64,000 nucleotides of DNA from Vitis vinifera (taxonomy: Eukaryota; Streptophyta; Magnoliopsida; Vitales; Vitaceae): NCBI RefSeq assembly GCF_030704535.1, contig NC_081812.1:18609501-18673500 (forward strand), written 5' to 3'. Below, piece by piece: positions 1 to 64,000 of the stretch. The notes under the pieces are model-generated. The model was not told where the DNA came from, did not search any database, and saw only the letters and a program-made list of their open reading frames with translations. The translations under genes and the position numbers were made by a program. The first letter of the stretch is position 1, and the number at the start of each line of letters is the position of its first letter.

Positions 1-1297
1 GATTGAAAAAGATTCAAAGGAACTTTTTGTGAGGAAGGGGGCCTTTGGAACAAAAACTGCACTTGGTAAATTGCTTTATTGTTCGCTTGGAGAAACAGAA
101 AGGGGGCTTGGGCATCAAAGATTTATCCATCCTAAATTAGGCTTTTTTAGGCAAATGGTCTTGGAGATTTGTAAGTGAAAGGAATTCTCTCTGGAAATGG
201 GTAATTGTGGGCAAGTATGGGCAAGTTGAGGGGGGTGGTGCGCTAAAGAAGTGAGAAAAGGGCACAATATGGGGGTGTGGAAAGCAATCAGGGGTAGTTG
301 GGAGATTTTCAAGATTAGAATTGGGTTTAAGGTTGGGTTTGGGTACAGTGTGAAGTTCTGGAATGACAATGGTAATGGGGATTCGTCCTTGAGGGAGTCA
401 TTTCTGAAGCTATATTCCATAGCTACCTCAAAAGATGCTTGGGTGAGTGACCTTTAGGAAGATGGTAGCTGGAGCCCTAGGTTTACTGGGCAGTTGCATG
501 ATTGGGAACTAGAGGAGGTATAATCCTTCTTTGGGAGGTTGTTTGCACCCTCCATCTCTTTGGAGACTGACGACGTTATGGTTTGGTTGCTTATAGAGGA
601 TGGTGCCTTTTCTGTTAAGGTTTTTTATTCCTCTTTGGCAAATAGGAGAGTGGAGTCATTCCCTTATGGCATAGTTTGGAATTCTTGGGTGGCTTTGAGA
701 ATTAGTTTTTTTGCTTGGGAAGTACCTTGTGCCAAGATTTTGACTCTAGATCAACTCAAAATGAGGGGTTGGAAGATTCCTAATAAATGCTACTTGTATA
801 AGGAAGAAGAAACAAGTGACTATATTCTCATTCATTGTTCAAAAGCTCATCTTTTGTGGCAATTGATTTTTGCATTTTTCGGTATCCAGTGGGTGATGCA
901 CTCTTTAGTTAGAGAAGTCCTTCTAAGCTGGTACAAGTCCTTTGTTGGTAAAAGGCAGAAAAAAAGCGTGGAAAGTTTCTCTGTTGTGTTTGTTTTGGAA
1001 TTTATGGTAGGAGAGGAATAGGAGGGCTTTTGATAACTGTGAAAGGATGGACCAAACAATTAAAAATTCTTTCTTGTATCTTTTTTGGGATTAGGTTAGA
1101 TTATATATTGAGGATGGTTCTTTGTCGTTGTTAGACTTTGTGGCTTGGGTAGACTCTTTATAGGGCGTGGTAGTGGGTTTTTGTGTCTTTGCACTTTTTT
1201 TTTGTCTTTGTTCTCTTTTGTATACAGTGTGTATACTTTTTTTTTCTCTTAATACAGTTCTTATTTACCTATAAACAAAAAAAAAAAAAAAAAAAAA
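1..1297 (+). mobile_element. LINE (L1-type non-LTR retrotransposon) 3' remnant
   Basis: This is the 3' part of a plant L1-type element, in the same orientation as the RCE1 exons that follow. The longest open stretch (539-1021) carries the zinc-binding domain found after the reverse transcriptase of plant LINEs: the tract around WKIPNKCYLYKEEET, followed by HCSKAHLLW. The pieces before it (251-457, then a stop near 456 and another near 523) and after it (broken near 1019) belong to the same protein in shifted or stopped frames, so the copy is dead. It ends in a pure A tract at 1277-1297, the expected poly(A) tail of target-primed reverse transcription. The 5' end and the matching target-site duplication lie outside the window. 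It is most likely inserted in an intron of the RCE1 gene. Confidence 0.8.
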
Positions 1298-1853
1298 GGT
1301 AATTTTATTGGTTGTTGCTGCTGCTGCCGGCCAATGTTATTTGTGCTTACTCAAACAGTTGGATCTAAGATCCAAATAAAATCCTAACATTCAAATGGAA
1401 AATTTAAGAATCCTAGCAAAGGTTTAATGGTGGGATTTAAATTGTTTACTGTAGGAAAGACGACATTGATACTGCCATTGAACCACCATGCATGTAGAAA
1501 TGGTAGTGGACTAGGGTGTCTCAAAAGAAGAGGAAAAAGAAAAACCTACTCATGGATTTCTTTCAGTTATCTTTTCAGCAAGTGACTTCATTCCTCATTG
1601 ATGACAAGATTGCACCAGATCTTTTTATTTTAAGAAGATGCTTAACAATATTGAATTTATTGGATATAAATATCAATGTAGTCCTAGATTTGTTTGATTG
1701 ACATGTTTGTTGTTCTGTGTGCCCCTTAGTATTTGCTTTGGTTAACAGTGATAATGGGACACTTCATTGTTTGATATGGGGCATCCTGTCTGGTCTCTCT
1801 TTGTAAGATATTTTTCTGATTCAGCAAGATTCATGCTATCATTATTCTTGCAG

Positions 1854-3914
1854 GACATATCGTCGCTCCTATAGTTGCTCATATATTTTGTAATTTTATG
1901 GGATTGCCTGTGCTGTTTGCACAGGGAAAAGGTATGTGAATTAATTGGCTCCTCAACTAATTTCATGCATAACATAACTGTATAGAACCATTCCATAAAA
2001 GTGCAGATGTTCAAGGTTTTCATGGAATATATGTTGGTAAATATACTTATTAATAATTACTATTGTTTTGGTTTTGAGCTTTTTTTAAAAAAATTCTTTT
2101 GTTTCGCCAAAGTTGCTGATTAAGATTTTGAAGTTTGGTTGAACTTCAGTTTCTGATGTCAGGAAGAATTGAATTATGAAAGTTTAAAGTTAGAGCTTTA
2201 AGTATATCTCACAAATCTAAGCTTCAATGTTGATATGAAGTTTGGCTTCTTTGGATCTGGATTCTACATATGTTTGTTTGTATGTATTTTAAGTCACATT
2301 GCAGATTCTATTTCAATGCTAAAGGGACCACAACACAGCTATATGCATAGCTTAAGAAAAGATGTCACATATAGAGAGTGCTAAATGGATTGCCCTAACT
2401 ACATGCACAGCATAAGAAAAGAAGAAAGCTAAGTTAGTCAACTTAATTCATCCAGAAAAACTTACAAGTAATCCTTTTCCTTGCAATGGGATCTCAAGAC
2501 CCTAGCCACATATGCTTATGTAGTGCAAACCATTAATCCTCTACAGAAGTTTCTAAAATTCCTTTCCTTTGCATCAGCCAGAATAAAAATAGAGGTTTGT
2601 GGTTCTTAGTTTTTTTTTTTAAATTTCATTCCATACATAAAAGAGAGGAGATTTATTCCAGGGCACCACATAGTACACCCCACCAAAAAAAGAAAGAAAA
2701 GAGACCACACTTAAATGTAGAAACAGGTAGTCTAAGATATCAGTTGGGGTTAAACTTTCCTCTGCATATTAGGAGATCGTAACCCTTAGCCATCTGATAC
2801 TCTCCTTTCCTTTCACCAACCCTCTAGCTCTATTTATGTATTGTAGGAAAATCTATTGACTCAATGTCCTGGTCCTGCAGAAACTTCATGAAGCTTGGGT
2901 TCCAAAAATCCGTCCAAATTTACCATAGTGGCACACTTACATTTTCTTACTCCCTGCAACTAAAGATTTGGAGAAGAAACTTTTGGTGACTCTTCTCCAA
3001 TCCACGTGTCCTATCAAAACCTGAATTGTTGCTCATCCCCAACAGCATCAGAAGGTACTTCTCAAATTCCTGCCCACATTCCATAACTCCTTTGCCTTGG
3101 CTTAATAAAAACCCCAATTTCTTACCGATTCAACCCTCAACTGCCTCCTGTGATTCATTTTTTTAATTAAACTTAATTCATATCAATCAACTTTAGGTTG
3201 CACACCCTATAGATGCTATGAATATTATGGTATTTATGAACCAAACTCTTGCAATCTCATGTGATATTCTATTATTTAGATCTATGCAGTTACGTGATAT
3301 TGGAACTTAAAAGTTGTACCCATGTGGCTGGAGTATGATGATGACACTGACAAACCACTGCCATCCTACCTTATTCTACTATTTTGGTACACTCATGAGA
3401 AGGTCGAAGGTTGGAAAGGGCATATAGTTAGATTTCTAGAGTCATTAGATTTGGTCCTTGGTTTGAACCATCCAGGGTTTCAAATATCTAAAATTTGAGA
3501 TACAGTTGTGGTATCAAGATATTTTGAAACATTGAGCTGTGTAAATATTTTGATTTGTCATTGACAATGATTAAAACGTACATCAAATATTGAACTTAAA
3601 TTTCTGCTTTTAGTACATAGTACTCTGGTAGATTTGTTTCTTGTTCGCCTGTTAGGCATTTGGAATTTTAGTGGCCTAATTGCTTTCACAACTTTCTACA
3701 TCCTTACCTTGTATCTACCCCCTATTCTCTTTAGTGATATTCTCATGTCATCTCATTTTTGTCTTGGTTGTTTATTTCAGGGATGGTAAGTGTGGCCTTT
3801 GTTGCTGGGATGGTGGGTTTTCTGTGGCTGCTTTTTCCAGTTACAGACCCAGCTTTGTATAATGATAGAACTGATAATTGCAGGTGTTGGCATGGATATT
3901 GTACTTGGACCTAG
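1854..3914 (+). CDS. RCE1: CAAX prenyl protease 2 (RCE1/FACE2), last two exons; 5' exons outside the window
   Basis: RCE1 is an ER-membrane endopeptidase that removes the last three residues of farnesylated or geranylgeranylated CaaX proteins. Exons: 1854-1931 (after ...cttgcag, before gtatgt) and 3781-3914 (after tttatttcag, stop TAG 3912-3914); the phases join cleanly. The first exon reads HIVAPIVAHIFCNFMGLP and includes the family motif HxxxN (His at 1880-1882, Asn at 1892-1894), which supplies catalytic residues in the CPBP/Rce1 family. The second encodes a membrane helix (around GMVGFLWLLFPVTDP) and the C-terminal tail YNDRTDNCRCWHGYCTWT, which resembles the end of plant RCE1 proteins. 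The glutamate motif and first histidine motif must lie upstream. About 69 codons are visible. The 1.85-kb intron between the exons holds no other recognisable coding sequence. Confidence 0.85.
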
Positions 3915-4192
3915 ACCTGTGAATTATTAAGAAGGATTAGACCTTCTGTTAAGGGAAAACTAAAAGGAAAGGAAGAGGAAAATAAAATGGAACCTGTGTT
4001 GTTTTACCTGTTATGATCTTGATCCTTGTTTCTTCATTATTCTTACCTTTTCGTCGGCCTTTTGAATTTGTTACCAGACTAAACCTGTGTTAAGGCATCA
4101 TCAACTGCCTGATGATCATATCAGAACAACCATAAATACTTTGCTACAGAAATTTCAAATTTTGCTTCATAAATGTACTCTGTTCAAGAATC

Positions 4193-4198
4193 AATAAA
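4193..4198 (+). terminator. Candidate polyadenylation signal of RCE1
   Basis: An AATAAA hexamer lies 279 bases after the RCE1 stop codon, a normal distance for a plant 3' UTR. Plant signals are loose, so this is only a candidate. Confidence 0.35.
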
Positions 4199-6847
4199 AC
4201 TGGGTCTGTATATGGTATATACCACAGGTTCTTGTATAATAGTGAAAGTTCTTATTACTAAACATCAATACTCATGATCTGCCAAAGAGTAAACAATAAG
4301 CCAATAGCCTTTAGAAGTTAGCCAGTGGAGGGCAATCTTAAATTCATTAAGCCTTTGCTTATATGATATTGTGTCACTACTTAATCTCTAACAATTCAAA
4401 AAATTTCATGGTAATTTATTATATTAATGAAATCCATCACTGTGGAATAGGACATTGGATGCCTACGTCAGACGCCAGATAATATTGTACTTGTGCAAAT
4501 TCAAAGATAGCTTCTCACAGTCCCTCTAAGAATGCAAAAGTTAAGATGCCATGAGTATACTTCTAGCTGTTGGGATTCTATATTCATTTCATAGTTTCTT
4601 CTATTTTTTCCATATCAACTGTTTGGAGTCTCTCACTCGGTCGGTTGGAGTAGGATTTATGGGGAGAACTGAGAAATGATACTGCATGCAGAACCAACCA
4701 CCATGAGTCACATGCCAAACTTCAGGAGTCAGCGATAATACCGTGAGTATGCAGCATGCTAAAGCCTCACATGCCCAGGTACCCTTTTGGCTTGCTCGCT
4801 TAAAAACAGTTTCTTCTCTTTGTCTACTGGAGTTCTCAGCCACTTTGGAAATCCTGAGATTTGAACTGTTTTAGTGACAAGGCAATTGCAGGGATGTTGT
4901 TAGTGTTAACTGTTGATTCTATGTCATAATTTGCAAGATTTGGCGCAGAGGATTCAGTAGATGTCATGTTAATAACTTCAAATTTTGATCCTCCCAGCAA
5001 TTGAATCAGTCTCTGGCTTGTTCATATCTTAGTCAACTGGAGTCTGTGAACCATAGGGTCCACACCATGTCAGTTTCTCTTCAGCTGTACAGATTTTTGC
5101 ACTGCTTCAAAGTCCTAGAAAATAAGATATCGTTTTGATGACCCTGAGTCTGCCTTAGCATTATGGAGCAAGATGATAATTGATGAAAAAAAGTTAAAAA
5201 TGCAGAAGTGGTTGGGAGGCAGAGGAAGAAAACCCATCAAAGAAAAAACAAGCGTCAAACTGTTAATGGTGTGAGAGACTGAAGGGTTTGTGGGACTGCC
5301 CTTCTTTTGGCTGGGCTGCCCCTTTTTCTGGGTCTTCCAAGGACACTGCAGCCATCATTCCTGGATCCTCCTTTTAGCTTCCAAATTGACTTGCTGAGCT
5401 GGTGACATGGTGTGAGGGTCTTGGAAGTTTTCGAGTGTCTAAGACCCAAGACGTTAGATACATTTAAAATTTGATAAGACATTTTTGTATATATGTCTCT
5501 TTAATATATAGATTGTTTGATATATTCTTTTTTAAGGCCATGGTTGGAATTATGGTCAACCAGAGTATGACATGAGGGCGTGTCATGTCCATATGTTGAT
5601 ATTGTGGGTTCCCACTTTTTTCAAACCTAATAAACTTTGGTTGACTTCTCCTCTGAATCTTTGATGACGTTACCTTTTGATTAGATCCGCCCATCACTTG
5701 CTTCCCAGACAGAATCTGAATGAAAAGCCCCTTTTCTCTTCTCTGATTTTATATCTATGTATTGAAAAACCGTATTTCCTAGGTTACTAGTGAGCTGTAT
5801 AGAAGTCTATTGCTCCTCCACTTGTAGGAAAATCTAGACCGTTCACATCCAGAATTTCATTTAACCAGCAACTACTTCATTCTTTAGAGACGCTGATATC
5901 ATTCTTTATATCTTCACATACTTAAAATAAGTTAGGGAAATCTGAAATTTCATTGGAGATCATATTTTGTGAAATATTAGAAAAAGGATAAAGACAGAGC
6001 CTTTACAAATATTTTGAATATCTCCATTCTCCACAGCATATGTAACTTCCTAACAGGTGGACGAGTATCGCTTGGGGAGCATGTGTGCTGACATCCTTGA
6101 CAACTTGATTTGTCCCATATATGCTTCTTTTTGGTTTGGTGTTGCTAATGTTACTTCTTCCTAATAAGCTTTTCAGACTGGTTGGGCATTCATATCTTAC
6201 AGACTCCCATAAACCTTAGCCACCCACGTAAGTGTATGTCCATGTCATTACTTCTTTACGTAAAGAAAAATCATCTTAATTAAAAAACATAAAGGAAAAG
6301 GAAAAAGAGAAACAAGGGCTATGATGGGTTTTCTATTGCATTTAACTTCTGTTAATTTTACCATTCCCAGGCATAGAGATGGGAAGACCTGCAGCTAGGA
6401 TTCATGAATGATAAAGGCATAGCCATGGAGTTCACTAGTGATGGATGATCCATTGAGTGGGAGGGAGAGACAGGCGTACATTCTAACATGCTCAGCCATG
6501 TCTCCTCACCCACAATTCTAGTTGAGAAAAACAGAAAAACAGAGAAGTAATAAGACCAAAAGATTATATTCATTTCTAGCAGATATCCTGATACATCTTT
6601 GAAGTTCAGAGATCCATCTCCTAAAGAACAACCCCCCACCCAAAAGAGGAAAGAAAGAAAGAAAGAAAAAGATATGTTAAAGATGGGAATATCATCTGTA
6701 AGAGGCAAGACTGGTAGAAAGATACTACTACTATGGAACTATGCAACTACAACTGCGAGAAACTACTATTGTTGGCTAAAGGTTTTACACAAAATCAAAA
6801 AGGAAAAAAAGAAGGCAAGGGAGTCTAAGAGGGTTGCCCATGATGGT
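4199..6847. other. Intergenic DNA and 3' UTR of the ZPR gene
   Basis: No gene is supported here. The stretch lies between convergent genes: RCE1 on + and the ZPR gene on -. Its right part (about 6300-6847) is probably the ZPR 3' UTR and includes a GAAA microsatellite near 6651-6668. A basic 75-codon frame on the minus strand (5255-5482) matches no family I know and has no start context or splice support. Confidence 0.5.
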
Positions 6848-7081
6848 TCATGGGTCAGTGGAATTGGCAGCAGATGTGGTGGAGGCAGAGGAGCTGAGGT
6901 TGAGGTCTGGAATAGTGTTTGCGGCACTTGCTTTTGAGTTTGCCTTGGAGAGCTTCTGCTTCAGCTCAGACAGCAGTGCTTGATTCTCCTGGTTGAGAAG
7001 CTGTGCTTTCTTCCTTAGCCTCTCATTCTCTTGAATTATGTAACAGTTCTGCAAGTACAGCTTTGAGTTCAGCCTTTCCAT
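6848..7081 (-). CDS. ZPR3: LITTLE ZIPPER protein, ZPR3/ZPR4 type
   Basis: LITTLE ZIPPERs are tiny leucine-zipper proteins. They bind class III HD-ZIP transcription factors (REVOLUTA, PHABULOSA) and form inactive heterodimers, in a negative feedback loop that sets meristem and leaf polarity. The 77-residue product begins MERLNSKLYLQNCYIIQENE, almost the signature start of the Arabidopsis ZPR3/4 proteins. The zipper runs roughly residues 3-46 with Leu/Ile/Asn heptads (LNSKLYLQ, IQENERLRKKAQLLNQENQ, LLSELKQKL), then a Ser/Ala-rich tail. The whole coding region is one exon. The start is the first Met after a good 3' splice site (exon begins at 7093), so the upstream in-frame codons are intronic. 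Length fits the family (about 67-105 residues). ZPR3 genes elsewhere are direct targets of HD-ZIP III factors. Confidence 0.9.
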   Translation of the reverse strand: MERLNSKLYLQNCYIIQENERLRKKAQLLNQENQALLSELKQKLSKANSKASAANTIPDLNLSSSASTTSAANSTDP

Positions 7082-8198
7082 GACGATGAAAACCTGAAAC
7101 CACACACAACAGTAGCAGAAGTAAGAAACGGGTATCTCAGATGATATTCTCAATTAACTGCCAATAAAATTAAAAAGAAAAGAAAAGAAAAGGCAATGGA
7201 GGCAGTACTTTTTGTACTATTTCCAGAAAATAACATATTTTCAAAATTCTGATTTGACAAAAATCTGGAAGAAGAGAAAAAAAAAAAAAAAAACAAAAGA
7301 AATATTACCCAAAGAATTCAAATAGCCAGCAAATAAAAACAAATGAAGTGTTTGAGAGGTAGAAGCCTTCCTTGAGGCTTCCTAGTGGTGAAACTCTGGT
7401 TTGACAGATACAAAATAGATGTAATAATTACAGTTATTAAAACAGGAAGACAGTATGATCATGAGAGGAAAACAGAGCAGGAGGGAGACCCTGAACCCAC
7501 TTAATTATTCTGAACACCTAGATGGGCTCTCCCTTATAAATAAAGGGAGCAAATGAGAAGGAATCACACTTCTCTCCATCTGCACTCATTTAAAATAAGC
7601 TTCTTTCCGCTGTCAAACCTTACACTAAAGAAAAGAATAAAGGGTTCCAACTGATAACAAGACAAACTGCAGATATCATACACGCACACTCAGAGATACA
7701 TAAAAATAATTCTTGCTTGTGAACACACAAGAAGAATTTCTCTTTTTAAAACCGAAAGCATGGGAAAAAAATCTGCAAACAGAAAAAAGAAATGGTGGGA
7801 GAATCCAAGAAGCAGATTGCAAAGATTAGCTATTCAAAGCAAGATATTGCATCAAGATACCAAAAGTGAGAGAGAGTGAGAAAAAGAGAAGGCGAACATG
7901 ATAGAGCCCAAAGAAAAGCATATTTAAAAGAAAAAAACAATGTAAGAAAAACCCAAAACTACAAAACTCGACCCAGACATGGAGCCTGGTAGAGCAGGGC
8001 ATGTCTAGGTGAGTTAAGTGAAAGAAAAGAATAGACTAGTGATATAGTAGGGAGAGAAGAAGTGGGGGCCTTTAGCTTTTCAAAAAAGATTACCTTTTAG
8101 AAGTTGGTTATATAAGAAGAAGAGAGAGCGCTTTGGGGTCTGGGGATACTTTGACAAGAAGCTGCAGTTGAAGTAGTAGGGAGCAGCAGTGGAAGAAA
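7082..8198 (-). other. 5' leader of ZPR: first exon, leader intron and core promoter
   Basis: Reading the minus strand, a TATAAAT box lies at 8232-8226. A transcription start about 30 bases downstream (near 8198) would give a pyrimidine-rich leader exon ending at 8094 with the donor CTAAAAG|GTAATC. The intron runs 8093-7094 and ends GGTTTCAG; the coding exon begins at 7093, 12 bases before the ATG. Splice sites and box are visible; the start site is inferred. Confidence 0.6.
7421..7431. promoter_or_regulatory. HD-ZIP III-like palindromic site in the ZPR leader intron
   Basis: GTAATAATTAC is a near-perfect palindrome matching the class III HD-ZIP consensus GTAAT(G/C)ATTAC except for A at the centre. 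It lies inside the leader intron of a gene type known to be activated by these factors. Confidence 0.35.
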
Positions 8199-8225
8199 CA
8201 AAAAAGAATGCAATTGGATATACAG

Positions 8226-8232
8226 ATTTATA
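8226..8232 (-). promoter_or_regulatory. TATA box of ZPR
   Basis: TATAAAT on the minus strand, preceded by a CT-rich run (8233-8258) and placed about 130 bases upstream of the leader donor site. Confidence 0.5.
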
Positions 8233-9124
8233 GAGAGAGAAAGAGAGAGAGGGGAGAGTGGGGAGGAAGGGAGGGGGACAAAGTGGAAGCAATGGAGGGT
8301 GTAAATATATAGGAGAAAAGAAGAGAAGGGGAGGGGAGGTGGGGGTTGGGGTGAGAGAGGAGGGGGGGACATGCCTTTCACCTGCCAAAACAATCATGTA
8401 TGTGTAAGCATGGAAGGCGGCCGGTAGGGGCGAGGATTTAATGCGAAAGGAGAGCATGATGATGATGATGAGGCATATATGGCGTCATGTGAATGATGGG
8501 GTGTGCAGTTGGGCATTTTGGGTATTCCACCCCCCACACCCTCTTCTCAAATGATGGTGGGCTCGGCCGTCCCAAGATTCGCAATGATGGTTTGGATTGG
8601 TTCGAACCGACGCACCCCTTCCATCATCACCCTCCCTCCCCCATCATCCCTCTTTCTTTTGTTTTTTCCTCCTCCCTTTCTCCCTCTCTTTCCCATTTTT
8701 AACTGCCTCTTCTTTTCTTTAAGCGCAAATTTCAACCTTTTTCTCTTACATACAAATTAATACTTTACTAGACTACACAATTGCCACTCCAATCTACCAT
8801 AAACTACAACACAAAAGAAATTAAGAAGATTTTCATTTTTTGTTCTTGAATGTTGTACACTAGTGTGCTCTACCATCCAGAGGCAGCTATGATAATAGTT
8901 GTGGGATACTCATAATTCCCAACAATTACCAAAGCATAAGACAAGAACATTGCAAAAACAATACACCCTGATGAAAAGTTAACAATAAGTACACATTAAG
9001 TATAGATGAAGTTACGAAATTGCCCCTAATGAGGAGCAAGTGGTGCATGTTATTAATGACCCTGAAAGAGGCCATGGAAGTGGGTAATGGGAGGATTAAA
9101 TGGGTTTGATAGAGAAGAGAGAAA

Positions 9125-9149
9125 GGGGGGAGGGGGGAGGGGGGAGGGG
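9125..9149 (+). repeat. G-rich tandem tract (GGGGGGA units)
   Basis: Three or four runs of 4-6 G separated by single A form a short tandem tract able to fold as a G-quadruplex on the + strand. Confidence 0.7.
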
Positions 9150-9311
9150 AACAAGGGGAATGGGAACCTATGGGCAGATGGGGAGGGACGAAAATGGCCC
9201 TAGGGGGAGGAGGCATCGATGTTGTTTTGTTTTACGTTATAATCATAATTAATGATGGCATAAGTGAAGGGAGGGTTTGGCAATACTTAGGGGGTGGAAA
9301 TTGAAATAATT

Positions 9312-9369
9312 GTGGGGTGGGGGGGGGGAGAGAGGGAGGGAGGGAGGGAGGGGGGCGGGGGGAGGAGGA
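9312..9369 (+). repeat. G-rich low-complexity tract with GGGA repeats
   Basis: About 58 bases are almost pure G/A with a long G run, four GGGA repeats and a G6CG4 segment. It is a simple-sequence region with strong G-quadruplex potential. Confidence 0.75.
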
Positions 9370-11104
9370 TGAGTTCTCATGGGTTATGATATGAGTGGGC
9401 TTTTAACGTGAAACATCATACTTGACAGGTGTTGTTTTGGATGGCTCTATGGGTACTTTCGTCAATTCCCCCCAACCTTCCCCTCGTGGACCTCGTTCTT
9501 ATGCTCTTCAATTTGGGTTTGGCTTACATCAATTGTAATCATTTCTTCTCGTTCCTTTGCTCTCTTTCTCTCTCTATTTACCACTTTCTCCCTCCTTAAC
9601 TCCCATTTTTTCTTTTAAATACCACCCAATTTTTGAATCTCCCGTTTGGATAACTTTCAACTAACGGTCTCCTTACCAGAGTCTCACAAAGCCCTTCATT
9701 TTTTCCAACAATATTTCCAATAAGCTTCAATTTTCCTTGTAAATCCCAAGGCAAATTTTTATTTTCCCAAATAGATTAATTTCCATTTTTTTTTGGCAAA
9801 TTAAATACTTAATTTTTTCCGACATGGCATTAATCAAATTGGTTTAGTTTACAAAATGTATAGCAAATTAAAATATTTGTTTTTCTGCCGACATAGAATT
9901 GGTCAAATTTGGATTGATTTACAAATGATATAGCAAATTTAATGCCTGGTTTTTTTTTTGGCCCACATAGAGTTAGACAAATTTGGATTCATATACAAAT
10001 GTTATGGCAACTAAAATACAAAATTTTGAATGGTCTAATTAAAAATCATCGTCTTAGTATAAGATTCAAAAGGTGTTGGAAAACAGTTTTCAAAATATGG
10101 TTTTTGAGTTTTTAATAATAAAATTATATTTAAAAATTCAAAGTAATTTTTTTTTTTACATTTATTATTTATAAAAATATTACACTTTTTACATTGAATA
10201 TGAAAGTTCTTAAAGTATTTTTCATTAAATTTTAAAAAATAAAAAGAAAATAATTAATATTTTGATGGTGGAGTAGGGTTGAAACCTCCTATTGATTTGA
10301 TCTTTATATTTGGGTGTGACGGATGACAACAAAGTTTTTGGATGAGACACAAGTAATATCAATGTACCTCCCATTCCATTCTGGATACAGAAATAATAGT
10401 GATTAGTAAGAACTGATCTTTTGAACGTTGAATTGTGGGTTACATCAAGTGTCCCATTTCCCACATTTTTCTAGAAGATTGTTTAAAATGAGGCTAGTGG
10501 GGTATGGGTATGCCCCTATACATGCTTCAAGTGATCAAGTGGGTGGTGCATTGCATGAAAGCATTATAATTCATATTGGTTGTTAATCATAATACAAAAA
10601 TTTAATTTGTTGAATATACCATCTCATTTATATGAAGTACCAAAGGAGCATGATGCCCAGATCAAAAAAGGGAAGAATGGGGGGGAGGGGATCCATCATC
10701 CATCCACCTATTGTTCAAAACAATGATCCTAGACTCCTAGTCAATGAAACACAGTGTGGGCGAACGTGCAGGGAAAGAGTGATTGGTGAAAGTGTGAATC
10801 TGAGGGAGAATGGAGGGGGTTATAAATCTCCTCTGAAACAACCAATGATGGCAAACCCCTAATAATAATAATGCTCTCTCTTTTCTCTTAAATAATTTCT
10901 ACTTTTTTTCTTTTTTTACTTTCTGCAGCATTTGAGAGCCATACTTAATAAAAAGAAGAAAAAAAAAGTTTTTTGTTTTTTGTTTTGGCTCTCATGATTT
11001 AAGGGGTTTGGGTTAGGGTTGTTTTCATAAATGTTATGGCAGTGGTCAAGAGATTTGCATGGCTACAGTTGTAACAGGGCATTCATTCAACTCAATTGAG
11101 TACC

Positions 11105-11149
11105 CATCATCATCATCATCATCTTCCTCTTCTTCTTCTTCTTCTTCTA
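11105..11149 (+). repeat. CAT and CTT trinucleotide microsatellites
   Basis: About six CAT units pass directly into about eight CTT/TTC units. Confidence 0.8.
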
Positions 11150-12576
11150 TGGTCATCTCCATTGCCTATAAATACAATTATGGACAACACCCATCTGGGT
11201 AAATGGCCTTCCATTTGCCCCAAAGCAGAGACATAGGGTTGCTGACAATGATTCAATGATCCCATCACCCACCGGTGACCCAACCCATCACCCTACCCAC
11301 ATGGGTGATGGTTGAAGAAGGGCCTGAATCCTGATCTGATTCTGAGATGGGTGAAATTGACCCACAGGTGATAATAGGGTTGGGGGGGCCAACCATATGA
11401 CCTCATCAATGTTGGAACCCCATTTGGCCCTTTGGCCCTTCGGCTTTAACTCTCTCCCTCTGCTTTTTCTGAAGTCATTTTGAATCATTTCACGTAATAA
11501 TAATAATACCAAACCCTGCATGGCTAATGATGGGATTTACCATTATTATTGTTAAGTGCATTGAACCCCTACACGTGAGCTTAGGCTTTATTATTTATTT
11601 TAGAGTGTTGATTTTACGGACTGCACGTGTAAAAAGCACCCCCGCAACACCCCCATTTTTGGTCTCCTCAGCCTCATATCAGAGGTGGGATGGGCTTCTC
11701 GAGTTTTATTTTATTTTAGTTTACAATTGTTAATAAAAGTAGAGAGTGATTGGGTGAAACCAGGTCACACGATTCTGTTGTCTGTAATAAGCATGCTTTT
11801 AGGCAGAAATGGGGACATATGTTTATCCTCTCCTCTCCTTTCCTTGCCACATCTCATATGATCTCAAAGCCTTCCATTTATTGATATCATTTGTCCCCTT
11901 CCTTTGCTGTAGTTTCTATCCTCATTATATTACCGATTGAAACTATATTATTCAATTCATGAAAATTTTAAGTGGAGTTCACTCAATGACATATCCAACA
12001 TTTCCTCAACATCAAATAATCAGATTTTGTTTGGATACGGAAAGAAAAAGAAATAATGATGAAATATAAGAAGGAAAATAAAACAATTACAAAATTATTC
12101 AAAACTATAAATATCCTGACAGCCTGACACTACTCCAAAAAAGAATTGTTTATGTTGCTCTTTATGTCTTCTTTTTTTCCTTTGTAATTTGAAGGCAGAG
12201 AATGGGGCCGGAAAAGAAAAGAAAAGAAAAGAAAAGGGGGCGGCGGGGTGGTGGGGGGGAAGGAACGAAATTTAATTCAAGTAAAAGTAACGAGATGAAG
12301 TGAAATTATGAATATAACATGATCCAAAACCATTGGTTGCAAAGTAGTGAGTAAGTGTGGGGGGTGTGCCTGCCCTTTTTGGAACACATTCCAAATATTA
12401 AGAGCCTTTAACAGCGGCTGCAATCGTGAGACCTTTTCTACCAACCTTAATGCTTTCACATTAAGCTCGTAACTACTCTTAAACTGAATCTAACATCGAT
12501 TCCCCCCATTTTCTGTCTCCTCTTATACACCAAAACAATTATTGGGGAGTATCAAAACTGATGTCCACGAATCAAC

Positions 12577-12903
12577 TCATACTGCTTTGGCTTTTGAGTT
12601 GTTGGTCTTTAGGATATGAAAGCTGGAACCACTTCTTAGAACACAATCACCACTACCACCCACTTGTCTTCTTGTGATGCCTTCTTCAGTTTGCTTCCTC
12701 ACTAAATCTAGTGTCATATCTACAAGACCGTTTCTATCATTCACATTTCCTTTATAGCCTTGGTACATGACATGCCTTAAGTGATCTTTATTTTCATACT
12801 TTTTTTTCTTTTTTTTTCCAAAAATTTTGAAAACATTTAAAATTTTATCATTTCCAAACTCAAATTTTTGGATAATCAGAACAGTTTTGAGGTACATAAA
12901 CAT
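12577..12903 (-). pseudogene. Possible orphan coding fragment, unrecognised
   Basis: A 108-codon minus-strand frame starts at an ATG. Its first half is low-complexity (a run of lysines) and looks non-coding. The second half (from about NVNDRNGLVDMTLDLV through VRKQTEEGITRRQV and GGSGDCVLRSGSS to the end) has balanced composition and reads like a protein C-terminus. I cannot assign it to a family. No pyrimidine-rich 3' splice site precedes it. It could be the last exon of an unseen gene, a degraded retrocopy, or chance. Confidence 0.2.
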
Positions 12904-13787
12904 GTTTTAAAATTGGTTTCTATTTTCTTTGAAATAAAATAGAAAATGATTTAAACAAACAAGAGGCCATGTTTCCTGTCAATTGAAATTTGATCTGATG
13001 ACCTATCAATCAAAATATAACGCAGAACAAGTGTATAAAGCTTCCCAAATGTTTTGATGCACATCCATTTTGTTCGACAATAAAATGAACTACATCTGTT
13101 AGATTTTGAAGATTTTGAACCATCTGCCTACCATCCAATACTGCCCACATTTTATTAAGAGTTCTTAAGTTTTGAGGAAACTTTTCATATCCAACAAGAC
13201 ACCATGATCTGCTCTACAAAGCTTTTTAAAGACATCTCCCCAAACAAATCACCAAATAAGCACTTAGAGCTTCCAAAGCCTTGTGTCACTCAGTATTGCT
13301 AGCTTTGTAGGTTGCTTAGGAAACACCTAAGCCGAAAACACAAAGCTATAGACTTCAGAGGGGCTCTCATATCCTCATATTTTGCATGGAGATAGTATTA
13401 AGAATAATAATAAATAAAATTCTAAAAAAAAAAAAAAAAAATCATTCGCCTTTTCAAAAGCCAAAAATTACCAAAAGTACATCCATGGTCCACCATTCTT
13501 CTTGTTGCTTCATTATCCACCCCTTTGGTAAGGACCACAATTTATTAACTCATTGGGGAAATTTTCCAAGTTCACATCAAAGAAGTAAGAAAATAACCAT
13601 ATTTGACTTTCACAAACATCGTCATGAGATCCAAAGGACGGTGCTCGAATTTTGGGAGACATAAAAATGTGGCAAAGGTGTCTTAAAATGCCCACAAGAA
13701 AATTATTACAAACTATTGATGAACATGACAGGCATTAAAACATAACAATATTGAAAATAAGACTTCACCTGCAAACATTTCCAATTC
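12904..13787. other. Intergenic DNA downstream of the acyl carrier protein gene
   Basis: No gene seen. A poly(A) tract lies near 13424-13441. The last few hundred bases may be the 3' UTR of the acyl carrier protein gene. Confidence 0.4.
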
Positions 13788-16700
13788 TCATTTGGCTTGT
13801 GGATGGGTTGAGATATAGTCTATGAGATGAGCTGCGGTTGAAATTTTGTTTGCTTCAGTGTCAGGGATGTCGACCGCAAATTCTTCTTCCACAGCCATCA
13901 TTACTTCCACGTTGTCTAACATATCTAGTTGTAAGTCATTCTTGAAACTAGCTGTTGGACTAACCTGTAAAATAATGTTAATTTTCATGTTTACCTCTCA
14001 CACATTTTTATACAAGGAAAATAATCAAATATATTAAGGATCCACAAAGTCAGGAATTGTGAATTTGGAGGTGTTGATATCATGCAGCTGTCACCAACAA
14101 CAGTGTACAAAAATGCCAAACATACATTTCACTCCTTGTCTTGGTTTTTAATATTTCAGTCTTATCAACAGGAAAAGATCCATAATCGGTAGTTTTCTTT
14201 TCTTTCTTTTTTTTTTTCTATATTTTATATATGATCTTGTATTGAAATTCCAATTAAATTTAAGGTCGTTCTAATTGCCAGAATGACCGAGCAATGTGTT
14301 TCATCATGAACTCCACAAAAGAAGGAAAGGAAAAGAAGAAAAAAAAAACATTTGCAAGAACATAAGATTTGGCAATTTCCAAATCCTATATTCTTGCAAA
14401 TATTTTTCTTTGATGTTCTTTTTGATATATTCTCTCATTTTGCCTGTCAAAAAGAACATAAGATTTGGTAGAACCAAAAGCAATCATCCAAAAAGTTGAG
14501 GAAGAAGAGAGAGGTGGTTGGTGTGTGCATGCATGCATGGGTGTGTGTTTGAGAGTGCAAGAGCAGGCGCGTGTTGGGGAAGGGAAGGGGGTGGGAATAA
14601 AAATTTCTAGTCTTATATATTCTCCCAGCAAGCAAGCAGACTGGAAGGTTTCATGGATAAAGTGGCTTTTGTTGTATACTGTTTGATTCTTATTTAATTG
14701 CAGCGGATTGAATAGCCAGCAGAAACGGAACCAGGTCTCAGGTCAGAGAATAGAACCATTCACAGTAGAAAGTAGAAAAAAACGTCATCCTCTCCTATCT
14801 GCCAAATGCCACCCCATCAGTGGTCACATTCAGCAACCCCAAAAATAACATTCTCAGAGTCCATTGAGAGTTTTAAGTCCTTAAAAAGGTCTTTTTTAAG
14901 GACAACTCTCTGTCGCTTCTTTTCTTATTTTTCCTTACCATGCATGCTATGCAGGTTCGTGGGTTGCACCCCCTTTAGTGTCCGTTGTATGCCTTTTTAT
15001 ATATATATATATATATAGATAAAGAATCAACTTGTGTTAAAAAGAACTGCTAAAAGAGGGACTCAAGGGATACAAGAAACAAACCTCCCTTCGCCTCCAA
15101 GGCTCAAACAGGAGAAAAATTTACAATTTAGTGTCCTTCATATGTGATCTCTACTTATTACATACCAAAGAAAACTCTGGAAAAGGTGGCTTTGAGCTAG
15201 GTGAAAGGATTAGCGCTCCAGAATTCTCACCTATGCAAGCAGAAAACACCTACTTCTAGAACCCTATCCATAAACTTACACATGCTAATGAGTTTGATAA
15301 ATAATTTGTCCAATGGATGATTTTTCCTGTCAGAGGCTATGCTCACCAGAGATTCCTCCTGAAAGGATGGAATCTGAACTCCTCCAACATGTCCCAAGGG
15401 GGCTACCTGAGGTCTCAAGTGAACCCCCAGGGAATCTGCCTAATAAGGGCCAGCCGGTATTCGCAAAGGCCATATGGATTTCCCCCAATACCCAATAAAC
15501 TCAAATATCATACAGAAGGAGCAAGTCTCACAGCATTAGCACAAAAGCAGTAAGCCTTTCCTGCTTTTATTTTTATATTTGAAAATAATAAAAATGATAA
15601 GGGAAAAAAAGAAAGAAACAAAAAATTGAATATCTTACCATTATCTTGCAATTCTATGGATGAACTAGCATAACCAAATAAATTAGCGGCCAGTATTGGA
15701 TAGCTTTGAACTTCTACTTTTAACAATAGAAATACAAATAAAAGTAGTTACTATTATTGTGTGATTGAATTTATGCTAAGGAACTATATTTTAAAATAAC
15801 TTTTACTAAAAAACAAGGATAATGACACCTATCAAAAAAAAGAAAAAAGGATAATGCCATTTTTAAAATTTTTAATTGAATAAAAAACTACTTCCCGAAT
15901 CATGTTTGAAGAAAAACAAGAGTCTCCGCAGCTTTCCCAAACGTAGATAAATCACGTTTAAAAGTGTGCCACCCACATCTAAGAGTTCTATCCAAGCACC
16001 TTAAAAAATTCATGTGACCTTCAAACGTTGCTTTAAACATTTAGGCTATGTTTGATTCCTATAAAATATGAGGGATAGAAAATGGAGAGGAAAAATGCAA
16101 GGAAAGAAAGAGTGAAAGAAATTAAAAAATAGATTTAAAGTCAATAAAGTAATTTTATAAGCTACTTCAAACTCATTGTACTTATTTTAACTATTTGATA
16201 TAAAGATTAAAAAAAATTGAAAAAGTCTAAATTTTTAATTAATTTTAATTATATTTCATTTTCTTAGATATTCTCTATAGGACAACCAAACATAAAAAAA
16301 TAATTTTCCTTAACATTTTTTTCTTTTCTTAGTAACCAAACATAATCTTCAAAAGCTATCCCACATAGGGCATAGTTAACATAGTGTCTAGTGTCTCAAA
16401 TTAAATTAAAAATAGCCACCATAACAGAGATAACATGGTCCAATCAAGAAACATGTCAGAGAAGTACAGAACAAAAAATAGGTTCCATGAGGTACGCAGC
16501 TCTCAAGTTGAGGCCTCAAAAGATGACCATTATCTAAACCTCATCCCGGGAATCATTCACTTATGAGTTTAATACAAAATTCTTTAAAGATTCTGGTTTT
16601 TTCTCTTTGTGACAGCCTCCATCACTCCACCTAAGGCAAGCCTCGCAAACAACTACAAAACTTACCATATGAACCCATCCTAGGGCTTAAAGGCCTCCAA

Positions 16701-18135
16701 GTGAACTAGATTCTCAATGAAGTTTAAGGTGTTCGCCACTTACCCTTCTCAAGGCACATGAACCTCTAAATAGGATTTCATGTAGGCTCAATTATGTTGA
16801 GCTGACAGCCTCGGCATTACACAAGGATATTAACTACATGTGGAAGGCCTAGAAGACTCCTGCCTGAAACCCATACGTCTCCCCAAGAGACCAAATAGAA
16901 CCAAACTGACACCATAGGCCACCTTGAGGGTCAAACAGCCCTATATAGGTCAGTAAGGCCCAGGCAATTGATGGAACTAGACATCCCTTCCCAGGCTCCC
17001 TTGTTAACATTCCTAAGTATAAGACCTTGGTCCACAGGCCTTTGCCCTAAATCTTTCATAGACACTACATGGTTTGAAATGATCCCTTGTCCCCACTATA
17101 CAAAATTGTATTGGATCTAAATACACTTGCTCAAAGTCTGTGGATAGTATCAATGACATTCTACGTCAGTTCATTTGCTTGCCTTGAAGTATCCTCCTTA
17201 ACTGCATTAATGTTTAAAGAGTGATACCTAATCTAAAATGACAACCAAGGGCATGCTGATTGCATCCAGTTCGATTTCGATAATGAAAAACCCTTCAAAC
17301 TGGAAGTTTGTAGAAGCTCAAGTTTACACGTAAAAACAATGCAAGGTCAAAGATAAAGGAAACAAGGATGCCTGAAAGCCCTAGCTCAGTACTATTCTAG
17401 TTTTTTAAGGAAGCTAAATGGGATTGATCAGTTTTCTATTTTTACATTTAGAGCTGTAATTGATTGATATGCCCACATAATTATGTGATATGAATGAATC
17501 CCTACAGAAGAAAAAAAATCAAAGATCGAAGCAAGTAAATAGAGGTATAGCCATATAGGTAAAATAAGATGTCATTCAATCAAATATCATAATGAAATGA
17601 GGCATAATTCTCCTTGAGAATCCACACTGGAAATCACGGACACCTAAAAGATGTGGTCCATATTCAAATCCCAACAATTTTCAGAATCCCAAATTAAGAC
17701 TCTCATTGGTGGCTGACAGGGAGTAAAAAAAAGAAAAAAAACGAAAAAGGAGAATGAAACTTGGAGCCCTACACCATGAGTTGTTAAGGCTAGGCGAAAA
17801 CGAAAAAACTGAACTCTTAATAAAGTAATTTTAATTACCTGCATTTTCTCGGGAAACAAACGGAAACGATAGAAGGGAAAGAGAGAAAATACCTTGGAGG
17901 GATCAATAAAAGGGGTGGATTTGAGGAGATGGATAATGCGAGAAGTGACCTCCTCCTTTTCCAATAAAGAGGAGGGCGAGGAAGCTGCAGCTGCTGATTG
18001 CGAGAAAACCCTAGCTCCTCCCATAAACCCTAGCACAGTTGCCCCTCTTTTGCTGCTGCTGTTTAAGCAACCTGCTCGACTCCATTGAGCCCAACAACGT
18101 CTCAGCCCTCCAATTCCACCTCCAACACCTTGCAT
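13788..18135 (-). CDS. Mitochondrial acyl carrier protein-like protein lacking the phosphopantetheine serine
   Basis: Two exons: 18135-17893 (81 codons) and 13964-13788 (58 codons plus TGA), joined in phase 0 across a 3.9-kb intron (donor TCCAAG|GTATTT, acceptor TTTTACAG). Product: 139 residues. Residues 1-55 are Arg/Ser/Ala/Gly-rich with few acids, like a mitochondrial presequence. From LLEKEEVTSRIIHLLKSTPF onward it is an acyl carrier protein: DPSKVSPTASFKNDLQLD, then NVEVMMAVEEEFAVDIPDTE, ending ISTHPQAK, much like plant mtACP2. Mitochondrial ACPs carry acyl chains for octanoate/lipoate synthesis and act as complex I subunits and partners of LYR proteins. The carrier motif DSL reads DML here (Met 96, codon ATG), so no phosphopantetheine can attach. 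The start is the ATG at 18135; upstream in-frame codons have only GTG. Confidence 0.85.
14999..15017. repeat. TA dinucleotide microsatellite
   Basis: About nine TA units inside the long intron of the acyl carrier protein gene. Confidence 0.85.
16041..16347. mobile_element. MITE-like non-autonomous DNA transposon, copy 1
   Basis: A ~307-bp AT-rich segment opens TTAGGCTATGTTTGATTCC and closes with GTAACCAAACATAATCTT, an imperfect terminal inverted repeat. The interior aligns by eye along its length with 50675-50990 (shared tracts include CTACTTCAAACTCATT versus ATACTTCAAACTCATT, TTAATTAATTTTAATTATA, and CATTTTCCTTAACATTTTTT at the second copy). It has no coding capacity. It lies in the acyl carrier protein intron. 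I could not fix a target-site duplication, so the superfamily (hAT- or Harbinger-like) is open. Confidence 0.6.
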
Positions 18136-20036
18136 CTCTCTTCCTCTCCCTCTGGATTCGCTCACAACTCACAGACAAGCCCGGATATATACGAATACCA
18201 GTTCACCCCACTTCTATGGAATTCGACCCGATCCGACTGGATCTCAGCTTAGACCAAGTCTCACCTATTCTATATATGTTCTAATTCCAAGTAAATGGTA
18301 AGCGGAAATGGGAACGATAATTTGTTTCTATTTAAATATTAAGTAAAAATAGAAATGAAAATATAAATAAATAAATAAATAATATTGATGCATGTAGTTT
18401 AAAATATTTTTTTATTTTCATAAATCAAATAAAATAATTCAAAATATCATCTTTGAGTAATAAATGTATATATATAATGAAAAATTTAGCTCATTTATAT
18501 CTTAAAAAATTAAATTAAATTTTATTTATTTTTAAATTCATTTAAAATAGAATAATATTAACAATTTTTAATTATAAATAATTATTTTTATTTTTAAAAA
18601 AATTAATTAATTATGATTTCATAATATATATAAAATCATATAAAATAAAATTAGAAATTATTCATTTTGAATTATTATTATTTATTTTTAACAAAATAAA
18701 CCAATTAATGTTAACATCCATATTTTTATAATGTTTATAAAAAATATAACTTACGATTTTATTATATTATTAATATTCATATTTTATTAAATCTATTTAT
18801 CTTTTAAAATTATTTTTAATTATAAAATTATTTTTATTTTTAATAAAACGTGAATTAAATTTAGTATATACTATATAAATTGAATTTATAATTTTTGTTT
18901 TTTACAAAATTAAAAACAACTTATCTATTTTCAACTTTTAAAAATTTTAAAAATAACTTATATTAAAAAATCAAAATACCTCTTAATGGGGTTTAATTAA
19001 AATCTCAAATATAAGTAAAATTTCATTTTCATTAGAATTATTTTCTATTTCATTCTCATATTCCTTTAACTTATCTAAACACAAGAATGAACAAGAAAAT
19101 GAATAAGATATCCATTCTCATTCTTCATTTCTGCATACCAAACATGTCTTAAATGTCTCAAATTTTATGTACTAATTCTAACTAAATCAATACTTATATG
19201 AATAGTAAAGTGATAAGGTGTTTGTTAAATATGTGCTATAATCTATTTTTTAAAATAATAAAGTTAACTAAATCAAATTAAACTGAACTTTTAGTCGACT
19301 TTATAGTTAAATTAAAATCAAACTGATCTTTTTAATAATACAAAATATGAACCAAACTAAAGTTTATTTAGAAGTAATTTGGTTTGATTCACATGATTAA
19401 TTAGATGCACAATTTATGTCTAATTTAATTTCAAAATTAATTAAAAATAACTTGGATTTAAAGTTAAAAATACATTTAAAATTTATAGCAAAAAATATAA
19501 ATGAATATATTTGAAGATTAATTTGATCATAATTTAATAATAATGAATTACTTTAATATACTTTGTAAAATATATATGTAAGAATAAATTACAAATAAAT
19601 TCATCCTATAAATTATAAGATATGGAAGTCTTAGAATATTGGTTTAGTTTTGTTTTTATCTATTAAAAGATAAAGTAACTAAGAGTGTATTTGGTATCAA
19701 TTTTTAAAAATATTTTTGGTATTTCTAATATTTGAATTTTTTTTTTATTTTTCAAGAATTAAAAATATTTAAAACAATTTTTAAAATATCTGTCAACTTA
19801 CTTTAAAAACATGTTTGATAGTATTTTTATTTGAAATTTTTTAATAAAAATATTTTTTCTAAAATTTTTTTAAGATAATCATCTATCAAGTGTTTTTCCA
19901 AACACTAATGATTTTTTATCACTAAATTTTTTCAAAATGTTTCATAAATTTTGTCAAATATCCTATTTTTCTTAAAAACGTTTTTAAGGTTAAAGGGTGT
20001 TTTTTTAAAAAAATTGTCAAACATGTTACAAACCAA
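18136..20036. other. Acyl carrier protein promoter, then AT-rich intergenic DNA
   Basis: The first ~150 bases are the leader and promoter of the minus-strand acyl carrier protein gene (TATA-like tract near 18270-18280). From 18.3 to 20.0 kb the DNA is extremely AT-rich with no gene. The stretch 19681-20030 begins and ends with sequence resembling MITE termini but has no clear pairing. Confidence 0.5.
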
Positions 20037-20168
20037 ACCAATAACCATCATTTTTCAAAATTTTTAAATTTAATTGACTTTTATAATTATTATTGATCAA
20101 ATTCGATTAGATTTGATGGATTTGATCAGTTTTTCAATTTCATTTATGTTACTGAGAGTCATATATTG

Positions 20169-20300
20169 AAATATTTTTGAACTTATACAAGGAAGAATCA
20201 CTTTAAATGGTGAGAAAAGGAGAGGACATTGTATAAATATTTTTGAACTCATATAAAGAAGAATCATTTAAAATGGTGAGAAAAGGAGATGATATTGTAT
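20169..20300. repeat. Two 66-bp tandem units
   Basis: Units 20169-20234 and 20235-20300 each run from AAATATTTTTGAAC to ATATTGTAT or ACATTGTAT. The corresponding place in the right segmental copy (about 26305-26375) holds a single unit. Confidence 0.8.
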
Positions 20301-20783
20301 TAAAGTACATTTTTTAGTAATTATAAGAAATGTTTCTAATATTTTTAATTTGAATGATGAAAATTTTCAAGTATTATAAAGCTTAGAAACATTTCTTAAA
20401 ATCATTATAAAACATAGTCACGAATCCAACAATAGATTACTAAAATTTTATTTACCCAAATGTTGTGGCACAATGAGGGGGGGCCAAGAATTTTGTATAC
20501 TAGCCCAAATAATAATAAACTTAGTTCAAATATATAAATTAACTTATGTTTATTTGATATAAATTATAATTGGCAGAATGAATAGGCCTTTTTTTATTTT
20601 ATTCCAAGCATATACAATTGTACGGAATGAAAGCACCTGGATCCAAGGGAAAAGGGAACTAAGAAAGGAGGAACATTTGAATCCGACGATTTATTTTTCC
20701 ACTAGTCAACGACCACTAAAATGGAGGCCTTCCTGAACAGAGCTCCCAATTCCATCCCTAGCTCACATCCTTTTACAGCTTAA

Positions 20784-22723
20784 TTAGTTGCAGCCTGGTT
20801 CAGTTGCGAGGCTTTTCAACGTGACGGAGTCCGAAGCAACAGATTGGTCATCATCATTCCTATGCCACGTCCACTCCATCGTGTTCCCGTCCACCACATT
20901 CAACTGCCCATGTCCAAAGCTCGCCTCTCTGAAGAGTGAAATATCGGGTTTTGGGTCAATGTACCTGCAAAATTGGTAGAAATTAAAATCAATACAATGG
21001 ATTAATCCAAGTGGGTGGTAGGGATGATAGAAGTTTAAGCAGCTTAATCACTTGGTCGCAAGGCCTTCTCTGTTGCCGCCGTCCCCAATGGTTATATAGA
21101 CGGGACCACACTTGTCAGTTTTGCCTTGATAAACTCGGTCCTGCAGTAAATGAGAAGCAGAGACAATGGAATTAGTGTGATTTGATTGAGATATGGGTGT
21201 GATTCGTGAAGATGGGGGAAGGGAACTTACAAAGCGCTCATAAGCATGGACGTGGCCAGCAAAGACGACATCCACTCGAGCTTTATAAAGTATTTCTTCC
21301 ATGGAGTCTCTCATTCCATCTGATTCTTCCTCACCCTGATGAGCGGAATTAGAGTTGTACCATGGGGCATGGAGCATCACCACCAGCCAGGGGGTTCTCT
21401 TCCGATCAACTTTCCCCAAATCCGCTTGAAGCCACTTGTACTGGTCGGAGTCTGAGCCAAAGTCACTGTATGATCCCAACACCACCACATGAACTCCGGC
21501 AACTTCAAAGGAATAATAGAGGTTCGAAGTAGAGCCACTCTCCTCAAAGGGCATGTGCCATCTTGCATTGTAGGATGTGCACTTCTCCGGGTGGACAACG
21601 ATGATTTTCTCAACGTCGTGGTTGCCTGTCGCGGTCATCCAAGGCCTCTGGCTAGCCAGGGGCTCAACCAGCCGCCCAAAAGAGTCCCACAATGGCTGAT
21701 AAAAATCTGCGTATGACAAGTCTCCGGCCAGAAGAAGCAAGTCGTAGTTGGATTTGGATATGTGGTCCAGGGTGGACTTCGTCCATTCCGTCTGTCCAAA
21801 ATCACCTGTACATGCATGAAATGAAATCCAACCTGGTATCATCCATCCACAATATGAACTGAAATTAAGAAGTGGTGGCATATACGGACCTGCAACTGCA
21901 ATTCTGATGGGGAACTGAGAAGGTGGGGTTTTGAAGCTGAATTCGGGACCGGAGGAGCCACAGCGGTAATAATATACAGTATTTGCGTTCAATGGTCCAA
22001 TGACCACATCGTGAATTGTGCCCGATGTGTACACGACATACTTGTATGAACGGGTACTCCCGGTGGCAGAGCTGCCAAGTTGGCCTTGAGCTGTCCCATA
22101 ATGTACTTCTGCAGGAGTTTCATCCTTGGTCACCCATGTTATTCTCATCTTGTCTGCTCCAACCATGGATATATGCACCTGCATCGTATGCGCAACAGAA
22201 AAATTCAAAGCTTTCATTTATTTATTTATATTGTCCCTCCCTTAAATTTAGACACATCATCCATGCATACTCATCAGTTGGCTATTCTAAACTTGTAACA
22301 ACATTTTTGAGAATTTTCACGCCAGTAGAAATTAGAATTCCCACCCCAAATTTCAAAACCAAACAAAAGACTAGTTCACGAGAAAATGAATTTGATCCAC
22401 CCCAACACTCAACTTGCAGCCAACCTCAAAGTCAGCCCATCCAATCCCAACCCCCCTAATCCTCTTTTCCTAACCGCCAAACACTCTCCCTCACAACCCA
22501 GAACTCCCCCGCTTCTCAGTGAATCAGAAAGTAAAACGAAGAAAAATTCAGGCAGAAACAACAAGATTGAAACCTGTTCCGGATGAGTGGGATCCTGATC
22601 GTCGTCGTCAAGGACGATATACATTTTCCGGGCCGGTGGGCGTTCATACGCCATACCAGTCCCAATTAGTTGTGCAACTACCATGGCCAATGCCAGTAAA
22701 CTAAACCAGGTCTTAACCGCCAT
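20784..22723 (-). CDS. Purple acid phosphatase A (PAP18/PAP22-like)
   Basis: Secreted or vacuolar binuclear metallophosphatase that releases phosphate from organic esters. Five exons: 22723-22574, 22178-21890, 21805-21231, 21140-21052, 20964-20784; phases agree and give 427 residues. Residues 1-25 form a signal peptide (FSLLALAMVVAQLIGTGMA). A fibronectin-like N-terminal domain (about 50-140) precedes the catalytic domain. All seven metal ligands are present: Asp148 (GDFG), Asp175 and Tyr178 (GDLSY), Asn208 (GNHD), His292 (MLHAPWY), His331 and His333 (GHVHAYERF). The last exon has the FGHGQL motif. Length fits the Arabidopsis PAP18/20/21/22 subgroup. A TATA-like TTATATAT lies 38-45 bases upstream of the ATG. 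It is nearly identical to gene B at 26784-28714 and sits in the left arm of the segmental duplication. Substrate preference cannot be read from sequence. Confidence 0.93.
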
Positions 22724-25700
22724 AGCCACCAACAAGAAGGAAGAGCAGTGGAGGAAGTGTATATATAAGATACGGAGCATTTAACCCGATTCCTTTATGT
22801 TGGCTGAATATAACATCTAAGATATTATATTCTTATCTTTTGGTTATGAAAATATCCAACTAAATATGTGATTACATAAGTTGTGGGATATATTATGGAC
22901 TCTCGTTTTCTATCCAAGATATGTTAATATCTCCTATAGGTATTTTAATTTCGTGTTAAGATATGAGATATATATATTCCATATTCCATATATCATAAAT
23001 TTAATTTTTTTATCAATTTTATTATATATTAAATAATATAATATATAAATTTTTTATTTATAAAATTTAAATATTTTAATCATAAATATGGTTAAATATA
23101 AGAAAATTTTCAATTTTTCAAATAAAAAATATTGTAATATGATATGATTTTTATTTTAAATGTTAAAAATAATATATTTCATATTATTTTTTATTCATTA
23201 AATATATTACCTTAAAATATCATAATATCTTAATATATCATATTTTATTAAAAATTATATATTAGGATATAAGATTTCTATGAAAATGGGGGAAAAGAGA
23301 ATTCAATTTGGAAAGATTTTAATTATTAAAAGTAAATAAAGAAAGCCAGGGAACATCAAAAGTAATTACAAGATATTTATAAATTATAAAGACCTTTTCT
23401 TTTATCACAACAAGTCGTCAAACTTTACTTAATATGGTTTCCAAAGATTAATTGTGATAATATTGTAAATTAAAAATTAGGGAAAACATGGTGTCCATGA
23501 CTATCGAAGCCCGTGTTAGCTAAAGAATATGACATAGAAAACATAATTTAAAAATGAGTTGGATATACAAATAATTACAAATTTGGATATTCCATAAACA
23601 TATGCTTACATCATTTATGTGTTTAAATTATTTGAAGTTAATTATATAATTTTAGAGTAAAAGATAGTATGAATCCACATTCTTCATGTACATCCCCGTT
23701 TCACAACAAGACTTATTTTTATGTGAAAATTTGATGTTTTGAAAAAGTTGGAATTGCTCATTGTTTGTAAAAGAGAAAACAAAATAAGAAATAAAATTCT
23801 AATTTGGTTTTTTTTTTTAAAAAAAAAAAAAAATTTTGTAAACAAAAACCGGATTCAAGGATTAGGTTAGGTTACCTATTAGAAAAATACATAAGCCCTA
23901 ACACTATTCTAAATCTGTATACCTATGATATCTACTAAACAGATAAAGTGAATTATGATAATTAATTAATTATGAATATTAAAAAATAATAATATAATCA
24001 CATGAAATAATGCAAAACAAATTACAAAAATATATAAAAATGATGCATGAGAAATACACAAAATAATTTATTAGAAAGATTTTATTATTTCAAATATCAT
24101 GATACAATTTTCAAAAGTTTTCAAAGAATTATTTAAGTTAACAACAATTTCAAATTAGTGATTTGAATTTATTTATTCATGATGCTTCAATTTGTTTATA
24201 AAATATTTAATTTTATTTACAAGAAATGATTTTTATTTACTAAGAAGTGTGAATTTTACAAATTTATTTTCAAAAATGTTTTGATCCAATTGTTATTTTA
24301 TTTAAATAAAAAAATCTACAAACTTAAATAAAGATATTTACAAATTCGTAAAAAGGAATTTCAACCCAACTTTATTAAAAATATTGTTTTTTGATTTTAT
24401 GTAGAAAAAGATTCTTTATTATCAATTTATTTAGAGAAATAATTTGACAAATTTATTCCCAAAGATTACAATTTTATTAAGAAATATTTTTTGAATTTTA
24501 TTCACAAAGAGATTAGTTTGCCAATTTATTAAAAATAAAATAAAATCTTTCAATTAAATTCTTATTTAAAATTTGATTTCATTTACAAAGGAATCGATTT
24601 TTTTTTTTTTTTTACAAATTTTATTTACAAAAATGTAAAAAATTATTTTTTTGGACGATTTTATTAAAATTAATTTTTTGGATAATTTTATTTATTTCTA
24701 GGTAATTTTAATTAAACAAATAAATTTCCAAATAGTAGTTATTAAAAACATTTTTTTAAACAATTTTATGGATTCCTCTAAAAACATTTTTTCAAATTTT
24801 TATTAAGAAAGCTTTCTTTTATTAAAAATAATATTTTCTTAAACTATTATTTTAAGAAAACATGATTGTTGGACCGTTGATTTTATTAAAACAAAATTTC
24901 TAAACTATTAAATATTTAGGAAAAAGTCAGTTTTGACTCACAAATTTGATAAAATATAACTTTTATAAATAAATTTTATGTTCATTTATTTAAAAATATT
25001 TTAAAATACATGCATTTTTCTATAAGTAAAATATTTATTTCTTGAAATACCCTTTGACTTGATAATATTAAATAAAATTATCAAAAAATTAATTTATCAT
25101 TTTCATTTGATAAAAATATCTTATAAATAAGCATATTATAATTTTTTTTATTATATAATATTAGATACAAATCATTTTGAAAAAATTCTTTGGAATCCTC
25201 AAATAATAAATAAAATATTTTTAATTCCCTAATTAATAATAATTTTAAATACTCATCTTCTCTTTCTTTTTTTCTTTTAATAAATTTGAATAAAAATTTT
25301 ATTAGTTAGCATCAACAATAAAATAAGAAATTTTAAAAATTAAAAATAAATACTTAAAAAATAAATACAATTTAAAAAATTAAAAATTAAATACAATTAA
25401 AACCAAAAAACTTAAAAATGTAAAAATTAAAATATTGATTTTTATTGTATTTCCAACTCTTTCTCGATATCTATATTTTTTATTAGTATTATTTAACAAA
25501 GTGAAAGTTAATATTTTATTTCTATATTTTTAGGTTTAAAGTTTTTAAAAAAATTTTAATTATATTTTTCAATTTCTTATTTTAATAAATTTTAAAAAAT
25601 TTTCAATTGGTATTATTATTCGAACAAGTAAAAAAGTCATTTTATGAAATAAATGTAATTTGTGAAATAGTATATGTATTTTAAAATAATTTTAGATAGA

Positions 25701-26181
25701 TGAAATAAAATTGATTTATAAAAGTTGAAGTTATTTTTTTTATATATATGTTTTTTTAAATTAGTGAATTAAAACGACTTTTGTCAAATATTTAACTCTA
25801 TACCACCTATAAATATATATATAAAAGGATATTTGTAGAAGTCAAGAGAAATGAAATTAAATAAAAATGGGGAAAAAAAAAAGTGTACTCAAACACGCTT
25901 TTTTGCTTAGGTTTCATGTCCTATTTAACGTCTTCCTAAGTCTCATTTTCTTGTACGGAATTTGGCCTCCACACGTCACAAATTCAACCTAAATTCAATA
26001 AGGCCAATGATGAAATGATGAGCCCAAACCCAAATATCCTAATAAAAGTATCAACAATATAAAATTATAAGGCCCATATTGAATTAAAATTAAACCCAAA
26101 ACAAACATCAACAAACCAACATGCCCAAGTCTAAAAGTCCACAAACTTCAAATATCAATAAATCTAAATTAAACAAATCAA
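22724..26181. other. Promoter flank of phosphatase A and AT-rich intergenic DNA
   Basis: No gene seen. The flank from 23.28 kb onward is shared with the upstream flank of gene B; 22.8-23.28 kb is an AT-rich block I could not find there. P1BS-like motifs lie at 23561 and 23585. Poly(T)/poly(A) runs lie near 23811-23833 and 24598-24613. The rest is low-complexity AT-rich DNA. Confidence 0.5.
23561..23592. promoter_or_regulatory. Pair of P1BS-like (PHR1-binding) motifs upstream of phosphatase A
   Basis: GGATATAC (23561-23568) and GGATATTC (23585-23592) both fit GNATATNC, the phosphate-starvation motif bound by PHR1. They lie about 840-870 bases upstream of the gene A start. In AT-rich DNA such matches are common, so this is weak evidence. 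Confidence 0.3.
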
Positions 26182-26783
26182 ACAGATAATATCACTTCTT
26201 TGAAAAATTTTAAATTACATTGACCTTTATGATTATTAAAAATTAAATCGAATTGATGGATTTGATCAGATTTTCAATTTCACTCACGTTACTAAGGGTC
26301 ATACACTAAAATATTTTAAAATTACAAGGAGGAATCATTTTAAATGGTGAGAGAAAGAGAGAGCATTATACTAATCATAGTTATTCGCGAATCAAGCAAA
26401 TGATTACTAAAAGTCTAAAATTATCTTTACCCGAATGGTTGGCACGATGAGAAGACAAAATGGGAGGCGAAGACTTTTGTATACTAAATGCCCAAATAAT
26501 AATAAACTTATTCGGATGCTTGGCTGAGCTGAATTATGTTTATTTGATATAAATTATGAACAGAGATGCAGGTAATTGGCAGAATGCCTACGAAATACAA
26601 GTAGGCTTTTTTATTCCAAGCGGATACCAAAGAATCTGAATCCATGGGAAAAGGGAACTAAGAAAGGAGGAACATTTGAATCCGACAATTAATTGTTCCA
26701 GAATTCAACAACCACTAAAAATGGAGGCCTTCCTGAACAGAGCTCCCAATTCCATCCCTAGCTCACATCCTTTTACAGCTTAA

Positions 26784-28714
26784 TTAGTTACAGCCTGGTT
26801 CAGTTGCGAGGCTTTTCAACTTGACGGAGTCTGCGGCAACTGATTGGTCATCATCATTCCTATGCCACGTCCACTCCATCGTGTTCTCGTCCACCACATT
26901 CAACTGCCCATGTCCAAAGCTCGCCTCTCTGAAGAGTGAAATATCGGGTTTTGGGTCATTGTACCTGCAAAACCGAAAACAGTAGTTGGTAGAAATTAGA
27001 ATCAATACAATGAATTAATCTATGTGGGTAGTAGTGATGATAGAAGTTTAAGCAGCTTAATCACTTAGTCGCAAGGCCTTCTCTGTTGCCGCCGTCCCCA
27101 ATGGTTATATAGACTGGACCACACTTGTCAGTTTTGCCTTGATAAACTCGGTCCTACAGTAAATGAGAAGCAGAGACAAGGGAATTAATTCAATAGTGTG
27201 ATTTGATTGAGATATGGGTGTGGTTCGTGAAGATGGGGAGAAGGGAACTTACAAAGCGCTCATAAGCATGGACGTGGCCAGCAAAGACGACATCCACTCG
27301 AGCTTTATAAAGTATTTCTTCCATGGAGTCTCTCATTCCATCTGATTCTTCCTCACCCTGATGAGCGGAATTGGAGTTGTACCATGGGGCATGGAGCATC
27401 ACCACCAGCCAGGGGGTTCTCTTCCGATCAACTTTCCCCAAATCCGCTTGAAGCCACTTGTACTGGTCGGAGTCTGAGCCAAAGTCAGTGTAGGATCCCA
27501 ACACCACCACGTGAACTCCGGCAACTTCAAAGGAATAATAGAGGTTCGAAGTAGAGCCACTCTCCTCAAAGGGCATGTGCCATCTTGCATTGTAGGATGT
27601 GAACTTCTCCGGGTGGACAACGATGATTTTCTCAACATCGTGGTTGCCTGTCGCGGTCATCCAAGGCCTCTGGCTAGCCAGGGGCTCAACCAGCCGCCCA
27701 AAAGAGTCCCACAATGGCTGATAAAAATCTGCGTATGACAAGTCTCCGGCCAGAAGAAGCAAGTCGTAGTTGGATTTGGATATGTGGTCCAGGGTCGACT
27801 TTGTCCATTCCGTCTGTCCAAAATCACCTGTACATGCATGAAATGAAATCCAACCTGGTATCATCCATCCACAAAATGAACTGAAATTAAGATGTGGTGG
27901 CATACACGGACCTGCAACTGCAAGTCTGATGGGGAACTGAGAAGGTGGGGTTTTGAAGCTGAATTCGGGACCGGAGGAGCCACAGCGGTAGTAATATACA
28001 GTATTTGCGTTCAGTGGTCCAATGAGCACATCGTGAATTGTGCCCGATGTGTACGTGGCATACTTGTATGAACGGGTACTCCCGGTGGCAGAGCTGCCAA
28101 GTTCTCCTTGAACTGTACCATAATGTACCTCTGCAGGAGTTTCATCCTTGGTCATCCATGTTATTCTCATCTTGTCTGCTCCAGCCATAGATATACGCAC
28201 CTGAATCATATACGCAACAGCAAAATTTAGAGCTTTCATTTTTTTTATCGTCTCTCCCTTAAATTTAGACACATCACCCATGCATACTCATCAGTTGGCT
28301 ATTCTAAATTCATGCCAGTAGAAATTAGAATTCCCACCCCAAATTTCAATACCAAACAAAAGACTAGTTCACGAGACAATGAATTTGATCCACCCAACAC
28401 CCAACTTGCAGCCAACCTCAAAGTCAGCCCATCCAATCCCAACCCCCAAATCCTATTTTCCTAACCGCCAAACACCCTCCCTCACAACCCTGAACTCCCC
28501 CGCGTCTCAATGAATCAGAAAGTAAAACGAAGAAAAATTCAGGCAGAAACAACAAGATTGAAACCTGGTCCGGATGAGTGGGATCCTGATCTTCGTCGTC
28601 AAGGACGATATACATTTTCCGGGCCGGTGGGCGTTCATACGCCATACCAGTCCCAATTAGTTGTATAACCACCATGGCCAATGCCAGTAAACTAAACCAC
28701 GTCCTAACCGCCAT
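26784..28714 (-). CDS. Purple acid phosphatase B (PAP18/PAP22-like), tandem duplicate of A
   Basis: Same family and role as gene A. Exons: 28714-28565, 28200-27912, 27827-27253, 27153-27065, 26964-26784; each has exactly the length of its partner in gene A (150, 289, 575, 89 and 181 bases), giving 427 residues. The signal peptide (FSLLALAMVVIQLIGTGMA) and all seven metal ligands are kept at the same numbers (Asp148, Asp175, Tyr178, Asn208, His292, His331, His333). Differences from A are scattered: Arg for Lys at residue 4, DDEDQDPTHPDQ for DDDDQDPTHPEQ near residue 45, Phe for Cys at 222. No disabling change is seen. A TATA-like tract lies near 28766-28773. One P1BS-like motif (GGATATTC, 29295-29302) sits 581 bases upstream and matches one of the pair upstream of A. 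Confidence 0.93.
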
Positions 28715-29294
28715 AGCCACCAAGAAGAAGCAAGAGCGGTGGAGGAAAGAGGGAGGAGGAAGGGCCTATATAAGATAAAAATCACTTGACCCGTTTCTTT
28801 AGTTGTTTGAATTCTGGTGTTTAATTTTGAAATTGTTTATATGGCATATGTCATCATGGTCACGGTTGTAACGTTTCACGCAAATCCAGTGTCGTTCGGC
28901 TCTGGACATCTCCTTACTTTCCACGTAATAAATTTACGTGTTCACATGGTTAGTAATTTTGCCAATTCCAAAATGCGTGATTCATGCTTTTTCTGGAGGC
29001 TTATTTTTCATAAATTCTCATGGGGGCAAAAAGAGAATTCCATATTGAAAGATTTTAATTATTAAAAGTAAAAAGAGAAAAGGCAAGGATCATCATAAGT
29101 AATTATCAGATATTTATTTAATTTAATTATAAAGGCCTTTTTCTTTCATTACAACAAATAGTCAAACTTTACAAAGATTAAATGCGATAATATTGTAAAT
29201 TAAAAAAAGTAGAGAAAACATGGTGCCCAACCCTTGACTTTCCAAGCCCTTGTTAGTTAGAAAATGAGTTGGAAGTGCATATGATTACAAATTT

Positions 29295-29302
29295 GGATAT
29301 TC
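29295..29302. promoter_or_regulatory. P1BS-like motif upstream of phosphatase B
   Basis: GGATATTC fits GNATATNC and is the duplicated partner of the motif at 23585. The second motif of the left pair is not kept here. Confidence 0.3.
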
Positions 29303-29600
29303 CCTGCACATATGCTTATATTCCTTTCCCTATTTAAATTATTTGAAGTTAAGGATATAATTTTAAAGTAAAGGGAGGTGTGGACTCACATTATTCACGG
29401 GTGTTTGAGACTGAGGTTATGTGTCGGAAATGAACAACAATAAGTTTCTACTAAATGAATGAATGAAACTGTAATAATTAATTAATTAATCATATATATT
29501 AAAAAAAAATACAAGTCCATAAAATAATATTAAACAAATTACAAGAATATATATAAATGATGCATGAGAATCATGATACAATATTCAAATAATTAATTTA

Positions 29601-29728
29601 AAGGGTGTTTGGTACACGGGAATGGGGAGTCGGAATAAATATCTTATTTATTTCTATCTACTAAGAAATAGGAATGGAAACAAAATATTTATTTTCATTC
29701 CCTATTCCGGAGTACCAAACACCCCCTT
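29601..29728. mobile_element. Short MITE with 15-17 bp terminal inverted repeats
   Basis: A 128-bp element opens AAGGGTGTTTGGTAC and closes GTACCAAACACCCCCTT, which pair as inverted repeats. The inner halves also nearly pair (GGAATGGGGAGTCGGAATAA against the TTCCCTATTCCGG region), so the element can fold into a hairpin. It is non-coding. No clean target duplication is visible. It lies upstream of phosphatase B and I did not find it in the left segmental copy. Confidence 0.7.
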
Positions 29729-30882
29729 ATATTAATAGCAATTTTAAATATGTAATTTGAATTTATTTATTCATAATGTTGCAATTTGTTTACAAAATAT
29801 TTGATTTTATTTATAAGAAATGATTTTTATTTACCCTATTAAGAAAAAAAATATTAATTTTACAATTTTATTTTCAAAAATGTTTTAATCCAAATTTTAT
29901 TTTATTAAAAAAATCTACAAACTTAAAGAAAGATATTTACAAGTTCACAAAAAGGAATTACAACCAAATTTTATTTAAAATATTTTTTTGGATTTTATCT
30001 TAAAAAAATTCTTTATTATCAATTTATTTAGAGAAAGAATTTTTGGATTTTATGAAGAAGGAGATTAGTTTACCAATTTAAAAAAGAAAAAACTATTTCA
30101 ATTCAATTTTTATTTAAAAGGTTTTCAATTTCATCTAGAAAGAAGATTTTTGTAATTTATTTAAAAAGGGATTTTTACAAATTTCATTTAAAAATGCATT
30201 GATCTTTTTTTCAAATTTTATTTACGAAAATATTTTTAATCCAATTTATTGAGAAAATGATTTATACAACTGTAATTTATAAAAAAGATTCTCATCATAT
30301 TCTTATTAAAAAAATATTTAAGACCTCATTTTATAAAAATTAATTTAATTCCATTCTTATTAAGGAAAAATAGTTTTATTTAAAAATCAATTTTTGGATG
30401 ATCTTATTAAAATTAACTTTTTTGGATAATTTTATTTAAAAATATATTTTCTAGCTAATTTTTATTAAAAAAATAATTTCCAAATAGTTGTTATTAAAAG
30501 TCATTGTTTTGAAATTTTATTAAAAACAATTTTTTAGATTCCTGTAAAGATATTTGTCTAAATTTGATATTTTTCTGAATTTTTTATTAAGAAAACATTT
30601 TTTTTTGTTAAAAAAAAGAAAGAAAGAAAAACTATTATTTTATAAAAATGTGATTGTTGGACTGTTTTTTTATTATTATTATTAAAACAAAATTTCTAAA
30701 TTATCAAATATTTAACTTTGTATACGTCCAATATATATATATATATATAAAAGGATATGTACTCTTGTCAATAGAAATGAAACTAAATAAAAGTAAATAT
30801 GTACCTAAACAAACTTACAACAAGTTCAATGATCTCATTTTGTTTAAAGTTTCATGTCATATTTAACGTTTTTTTTAAGTCT

Positions 30883-32970
30883 ATAACTGATGTTCTTTAT
30901 TATACCAAAATACTTAATCCTAATACGTAGTAGTTATGGCCAAGAAAGGAAAAAAAACTATTACAACTTTTATAGTATTCTGTGTATCGTCCTTAGGGAC
31001 TGGTTTATAGAATTTGTCAATACAAGGATAAATGAATCACTTTTATTTAAATCTTGAAGTGAAAAGCAATATGAGAATTAACTTTTATGAAATGAAACTA
31101 AGAAAAAAATTAAATTAATAACAAGGCGAATATTGATTTTTTATTCAATTGATTCCAGTTTGTGGTTTTCCATAATCCTACTTAGGATATAGAAATTAGA
31201 GATAACAAAGGTCTTTTAAGTAATACGATCTTATGGTTTAAGGATTTTTGGCCGCTCATGATCAACTTAAGCTCTAAAATTCAACATTGCATCTGAAACC
31301 TAATTTTTCTTTTTAAAATAGACTTTTAAAACCATCATATAAATAAAATGAATTACTATTTTAAGATTTGACTTTTTAACTTTTATTCCTTGTAGTGTTG
31401 TTATGGGACAGATAACGATAGGAAAAATCATAATAATTAATGATAAAAAATCACCAAGAATCACTAATATCAGGTAATAACTTATTGTATCATTCCCTAA
31501 ACTAATTCACAAGGATAGAGTAAAAACAAAATTGATAAATTGTAACTCAAATAGTAATTAATTTCATTGTTATAACAATTTATTCATTGTCTCTTTAAAT
31601 TTCCTAATCCTTAGGTTTTCATGCTTTAAGCCCCAAAGTTGACTTTTAGCTTCTCATGGGAGTGATGTTACATGCACAATCCATAATAGAATAAAAATTC
31701 CTATTTTAAATCAAAAGAAACTAAAAGCAATATATTCAATAAAGAATAAAAGAAACAAATTGAAGTTCTTGTCTTCTTCCCCACAAAAATGTCAAACTCC
31801 TCAAAAGATCTCCAAAACCTTAGAACTAAGAGAGTTTATATAGTATCATCAATGACTTAATATGTGATACACTGATCACTTATTATACAAAAAAATCATA
31901 AACAACTTAAAAATTTTCAAAAGGTACAAGTTCTAAATGAGTACAAGACATTTTGAATTGGATGGAGACATTTGGAACTCATTTCGACGTGTCTTGGGGC
32001 TCAAATGCAATCACCAGTGGCTAAGTTCGAAATTTGGGTGAATTAGAAGTCAATTTCAAACTTATAAGTGAAAGAGAGAAGTCCAATTCAAAATCAAATG
32101 GCTGAGTTCGAAATGCACAGTGAATTTCAAACTCAACAACATTCTTCTTTGACCATTTTGCTTCAAACGTGTATAGCTTGCCCAAAATGGACTTTGGAAA
32201 GTGCTCCAAATTTCGTCTCAAAGTCAAAGTAGATGTTGCCACCAGATTTTGAGTTCCAAGTTTCCATACAAACTTGTTGAATTGGCTCATACCTCATTGT
32301 CCATGTTTACATGTCTTATTTCTTATTCCATAATGATCAATCCTCATATCCCAAACTTATGATATTTTCATCTTGCATTTCCTTAAATTCCATGATTCTT
32401 GACTCGTTCAATTTCTTATTTTCTCCTTGATATTTCAAAATCTAAAATGGTTTCATTTTGTGCCATTTTATTCTCTTAAATATGAGATAAATCTTCAAAA
32501 TAAAAGTTAAACTCATAGTTTGAAGCCATCATAAATCCTATCCTTTATTGTACCCTCATCGACATCTCCTTACATTGATTCAATAGCAGTTGGATTGTGA
32601 ACAAGAGCTGAAAGACGTTCAAGCTCAAAGCTACAGATTCTGTCATACTATATTCTATTTCTTTTAACTCTAGAGTTACTAACTTTCCTTTCAAGCAGAC
32701 TAAGAAGAAGAATGTAAGGTAGCAATTATGACTTCTTCCTTCTGGGCTTACTTGCCAAGTCCAATAGTAGCGGATTCTAGACCAGCAAACCATATTTAAT
32801 TAGGTGTTTCCTCTCCATTCTAGCTTTCTTAATAAGTCAGATCAATGCCTTAAGCTAAGAAAAACTTATAGCTTCGGATTTAGGTCAAATTGGGTTATTT
32901 GAGTGTCATTTTAGTTCACAAATCATATAAAATATGTGTCATTAGAGCACATGTTGGTTCTAATCAATCT
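30883..32970. mobile_element. About 2.09-kb insertion specific to the right segmental copy
   Basis: In the left copy CCTAAGTCT continues directly into CATTTTCTTG (near 25940). In the right copy the matching sequence is split by 2,088 bases, which marks an insertion after the duplication or a loss from the left copy. The piece has no intact coding frame and no terminal repeats I can define. The phrase GTGTATCGTCCTTAGGGACT near 30980 resembles sequence often found in decayed plant LTR elements. Class unknown. Confidence 0.45.
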
Positions 32971-35488
32971 CATTTTCTTCTATGAAATTTCATCCTCCAT
33001 GTGTCACAAATTCATTCTCAATTAACAAAATATCAATAATAGTATTGAAATGGACCCATGCAAAGCAAAAATGAATCCAAAGTAAATATCCAAAAATGTG
33101 TAAAGCCTAAAACAAATATTCAAACCCAAATTCAACAAGTCCGATGACGAAGTAATGAGCTCAAACCCAAATGAATAATCCCAACAAAAATATCAACAAT
33201 CTAAAATCATAAGGTCCCAAATCAATTAAAATCAAACTCAAAACAAACATCCAAAAACCAACATGCCCAAGGTTAAAAGTCCACAAACAATATCCAAAAT
33301 CCAAATATCAATAAATTTAAATTAAATAAATCAAAATCAAAATTATAGAACAAGCTTAAGATCAACATCTAATATACAAATTCTAAGTGAAACAAATATC
33401 TAAGCTCAATCAAGCAAACTCAACAAAATATGAACAATTAATATAGAAAGAAAAAATAAAATGAATAAATAAATAAGAAAATGAAAAAGAACAACTTACT
33501 CATTTCTTGAAGAAACTGTGGACGGGAGGTGGGAAGGAGTGGTAGTGGAGGTAAGGGAAAAAGAAGAAAGTAAAAAAAAAATGAAAATGGGTGAGGTGAG
33601 AGGAAGTGAGGGAAATATAGAGAAGCGAGAGAGGAGGGAGAGATCAAGGAAGTGAGGAAGAGGGGGGGAGCTGGCGGTGAGGTGTGAGTGGGAGAGAAAA
33701 ATGGGAGAAAGATAAGAAAGGAAAATGGACTTGAGGCAAATTTTGAGATCTACGAGTGGATAATGATTTCATAATTACAAAAGTTAATTAAAATCTCTAA
33801 ACCTTTATCTTATATGGTAATTAGTAATTAAAAAAATTACAACAAAATGAATTGAAAAGAAGGAGGCTGTAGACCACGTGATGATCATATTTTTTTTTTC
33901 TTTTTAAAATTTCATATGATTAAATTATGGGTATAAAAAGTAATTTTTTAGACAAATATGGATTGAAAATTTGGCCATTATACAATTAGAAGATAAAGCG
34001 TGTATAATGTTAATAAATTATTAATTTAATAGTTCGAGTGCATGAGCCATGAATTAAAAGATGGGAAAATATTAAGATATCATAATAGTATTTATCAAGG
34101 TTGAGATTAAGTCCTTGAACGAGTGTACAAGTAAATTAATAAAATTAGGATATAAATAATAAAAATTAAATATATATATATAATCTCTTCCGGCAAAGAG
34201 AGAGAAAAGTAGCAAGTTCCCTCGTGACACACAACACAAGTTATTGGAGTGACGCAACCAACAATCCAAACCAACGGCCTTAATTTCTAAACCCTTAGCC
34301 GTTGAGGGGAAAAAAGAAAATGAATTAAAAGAAAGATACATCTTAACCGTTCAAGTGATAGGGACTCCGTGGTGGACTCATTTCAGGGCATTTATTTGGT
34401 GGAATGAAGAATTAATATAGTGTGCTTTTAACCACATTTTCTTTGGTAAGTGGAATATTGTAATTGCAAATAACTTCAATTGTATTGCACCGACTATACA
34501 CCAACTATTGAAAGAAGGAAAAAAATTAATTTAGACCCTTAATTGAATGAGCTTAACTTGTTGAGTTAGTTCTCCAATCAATTCAACTCTTTTAAAATAG
34601 TATTGACCGTTTGCACTTACAATTTCAAAAATGCTTCCAATTCAAGGTCTAACCTTCTAATAACTTGTATACTCCTTCAAATCTCTATATAAGTCATTTT
34701 TTATAGGAAGTTTTGGCATAAAATGCATATTCATCCATTTAATGATAAAATATCATTTTTAAGCTCAGGTAAAGATAAAGGAAATTAGTTTTGAAGCACA
34801 TCAAAATATCTACACTGTAGTGTATCAGTGAAACCCATCTTACAATGTTTCTTAAGGTTGGTTTGAGAGTATTTTTAAAACACATTTTTAACCTAAAAAA
34901 ATGTTTTTGAAAAAAAAAATTATTATATAACAAAATTTTAAAAATTTGAAAAATCACTTATTCTACTAAAAAATCACTTGTTATGTTTTTTAAAGAAACA
35001 TTTAATAGACGTTTCTCCTAAAAATATTTTTCGTAAAAATGCTGCAAGTAAAAACATTATTAAATACGCTCTTAGATACCTTAAGTCTTTGTATCATCAT
35101 TTTCTTCATATCATTTGAATTTCTCATAAAAACATTTTAACTTTCTTTGGAAATTATCATTCAAACATGAAAACTTCCTTTGATTTAAATTTGCTAGTAT
35201 ACTTAATCTTGTTTTGTAATTTTGTAATTTTGTAATTATTGTCATATAAATTAAATATATAATAAGGGCAAACTTATTATTCATCACATAAAAAAATAAT
35301 AATAATTTCTCGAGGTTAACAACAAAATTTGAATAGAAGTTCAAACTCATCCTTTAATTTCTTCATTTCTTTTTTTTTTTCCCCTCCCATATTTCCCCTT
35401 ATTCTATCTGATCTCATACTTCCCTTGAGCTTTCTGATTCCAAACATACAGACCAGAGAGGATGACTTTTACATGGTCATTGCTGAAA

Positions 35489-35496
35489 GCATATCC
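35489..35496. promoter_or_regulatory. P1BS-like motif in the phosphatase C promoter
   Basis: GCATATCC fits GNATATNC. It lies 138 bases upstream of the ATG and about 60 bases upstream of the TATA tract, where a real PHR1 site would be expected. Confidence 0.4.
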
Positions 35497-35555
35497 AAAA
35501 TTATGCCAATGCATCTTCCTTGACGCCATTGCTATCCAATTATTTATGTCTTATA

Positions 35556-35572
35556 TTTATATATATATATAT
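35556..35572 (+). promoter_or_regulatory. TATA tract of phosphatase C
   Basis: A TTTATATATATATATAT run ends 55 bases before the ATG; it gives a short 5' UTR starting near 35595. Confidence 0.45.
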
Positions 35573-35597
35573 CCACTCCCAGACTCAGGAGTATACG

Positions 35598-35605
35598 GCA
35601 TATGC
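35598..35605. promoter_or_regulatory. Second P1BS-like motif, at the start of phosphatase C
   Basis: GCATATGC also fits GNATATNC and is a perfect palindrome 22 bases before the ATG, probably within the 5' UTR. Confidence 0.3.
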
Positions 35606-35626
35606 CTTAATTTGCAGACAACAAAT

Positions 35627-38171
35627 ATGGAGAAAAGTTGGCTAACCGTTTCCTTCCATCTCCTAACCATCTTATCATCAATTCAACTTCCACGGTCACA
35701 TGCATCTTCTGATTATTCCAGACAGCCACCTCGAAGGCTCATCTTCACTCCGCACCACCGATCGGACTCCGATCCTCAACAGGTTATTAATATCTCTGAT
35801 ATTCTTTCTCCCTCTCCCACATCTCCATAATTATTCTTACATGAACTGCCCTTTTGCTTATTTTTTGGTTTCTTCCTACGGTCATGTTAGGTTCACATTT
35901 CGCTAGTGGGGAGGGATCGCATGAAGGTTTCATGGATCACCGACGATAAAAGCGCACGTTCCATAGTAGAGTATGGAAAGATGCCCGGAAAATACGAAGC
36001 GTCTGCGACAGGGGAGCATACCTCGTATAATTACTTCTTTTACAGCTCCGGCAAGATTCACCATGTTGAGATCGGACCGTTGGAGGCTGGGACAGTGTAT
36101 TACTACAGATGTGGAGGTTCTGGGCAAGAATTTTACTTCAAAACACCTCCTTCCAGCTTTCCCATTGAATTTGCAGTGGTTGGTGAGTTATGTGTGTGTT
36201 GGACATTTACCAAGACATGGTACCAAATTAATGAGTTTGCCATCAATAAATAATAGCGTAAACATTGTGTGTGGGTGGGTGTGTTGGTTCATGCTTTAAG
36301 CTTACGCAAAACGGCTAAAAAGGAAAGCGATACGTATTTTTTTCCTTTTATACTTGCTTTCATATGTATATGGCATCTATAACATTATCTTCATATAAAA
36401 ATTAGAAAATAATAATAATAATTAAGTGTTGCTTTCTAATTACTGGGGAGTGTGGCAGGAGATCTAGGGCAAACAGAATGGACAGCATCGACCCTGACGC
36501 ATGTCAACAGAACAAACTACGACGTGCTTTTATTACCCGGTGATCTCTCTTATGCCGATAGCCATCAGCCCCTTTGGGACTGCTTCGGCCGCCTTGTGGA
36601 GCCGTACGCCAGCCACCGCCCCTGGATGGTCACTGAAGGCAACCATGAGATTGAGATCTTCCCCATCATCTACCCCGATGGCTTCAAAGCCTTTAATTCC
36701 AGGTGGCCGATGCCTTTCCAAGAGAGTGGCTCCACCTCCAACCTCTACTACTCTTTTGAGGTTGCTGGGTGCCATGTTATCATGTTGGGTTCTTATGCTG
36801 AGTTCGATGAGAAATCCGCTCAGTACAAGTGGCTGAAGGGGGATCTGGGTAAGGTTGATAGGAGGAGGACGCCGTGGCTTATTGTGCTCATTCATGCGCC
36901 ATGGTATAATACTAATCTGGCCCATAAGGGGGAAGGAGAGAGCATGAGGAAAGCCATGGAGAAGCTGTTGTATGAGGCTAGGGTTGATGTGGTTTTTGCT
37001 GGCCATGTTCATGCCTACGAACGATTTGTGAGTCATTTATTCAATTTGCTTTCACTTATTTGGTTCCTCCAATTGGTTTATATCATATTTTCATTCATTT
37101 TTATTTTTATTTTTATTTTTTTTAAGTAGGCTAGTAACGATTGAAGCATTTATTCACTAAATAATAACACAAATAGAGTCGATTTTAAGATGTTAGAAAA
37201 GAAATTAAGTTCAAAAAAGAACTAGGAGAAATCACTTAATTCTAATATAATTGTTTTTGCTGGAAAAGGGGGGAAAAGCCTATAAGGGTATGCCTGCTTT
37301 TCCCTCTTAGGAAAAAATAACTTGTTTTACAAACTGCTTTCATTTCTATTTTACTGCAGACAAGGGTTTACAAGAACAAGGCAGATGAATGCGGGCCCAT
37401 ACATGTGACAATTGGGGATGGAGGAAACAGAGAAGGACTTGCTTTAACGTGAGTATTCTTAAATTTGAACTCTTGACTAAATTGGGCCCATCGAACATCT
37501 CAGGAAAATGAGTCATTTGTGTATTGATTTTGATTGCCTTGAAATTCACCAGTGTGCTGTGTGCCCACTCACTGGATTAGATCATCCAAATATTAAAATC
37601 CAACACGGTGACCCCCATCCCAATTCTAATTTCAAAAAGGAATTGAGGGCCAATCCAATCCGAAACTCAGCTCCAAGGTGGGGTCATTGATAACCATGGA
37701 AATTAAAACCGTCCGTTGAATTCTAATTCTAATTATTCTACATCGGTTTCGACGTGAGTGCCGTGTGAATTTTTTATGCCATGTAGACGAGTCCTTCGTC
37801 TTACACGTTTGCCATGGGGGAGAATATTATTATATTTAATTAAATACATCTTTACAAGTGATCAAGAGTGTAAGCAGTTTGAAAAGAGTAAAAGAAAAAC
37901 AACGGTCTTGTCGTGTTGCTGATGTAGGTTTGAGAAGCCGACAAGCGCCTCCCTCTCAGTGTACAGAGAGCCAAGTTTTGGACATGGGCGATTGAGGATA
38001 TTAAACCAGACGCATGCATTTTGGTCATGGCACCGCAACAATGACTCCGACTGTATTCTGGCTGACAGCCTGTGGCTACAAAGTTTAAGCGTTTCGAGAC
38101 AGTGCACGCAGTTTCAGCAGGATCAAGCATCACTACCACTAGTATCTGTTAACCTTAATGATGAACTTTGA
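35627..38171 (+). CDS. Purple acid phosphatase C (PAP18/PAP22-like), diverged paralogue
   Basis: Same five-exon plan as genes A and B but on the opposite strand: 35627-35782, 35891-36182, 36459-37027, 37360-37448, 37928-38171; phases agree and give 449 residues. Residues 1-27 look like a signal peptide (WLTVSFHLLTILSSIQ). All seven metal ligands are present: Asp151 (GDLG), Asp178 and Tyr181 (GDLSY), Asn211 (GNHE), His295 (LIHAPWY), His332 and His334 (GHVHAYERF). The third exon is two codons shorter than in A and B. The last exon is 63 bases longer and gives an extra polar tail ending LVSVNLNDEL. Exon 2 begins after CATGTTAG, before an in-frame VHISLVGRDRMK. Sequence divergence from A/B shows an older duplication. 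The product is predicted to be an active secreted or vacuolar phosphatase. Confidence 0.92.
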
Positions 38172-39224
38172 TTAAACCCATCCTCACCCTCAAACCTCTA
38201 CTTGGCATGTACCCCTATATTTTACACCACTTGTATCATACTTGTGTAATTGTATGACAGAGTCAACTATATGAAGGTTTTTAATTTTTCTTTTTGTTTC
38301 AAATCTACTGTTTTGTGAAACTGTTATTATGAGCGACATTGTCATGACATGAAATCAATTTCCCTTCTTCCGCGTCTCGCATGCATATCCGGGTTTTTTA
38401 TCATTTGGAAATTTATTGAATATAAATTTGTATTTTTGACTTGAATAAAGTAAATTTCATTATCATTAAAACTCATTTTTACTCATCTTCCTTTTCATTC
38501 AAAATAAAAGGGTTATTTGATTAAATTTTAAAATAAAAAAGATATTTAATTAGATTTTAGATTTTAAATTTTAAATTTATGATAAATAAATATTTTTCAG
38601 TCCCAAACCCGAGGAAGTAAATAAAATCCCTTCAAACTTCCAACACCTCCACATCGTGGAAACCCCGACATCTTCAATCTTAGAAACATTCTGTGGTTCA
38701 TGAAGAAAGGAAAGTAATTCAATGTAGTTTAATTTTTTAGCTTAAAGCTTCTGAATCCTCCCATAAGATTATTGGACACGCAATCGTCATTTTCCCCATT
38801 CTTTTTGAAGGAAAAACATTTGATTGCCCTCTAGGCTCTACATGCCGATTGCTTAGCTCCTTCACAAGTGGCAACCTTCTTGGCCAATGGCAGGAGGGCA
38901 ACAAACTGCCGTCGTTTTCATAAAAACAGGAGGCAGTTGAGAAAACTGGGATACGGTGGCATGCCCCAATTGGCTGAAAAGCGTTGCCTTTTTTTTAACA
39001 ACTTTCTAGAAACAGTGGCACTGTACCTAGACCAAGTGAACCCAAATTTTCAATACCAACGGAAAGTTTTTAACAAAGGAAAGACACGTAATGATGACGT
39101 AAATAAAAATAAAATTATATAGAAAAAAAGGAAATATATATCACATATTACAGTCGAAAGCTGAAATTGTGGACCGTTTTGATCGCTCATTGATTTTAAA
39201 GGTCATCAGATCAAACGGTCCACA
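38172..39224. other. Intergenic DNA between convergent genes
   Basis: Contains the 3' UTRs of phosphatase C (left) and the stress-associated protein gene (right). An 84-codon + frame at 38868-39122 has no recognisable product and is not called. Confidence 0.5.
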
Positions 39225-39710
39225 TCATATCTTGTGCAACTTCTCAGCTTTTACAACAGGATTGGCCTTAGAGATGGCCTCTTTGCCAAGCGTCTTGAAG
39301 TCAAAGGTGCACCCGTGCTGTTCCGGGTACCGGTGGACCCCACAGAACGTGATCCCACACCTGCACCGGAACCCGGTCAATCCCACCCTTTTCCGACAGG
39401 TGGAGCACCTGTTCGGCTGTGTCGCCGAAGGTGACGGTACAGCGGCGGTCACAGCCGCCGGAACAGTGATTTCATTGGCCGCTTCCGGTAAGGTTAAAGC
39501 GGGTGGGGAGAGAGGAGCTGTGGAAGAGGAGGCGGCTGAAAGCGATTTCTCCACCGCGGATTTGGCAGAGGAGGCTTGTTCTTCTTTGAGACGGAGGTCT
39601 CTGTAACATTTAGAGCAAAGGTTTAGGGTCGCTGGACTTCCGAAAAAACCGCAGTTGTTGGCGCAAAGGCGGTGGCCTTCGGGAGCTTCGCATCTGTGTT
39701 CTTCCGCCAT
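39225..39710 (-). CDS. A20/AN1 zinc-finger stress-associated protein (SAP)
   Basis: Plant SAPs carry an N-terminal A20 and a C-terminal AN1 zinc finger. Several bind ubiquitin or act as E3 ligases and raise tolerance to cold, salt or drought when induced. The product has 161 residues, typical for the family, in one coding exon. A20 finger: Cys16, Cys20, Cys32, Cys35 (spacing CX3CX11CX2C). AN1 finger: Cys102, Cys105, Cys116, Cys118, Cys123, His126, His132, Cys134. The linker is Ala/Ser/Pro-rich, as usual. The C-terminus (ISKANPVVKAEKLHKI) is typical. An intron interrupts the 5' UTR: acceptor TTTTTGCAG before the exon starting at 39798, donor CTTCAG|GTACAA after the leader exon ending at 40089. 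This UTR intron is common in SAP genes. Confidence 0.93.
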   Translation of the reverse strand: MAEEHRCEAPEGHRLCANNCGFFGSPATLNLCSKCYRDLRLKEEQASSAKSAVEKSLSAASSSTAPLSPPALTLPEAANEITVPAAVTAAVPSPSATQPNRCSTCRKRVGLTGFRCRCGITFCGVHRYPEQHGCTFDFKTLGKEAISKANPVVKAEKLHKI

Positions 39711-40250
39711 TTCCAGATCAGATCTGTGTTCTTCTCAAGAATTGATAATTTCGAAAAAGAAGTAGCAGATCTATCCGAGGAACAACAGGATCGTCGATCT
39801 GCAAAAAGAAATTCGAAAGGATGAAGAAAAAAACAAAATTTTACTGCAAAAAAAGTTCACGTAAATCCCCTGTTTGGTAGCCGAGAAAACAGAGGACAAT
39901 CGAAACCTCAATCGCAAAGAGCCAAATTTAGAAAAAATCACAACACGAGAGGCATATGGTTTGAACATCCTTATACCTTTCCTCCGTTCACTCGTCAAAA
40001 TTCGCATCAATGAAACGAAACGGATCGATCCATCAAAGAAAGAAACATAGAAACGAATAAATGGGGAAAAAGGAAAATAAAATTGTACCTGAAGAAAGGG
40101 TTAGAAGAATCGCACAGCGAAGAAAAGAAGAACAAGAATCTAACAGGGAAGCATAATCAGAGGAATAATATAGCCATAGAAAGGTAGAGAGAGAAGGGAA
40201 GGGAGAGAGAAATTGGGGAGGAAGGAACGAAGAAAATGGGACAAAAATCA
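39711..40250 (-). other. 5' leader of the SAP gene with leader intron
   Basis: The leader exon ends at 40089, the intron spans 40088-39799, and the second exon carries 88 untranslated bases before the ATG. The leader is CT-rich (40180-40225). The transcription start, somewhere near 40200-40250, is not resolved. Confidence 0.6.
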
Positions 40251-40407
40251 AATGATTTTAACAAATAAAATAATATAATAAATAATGGAAGAAAAATATC
40301 GAGGGTACAGGCTGGAGGAGCCAAAAAGGACCTGCTCCAAGCCAACGACACCACGGAAATTCATCTGCGACTGCCCCTCCTCAGCCTCCCCTCACCCTCA
40401 TTCTCTG

Positions 40408-40415
40408 CCACGTGG
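40408..40415. promoter_or_regulatory. G-box/ABRE in the SAP promoter
   Basis: CCACGTGG is a perfect palindromic G-box with ABRE core, 150-200 bases upstream of the likely SAP transcription start. It would fit abscisic-acid or bZIP/bHLH control. Confidence 0.45.
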
Positions 40416-42586
40416 ATTTTTTCCTCATTGATTTCACACTATACGAGTTTAATGTGGTCCCTCCTATCGTATTAGCCTGTTAGGTGGCTTTTCAAGATTC
40501 TGATTCATTCCTCCATCAATTTTTGCGCCTTTCTTAGCTGTATCTTTTTCCTTTCTTTTCTTTTTTTTCTTTTCCTAGACTAAATTTCCATAGTAAAAAA
40601 ACCAAAATATAATTTCTTGCTGATTAAGTTTGTTTCATGCCATATGTTCCTCTACCAATGCCGTCAGCACCATTTTCCTTTATTAAAATTAAGGTATATA
40701 TGGTATATGACAAAATGTCAGCCACCAAACTATTCTACATTGGCATAATTGGAAATTTTTAAATATTTTACCCCTCTAAATTCAATGAAGCCAACTTTAC
40801 ATCTCATGCAATTCAAAAGTGGCCCACTTTACGTTTCATACTATTCCTTAACTATGTTGAGAATTTTGTAGTTGGGTGATGTGAAAGATTTTTTTCTCCC
40901 TCAATAATTGATCTAAAGAGACATAATATGATTCAACCTAGAAAAAAAAAATTATAAAAATTGGATGACCTTTAAACGGACGTTCCAATGTTAATGATTA
41001 ATCTTATTTTTCTAAAATGGAATAATCATATATTTAAATTCTCGTTGGGCTGCAAGGTTTCCTCAAAAGGACAAATAACAAGGACTAGTCATAGGTAGAA
41101 AATATGAAAAAGGTGACGCAGATTGCCCACCATTAATGTGCCGGAAGAAATCTATAATATTAAAAGCACTTAATTTTCATGAGAGTCTCAAATACGTATC
41201 ATTTAATTAAGAATAATGTATTGCATTGGGAGTTTCACACATTGGACTACACTACATTAGAATTTTGAGATGGGCCGGCAGATATCGGGCTGGCCCAATC
41301 ATTTTACACGAATTGAAATGTTGTCTATATATTAAATAATTAAACCAAAAGGTCATTTCACTTGTGGGCCTGACGAAAAGAAAACCCAAAGGGAAAATCG
41401 TGTCACTCAAGCTATGGGTCTCCAATAGTTTATTGTTTTTACTGAATAGATTAATTTTTGTGCCTTTTACTTTTGGGGCTCTTGATTCTCTTAAAGGGTG
41501 GTAGTGCCCACTGCCCACGCGACTTCAGCTTAGGGGTCAAACAAAAAACGTGGGTGTTGTCTTGCTCACGTCACCCACCAATTCAGCTCACCAATCATTA
41601 TTGTTTTCTTTTTTTTTAATTGCACTTTTACATTTGTAAATAAATATTATTGGAATAATGACGCGTCTAGTCCGTGTCGCTCAGTTGTAAGTGATAACGT
41701 GCCACGCGGATTGAGCTAGTGCCCACAAGGGGCACACGTCCCCTATAAATTAAAAAGTCATTAAACAGTATGAGGTTATGATCTCATAGAGTAACATCAC
41801 CCATCTAAATTCCCCTATGTATTTTTTTACTCTCCCTAAACTTAAAAGAGTTGCTCATTCAGTCATTCTCATAGAGGATGACTTCACTCTTTTTACTTCT
41901 TAGCTACCTTTGTTTTTCCTCTAAAATTTGACAACTTATCATCGCATGTGGATGCCTCGTCCGGTGTTTCTATTTGAGAGATACTTCGATGTATAGTTTG
42001 TTGTACCCGGAGGTAGTGCCCAGCCCCTGGATTCAATGTTACGTTAGTCACCATGCTTGTTCTTATAAAACCCTTTGTGAAGGGTATTGCAGGGAAATTG
42101 GTAATAAAGACACTTGATATCTCCCTAACCCCTGCTCCGGGATTAGGGATGGAAATGGACTCATGGCTACTCTCATCTTTGTCAAAAAAAGAAAAATTCG
42201 GGTGTCGAAAATTCTCATACTTATCTCATCACATTTATATATATATATATTTTCAATTTTTTACTTTTAAAATTTTAAGTTATATTAAAAATAAATAAAT
42301 TAATAAATATTATAAACATTTATAATTTATTTTTTTAAAAGGTAATATTTTATATATGTTAAAAAATGTTATGAGTTTTTCTTTTTTAAAAAAAAAAACT
42401 CAATTAAAATGTTTTTTTATCTAATATAGTCAATTAAACTCAAACACATCTCAAACCCCATTCCTAATTTTTAAAAAATTCTTAAATTTGTCTTGAATAT
42501 TATATTTGTTGAAGTTGAATTTGAGTGATCATATTGACATAACCTGATCCAATAAATAAGAAATGGGAGAAAATCATATATAACTT
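40416..42586. other. Intergenic DNA, possible decayed LTR near 41.65-42.0 kb
   Basis: No gene is supported. Between about 41650 and 42010 there is a TATA-like ccctataaatt followed by a segment ending gcatgtggatgcctcgtccggtg-like sequence, which resembles the R-U5 part of plant gypsy LTRs. No partner LTR, primer site or coding region was found, so I do not call an element. A TA tract lies at 42236-42250. Confidence 0.4.
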
Positions 42587-42591
42587 GAATT

Positions 42592-43090
42592 TGTTGGGAA
42601 TTGTCCCAAATTCCTAATTAGTAAATATTCCTTTTTGTAAAGAATATTGTATAGAATATTTTTAGGTTGATATATTATTGTAATATTAGACTTCCTTATA
42701 GAATAAGGAAGGTTGTTGGAAATATCTCTATAAATATTCTAGGTCATGAGGGGAAAAAGTTATGAGATGGAGATGGGCCTATAGAGACTATACGAGGTGG
42801 ATAGAGATGTGAGGAAGAACGGGAGGTACCTGGTGGAGCGAGAGGGCTCGTAGTAAGGTATGGATACAAGGAGTGGGGAAACATGAGATGTTTCGGGAAC
42901 CCAATAGTTGTATCTGGTTTTATCCTCTGTAATATTCTCTATTGTATAGTGAAATTATTCTCTCTCATCCGTGGACGTAGGCATGGTTGGCCGAACCACG
43001 TTAAAACCTCGTGTACCGTATGTGTGATTGTGTTTATCTTTGTGTTCTTGAACTAACATTGTTGGCATCAAAGCTTTCGCTGGCACTACA
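42592..43090 (+). repeat. Outer 5' LTR (type B)
   Basis: Starts TGTTGGGAATTG and ends GGCACTACA. It matches 49898-50396 in length and almost every base (a T at the left copy is C near 49968 in the right). Near its end (43063-43074) TGGCATCAAAGC resembles the primer site TGGTATCAGAGC, preceded by ...CTAACA, so the original LTR may have ended at 43058. Confidence 0.85.
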
Positions 43091-43096
43091 ATTGCT

Positions 43097-43590
43097 TGTT
43101 AGGAAGTGTCCCAAATTCCTAATTAGTATAGATTCTTTTTTGTGTAAAGAATATTATATAGAATATTTATAGATTGATATATTATTGTAATATTAGACTT
43201 CCTTATAGAATAAGGAAGGTTGTTGGAAATATCTCTATAAATATTCTAGGTCATGAGGGGAAAAAGTTATGAGATGGAGATGGGTCTATAGAGACTATAC
43301 GAGGTGGATAGAGATGTGAGGAAGAACGGGAGGTACCTAGTGGAGCGAGAGGGCTCGTAGTAAGGTATGGATACAAGGAGTGGGGAAACATGGGATGTTT
43401 CGGGAACCCAATAGTTGTATCTGGTTCTATCCTCTGTAATATTTTCTATTGTATAGTGGAATTATTCTCTCTCATCCGTGGACGTAGGCATGGTTAGCCG
43501 AACCACGTTAAAACCTCGTATGTGTGATTGTGTTTATCTTTGTGTTCTTGAACTAACATTGTTGGCATCAAACCTGTCGCTGGCACTACA
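43097..43590 (+). repeat. Inner, older type-B LTR copy
   Basis: Begins six bases after the outer 5' LTR (spacer ATTGCT) and ends GGCACTACA. It differs from the outer copies at many positions (for example TGTTAGGAAGTG at the start, a missing GTACC near 43518, ACCTGTCGC for GCTTTCGC near the end), so it is older. Confidence 0.8.
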
Positions 43591-43644
43591 TCCTAGCTTC
43601 AGTATGACAAATCATCATCATGCATTGACATCCAACTTATTTGA

Positions 43645-46600
43645 AGCAAAAACCATCTGAATGAATTTAATACAATCACAAATCAATTGTCGTCTGTAGA
43701 AATTGATTTTGATGATGAGATTCGTGCTCTGATCGTCTTGGCTTCTTTGCCAAATAGTTGGGAGGCAATGAGGATGGCAGTAAGCAATTCTACGGGAAAG
43801 GAAAAACTCAAGTACAATGATATACGAGATTTAATTCTGGCTGAGGAGATTCGCCGAAGAGATGCAGGTGAAACCTCAGGATCTGGTTCTGCCCTAAACC
43901 TTGAGACAAGAGGTAGAGGTAATAACAGAAATTCAAATCAGGGTAGATCAAATTCCAGAAATTCTAATCGGAACAGAAGCAAATCTAGATCAGGCCAACA
44001 AGTACAATGCTGGAATTGTGGGAAAACAGGTCACTTTAAAAGGCAATGCAAAAGCCCTAAGAAGAAGAATGAAGATGATTCTGCTAATGCTGTAACAGAA
44101 GAGGTACAGGATGCATTACTTCTTGCAGTAGACAGTCCACTTGATGATTGGGTTTTGGATTCAGGAGCTTCGTTTCATACCACTCCACACCGAGAAATCA
44201 TACAAAATTATGTTGCAGGTGATTTTGGTAAGGTGTATTTGGCTGATGGTTCAGCCTTGGATGTTGTGGGTCTGAGAGATGTCCGGATATCGTTGCCCAA
44301 TGGGTCTGTTTGGTTACTGGAGAAGGTTCGACATATTCCTGACCTGAGGAGGAATCTGATTTCTGTTGGACAACTTGATGATGAAGGACATGCAATACTA
44401 TTTGTTGGTGGTACTTGGAAGGTTACAAAGGGAGTTAGGGTATTGGCTCGTGGAAAGAAGACTGGCACTCTATATATGACCTCATGTCCAAGAGACACAA
44501 TTGCAGTTGCTGATGCAAGTACTGATACAAGCCTATGGCACCGTAGACTTGGTCACATGAGTGAGAAAGGGATGAAGATGTTGTTGTCAAAAGGAAAACT
44601 ACCAGAATTGAAGTCCATTGATTTTGACATGTGTGAAAGTTGCATCTTAGGAAAGCAAAAAAAGGTGAGCTTCTTGAAAACTGGCAGGACACCGAAGGCT
44701 GAAAAATTGGAACTAGTACACACTGATTTGTGGGGGCCTTCTCCAGTTGCATCCCTAGGAGATTCAAGGTACTACATCACCTTTATTGATGACTCAAGTA
44801 GAAAGGTATGGGTTTATTTTCTGAAAAATAAATCTGATGTATTTGTAACTTTTAAAAAGTGGAAGGCCATGGTTGAGACAGAAACAGGTTTGAAAGTAAA
44901 ATGTTTGAGGTCAGATAATGGAGGAGAGTACATAGATGGAGGATTCAGTGAGTATTGTGCTGCACAGGGAATTAGGATGGAGAAGACCATTCCTGGGACA
45001 CCACAACAGAATGGTGTGGCTGAGCGCATGAATAGAACTCTCAATGAGTGTGCTAGAAGTATGAGGTTGCATGCTGGACTACCAAAAACTTTTTGGGCTG
45101 ATGCTGTTAGCACTGCAGCTTACCTGATAAACCGAGGACCATCAGTTCCCATGGAGTTCAGACTTCCTGAGAAGGTTTGGAACGGTAAAGAGGTGAAGTT
45201 TTCACATTTAAAAGTTTTTGGTTGTGTTTCTTATGTTCATATTGATTCTGATGCTCGTAGTAAACTTGATGCAAAGTCAAAAATATGTTTTTTCATTGGC
45301 TATGGTGATGAGAAATTTGGCTATAGGTTTTGGGATGAACAAAACAGGAAAATCATCAGAAGTAGAAATGTGATATTTAATGAACAGGTTATGTACAAGG
45401 ATAGGTCAACTGTAACGTCAGATGTTACAGAGATAGATCAAAAGAAATCTGAGTTTGTCAACTTAGATGAATTGACTGAAAGTACTGTCCAAAAGGGGGG
45501 TGAAAAAGATAAGGAGAATGTAAATTCACAGGTAGATTTGAGTACACCTGTAGCTGAAGTTCGCAGATCTTCCAGGAACATTAGACCTCCGCAACGTTAT
45601 TCACCTGTTTTAAATTATCTCCTGTTGATTGATGGTGGTGAGCCAGAGTGTTATAATGAAGCCTTGCAAGATGAGAATTCAAGCAAGTGGGAGTTAGCCA
45701 TGAAGGATGAGATGGATTCCCTGCTGGGAAATCAGACATGGGAATTGACTGAATTGCCAGTAGGAAAGAAGGCTTTGCACAACAAGTGGGTATACAGAAT
45801 AAAGAATGAGCATGATGGTAGTAAACGTTACAAGGCCAGATTAGTTGTTAAAGGGTTCCAGCAGAAGGAGGGCATTGACTACACAGAAATATTTTCTCCA
45901 GTTGTGAAGATGTCAACAATTAGACTTGTACTTGGAATGGTGGCTGCAGAAAACTTACATCTTGAGCAGTTAGATGTGAAGACAGCATTCCTTCATGGTG
46001 ACTTGGAGGAAGACCTTTACATGATTCAACCAGAAGGGTTCATTGTTCAGGGACAAGAGAATCTAGTCTGCAAACTGAGAAAGAGCTTGTATGGCCTTAA
46101 ACAAGCTCCTAGACAGTGGTACAAGAAGTTTGACAATTTTATGCATAGAATTGGGTTCAAGAGATGTGAAGCTGATCATTGTTGCTATGTTAAGTCCTTT
46201 GACAATTCTTACATCATATTACTGTTGTATGTGGATGATATGCTTATTGCAGGGTCTGACATTGAGAAGATCAATAATCTGAAAAAGCAATTGTCCAAAC
46301 AGTTTGCAATGAAGGATTTGGGAGCTGCAAAGCAAATCCTTGGTATGAGAATCATTAGAGACAAGGCTAATGGTACATTGAAGCTTTCACAGTCAGAGTA
46401 TGTGAAGAAAGTTCTCAGCAGGTTCAACATGAATGAAGCTAAACCAGTGAGCACACCCTTGGGTAGTCATTTCAAACTAAGCAAAGAACAGTCACCGAAG
46501 ACAGAAGAAGAAAGGGACCATATGAGCAAGGTGCCCTATGCCTCAGCTATTGGCAGCTTGATGTATGCTATGGTGTGTACAAGGCCAGACATTGCACATG

Positions 46601-47190
46601 CAGTGGGAGTTGTGAGCAGATTCATGAGTAGGCCTGGAAAGCAGCATTGGGAGGCAGTCAAGTGGATTTTAAGATATCTGAAGGGTTCATTAGATACATG
46701 TCTTTGCTTCACAGGTGCAAGTTTGAAATTGCAGGGTTATGTAGATGCTGATTTTGCTGGTGATATTGATAGTAGAAAGAGTACTACTGGGTTTGTTTTT
46801 ACTCTAGGTGGTACAGCTATATCATGGACCTCAAATCTACAGAAGATTGTTACTTTGTCTACTACAGAAGCTGAGTATGTTGTAGCAACTGAAGCTGGAA
46901 AGGAGATGATTTGGCTACATGGTTTCTTAGATGAATTGGGTAAGAAGCAGGAGATGGGCATTCTACACAGTGACAGTCAAAGTGCAATTTTTCTTGCCAA
47001 AAATTCGGCTTTTCATTCAAAGTCTAAACATATACAAACAAAATACCACTTTATCCGTTATCTTGTTGAGGATAAACTGGTAATACTTGAGAAGATTTGT
47101 GGATCTAAGAACCCTGCAGACATGTTGACTAAGGGTGTCACTATTGAGAAGTTGAAGCTGTGCGCAGCTTCAATTGGTCTTCTAGCTTGA
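43645..47190 (+). CDS. Ty1/copia gag-pol polyprotein, 5'-truncated gag
   Basis: The frame is open from 43645, just after an in-frame TGA, to the TGA at 47188-47190, with no ATG that could be the true start. The typical first ~150 residues of gag are missing; the visible part begins in the conserved gag region HLNEFNTITNQL. It continues through the zinc knuckle CWNCGKTGHFKRQC (44007-44050), protease DSGAS (near 44158), integrase with HTDLWGP (near 44719), SDNGGEY and the PQQNGVAERMNRT glutamate, reverse transcriptase with the YVDD active site (46228-46239) and RNase H ending near ADMLTKGV. Order (integrase before RT) and sequence fit the Tork/Tnt1-like copia lineage. Pol looks intact, but without gag N-terminus, its own primer site upstream or a matching 5' LTR the copy should be immobile. 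Confidence 0.9.
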   Translation, partial: SKNHLNEFNTITNQLSSVEIDFDDEIRALIVLASLPNSWEAMRMAVSNSTGKEKLKYNDIRDLILAEEIRRRDAGETSGSGSALNLETRGRGNNRNSNQGRSNSRNSNRNRSKSRSGQQVQCWNCGKTGHFKRQCKSPKKKNEDDSANAVTEEVQDALLLAVDSPLDDWVLDSGASFHTTPHREIIQNYVAGDFGKVYLADGSALDVVGLRDVRISLPNGSVWLLEKVRHIPDLRRNLISVGQLDDEGHAILFVGGTWKVTKGVRVLARGKKTGTLYMTSCPRDTIAVADASTDTSLWHRRLGHMSEKGMKMLLSKGKLPELKSIDFDMCESCILGKQKKVSFLKTGRTPKAEKLELVHTDLWGPSPVASLGDSRYYITFIDDSSRKVWVYFLKNKSDVFVTFKKWKAMVETETGLKVKCLRSDNGGEYIDGGFSEYCAAQGIRMEKTIPGTPQQNGVAERMNRTLNECARSMRLHAGLPKTFWADAVSTAAYLINRGPSVPMEFRLPEKVWNGKEVKFSHLKVFGCVSYVHIDSDARSKLDAKSKICFFIGYGDEKFGYRFWDEQNRKIIRSRNVIFNEQVMYKDRSTVTSDVTEIDQKKSEFVNLDELTESTVQKGGEKDKENVNSQVDLSTPVAEVRRSSRNIRPPQRYSPVLNYLLLIDGGEPECYNEALQDENSSKWELAMKDEMDSLLGNQTWELTELPVGKKALHNKWVYRIKNEHDGSKRYKARLVVKGFQQKEGIDYTEIFSPVVKMSTIRLVLGMVAAENLHLEQLDVKTAFLHGDLEEDLYMIQPEGFIVQGQENLVCKLRKSLYGLKQAPRQWYKKFDNFMHRIGFKRCEADHCCYVKSFDNSYIILLLYVDDMLIAGSDIEKINNLKKQLSKQFAMKDLGAAKQILGMRIIRDKANGTLKLSQSEYVKKVLSRFNMNEAKPVSTPLGSHFKLSKEQSPKTEEERDHMSKVPYASAIGSLMYAMVCTRPDIAHAVGVVSRFMSRPGKQHWEAVKWILRYLKGSLDTCLCFTGASLKLQGYVDADFAGDIDSRKSTTGFVFTLGGTAISWTSNLQKIVTLSTTEAEYVVATEAGKEMIWLHGFLDELGKKQEMGILHSDSQSAIFLAKNSAFHSKSKHIQTKYHFIRYLVEDKLVILEKICGSKNPADMLTKGVTIEKLKLCAASIGLLA

Positions 47191-47282
47191 GGACAGGAGG
47201 ATGAGTTGTAGGGATGAGGGATCGTTTCTTGGAGGATAGCGGTTTGATGTTGGTGATTGGACTAGTCTCCAAGTGGGAGATT

Positions 47283-47454
47283 TGTTGGGCTTTGTGGAGC
47301 CTAGTTTTGTTTGATCCAGTTTGACGACCCGACCCGAATAATATTGCATGGTCTTTTTAATGGGAGATTTATTGAGGCCTGTTGGGCCCGTTTAGCCCAT
47401 TGTGGAACCATATTTTGTAATTAGGGTTTTTTAGTATGGTAGGGTTGTCGTGCT
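47283..47454 (+). repeat. Truncated type-A LTR
   Basis: Begins TGTTGGGCTTTGTGG directly after the polypurine tract that ends the gag-pol unit, and stops at GTCGTGCT, where the duplicated pol segment begins. One base (T against C) differs from the same part of 49336-49709. Confidence 0.85.
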
Positions 47455-49243
47455 ATAGGTCAACTGTAACGTCAGATGTTACAGAGATAGATCAAAAGAA
47501 TCTGAGTTTGTCAACTTAGATGAATTGACTGAAAGTACTGTCCAAAAGGGGGGTGAAAAAGATAAGGAGAATGTAAATTCACAGGTAGATTTGAGTACAC
47601 CTGTAGCTGAAGTTCGCAGATCTTCCAGGAACATTAGACCTCCGCAACGTTATTCACCTGTTTTAAATTATCTCCTGTTGATTGATGGTGGTGAGCCAGA
47701 GTGTTATAATGAAGCCTTGCAAGATGAGAATTCAAGCAAGTGGGAGTTAGCCATGAAGGATGAGATGGATTCCCTGCTGGGAAATCAGACATGGGAATTG
47801 ACTGAATTGCCAGTAGGAAAGAAGGCTTTGCACAACAAGTGGGTATACAGAATAAAGAATGAGCATGATGGTAGTAAACGTTACAAGGCCAGATTAGTTG
47901 TTAAAGGGTTCCAGCAGAAGGAGGGCATTGACTACACAGAAATATTTTCTCCAGTTGTGAAGATGTCAACAATTAGACTTGTACTTGGAATGGTGGCTGC
48001 AGAAAACTTACATCTTGAGCAGTTAGATGTGAAGACAGCATTCCTTCATGGTGACTTGGAGGAAGACCTTTACATGATTCAACCAGAAGGGTTCATTGTT
48101 CAGGGACAAGAGAATCTAGTCTGCAAACTGAGAAAGAGCTTGTATGGCCTTAAACAAGCTCCTAGACAGTGGTACAAGAAGTTTGACAATTTTATGCATA
48201 GAATTGGGTTCAAGAGATGTGAAGCTGATCATTGTTGCTATGTTAAGTCCTTTGACAATTCTTACATCATATTACTGTTGTATGTGGATGATATGCTTAT
48301 TGCAGGGTCTGACATTGAGAAGATCAATAATCTGAAAAAGCAATTGTCCAAACAGTTTGCAATGAAGGATTTGGGAGCTGCAAAGCAAATCCTTGGTATG
48401 AGAATCATTAGAGACAAGGCTAATGGTACATTGAAGCTTTCACAGTCAGAGTATGTGAAGAAAGTTCTCAGCAGGTTCAACATGAATGAAGCTAAACCAG
48501 TGAGCACACCCTTGGGTAGTCATTTCAAACTAAGCAAAGAACAGTCACCGAAGACAGAAGAAGAAAGGGACCATATGAGCAAGGTGCCCTATGCCTCAGC
48601 TATTGGCAGCTTGATGTATGCTATGGTGTGTACAAGGCCAGACATTGCACATGCAGTGGGAGTTGTGAGCAGATTCATGAGTAGGCCTGGAAAGCAGCAT
48701 TGGGAGGCAGTCAAGTGGATTTTAAGATATCTGAAGGGTTCATTAGATACATGTCTTTGCTTCACAGGTGCAAGTTTGAAATTGCAGGGTTATGTAGATG
48801 CTGATTTTGCTGGTGATATTGATAGTAGAAAGAGTACTACTGGGTTTGTTTTTACTCTAGGTGGTACAGCTATATCATGGACCTCAAATCTACAGAAGAT
48901 TGTTACTTTGTCTACTACAGAAGCTGAGTATGTTGTAGCAACTGAAGCTGGAAAGGAGATGATTTGGCTACATGGTTTCTTAGATGAATTGGGTAAGAAG
49001 CAGGAGATGGGCATTCTACACAGTGACAGTCAAAGTGCAATTTTTCTTGCCAAAAATTCGGCTTTTCATTCAAAGTCTAAACATATACAAACAAAATACC
49101 ACTTTATCCGTTATCTTGTTGAGGATAAACTGGTAATACTTGAGAAGATTTGTGGATCTAAGAACCCTGCAGACATGTTGACTAAGGGTGTCACTATTGA
49201 GAAGTTGAAGCTGTGCGCAGCTTCAATTGGTCTTCTAGCTTGA
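47455..49243 (+). pseudogene. Duplicated 3' part of copia pol (RT-RNase H), no start
   Basis: From 47455 the sequence repeats 45401 onward (offset 2054, then 2053 after a one-base deletion in AAAAGAAAT near 47498). The reading frame from about 47513 to the TGA at 49241-49243 encodes the same RT and RNase H residues as the first copy, with no difference that I saw. There is no ATG at its head and no gag, protease or integrase, so it is a fragment. Confidence 0.9.
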
Positions 49244-49335
49244 GGACAGGAGGATGAGTTGTAGGGATGAGGGATCGTTTCTTGGAGGATAGCGGTTTGA
49301 TGTTGGTGATTGGACTAGTCTCCAAGTGGGAGATT

Positions 49336-49709
49336 TGTTGGGCTTTGTGGAGCCTAGTTTTGTTTGATCCAGTTTGACGACCCGACCCGAATAATATTGC
49401 ATGGCCTTTTTAATGGGAGATTTATTGAGGCCTGTTGGGCCCGTTTAGCCCATTGTGGAACCATATTTTGTAATTAGGGTTTTTTAGTATGGTAGGGTTG
49501 TCGTGCTATATATATATAGAGAATATTGTAGCCGCCAGGTTGTACTCTGTATTCTTCCCTGATAATAGTGATATCCCTGCAACTCCGTGGATGTAGGCAA
49601 ATTGCCGAACCACGTAAATACTGTCTTGTGTGTGATTGTTTTTCTTTGGCGTGTGTTTTCTCTAATTTTTTGTTTCTCACGGGTTGGGAATTCGGTTTAA
49701 TTCCCTACA
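49336..49709 (+). repeat. Complete type-A LTR (374 bp)
   Basis: Begins TGTTGGGCTTTG after GTGGGAGATT, ends CCCTACA, and has a TA-rich TATA-like tract near 49508-49519. The primer-binding site follows three bases later. An LTR both preceded by a polypurine tract and followed by a primer site acts as 3' LTR of one unit and 5' LTR of another. Confidence 0.85.
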
Positions 49710-49711
49710 AC

Positions 49712-49723
49712 TGGTATCAGAGC
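49712..49723 (+). other. Primer-binding site (initiator Met-tRNA)
   Basis: TGGTATCAGAGC is the standard plant copia primer site complementary to the 3' end of initiator methionine tRNA. Confidence 0.8.
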
Positions 49724-49897
49724 TTGGGTTGAAGATTTCTGGAAGAGTAAAAGATCACAAAGCACACAAGATGAAAACAAAAGGAATTTTCACTGAAGGT
49801 GGAGTCAATTGCTCTTTCGTGGTGATATGATACAAAAAGGTTTGTGTCATGGAGAGATTGAAGATTAACTTCATGTAATTTGGTCCAAGGTGGAGAT

Positions 49898-50396
49898 TGT
49901 TGGGAATTGTCCCAAATTCCTAATTAGTAAATATTCCTTTTTGTAAAGAATATTGTATAGAATATTTCTAGGTTGATATATTATTGTAATATTAGACTTC
50001 CTTATAGAATAAGGAAGGTTGTTGGAAATATCTCTATAAATATTCTAGGTCATGAGGGGAAAAAGTTATGAGATGGAGATGGGCCTATAGAGACTATACG
50101 AGGTGGATAGAGATGTGAGGAAGAACGGGAGGTACCTGGTGGAGCGAGAGGGCTCGTAGTAAGGTATGGATACAAGGAGTGGGGAAACATGAGATGTTTC
50201 GGGAACCCAATAGTTGTATCTGGTTTTATCCTCTGTAATATTCTCTATTGTATAGTGAAATTATTCTCTCTCATCCGTGGACGTAGGCATGGTTGGCCGA
50301 ACCACGTTAAAACCTCGTGTACCGTATGTGTGATTGTGTTTATCTTTGTGTTCTTGAACTAACATTGTTGGCATCAAAGCTTTCGCTGGCACTACA
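49898..50396 (+). repeat. Outer 3' LTR (type B)
   Basis: Preceded by the polypurine tract AAGGTGGAGAT and followed by the GAATT target duplication. It carries the same primer-site-like TGGCATCAAAGC (50369-50380) near its end as the 5' copy. Confidence 0.85.
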
Positions 50397-50674
50397 GAAT
50401 TTTTCCTATTTTCTTCATGAAAAAAAGGGTCAAAGCTTTTATGTCGTGAAAAAAATCATTTTTACATTTGTAGTTCTATTCACAACTTAAGACAAAAAAA
50501 AATTGGTTAATGAAACAACCGGTCAAGATTTTTAAGCATCTCATAAGATAATTCGAAAACATTATTTTCTATCAATATTTTATATCAAATGTGTCTTATT
50601 TAAGGTAAGACATGACAAATACCAAAAAATACTCATCTTGTTATCATCCCTAGTTAAGATTTCTAATTCTTTCA

Positions 50675-50990
50675 CTAAGATTATATTTGGTTCTCAAAAA
50701 ATTTGATGAAAAATGCAAAGGAAAGAAAATAGAAAGGAAAAGTAAAAGAAAAGAAAAAGTGAAGGAAAATAAAAAATAGAGTTAATTTTATTTGATACTT
50801 CAAACTCATTTTATTTATTTTAACTCATCAATAATAAAAATTGAATAATTTTAAAATGCATAAATTTCTAATTAATTTTAATTATAATTATTTTTTTCTA
50901 AAATATTTTATAGAACAACCAAATATGAGTAAATCATTTTCCTTAACATTTTTTTTTTCCTTTATACTTTCCAAACCAAACATAACCTAA
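50675..50990. mobile_element. MITE-like element, copy 2
   Basis: About 316 bp, opening CTAAGATTATATTTGGTTC and closing AACCAAACATAACCTAA as imperfect inverted repeats. The AT-rich interior aligns by eye with 16041-16347 over its whole length. Non-coding. Confidence 0.6.
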
Positions 50991-53900
50991 GGTTTTTAGT
51001 CTATAAGAATATATGCATGGTTCACCTCAATTCCTCTAAGCTAAGAGCACCAATGTGTGAAAAGGACCCCATCTCCTTATAGTCATCGATTTTGGGAGGT
51101 GGAGGCTGATACATGCGTCACAAGCTATAATGTCTACCTGAACATCTTCAAAAGCCGATTTTTCTCTTGACTTTATAGACTAGCTACGATATCAATATCT
51201 CAATAATCTTAGGTTTGATAAGAATATGGTTTAGCATCAAGGCTGTGACACCCTTGAAAATCTTAGTATGATGTTTTTGACCATAACGAGGTTGAAGTAG
51301 ATTTAACTATCAAGATCTCACCCCAACATATAAAAGCTAAAAAGGAAAAAGGTCATATTACAAAAGTGACAGACACCCAACTTGTTAGAACAGTGTAATT
51401 GCCTTACAGGGTATCATTAGGTTGGGGCTTCTTTCACACGTGTTCACAATCATGAATCCATGCACGTTGGTTCCTCGTTTTTAACGATTATTATGTAGAT
51501 TACATTTTCCTAAATGCCTATAGATGGGATGCAAGCATATTTAAAACCAACACATACTATTAAGTATTAAGTTATTTATTTGTTATGCCTTTTTATTTAA
51601 ATGATAAAATGAGTTATTTTAATAATTAAACCATTTTTAGAATTGTCTTTTTTTTTAACTTACTACTATTTTTTTATCTTAAATATTAAAGCAACTTATT
51701 TAATACTTAAATAAAAATAAATAAACAAACAAACTCTTGATATATTTGGGTTCATAAAATATATATACTTGCCTTCTCTCCCTCCCCTTCCATGGTGGGC
51801 TTTGCCTCTACATGTTTTAAGAATTTGTTTTACATACATGAATCCACATGTACTACTCATTTTTTATAATAAAAAAATTATATTTATTTTATACATGTAT
51901 AATACTTTTTAATATGGATATTTATTATTTAAGGCTAAATAATATTTAATTTAAAAAAAAATTAATTTGAAAAAAGTTACCAAGCAATCTTAATATTTAA
52001 AATAAAAATCAAATAATAAGTTTGAAAAAAAATAATCTAATAATAATTTTATCTTAAGCCTAATATAAATTATTAATTTAAAAATATTAAGTTTTCGGAA
52101 CAACCTTTCACCATGAATGAAAATAAGAAATCTAAATCATTCAATATGTATGGTGAGATCTAAACTTGTCAAATATGAGTACAAACAATTTAAATATGAA
52201 CATATGAGATTAAGATATAAATAATAAACTTAAAAAATGTGTATGTAGTTTTACCTTATCGAGGATATTTTTCAATGGGTATCAAAAAAGTATATTTTGA
52301 TAAAGTCACATCCTAATATAAATCCTACAAATAAAAACATTATTATTTATCTTACATTATTTTATAAAAATATGAGAAGATTATTTTCCAACAATTTTAA
52401 TACTTTATGAAAAGGGGTTAGATATTATAATTAATAAAAACATTTTTATTTATAATAAATTAAAAATAGAGCAATTTTTTCAAAACACAATTTAGTTGTA
52501 TTCATATAAGTTTTAAAGGTTGTTTTAAAAAATAATGAGAAAAATAAAAAGAATAATTAAAAATAAATAATTACGTAAAATTAAAAACATAGGAAAGAAG
52601 TCAGAATTGGTTTAAATCATTTTTAAAAAAAATATTTTTTCTATTTTGATTTTATAAAAATTTTATAAATTTAATTTATATAATATTAATTAAAATTTTA
52701 TTAAAAATAAAAATAATTTTTTAATTATAAATAAATTTTTAAAAACAATTTTAATTTAAAAAAAGTCATATTTGAAGATCTTTGATATAATATGATATTG
52801 TGGAAAAAAAACACATGATATTAGGTTTGATTTTATTTATTTTTATTTTAAAAAATTTTCATGTGTTTTTAAAAACAGAGTTCAATCTACTTCTATTTAT
52901 TATTTAAAAACACTTTTTTTTTTTCATTTTGTTTTTAAAATTTGTAAACAAAATACAATGGTCATATATAACGCAATTTTTTAAAATAATTTTTTATTTT
53001 TAAAAAATAAAAGATAATTTTTTAATAACACATCTAAAAGAAACTTTGGGTGTCGTCCCTTATTAAAAGAAACTTCTATTTATTATTTAAAAACACTTTA
53101 TTTTATATATATATCACTTATCAAAATTTTAGTGATACTTTAGGGTTTTTTTGGTTGACTATTGTTAAAAATAGTTTTTTGGTTTTGCAAATTAAAAATA
53201 TATCTAATAATTAGAAAATAAAAAACCATTTTATTTTATAATAAATGGAAAATATAACAATTTTTACAAAACACAATTTAGTTGTTTTCATATATTTTTA
53301 AAGGTTGTTTTAAAAATTAAAGAGAAAAATAAAAAGAATAATTAAAAATAATAGGAAATAAGTTTAAAACATTCAAAGTTTTCAAGCATATTTTTATCCT
53401 AAGAAGTATAAAAAAAAATCAATTTTGAAAACTTTCTCAGACAAATCCTTGGGTAAGAAGTCGAATTGGTTTAAATAATTTTTTAAAAATATTTTTTCTA
53501 TTTTGATATTATAAAAAAATTATAAATTCAATTTATATAATATTAATTAAAATTTTATTTAAAATAAAGATAAATTTTTAATTATAAATACATTTATAAA
53601 AACATATTTAATTTTAAAAAAAAATCATATTTAAAGATTTTCTATATAATATGATGTTGTGAGAAAAAAAACACATGATATTAGGTTTGATTTTATTTAT
53701 TTTTTACTTTAAAATTTTTTCATGTGTTTTTAAAAACATATTCAAACAACTTCTATTTATTATTTAAAAACGGTTTTTTATTTCATTTTGTTTTTAAAAT
53801 TTGTAAACAAAGAACAATGGTCACATATAACGCATTTTTTAAAATAATTTTTTATTTTTAAAAAATAAAAAATAATTTTTTAATTACACGTCTAAAAGAA

Positions 53901-53991
53901 ACTTTGGGTGTCGTGCTTATTAAAAGAAACTTCTCCACTTAGTTAAAACTTAAAAAGTGGAAAGAAATTTGTTTTGTAGTCGCCTCTCTAG
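50991..53991. other. AT-rich intergenic DNA
   Basis: No gene seen. The part 51.0-51.5 kb has ordinary composition but no coding signal. From 51.5 kb the DNA is extremely AT-rich and includes the direct duplication listed separately. Confidence 0.5.
52449..53935. repeat. Direct tandem duplication of an AT-rich segment
   Basis: About 52449-53080 and 53235-53935 share the same ordered landmarks: CAAAACACAATTTAGTTGT, AAAAATAAAAAGAATAATTA, ACACATGATATTAGGTTTGA, and AAACTTTGGGTGTCGT followed by TTATTAAAAGAAACTTCT. The offset grows from 786 to 858 bases through small indels, so the event is not recent. Confidence 0.75.
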
Positions 53992-54240
53992 TCAAGATTT
54001 GACATCAATTGCCGGGACCATCCAAAGAAAATTCTCCATTCCGAAGACTATTTCATACTCACTTGCATTGATATTTTCAGAGTCGTTCTCCGATGAACGA
54101 TCATTGTAATTGCGACATTTAGCTTGGTCTAGAATATAATATAAGAAAGGTATCCACAATAGAACAAGCACTCCTCGGTATGTTAGAATCGATCTTCTCA
54201 AATCTAACGCCCAATTATTGTGAGTCCATCGATAAACCAT
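53992..54240 (-). CDS. Hypothetical small protein with one membrane segment
   Basis: An 82-codon minus-strand frame starts with ATG and has balanced amino-acid composition, unlike the AT-rich noise around it. A basic stretch (LDLRRSILTYRG) is followed by a hydrophobic helix (VLVLLWIPFLYYIL, about residues 24-37). The C-terminal half is acidic and Asn/Ser-rich (SSENDSENINASE), ending in a hydrophobic patch (FLWMVPAIDV). Upstream lies TTACTTGTAG|GT directly before the ATG, which could be a 3' splice acceptor after a CT-rich leader. I do not recognise a family. It might be a small membrane protein gene or one exon of a larger gene. It points away from the transporter gene, with about 450 bases between their starts. 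Confidence 0.35.
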   Translation of the reverse strand: MVYRWTHNNWALDLRRSILTYRGVLVLLWIPFLYYILDQAKCRNYNDRSSENDSENINASEYEIVFGMENFLWMVPAIDVKS

Positions 54241-54696
54241 ACCTACAAGTAATGATAGAGGAAGAAGAGGAATTCAATATTGAATGATGAAAATGGAAGA
54301 TGAAGAGTACCCCACGAGCAGCAACTGGAGTACGGGGCAATTTCCACGAAAATACCTTCAATCAAGCTTTAATCTCAATAGAAAGCTGTACGTTTAATTA
54401 AATTAAATTAGAATTCCGTTTCAAATCATAGTAAAGCCAAAAGTACCAAACTATATTTTGATGCATCAAAAATAAATAAATAAATAAATAAAAGTTTCAG
54501 GAGTGGGAAGGTGGCTGGTTGACCATCGGGAAAATGGAGGGTCCCTGCAGAATCATGGCCTGAAAGGGACTGAACCAAAACGAAAAAAAAATAGCACCCG
54601 CGCATATGGCATAATCAAATAAACAATATTGCCTGTGTTGCTGATACAGAAACTTTTATGTGAGTTTTTCTGGCTACTACACACTGAAGAACTGCT

Positions 54697-57600
54697 ATGT
54701 ATGCCATCAACTGCTGGTGGAGAGGCAATGAGGTCTTACTGCGATGGAAAAGTAATGAATTCGTGCTGCGATGGATAAGGAATGAAAGATTGCTGCGAAA
54801 TGCGTATGCGCTATTCCTGGGTCAAGTCGTTTCTTTTCTAGTTGCGTTTAGCAGCTTCTTTACTTCTTCTGTAATCGATCTTGGTAGCTTTCTGTTCTTC
54901 GTCTTTTCAGTTTTCTGTTTTTGGGATTGTTGAATCATTTTTGCTAAGTTCATTTCTATGGTTGTGGCCTTGTGGGGGGTCTTTCTTTTGGGTGTGTGCA
55001 GGTGTGAATGTGCCTCTCACCCAGAGTTTCTTCGCTTATCTGTGCTTAGTTCTGGTTTTTGGGACTATCAGGCTGGGTAGGCGTCAGAACATACGGGTAA
55101 AATCATCTTCATTCATCAATCGAACAGACGAAATAGTCAATATTTAGTTTTATTTTCTTGGGTTTTGATTTATATATCTGCTCTGCATTTGCTCGTTTGT
55201 GTGGTGCTAGCAAGAATCGTTTGGGTTCCATTCAGTTACTGAGAAAATGTTCGAAAAGAGCAGGATCTAAAAAGTCTAATATTAAATTTTGAAAAGCAAG
55301 TATCCCACTATGTTGTGATGATTTTTTTATTTTAATGAAACAAGAGCAACAAAACAAATTATATTTCTTCTTTCTACTTGCTTCCTTCTCTTCTCTTGGA
55401 AACCAAAGGGGAGGGTTGGTGAAAGTGGGTGTTTAAAGATATTCAATATATTATGTGACTTCTCAGGTTTCTTGGATTTGGTATCTCTTCTTGGGCTTTG
55501 TTGATGTTCAAGGGAATTATCTTGGTAAGTCTCTTTCATGTGCTCTTGGCCTTTGTAATGGATCATAGATTCATAAAGCTGAATAACTTTATTTTTCCAG
55601 AAATGTATATGGTTGTTGCATATAACACCCATATGAGATTGGGGATTTTTTTATTCTGTATGTGGTAGAAAGGTGGAAAATGTTGTGGGACAGAAAAAGG
55701 TTATAGTGATGGGTTAAGTAATTAGAATGGGGTGATGAGTGGACGGAACATTAAGATGCACGTTAGGCAAAAATGGTTTATATATTGTTGTGCTCTTTGC
55801 TTAGCTATACCGGCTTAGAGATGCCCATGTCCTTCATGGGGAAACTACCAGCACAACTTGGAGAATTTTGTCATAATGCATGAGGGGAATGTGGGGTTCC
55901 AAACATTTTATCAAGGACTCAAAAATTAGGAGGTAGTTCATAAATGGACTAATGAAATCACTGATGTTCCTTTTACTGTTTTATGCAGTCAAAAAAGCAT
56001 ACCAGTATTCGTCAGCTACTAGTGTGACGTTATTGGACTGTTGGACGATACCATGGGCCATGATTTTCACATGGATCGTTCTAGGCACCCGATATTCCAT
56101 AAGGCAGTTCTTTGGTGCAGCCCTGTGTGTTGCAGGCCTTGCTTCAGTGTTTCTCTCAGATGCTGGGGCGGGTGGTGGAGGTGACATATTCTTTTCCCCA
56201 ATATTTTTTTTTTTCATTTATAATTTCTGGGTACTAATGCGTCTGAAAGTATGACATCCGGCCTGTAGATGTTACCATTAAGAATTTTGTTAGGCGGTTC
56301 TAGGTACCATCAATGGAAGTATCTTTTAGGTAGGGAAGCCCATTGCTAGCTTCTTCCTATTCAGAATAATTTTTATGGGCAACATTAGAAATAACTACCT
56401 AAACCCCTTGTGCAGTCTTTACTTTATTACTGAAAATTTTACATTTTGATTTATTACTATAGTATCAACTATCACACAAACTTGTATTTGTCTCTTAGGT
56501 GGTTCGAAACCTATTCTTGGTGATACACTCGTCGTTGCAGGGACACTTTTCTTGGCCATGAGCAATGTTGGCGAGGTTGGTAAATCTCAATGAACTGCTC
56601 ATCCTCTCTCTATCATTCACCTAAAGCTGAAAATTGGATGCATTTTGAGTATTTTGAACTTCTTAGAAATGAAACAGAGTTCATATTCTACATTTATCCC
56701 TTCTTGTACAATTATTGGCCTCTTACGAGTTTCCTATCTTCTTTTTCCTACCTAAATGCAGGAATTTTGTGTCAAGAAGAAAGATAGTGTTGAAGTAGTT
56801 GCAATGATTGGTGCTTTTGGACTGCTAGTGAGTGCATGTGAGATGTATCCTTTTCATTGGGCAATATATATTCTACAGTCCAGGGCTTGCTTTTGCTTTC
56901 TAAAACTCGATTATTCAGATTCATTTCTGTTGTAATTTTAGCTTCAAATGCTGTAGCTTGGAAAATAACTTATGGTACCATCAAGCTATTTGAGGAATTG
57001 TATTTATGCTTTCATTCCATAACCTTCGATTCTCATAGCTACATAATGGAGTTTGAGACTCTGAAGTCTATCAAATGGTCTCCAGATATTGTAAGTGATT
57101 TATTTCTGCATTTTTTTTATTTTTTATTTTTTGGTGGTTTTATACACTGTTCTTTCAAGGTCCTCTGTATTCTTGGATCAAGCCTCTCCTATAGTACAAG
57201 TGGTTTAACATAGGTGGCATGGGGGCAGAATCAAGAGCTTCAGTACATTTGAATATGCTTCCCTCATTCTCTTTTTAAATTCTATCTAGTCAACAGACTA
57301 GATGTGGTAGTTACAATTTAAACTAAATCACCTTCTCTTGTTTTCAGATACTAGGCCTTGCTGGTCATGTTCTATCAACCTTTCTGTTCTATACTCTTGT
57401 TCCTTTTCTTCTCAAGGTCAGTTTCCTTCTCTTGGACTGTCAAAGGTGGAGTTGCTTTTCTTTAGACAATTGTTCTTATCTTTCAATCAGTTCCTTGCTA
57501 GCATGAAAGTCTCTGTACCAAGGAAGTCTGGTCTCCATTTCTGTTGATTGTAGTGTTAAGAGATTAAAAGAATAACATAATATTTTAGTCGAGTTGGACT

Positions 57601-59358
57601 AGAAAGCTTCAATTTGCTATTTAATCCCTGATTATCTGGAGGTTGAAGATTTTGTTTTCCTCCTTCAAAGAGAAAGGGTGCATTTGGATGGACCTCTATT
57701 TGAGAGAGACTGTCTTCACCAAACAATGCATTGATTTGAAATGGCTCCCTTGTAGTGAAGCCTTTTGTCAGAAGGATCCAATGTTATTGCTTTCTAATAA
57801 GAGTATTTTGGATACAGCTCAGTGGAGCCACAATGCTCAGTCTTTCTCTTCTTACATCCGATTTGTGGGCAGTGGTTATTCGCGTCTATTTCTACCACCA
57901 GAAGGTACAATTTCAAATTTCTATCCCTTCAATACAGGACAAGTTATCAGCCAGAGTCCAACCATTTTGCATTTGATTCTACTGTAAATGAATTTTGAAC
58001 AGTAAGCTAATGTCTTCCATTTCTTAAAATTGGCTTCATCGATACAAATCTGACCAGGAATTACACTTCAATTGCAGGTTGACTGGTTATACTATCTTTC
58101 TTTTGCAACCATTACTATTGGACTCATCATCTATTCAAAAGAGTATGTTCTATACCTTGTTTTGGACTCGTTCTATTTTTATTCCATAAAAGTATTAGAC
58201 TCTCACTTTAAGTCAATCCTGGAAAAACAATTACTACCTTCAATCTGATTACACATCAACCATGTTTGTCGACATAGACAAAAGTCACAAAATAGATAAC
58301 CTGGAATTGCTGCAATTGATAATTGAAGTCAAGGAGTCAACATGAGTTATGATTTAAAAAGGGTAGATCAATTCTTATCATGCACAGAGCCAGTGAGTCA
58401 ACGTATCATTCATCAAGGTTAGAGACTTATCTCCAGTACTTGACTTGATGTCAATCCTCTATCAATTTGTTGTGCCAGCAGCAGAAGCTTCTCAATGCAA
58501 TGGGCTGGTAAAATGACATAAAAGGAAAGCGACACACGAGTATAAAAGATGTGGTTTGACAAATCATATCTACATTACAGAGGAAAGAGAAAACAGAAAC
58601 AACTCTTAAGCTCGAAAACAACTCATGTTTCTCTACTCCTAATATCTACACCCTCAATCCCGAGCCCTACTTGGATGCCTCTCACTTTTCTTCACATTTT
58701 TACCTATCTTCTTTACAAACTAATCTCAGTCTTATAACTTTTTTCCTCATAGCCTAGAAACTTATTTTCACAAGGAAATGCCAATGTATGAAATATTCTA
58801 TACACTAATTTTTATTTTTATTTTCACCAAAAGGAGTACTAAATAAGAATTTAAGACACCTTTCCAAAAACATTGTTACCGAATTCCTTGCAAGCAAGTC
58901 GATGGCAAGGAGGTGTTGTCCTTGAACCTTTTACTAGAACAGGATATGGTGAGGAAAGCTGTCCTTATTGGTCATGCATTTCAAACTCAAGTAGTAACCT
59001 TCCAAGGTTCTTCTAGACTAGGAAATGATCCTAGACAAGTATTCATTCTGCACTGACCAAAACAGCTTTATGTTTTCTACTGATGACTAGCTTGATTCAC
59101 ATCATACTTGGGTCTCATGTAGTTTTCAAGCTTATAATCCTCAATGATGCCAGCTTATGATCAGTTTGAATTTTGAATCGTTGAAACATCTATGGAATAT
59201 GACTAAGATTGCATTATATCTCATCTGATGCTTATGTTTTGTCGTGTAACAGTGAGGGGAGTTCCAATATATCGGTTTTTGAGGATCAAAACCTCAATGC
59301 ACAATACCAAGAGCTCAATGAAGGGAGTGCAGGATGTAAGAATGAAACTTCTTCATGA
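54697..59358 (+). CDS. SLC35F1/F2-type solute transporter (EamA/DUF914 superfamily), gene D, complete
   Basis: Membrane protein of the drug/metabolite transporter superfamily, with about ten helices. Eleven exons: 54697-54883, 55002-55096, 55467-55524, 55989-56180, 56499-56575, 56762-56844, 57039-57090, 57348-57416, 57818-57904, 58078-58142, 59253-59358. All phases agree: 356 residues. Family landmarks are GQVVSFL, PLTQSFFAYLCL, FVDVQGNYL, YSSATSVTLLDCWTIPWAM, RQFFGAALCVAGLASVFLSD, EEFCVKKKD, SGATMLSLSLLTSDLW, VYFYHQKVDWLYYLSF and an acidic tail. The position aligned with the start Met of paralogue E is ATC (Ile4) here, and translation must start at an ATG three codons upstream. Exon 1 has a 27-bp repeat adding 18 residues. 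EEFCVKKKD spans exons 5-6. Substrate unknown; the plant members are poorly characterised. Confidence 0.9.
54727..54807 (+). repeat. 27-bp tandem repeat coding three 9-residue units
   Basis: Units at 54727-54753, 54754-54780 and 54781-54807 encode NEVLLRWKS, NEFVLRWIR and NERLLRNAY. Paralogue E has a single equivalent (NEASLRTLH). Confidence 0.9.
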
Positions 59359-60595
59359 GGGTCACTGTTGAGAGGCAATCACGGAAATTCAAACCTTCAG
59401 TAGGCTGTATATTACTTGAATTTAAAGCTCTTGGAATAGAAGCCAGATATGATATACTATCTTGATAGGGATGAAGTTGTAGCCGCAAAATAAAATGTAT
59501 GTTCTACCTGTTGCTGCTAGAAGCTCTTTCCTTGAAAGATTTAACTTTTCATCCCGAGGATGCGGCTCACTTTCTTCTGAGATGGCTGATCATCTACTGT
59601 TTGGTTGATGTTTTTAGTTGTTCCTACTGCCCAATATATCATAATGTGAAGCATCTCAGTACATTTATGCTCCTATCAACATTTATAGTAATTTCTCATT
59701 ATTCCCAAATCCACGATGATTATTCTTTACTCAACTCTTGCCTAGGGCCCAATATGAAAGTTGAACATACATATAAATGACCTGGGCTGGGCCAATGTAG
59801 ATGGACTGGTACGCCATGGCCAGTTGAATGAGCTCTTGGGTTTGCACAAACGGATCTTGCTATGCATCCTTGCCCCAGAATGGGCTGGGCTCTGGGCCTT
59901 TTCCGAGACCACTTGGCTGTCATATTGCGTTACTTTTTTTTTTTTTTTTTGAATAATTTTAATTTGCATGCAATGCACCATGCCTTGACTTTGGACTCTT
60001 AACGGTGGTCGGCACGTGACTTCCTCCCGGTGGTTAAAGAAACACATGGTTGCGTTTCTTTGATTGCTTGCCACACCTACCAACTCAACTGCCGTACCCT
60101 CAACTTTGTTGTCGGCTTCTTAAAATGAAAATTTAATTACATAGTTGGAGATTTTAAAAATAATCGTATAAGTAATGATTAAAAATAAAATTTATTTTTA
60201 AATATATTTTAAAATATAAAAAATAGATTTTTATTTTATAAAACACCATAAAATAATTTTTAAAAACTATTATAAAAATCTATTTTTTAAAAATAGATCA
60301 TGGTTTTTTTTCCTTATCCCGTCTTTTTATTTTATTTGGTTAATATGAATCAACTGTTTCTAGAAACAGACGTGGCCCATAATAATCACACATCCCCGTC
60401 TCGACAGTTAATAGATTCAATGAAAAAAAATGGAAAAACAAGAGAAAAAGTGATCCATCATCAGACCGAGCATGCAAAGATGTTGATTTGTGTTAATAAG
60501 ACGGGAAGAATTGCGTTGACCATTGTTCATAACGCCAAGAACGGTGGCTGCAGATTTGTATATCTGAGAGAGACCCCAGCGAAACACACGTTTGG
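59359..60595. other. Intergenic DNA between the tandem transporter genes
   Basis: Begins with the 3' UTR of gene D. A T run lies near 59934-59951 and an AT-rich stretch at 60125-60300. No gene is supported; the frames here have no family resemblance. Confidence 0.5.
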
Positions 60596-60603
60596 TATAA
60601 ATA
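60596..60603 (+). promoter_or_regulatory. TATA box of transporter gene E
   Basis: TATAAATA lies 91-98 bases upstream of the gene E start codon and predicts a short 5' UTR. Confidence 0.6.
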
Positions 60604-60693
60604 CCAGTGGGAAAATGTCTGGCGTTTCCAGGCATTGGAGCTTTTTTTATTTGATTTTTCTGAGTACTAAATACTGGAAGTGGTGAGTGTGCC

Positions 60694-62706
60694 ATGAACA
60701 GCTGGTGGAGGTGCAATGAGGCCTCACTCCGAACTCTGCATGTACTGCTCCTGGGTCAGGTCGTTTCTTTTGTCCTTGCAGTTTCCGGCTTCACTTCGTC
60801 TTTTATTGCCGATCTTGGTAACTTTCTATAGTTGATTATTGAGGTTTTTTTTGTTGGGTTGTTGGAATTTGTTTGTCAATTTTATTTTATTTTTCCTTTT
60901 TCCCCTTCTCGTTTGGATGTTTGCAGGTGTGGATGCGCCTCTTACCCAGAGTTTCTTCACTTATCTGTGTTTAGCTTTGGTCAATGGGAGTATCTTGTTG
61001 TATAGGCGTCAGAGACTACAGGTAAAATGATATTTCTCTAAAATCAAACACGCGAAATGATTGATGTTTGACGATTTTTTTTGAGTTTTGGTTTATACGT
61101 CTGTTCTGCATTTGGCTCATCTATGTGCTTCCACGGACATTCCTTTTTGGCTCCATTTGGTTGGTGAAAATGTTGGAAAATAGAGGATATAAACTGCATA
61201 ATTTTTTAAGTAGTCGATGCTTGAATAGATTTTTTTATTTTCACTGAATAGGAGCAAAACAATTTAATAATTTTTCCTTTTATTTTCCTCAGTTCTCTTG
61301 GCAGCCAAAGAAAGGATCAATGAAGTGACACTGTAAAATTGGTTTACATAAGCTAATTTTCCTGGGGTTGTTATAAAAATGTGCAATATATTTTGTGGGT
61401 TTTCAGGTTTCTTGGTATTGGTATCTCTTCTTGGGCTTTATAGACGTTCAAGGGAATTATCTGGGTGAGTGATCTCTCTCTTGAACATGGATATGATTGT
61501 TATATATAGCAACCACGTCTGCATAATGACAAATTAAGGATTGGAAATTACCCGATTCTTAGAACGAATTAGGATTTAGTACTACTTCAGGACGGCTGTA
61601 AGGAAAAAAGGTTGGTTACCATGGTTAAATGATTCAAAATGTGATGATGAGTGGGAGGCAAAAAAAAAGCATGTTACATGAAAATGATCTGTTTATTATT
61701 GTCTTGGATTTATTTTGGAACTTAGCTATATTTCATTGTTATGAACAAATTCAAGATTATGATTATATTTGTTCAAATTGTATTAACCACTTATTCACTT
61801 GTAATTAAAAACTTTTGCGTAATTCAATGCTTCTTTAAGGAACTTGGAGAATTTGGTTAAGAGTACCAGACGGGAATGTGGACTTGAGTGATCCAACCAC
61901 TTGCTCATCCCCAGAACTGGAAACTGAAAATTAAATGTAATGTGTAAAACAAACTCTTGGAGGCAATTCTGGGACATTATAATATGTTGTCATTTAGGTA
62001 GTTGGCATATAGACTTCATTAATTTGACTGAAAATGAGGCTTTGGTTCCAGCCATTTGTTTAAAGATTAGTAGAGTCTCATACACAACTAGTTCATGTGT
62101 GGAATTCTGAAGTTATTAATGCTTTGTGAATGTCTTAATGCAGTCAATAAAGCGTTCCAGTATTCATCACTTACTAGTGTGGCATTATTGGACTGTTGGA
62201 CAATACCATGGGTCATTATTCTCACATGGATCTTTCTAGGCACTCGATATTCCATATGGCAGTTCTTTGGTGCTGCCCTCTGTGTTGCAGGCCTTGGTTT
62301 AGTGCTTCTCTCTGATGCAGGGGTTGGTGGTGAAGGTTACATTTTCATTTCCCCAATTTAGAACTGATTTTTCCATTTTGTACTTTCTTGGTTACGGTAT
62401 AACATTCAGCCCTTGATATTCTCATTGCCAATTTTATTAGGTGATTCTGGGTGCCTTTAATGAAAGTATGTCTTAGCTAGGAGTGTTCATTGCTAGTTTC
62501 CTTTTTTCTAAAGCAATTCTTGGGGGGAACAATAGCAAATAATTATCTAAGCCCCTGTACAGTTTTACTCCAGTACCAAAATTTTACATTCTTAGTAATG
62601 TATCTCACAAAATTCTAGTGGTCTCTCAGGTGGTTCAAGACCTCTTCTTGGTGACACACTTGTCATTGCAGGGACACTTTGCATTGCCATGAGCAACGTT
62701 GGTGAG
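60694..62706 (+). CDS. SLC35F1/F2-type transporter, gene E, exons 1-5 (continues beyond the window)
   Basis: Tandem paralogue of gene D. Visible exons: 60694-60817, 60927-61021, 61407-61464, 62144-62335, 62630-62706. Exons 2-5 have exactly the lengths of their partners in D (95, 58, 192, 77), and all phases agree, giving 182 codons. It starts MNSWWRCNEASLRTLHVLL, the usual start of the plant family. Landmarks include APLTQSFFTYLCLALV, FIDVQGNYL, LLDCWTIPWVIILTWIFLG and WQFFGAALCVAGLGLVLLSD. These lack the odd substitutions of gene D (Ala for Val/Ile in PWAM, Arg for Trp before QFFG), so E looks like the more conserved copy. The remaining six exons should lie beyond the copia element in the next intron. 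Whether the gene is still expressed intact depends on splicing across that element. Confidence 0.88.
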
Positions 62707-62861
62707 GTTGGTAATCTCCCCCTCCCTCCCTCCCTATATCTCATTCATCTTAAACAGCCTTGAGTTCATTGATATGTGGCTAGTGAGTGAGATGTTGGCT
62801 ATATGAAAATGGATGCATTTTCAGTATTTTCTGCTTCTTGTTATGGAAACGTAATTCTTAT

Positions 62862-63062
62862 TGTTGAAATAATGCCAAAGTTAGGACTTTAATTTAGGAA
62901 TAAAAAAGGAGAGATCATTTAGGATATTTCCTTATGATTTAGTTTCCTAATTTTAGGAGAGAATTAAGCTAGATTGATTTTTTCTTATTCAGTCATTTGT
63001 GTATATATATGTGTATGGTGTGTACCGATTAATATCAATAAAGGAGTTCAGAAATTTCTTCA
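62862..63062 (+). repeat. 5' LTR of the intronic copia element
   Basis: A short LTR of 201 bp with TG...CA ends, a TATA-like GTATATATATG near 63001-63011 and an AATAAA near 63036. Confidence 0.8.
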
Positions 63063-63400
63063 TGGTATCAGAGCCAGTTTTCTGAAACCCTAATCCCTTC
63101 TGGCCATCTCTTATTCAGGCCATCACTCATTCCGGCCAAATCTCTCTGGCCATATCTCAATCCGATCATCTCTCTCTCTCTCTCTCTCATTCCGGTCATC
63201 AGTCCCTGCTCTCTTTCCGGTCAGTCGAATCGTCGTCAGAAAACACTCACCGCCGGCAACTTTTCCGGCGACTTTCCGGCGACGATTTTTTTTACACCGC
63301 AAGGAGCGCCTGGAGGAGATCTCCAATTTGTCCCAAAGCACCGGAACCAGAAACCCATCCACGCGCCGCCCACGCGCGTTTTTTCGGCCGGCGACTGCAT

Positions 63401-63430
63401 CTCACGCGCCGGCGCGTGAGGGCGCGTGAG
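63401..63430. repeat. 20-bp perfect palindrome with adjoining 10-bp repeat
   Basis: CTCACGCGCCGGCGCGTGAG (63401-63420) is a perfect palindrome. Its right half, GGCGCGTGAG, is repeated at once (63421-63430). It lies in the leader of the copia element and could form a very stable hairpin in its RNA. Confidence 0.85.
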
Positions 63431-63648
63431 CCACTTTCCGGCGACGCGCTTCCTCCTCCAGGCTCGCCTGACGCCGACCAGCCACCCTTCCTACCTGTTT
63501 GTGCAATCCGAGCCCTGCACGTGCCTCTTTTGGGGTTCTTTTGCTTCCGCGGGCCCTCTGATCAGATATTCCGGCGTCCTCCGGCTATTTTTTCTCAACT
63601 CCAGTCCCTGCACGTGCCTTGAAAAGTGTTCTTCTACCTTTCCGGTCC

Positions 63649-64000
63649 ATGACAAAATACGGAATGGCATCATCACAAGTATCCAGCGTCACGTCACCAG
63701 AATCAGGGGGCAGATCTGAAATTCCAAACCTTGGTGGCAATGATTCCTCTCCTATTCTCATCACAGGACACAAATTAAATGGCCATAACTATTTACAGTG
63801 GTCACAATCTGTGTTGCTGTTCATTTGCGGTAAAGGAAAGGATGAGTACCTCACTGGAGAAGCAGTCATGCCAGAAACTACAGAACCGGGTTTCAGGAAG
63901 TGGAAGATTGAAAACAGCATGATCATGTCATGGCTTATCAATTCCATGAACAATGACATAGGCGAAAATTTCTTGCTGTTTGGGACTGCAAAGGACATAT
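63649..64000 (+). CDS. Copia gag N-terminus, runs off the window
   Basis: Open from ATG 63649 (or the in-frame ATG 63664, MASSQVSSV, which resembles the usual start of such gags) to the window end, at least 112 codons. It carries the copia gag core: ITGHKLNGHNYLQWSQSV, CGKGKDEYLTGEA, FRKWKIENSMIMSWLINSMN, GENFLLFGTAKDI. This domain (UBN2/retrotransposon gag type) forms the capsid-like shell of the particle. No stop or frameshift is seen in the visible part, which agrees with a fairly young insertion. Confidence 0.88.
   Translation, partial: MTKYGMASSQVSSVTSPESGGRSEIPNLGGNDSSPILITGHKLNGHNYLQWSQSVLLFICGKGKDEYLTGEAVMPETTEPGFRKWKIENSMIMSWLINSMNNDIGENFLLFGTAKDI

Follow-up and report, generated by a model that had tools for sequence, protein, structure and literature searches.

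The locus described here raises the question of whether a mitochondrial acyl carrier protein (ACP) that has lost its phosphopantetheine serine can be a genuine, constrained gene and, if so, what its product might do. The window, i.e. the whole stretch of 64,000 nucleotides of Vitis vinifera DNA that was analysed and to which all coordinates refer, belongs to an assembly of 495.6 Mb in 21 contigs. Within it lies a two-exon gene on the minus strand, spliced in phase 0 with an open frame, whose product is a mitochondrial-type ACP of 139 amino acids. Its spliced translation carries the motif LQLDMLDNVEVMMAVEEEF, and we refer to it as the DML gene, DML standing in place of DSL. Both end points of the earlier note, 13788 and 18135, were exact, and its description of an otherwise good ACP held: the frame is intact, the splicing clean and the start presequence-like. 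The features are as follows:

17893..18135, minus strand: exon 1, residues 1-81, encoding the presequence and helix I; open frame from an ATG, donor AAG/gtattt, best own-genome match to the spliced protein.
13965..17892, minus strand: phase-0 GT-AG intron of 3,928 bases, at the same position as in the mtACP1-, 2- and 3-like genes of the genome.
13788..13964, minus strand: exon 2, residues 82-139 and the TGA stop, encoding helices II-IV with the altered carrier motif; acceptor ttacag/GTT.
18004..18135, minus strand: predicted mitochondrial presequence, residues 1-44, ending ARVF/SQS, from its basic composition and R-x-F/S.
13920..13922, minus strand: ATG codon (Met96) replacing the phosphopantetheine serine codon, which reads AGC in each of the three paralogues; serine in all 87 comparators.

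The protein is recognized as an ACP even without the serine. It passed the cut-offs of PF00550 (26.2 bits, cut-off 20.8) and TIGR00517 (73.2, cut-off 70.45) and narrowly missed that of NF002148 (70.8 vs 71). On TIGR00517 the mtACP2 and mtACP1 paralogues scored 93.4 and 91.3; mtACP3 scored 75.3, close to the DML protein. When the whole window was searched by tblastn with the mtACP2 exon 2 as query, no alternative exon 2 restoring DSL was found and the sole match was the DML exon. The gene is not a retrocopy, since it has two exons, canonical splice sites and an intron at the shared position; indeed, the phase-0 intron lies at the identical codon boundary in all four mtACP genes of the genome.

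Besides the DML gene itself, the own-genome search clearly matched mtACP exon 2 at three more loci, on C4, C15 and C10; four weaker matches (C14, C5 and two on C1) had E > 0.1. The gene models of the three paralogues have clean splice sites and keep the serine in DSL. Two were named mtACP2-like and mtACP1-like by their identity to Arabidopsis and mung bean proteins; the name mtACP3-like rests on comparison with the Arabidopsis protein. This last naming was aided by a peptide, GGQDQILSR in the accessible text of PMC4986872, beside SSCDQIMDR in this genome. The DML protein is 58% identical to the mtACP2 of the genome over 81 ACP-domain residues. All together, these observations establish the locus as a genuine fourth mitochondrial-type ACP gene.

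The predicted presequence would suit mitochondrial targeting, the 58 residues upstream of the ACP domain containing 6 R/K and no D/E. According to the accessible part of PMC4986872, ICP55 in Arabidopsis cleaves after RX(F/Y/I/L) and before (S/A)(S/T), with mtACP3 among its substrates. The R-x-F/S of the DML protein matches this consensus (PMC4986872, same part) except for the Q that follows the S.

The central claim of the earlier note, that DML replaces DSL through an ATG codon, was confirmed at 13922-13920, where Met96 lies within LQLDMLDNVEVMMA. Its estimate of at least two base changes from a serine codon also stood: AGC, the codon of all three paralogues, becomes ATG by two transversions, via Ile or Arg. 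Serine occupies the carrier site in 87/87 comparators, made up of 7 plant mtACPs and the best 80 of 574 confirmed bacterial loci, the latter fetched with patterns outside the DSL site. Methionine cannot accept phosphopantetheine, and the DML protein would therefore exist in the apo form only. The sequence combined with this established chemistry shows, as the earlier note had maintained for acyl carriage, that no carrier role in mitochondrial fatty acid or lipoate synthesis would be possible for the product.

The codon is known from a single genome copy, and an assembly or sequencing error could thus be invoked. We regard such an error as highly improbable: the assembly has 21 contigs, the two differing bases are adjacent, and the gene around them is spliced and has an open frame. 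A single base error is implausible because further codons close by depart from those of mtACP2, with Gln for Gly at -3 and Met for Val at +7.

Beyond the serine, the pattern of change in the DML protein is not distinctive, because mtACP3 is similar. Relative to mtACP2, the DML protein is changed at 7 of the 27 columns with at least 95% conservation, mtACP3 at 6/27 and mtACP1 at 0/27, the conservation of columns within the fetch patterns being owed partly to how the loci were selected. We also considered refilling of the acyl cavity as a signature of a dead carrier and rejected it: 5 of 13 cavity positions are changed, but so are 6 of 13 in the serine-bearing mtACP3 (judged by eye). The acidic helix after the motif, pointed out in the earlier note, is well kept, as 9 of the 10 acidic residues of mtACP2 helix II/III (columns 37-62) are still acidic. 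For the ACP domain, calculation gives a pI of 4.58 and, at pH 7.8, a charge of -8.6 (mtACP2, 4.24 and -9.7). Acidic residues of ACPs are contact points for LYR proteins, as described in the accessible text of PMC8547962.

The earlier note had proposed a tree with mtACP1-3. A tree was built (LG+G4, 79 columns, 16 proteins: 8 plant and, as outgroup, 8 from the best 80 of 574 bacterial loci), but it left the DML gene unplaced, since its pairing with the own-genome mtACP2, the mtACP1s or mtACP3 was in no case rejected (AU p 0.40, 0.58 and 0.57, respectively). A clade of DML with all three mtACP2s was rejected (AU p 0.023), but since the bacterial outgroup attaches beside mtACP2, the meaning of this rejection is uncertain. 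Amino acid branch lengths were 0.77 for DML, 0.99 for mtACP3 and 0.009 for mtACP2. A search for relatives of the exon-2 peptide returned none, 0 of 28 pattern matches being confirmed in viral_contigs and 0 of 78 in genome_contigs.

The synonymous divergence of the DML gene from the three paralogues is near-saturated (pS 0.70-0.83), which suggests an old duplication. Such an age would suit an ancient plant mtACP subfamily, so far undescribed, that lacks the serine, occurs in many species and is sampled here by one member, its proteins being annotated "acyl carrier protein, mitochondrial-like". A prior database annotation of the DML gene is itself likely, and an earlier description may exist. 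We came across no serine-less plant mtACP in the accessible text of open-access papers, and that of the grape literature combining acyl carrier protein with the VIT_08s0007g gene series, the presumed locus name series, made no mention of the DML gene. ACP family papers, in the parts accessible, report three mtACPs in Arabidopsis, mitochondrial clades mtACP1-3 in Brassica and strong conservation around DSL in sorghum; none of these describes such a clade. Likewise, the BLAST of Falekun et al., run with a parasite query, gave serine-less ACPs outside Apicomplexa from Vitrella only (PMC8547962, accessible part). As the tree cannot place the gene either, we consider an old subfamily quite unlikely; it could overlap with the reading of the protein as an acyl-independent partner or competitor that is developed below.

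Whether the gene is under constraint was addressed with codon models on the four mtACP genes of the genome, using our own scripts and three topologies. Against mtACP2, over 81 codons, pN is 0.27 (dN 0.34) and pS 0.70 (dS about 2.0, near saturation). Under the assumption that DML and its sister are of the same age, a value of omega = 1 for the DML branch was rejected in all three topologies: beside mtACP2, 2 delta lnL was 13.5 with an omega of 0.165 (upper limit near 0.5); beside mtACP1, 28.4 with 0.097 (upper limit near 0.3); and beside mtACP3, 45.4 with 0.059 (upper limit near 0.15). The background omega beside mtACP2 was 0.053. Because the DML value there is three times higher and its upper limit is near 0.5, the branch may be partly relaxed.

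With free branch lengths the DML omega fell to 0.035-0.037 in the three topologies. When branch lengths were unlimited, neutrality was weakly rejected, at a cost of 2.2-2.7 log units (2 delta lnL 5.2, 5.4 and 4.4), and the near-neutral fit required 4-100 neutral substitutions per site on other branches. Branches of this length are not credible, but still reveal the synonymous saturation. In one topology, where no branch was allowed more than 10 neutral substitutions per site, omega = 1 cost 5.9 log units (2 delta lnL 11.8) and the omega limit was near 0.24, values partly driven by the bound. Neutral evolution of the copy, which the earlier note had set against its own interpretation, is thus rejected for the whole branch when sister ages are equal (13.5-45.4) but only weakly when branches are unlimited (4.4-5.4). 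This weaker test does not alter the odds that we give the competing readings, since the equal-age test and the intact frame agree.

Simulations bear on the same point. About 0.3-0.6 substitutions per site would be required if the DML branch were wholly neutral. We ran 20,000 neutral simulations per length, assuming a kappa of 2 and 0.08 frameshifts per substitution, with multi-nucleotide mutations outside the model. The gene survived intact in 56, 31, 17, 5.5, 0.4, 0 and 0% of runs at 0.01, 0.02, 0.03, 0.05, 0.10, 0.20 and 0.30 substitutions per site; at 0.30, survival was 0.2% without indels and none of 20,000 runs with them. Because the equal-age models reject neutrality and a neutral gene so rarely survives, the DML branch as a whole is constrained under plausible, equal-age assumptions. 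Omega is a branch average, blind to the phase after the serine was lost, and constraint in that phase is what we infer.

This late phase is where a gene on its way out would hide: an old mtACP paralogue, long functional, that lost its serine recently and now drifts with its frame intact by chance. Three active paralogues make the DML gene dispensable, the glycine three residues upstream has gone together with the serine, the amino acid branch is long (0.77 vs 0.009 for mtACP2) and may be partly relaxed, and 56-17% of simulated genes stay intact through a neutral tail of 0.01-0.03 substitutions per site. Against such decay, the serine-keeping mtACP3 has an equally long branch (0.99). Moreover, codons two changes away made up 1, 2, 4, 5 and 12% of simulated serine losses at 0.01, 0.02, 0.03, 0.05 and 0.10 substitutions per site, so that only 1-4% would be expected in such short tails (multi-nucleotide mutation being outside the model). 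The two-change codon therefore favours, without proving, the view that the protein was retained on other grounds and had been doing without its serine for a while, and we consider recent decay rather unlikely.

The reading that we favour, tentatively and at something short of an even chance, is that of a fourth mtACP, dead as a carrier, whose apo-only product partners LYR-type proteins or competes for them. The protein would be imported into the matrix, where its retained acidic helix II/III surface might engage a partner, either a LYR-type protein or a complex, that accepts ACP in unacylated form, Met96 filling the space of the phosphopantetheine arm. It could be a structural subunit, or it could compete and so damp acyl-ACP-dependent activation; expression, binding partner and regulatory effect are all presumed here. 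Carrier function would be left to the three serine-bearing paralogues. Indeed, the cell need not rely on the DML copy for carriage, because these paralogues are accompanied by two matches to phosphopantetheinyl transferase, the better of which has two TGA inside the matched stretch (the search was intron-blind). The observation made in the earlier note is confirmed, and its interpretation is partly supported, the structural or competing role being a proposal.

It has been suggested that the acylation of mitochondrial ACP links Fe-S and respiratory chain assembly, via LYR proteins, to the supply of acetyl-CoA. A bolder proposal, which we regard as doubtful, is that this plant lineage split the mtACP jobs: three genes would carry acyl chains, and the fourth would provide a permanently unacylated, constitutive or competing LYR partner, so that Fe-S or respiratory complex assembly would in part be freed from its dependence on mitochondrial fatty acid synthesis. 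A naturally occurring ACP that lacks the serine and shares its cell with active paralogues would offer a ready means of telling scaffold and carrier functions apart. It would also show that the malaria parasites' solution can arise where serine-bearing mitochondrial ACPs persist.

Seven LYR matches were found in the genome, and the basic residue at issue in the parasite was compared in one, the best match (L017). We take L017 to be Isd11 from an alignment made by eye against the human protein. This likely Isd11 keeps a Lys before the LFR motif (MASTPSKSQILSLFR), where parasite Isd11 has changed Arg to Ile. A LYR partner co-adapted as in the parasite was accordingly rejected for the one of seven matches compared.

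Among solved structures, the best match of the DML protein is plant mitochondrial ACP2 (NDUFAB1-type; ACPM2 of plant complex I, PDB 7a23_e; E 6e-25, residues 55-139). It shares with mtACP2 the C-terminus HPQAK and, with the genome's own mtACP2-like gene, the intron position; it differs in the Ser to Met change at the carrier site and in its presequence. Like plant mtACP3 (Arabidopsis At5g47630) it is fast-evolving, and the mtACP3-like gene of the genome also lacks the conserved Gly (Gly to Cys) but, unlike DML, keeps the DSL serine.

A precedent comes from Plasmodium falciparum. As described in the accessible text of PMC8547962, its mACP has Phe113 in place of Ser, binds Isd11 without phosphopantetheine and is essential; Phe113 was modelled packing against Isd11, and both binding and growth are weaker when it is replaced by Ala. 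The parasites of that study have lost mitochondrial fatty acid synthesis. Yeast and human Isd11, by the same account (PMC8547962), associate little or not at all with Ser-to-Ala mACP, which, with the basic residue kept by the likely Isd11 here, argues against a simple Isd11 role. In P. falciparum mitochondrial FASII is lost and Isd11 co-adapted, whereas this plant has three mtACPs with the serine and a likely Isd11 that retains the basic residue; of the features of a phosphopantetheine-independent mACP of the apicomplexan type, the non-modifiable residue is thus present, but neither the basic residue of the likely Isd11 nor the carrier-competent mtACPs and pathway are lost. The parasite precedent would suit a competitor or an acyl-independent partner. 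In both organisms a mitochondrial-type ACP bears a bulky hydrophobic residue at the phosphopantetheine serine site and, by this analogy, the DML protein may work, if at all, like a phosphopantetheine-independent mACP.

At the genome's own serine-bearing mtACP2-like gene (locus L015, on contig C4), exon 1 is present in a second, inverted copy at L015:3084-3290 on the forward strand (G000:C4 about 18725083-18725289), about 2.3 kb from exon 1 of the gene model (L015:784-578). This inverted copy carries an internal stop after MAARNALLKYLRV. The top PP-binding match of the same genome, locus L001 (G000:C6:1978775-1978969), lies inside a 1,018-codon open frame; it is therefore perhaps part of a large carrier-domain enzyme rather than a free ACP.

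The window itself also holds the following features.

Further genes and elements in the window
about 20787-22780, reverse: purple acid phosphatase-like gene or gene piece, open frame
about 26787-28765, reverse: second such gene or piece, open frame and Pfam match
about 35438-38168, forward: third such gene or piece, open frame and Pfam match
39228-39734, reverse: A20/AN1 zinc-finger protein, one open frame
43645-47187, forward: Copia-type retroelement, 1,181-codon open stretch, read by eye
47459-49240, forward: partial second Copia copy, about the last 590 codons, read by eye
55937-56251, forward: SLC35F-like transporter exon
62092-62358, forward: SLC35F-like transporter exon similar to that at 55937-56251

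Two of the phosphatase-like genes or pieces are near-identical and run in the same direction, and one is inverted and more diverged; the Pfam scan covered the second and third, the first being known from its open frame. The second Copia copy follows the 1,181-codon stretch as if by partial tandem duplication, and the two SLC35F-like exons are perhaps a tandem duplicate.
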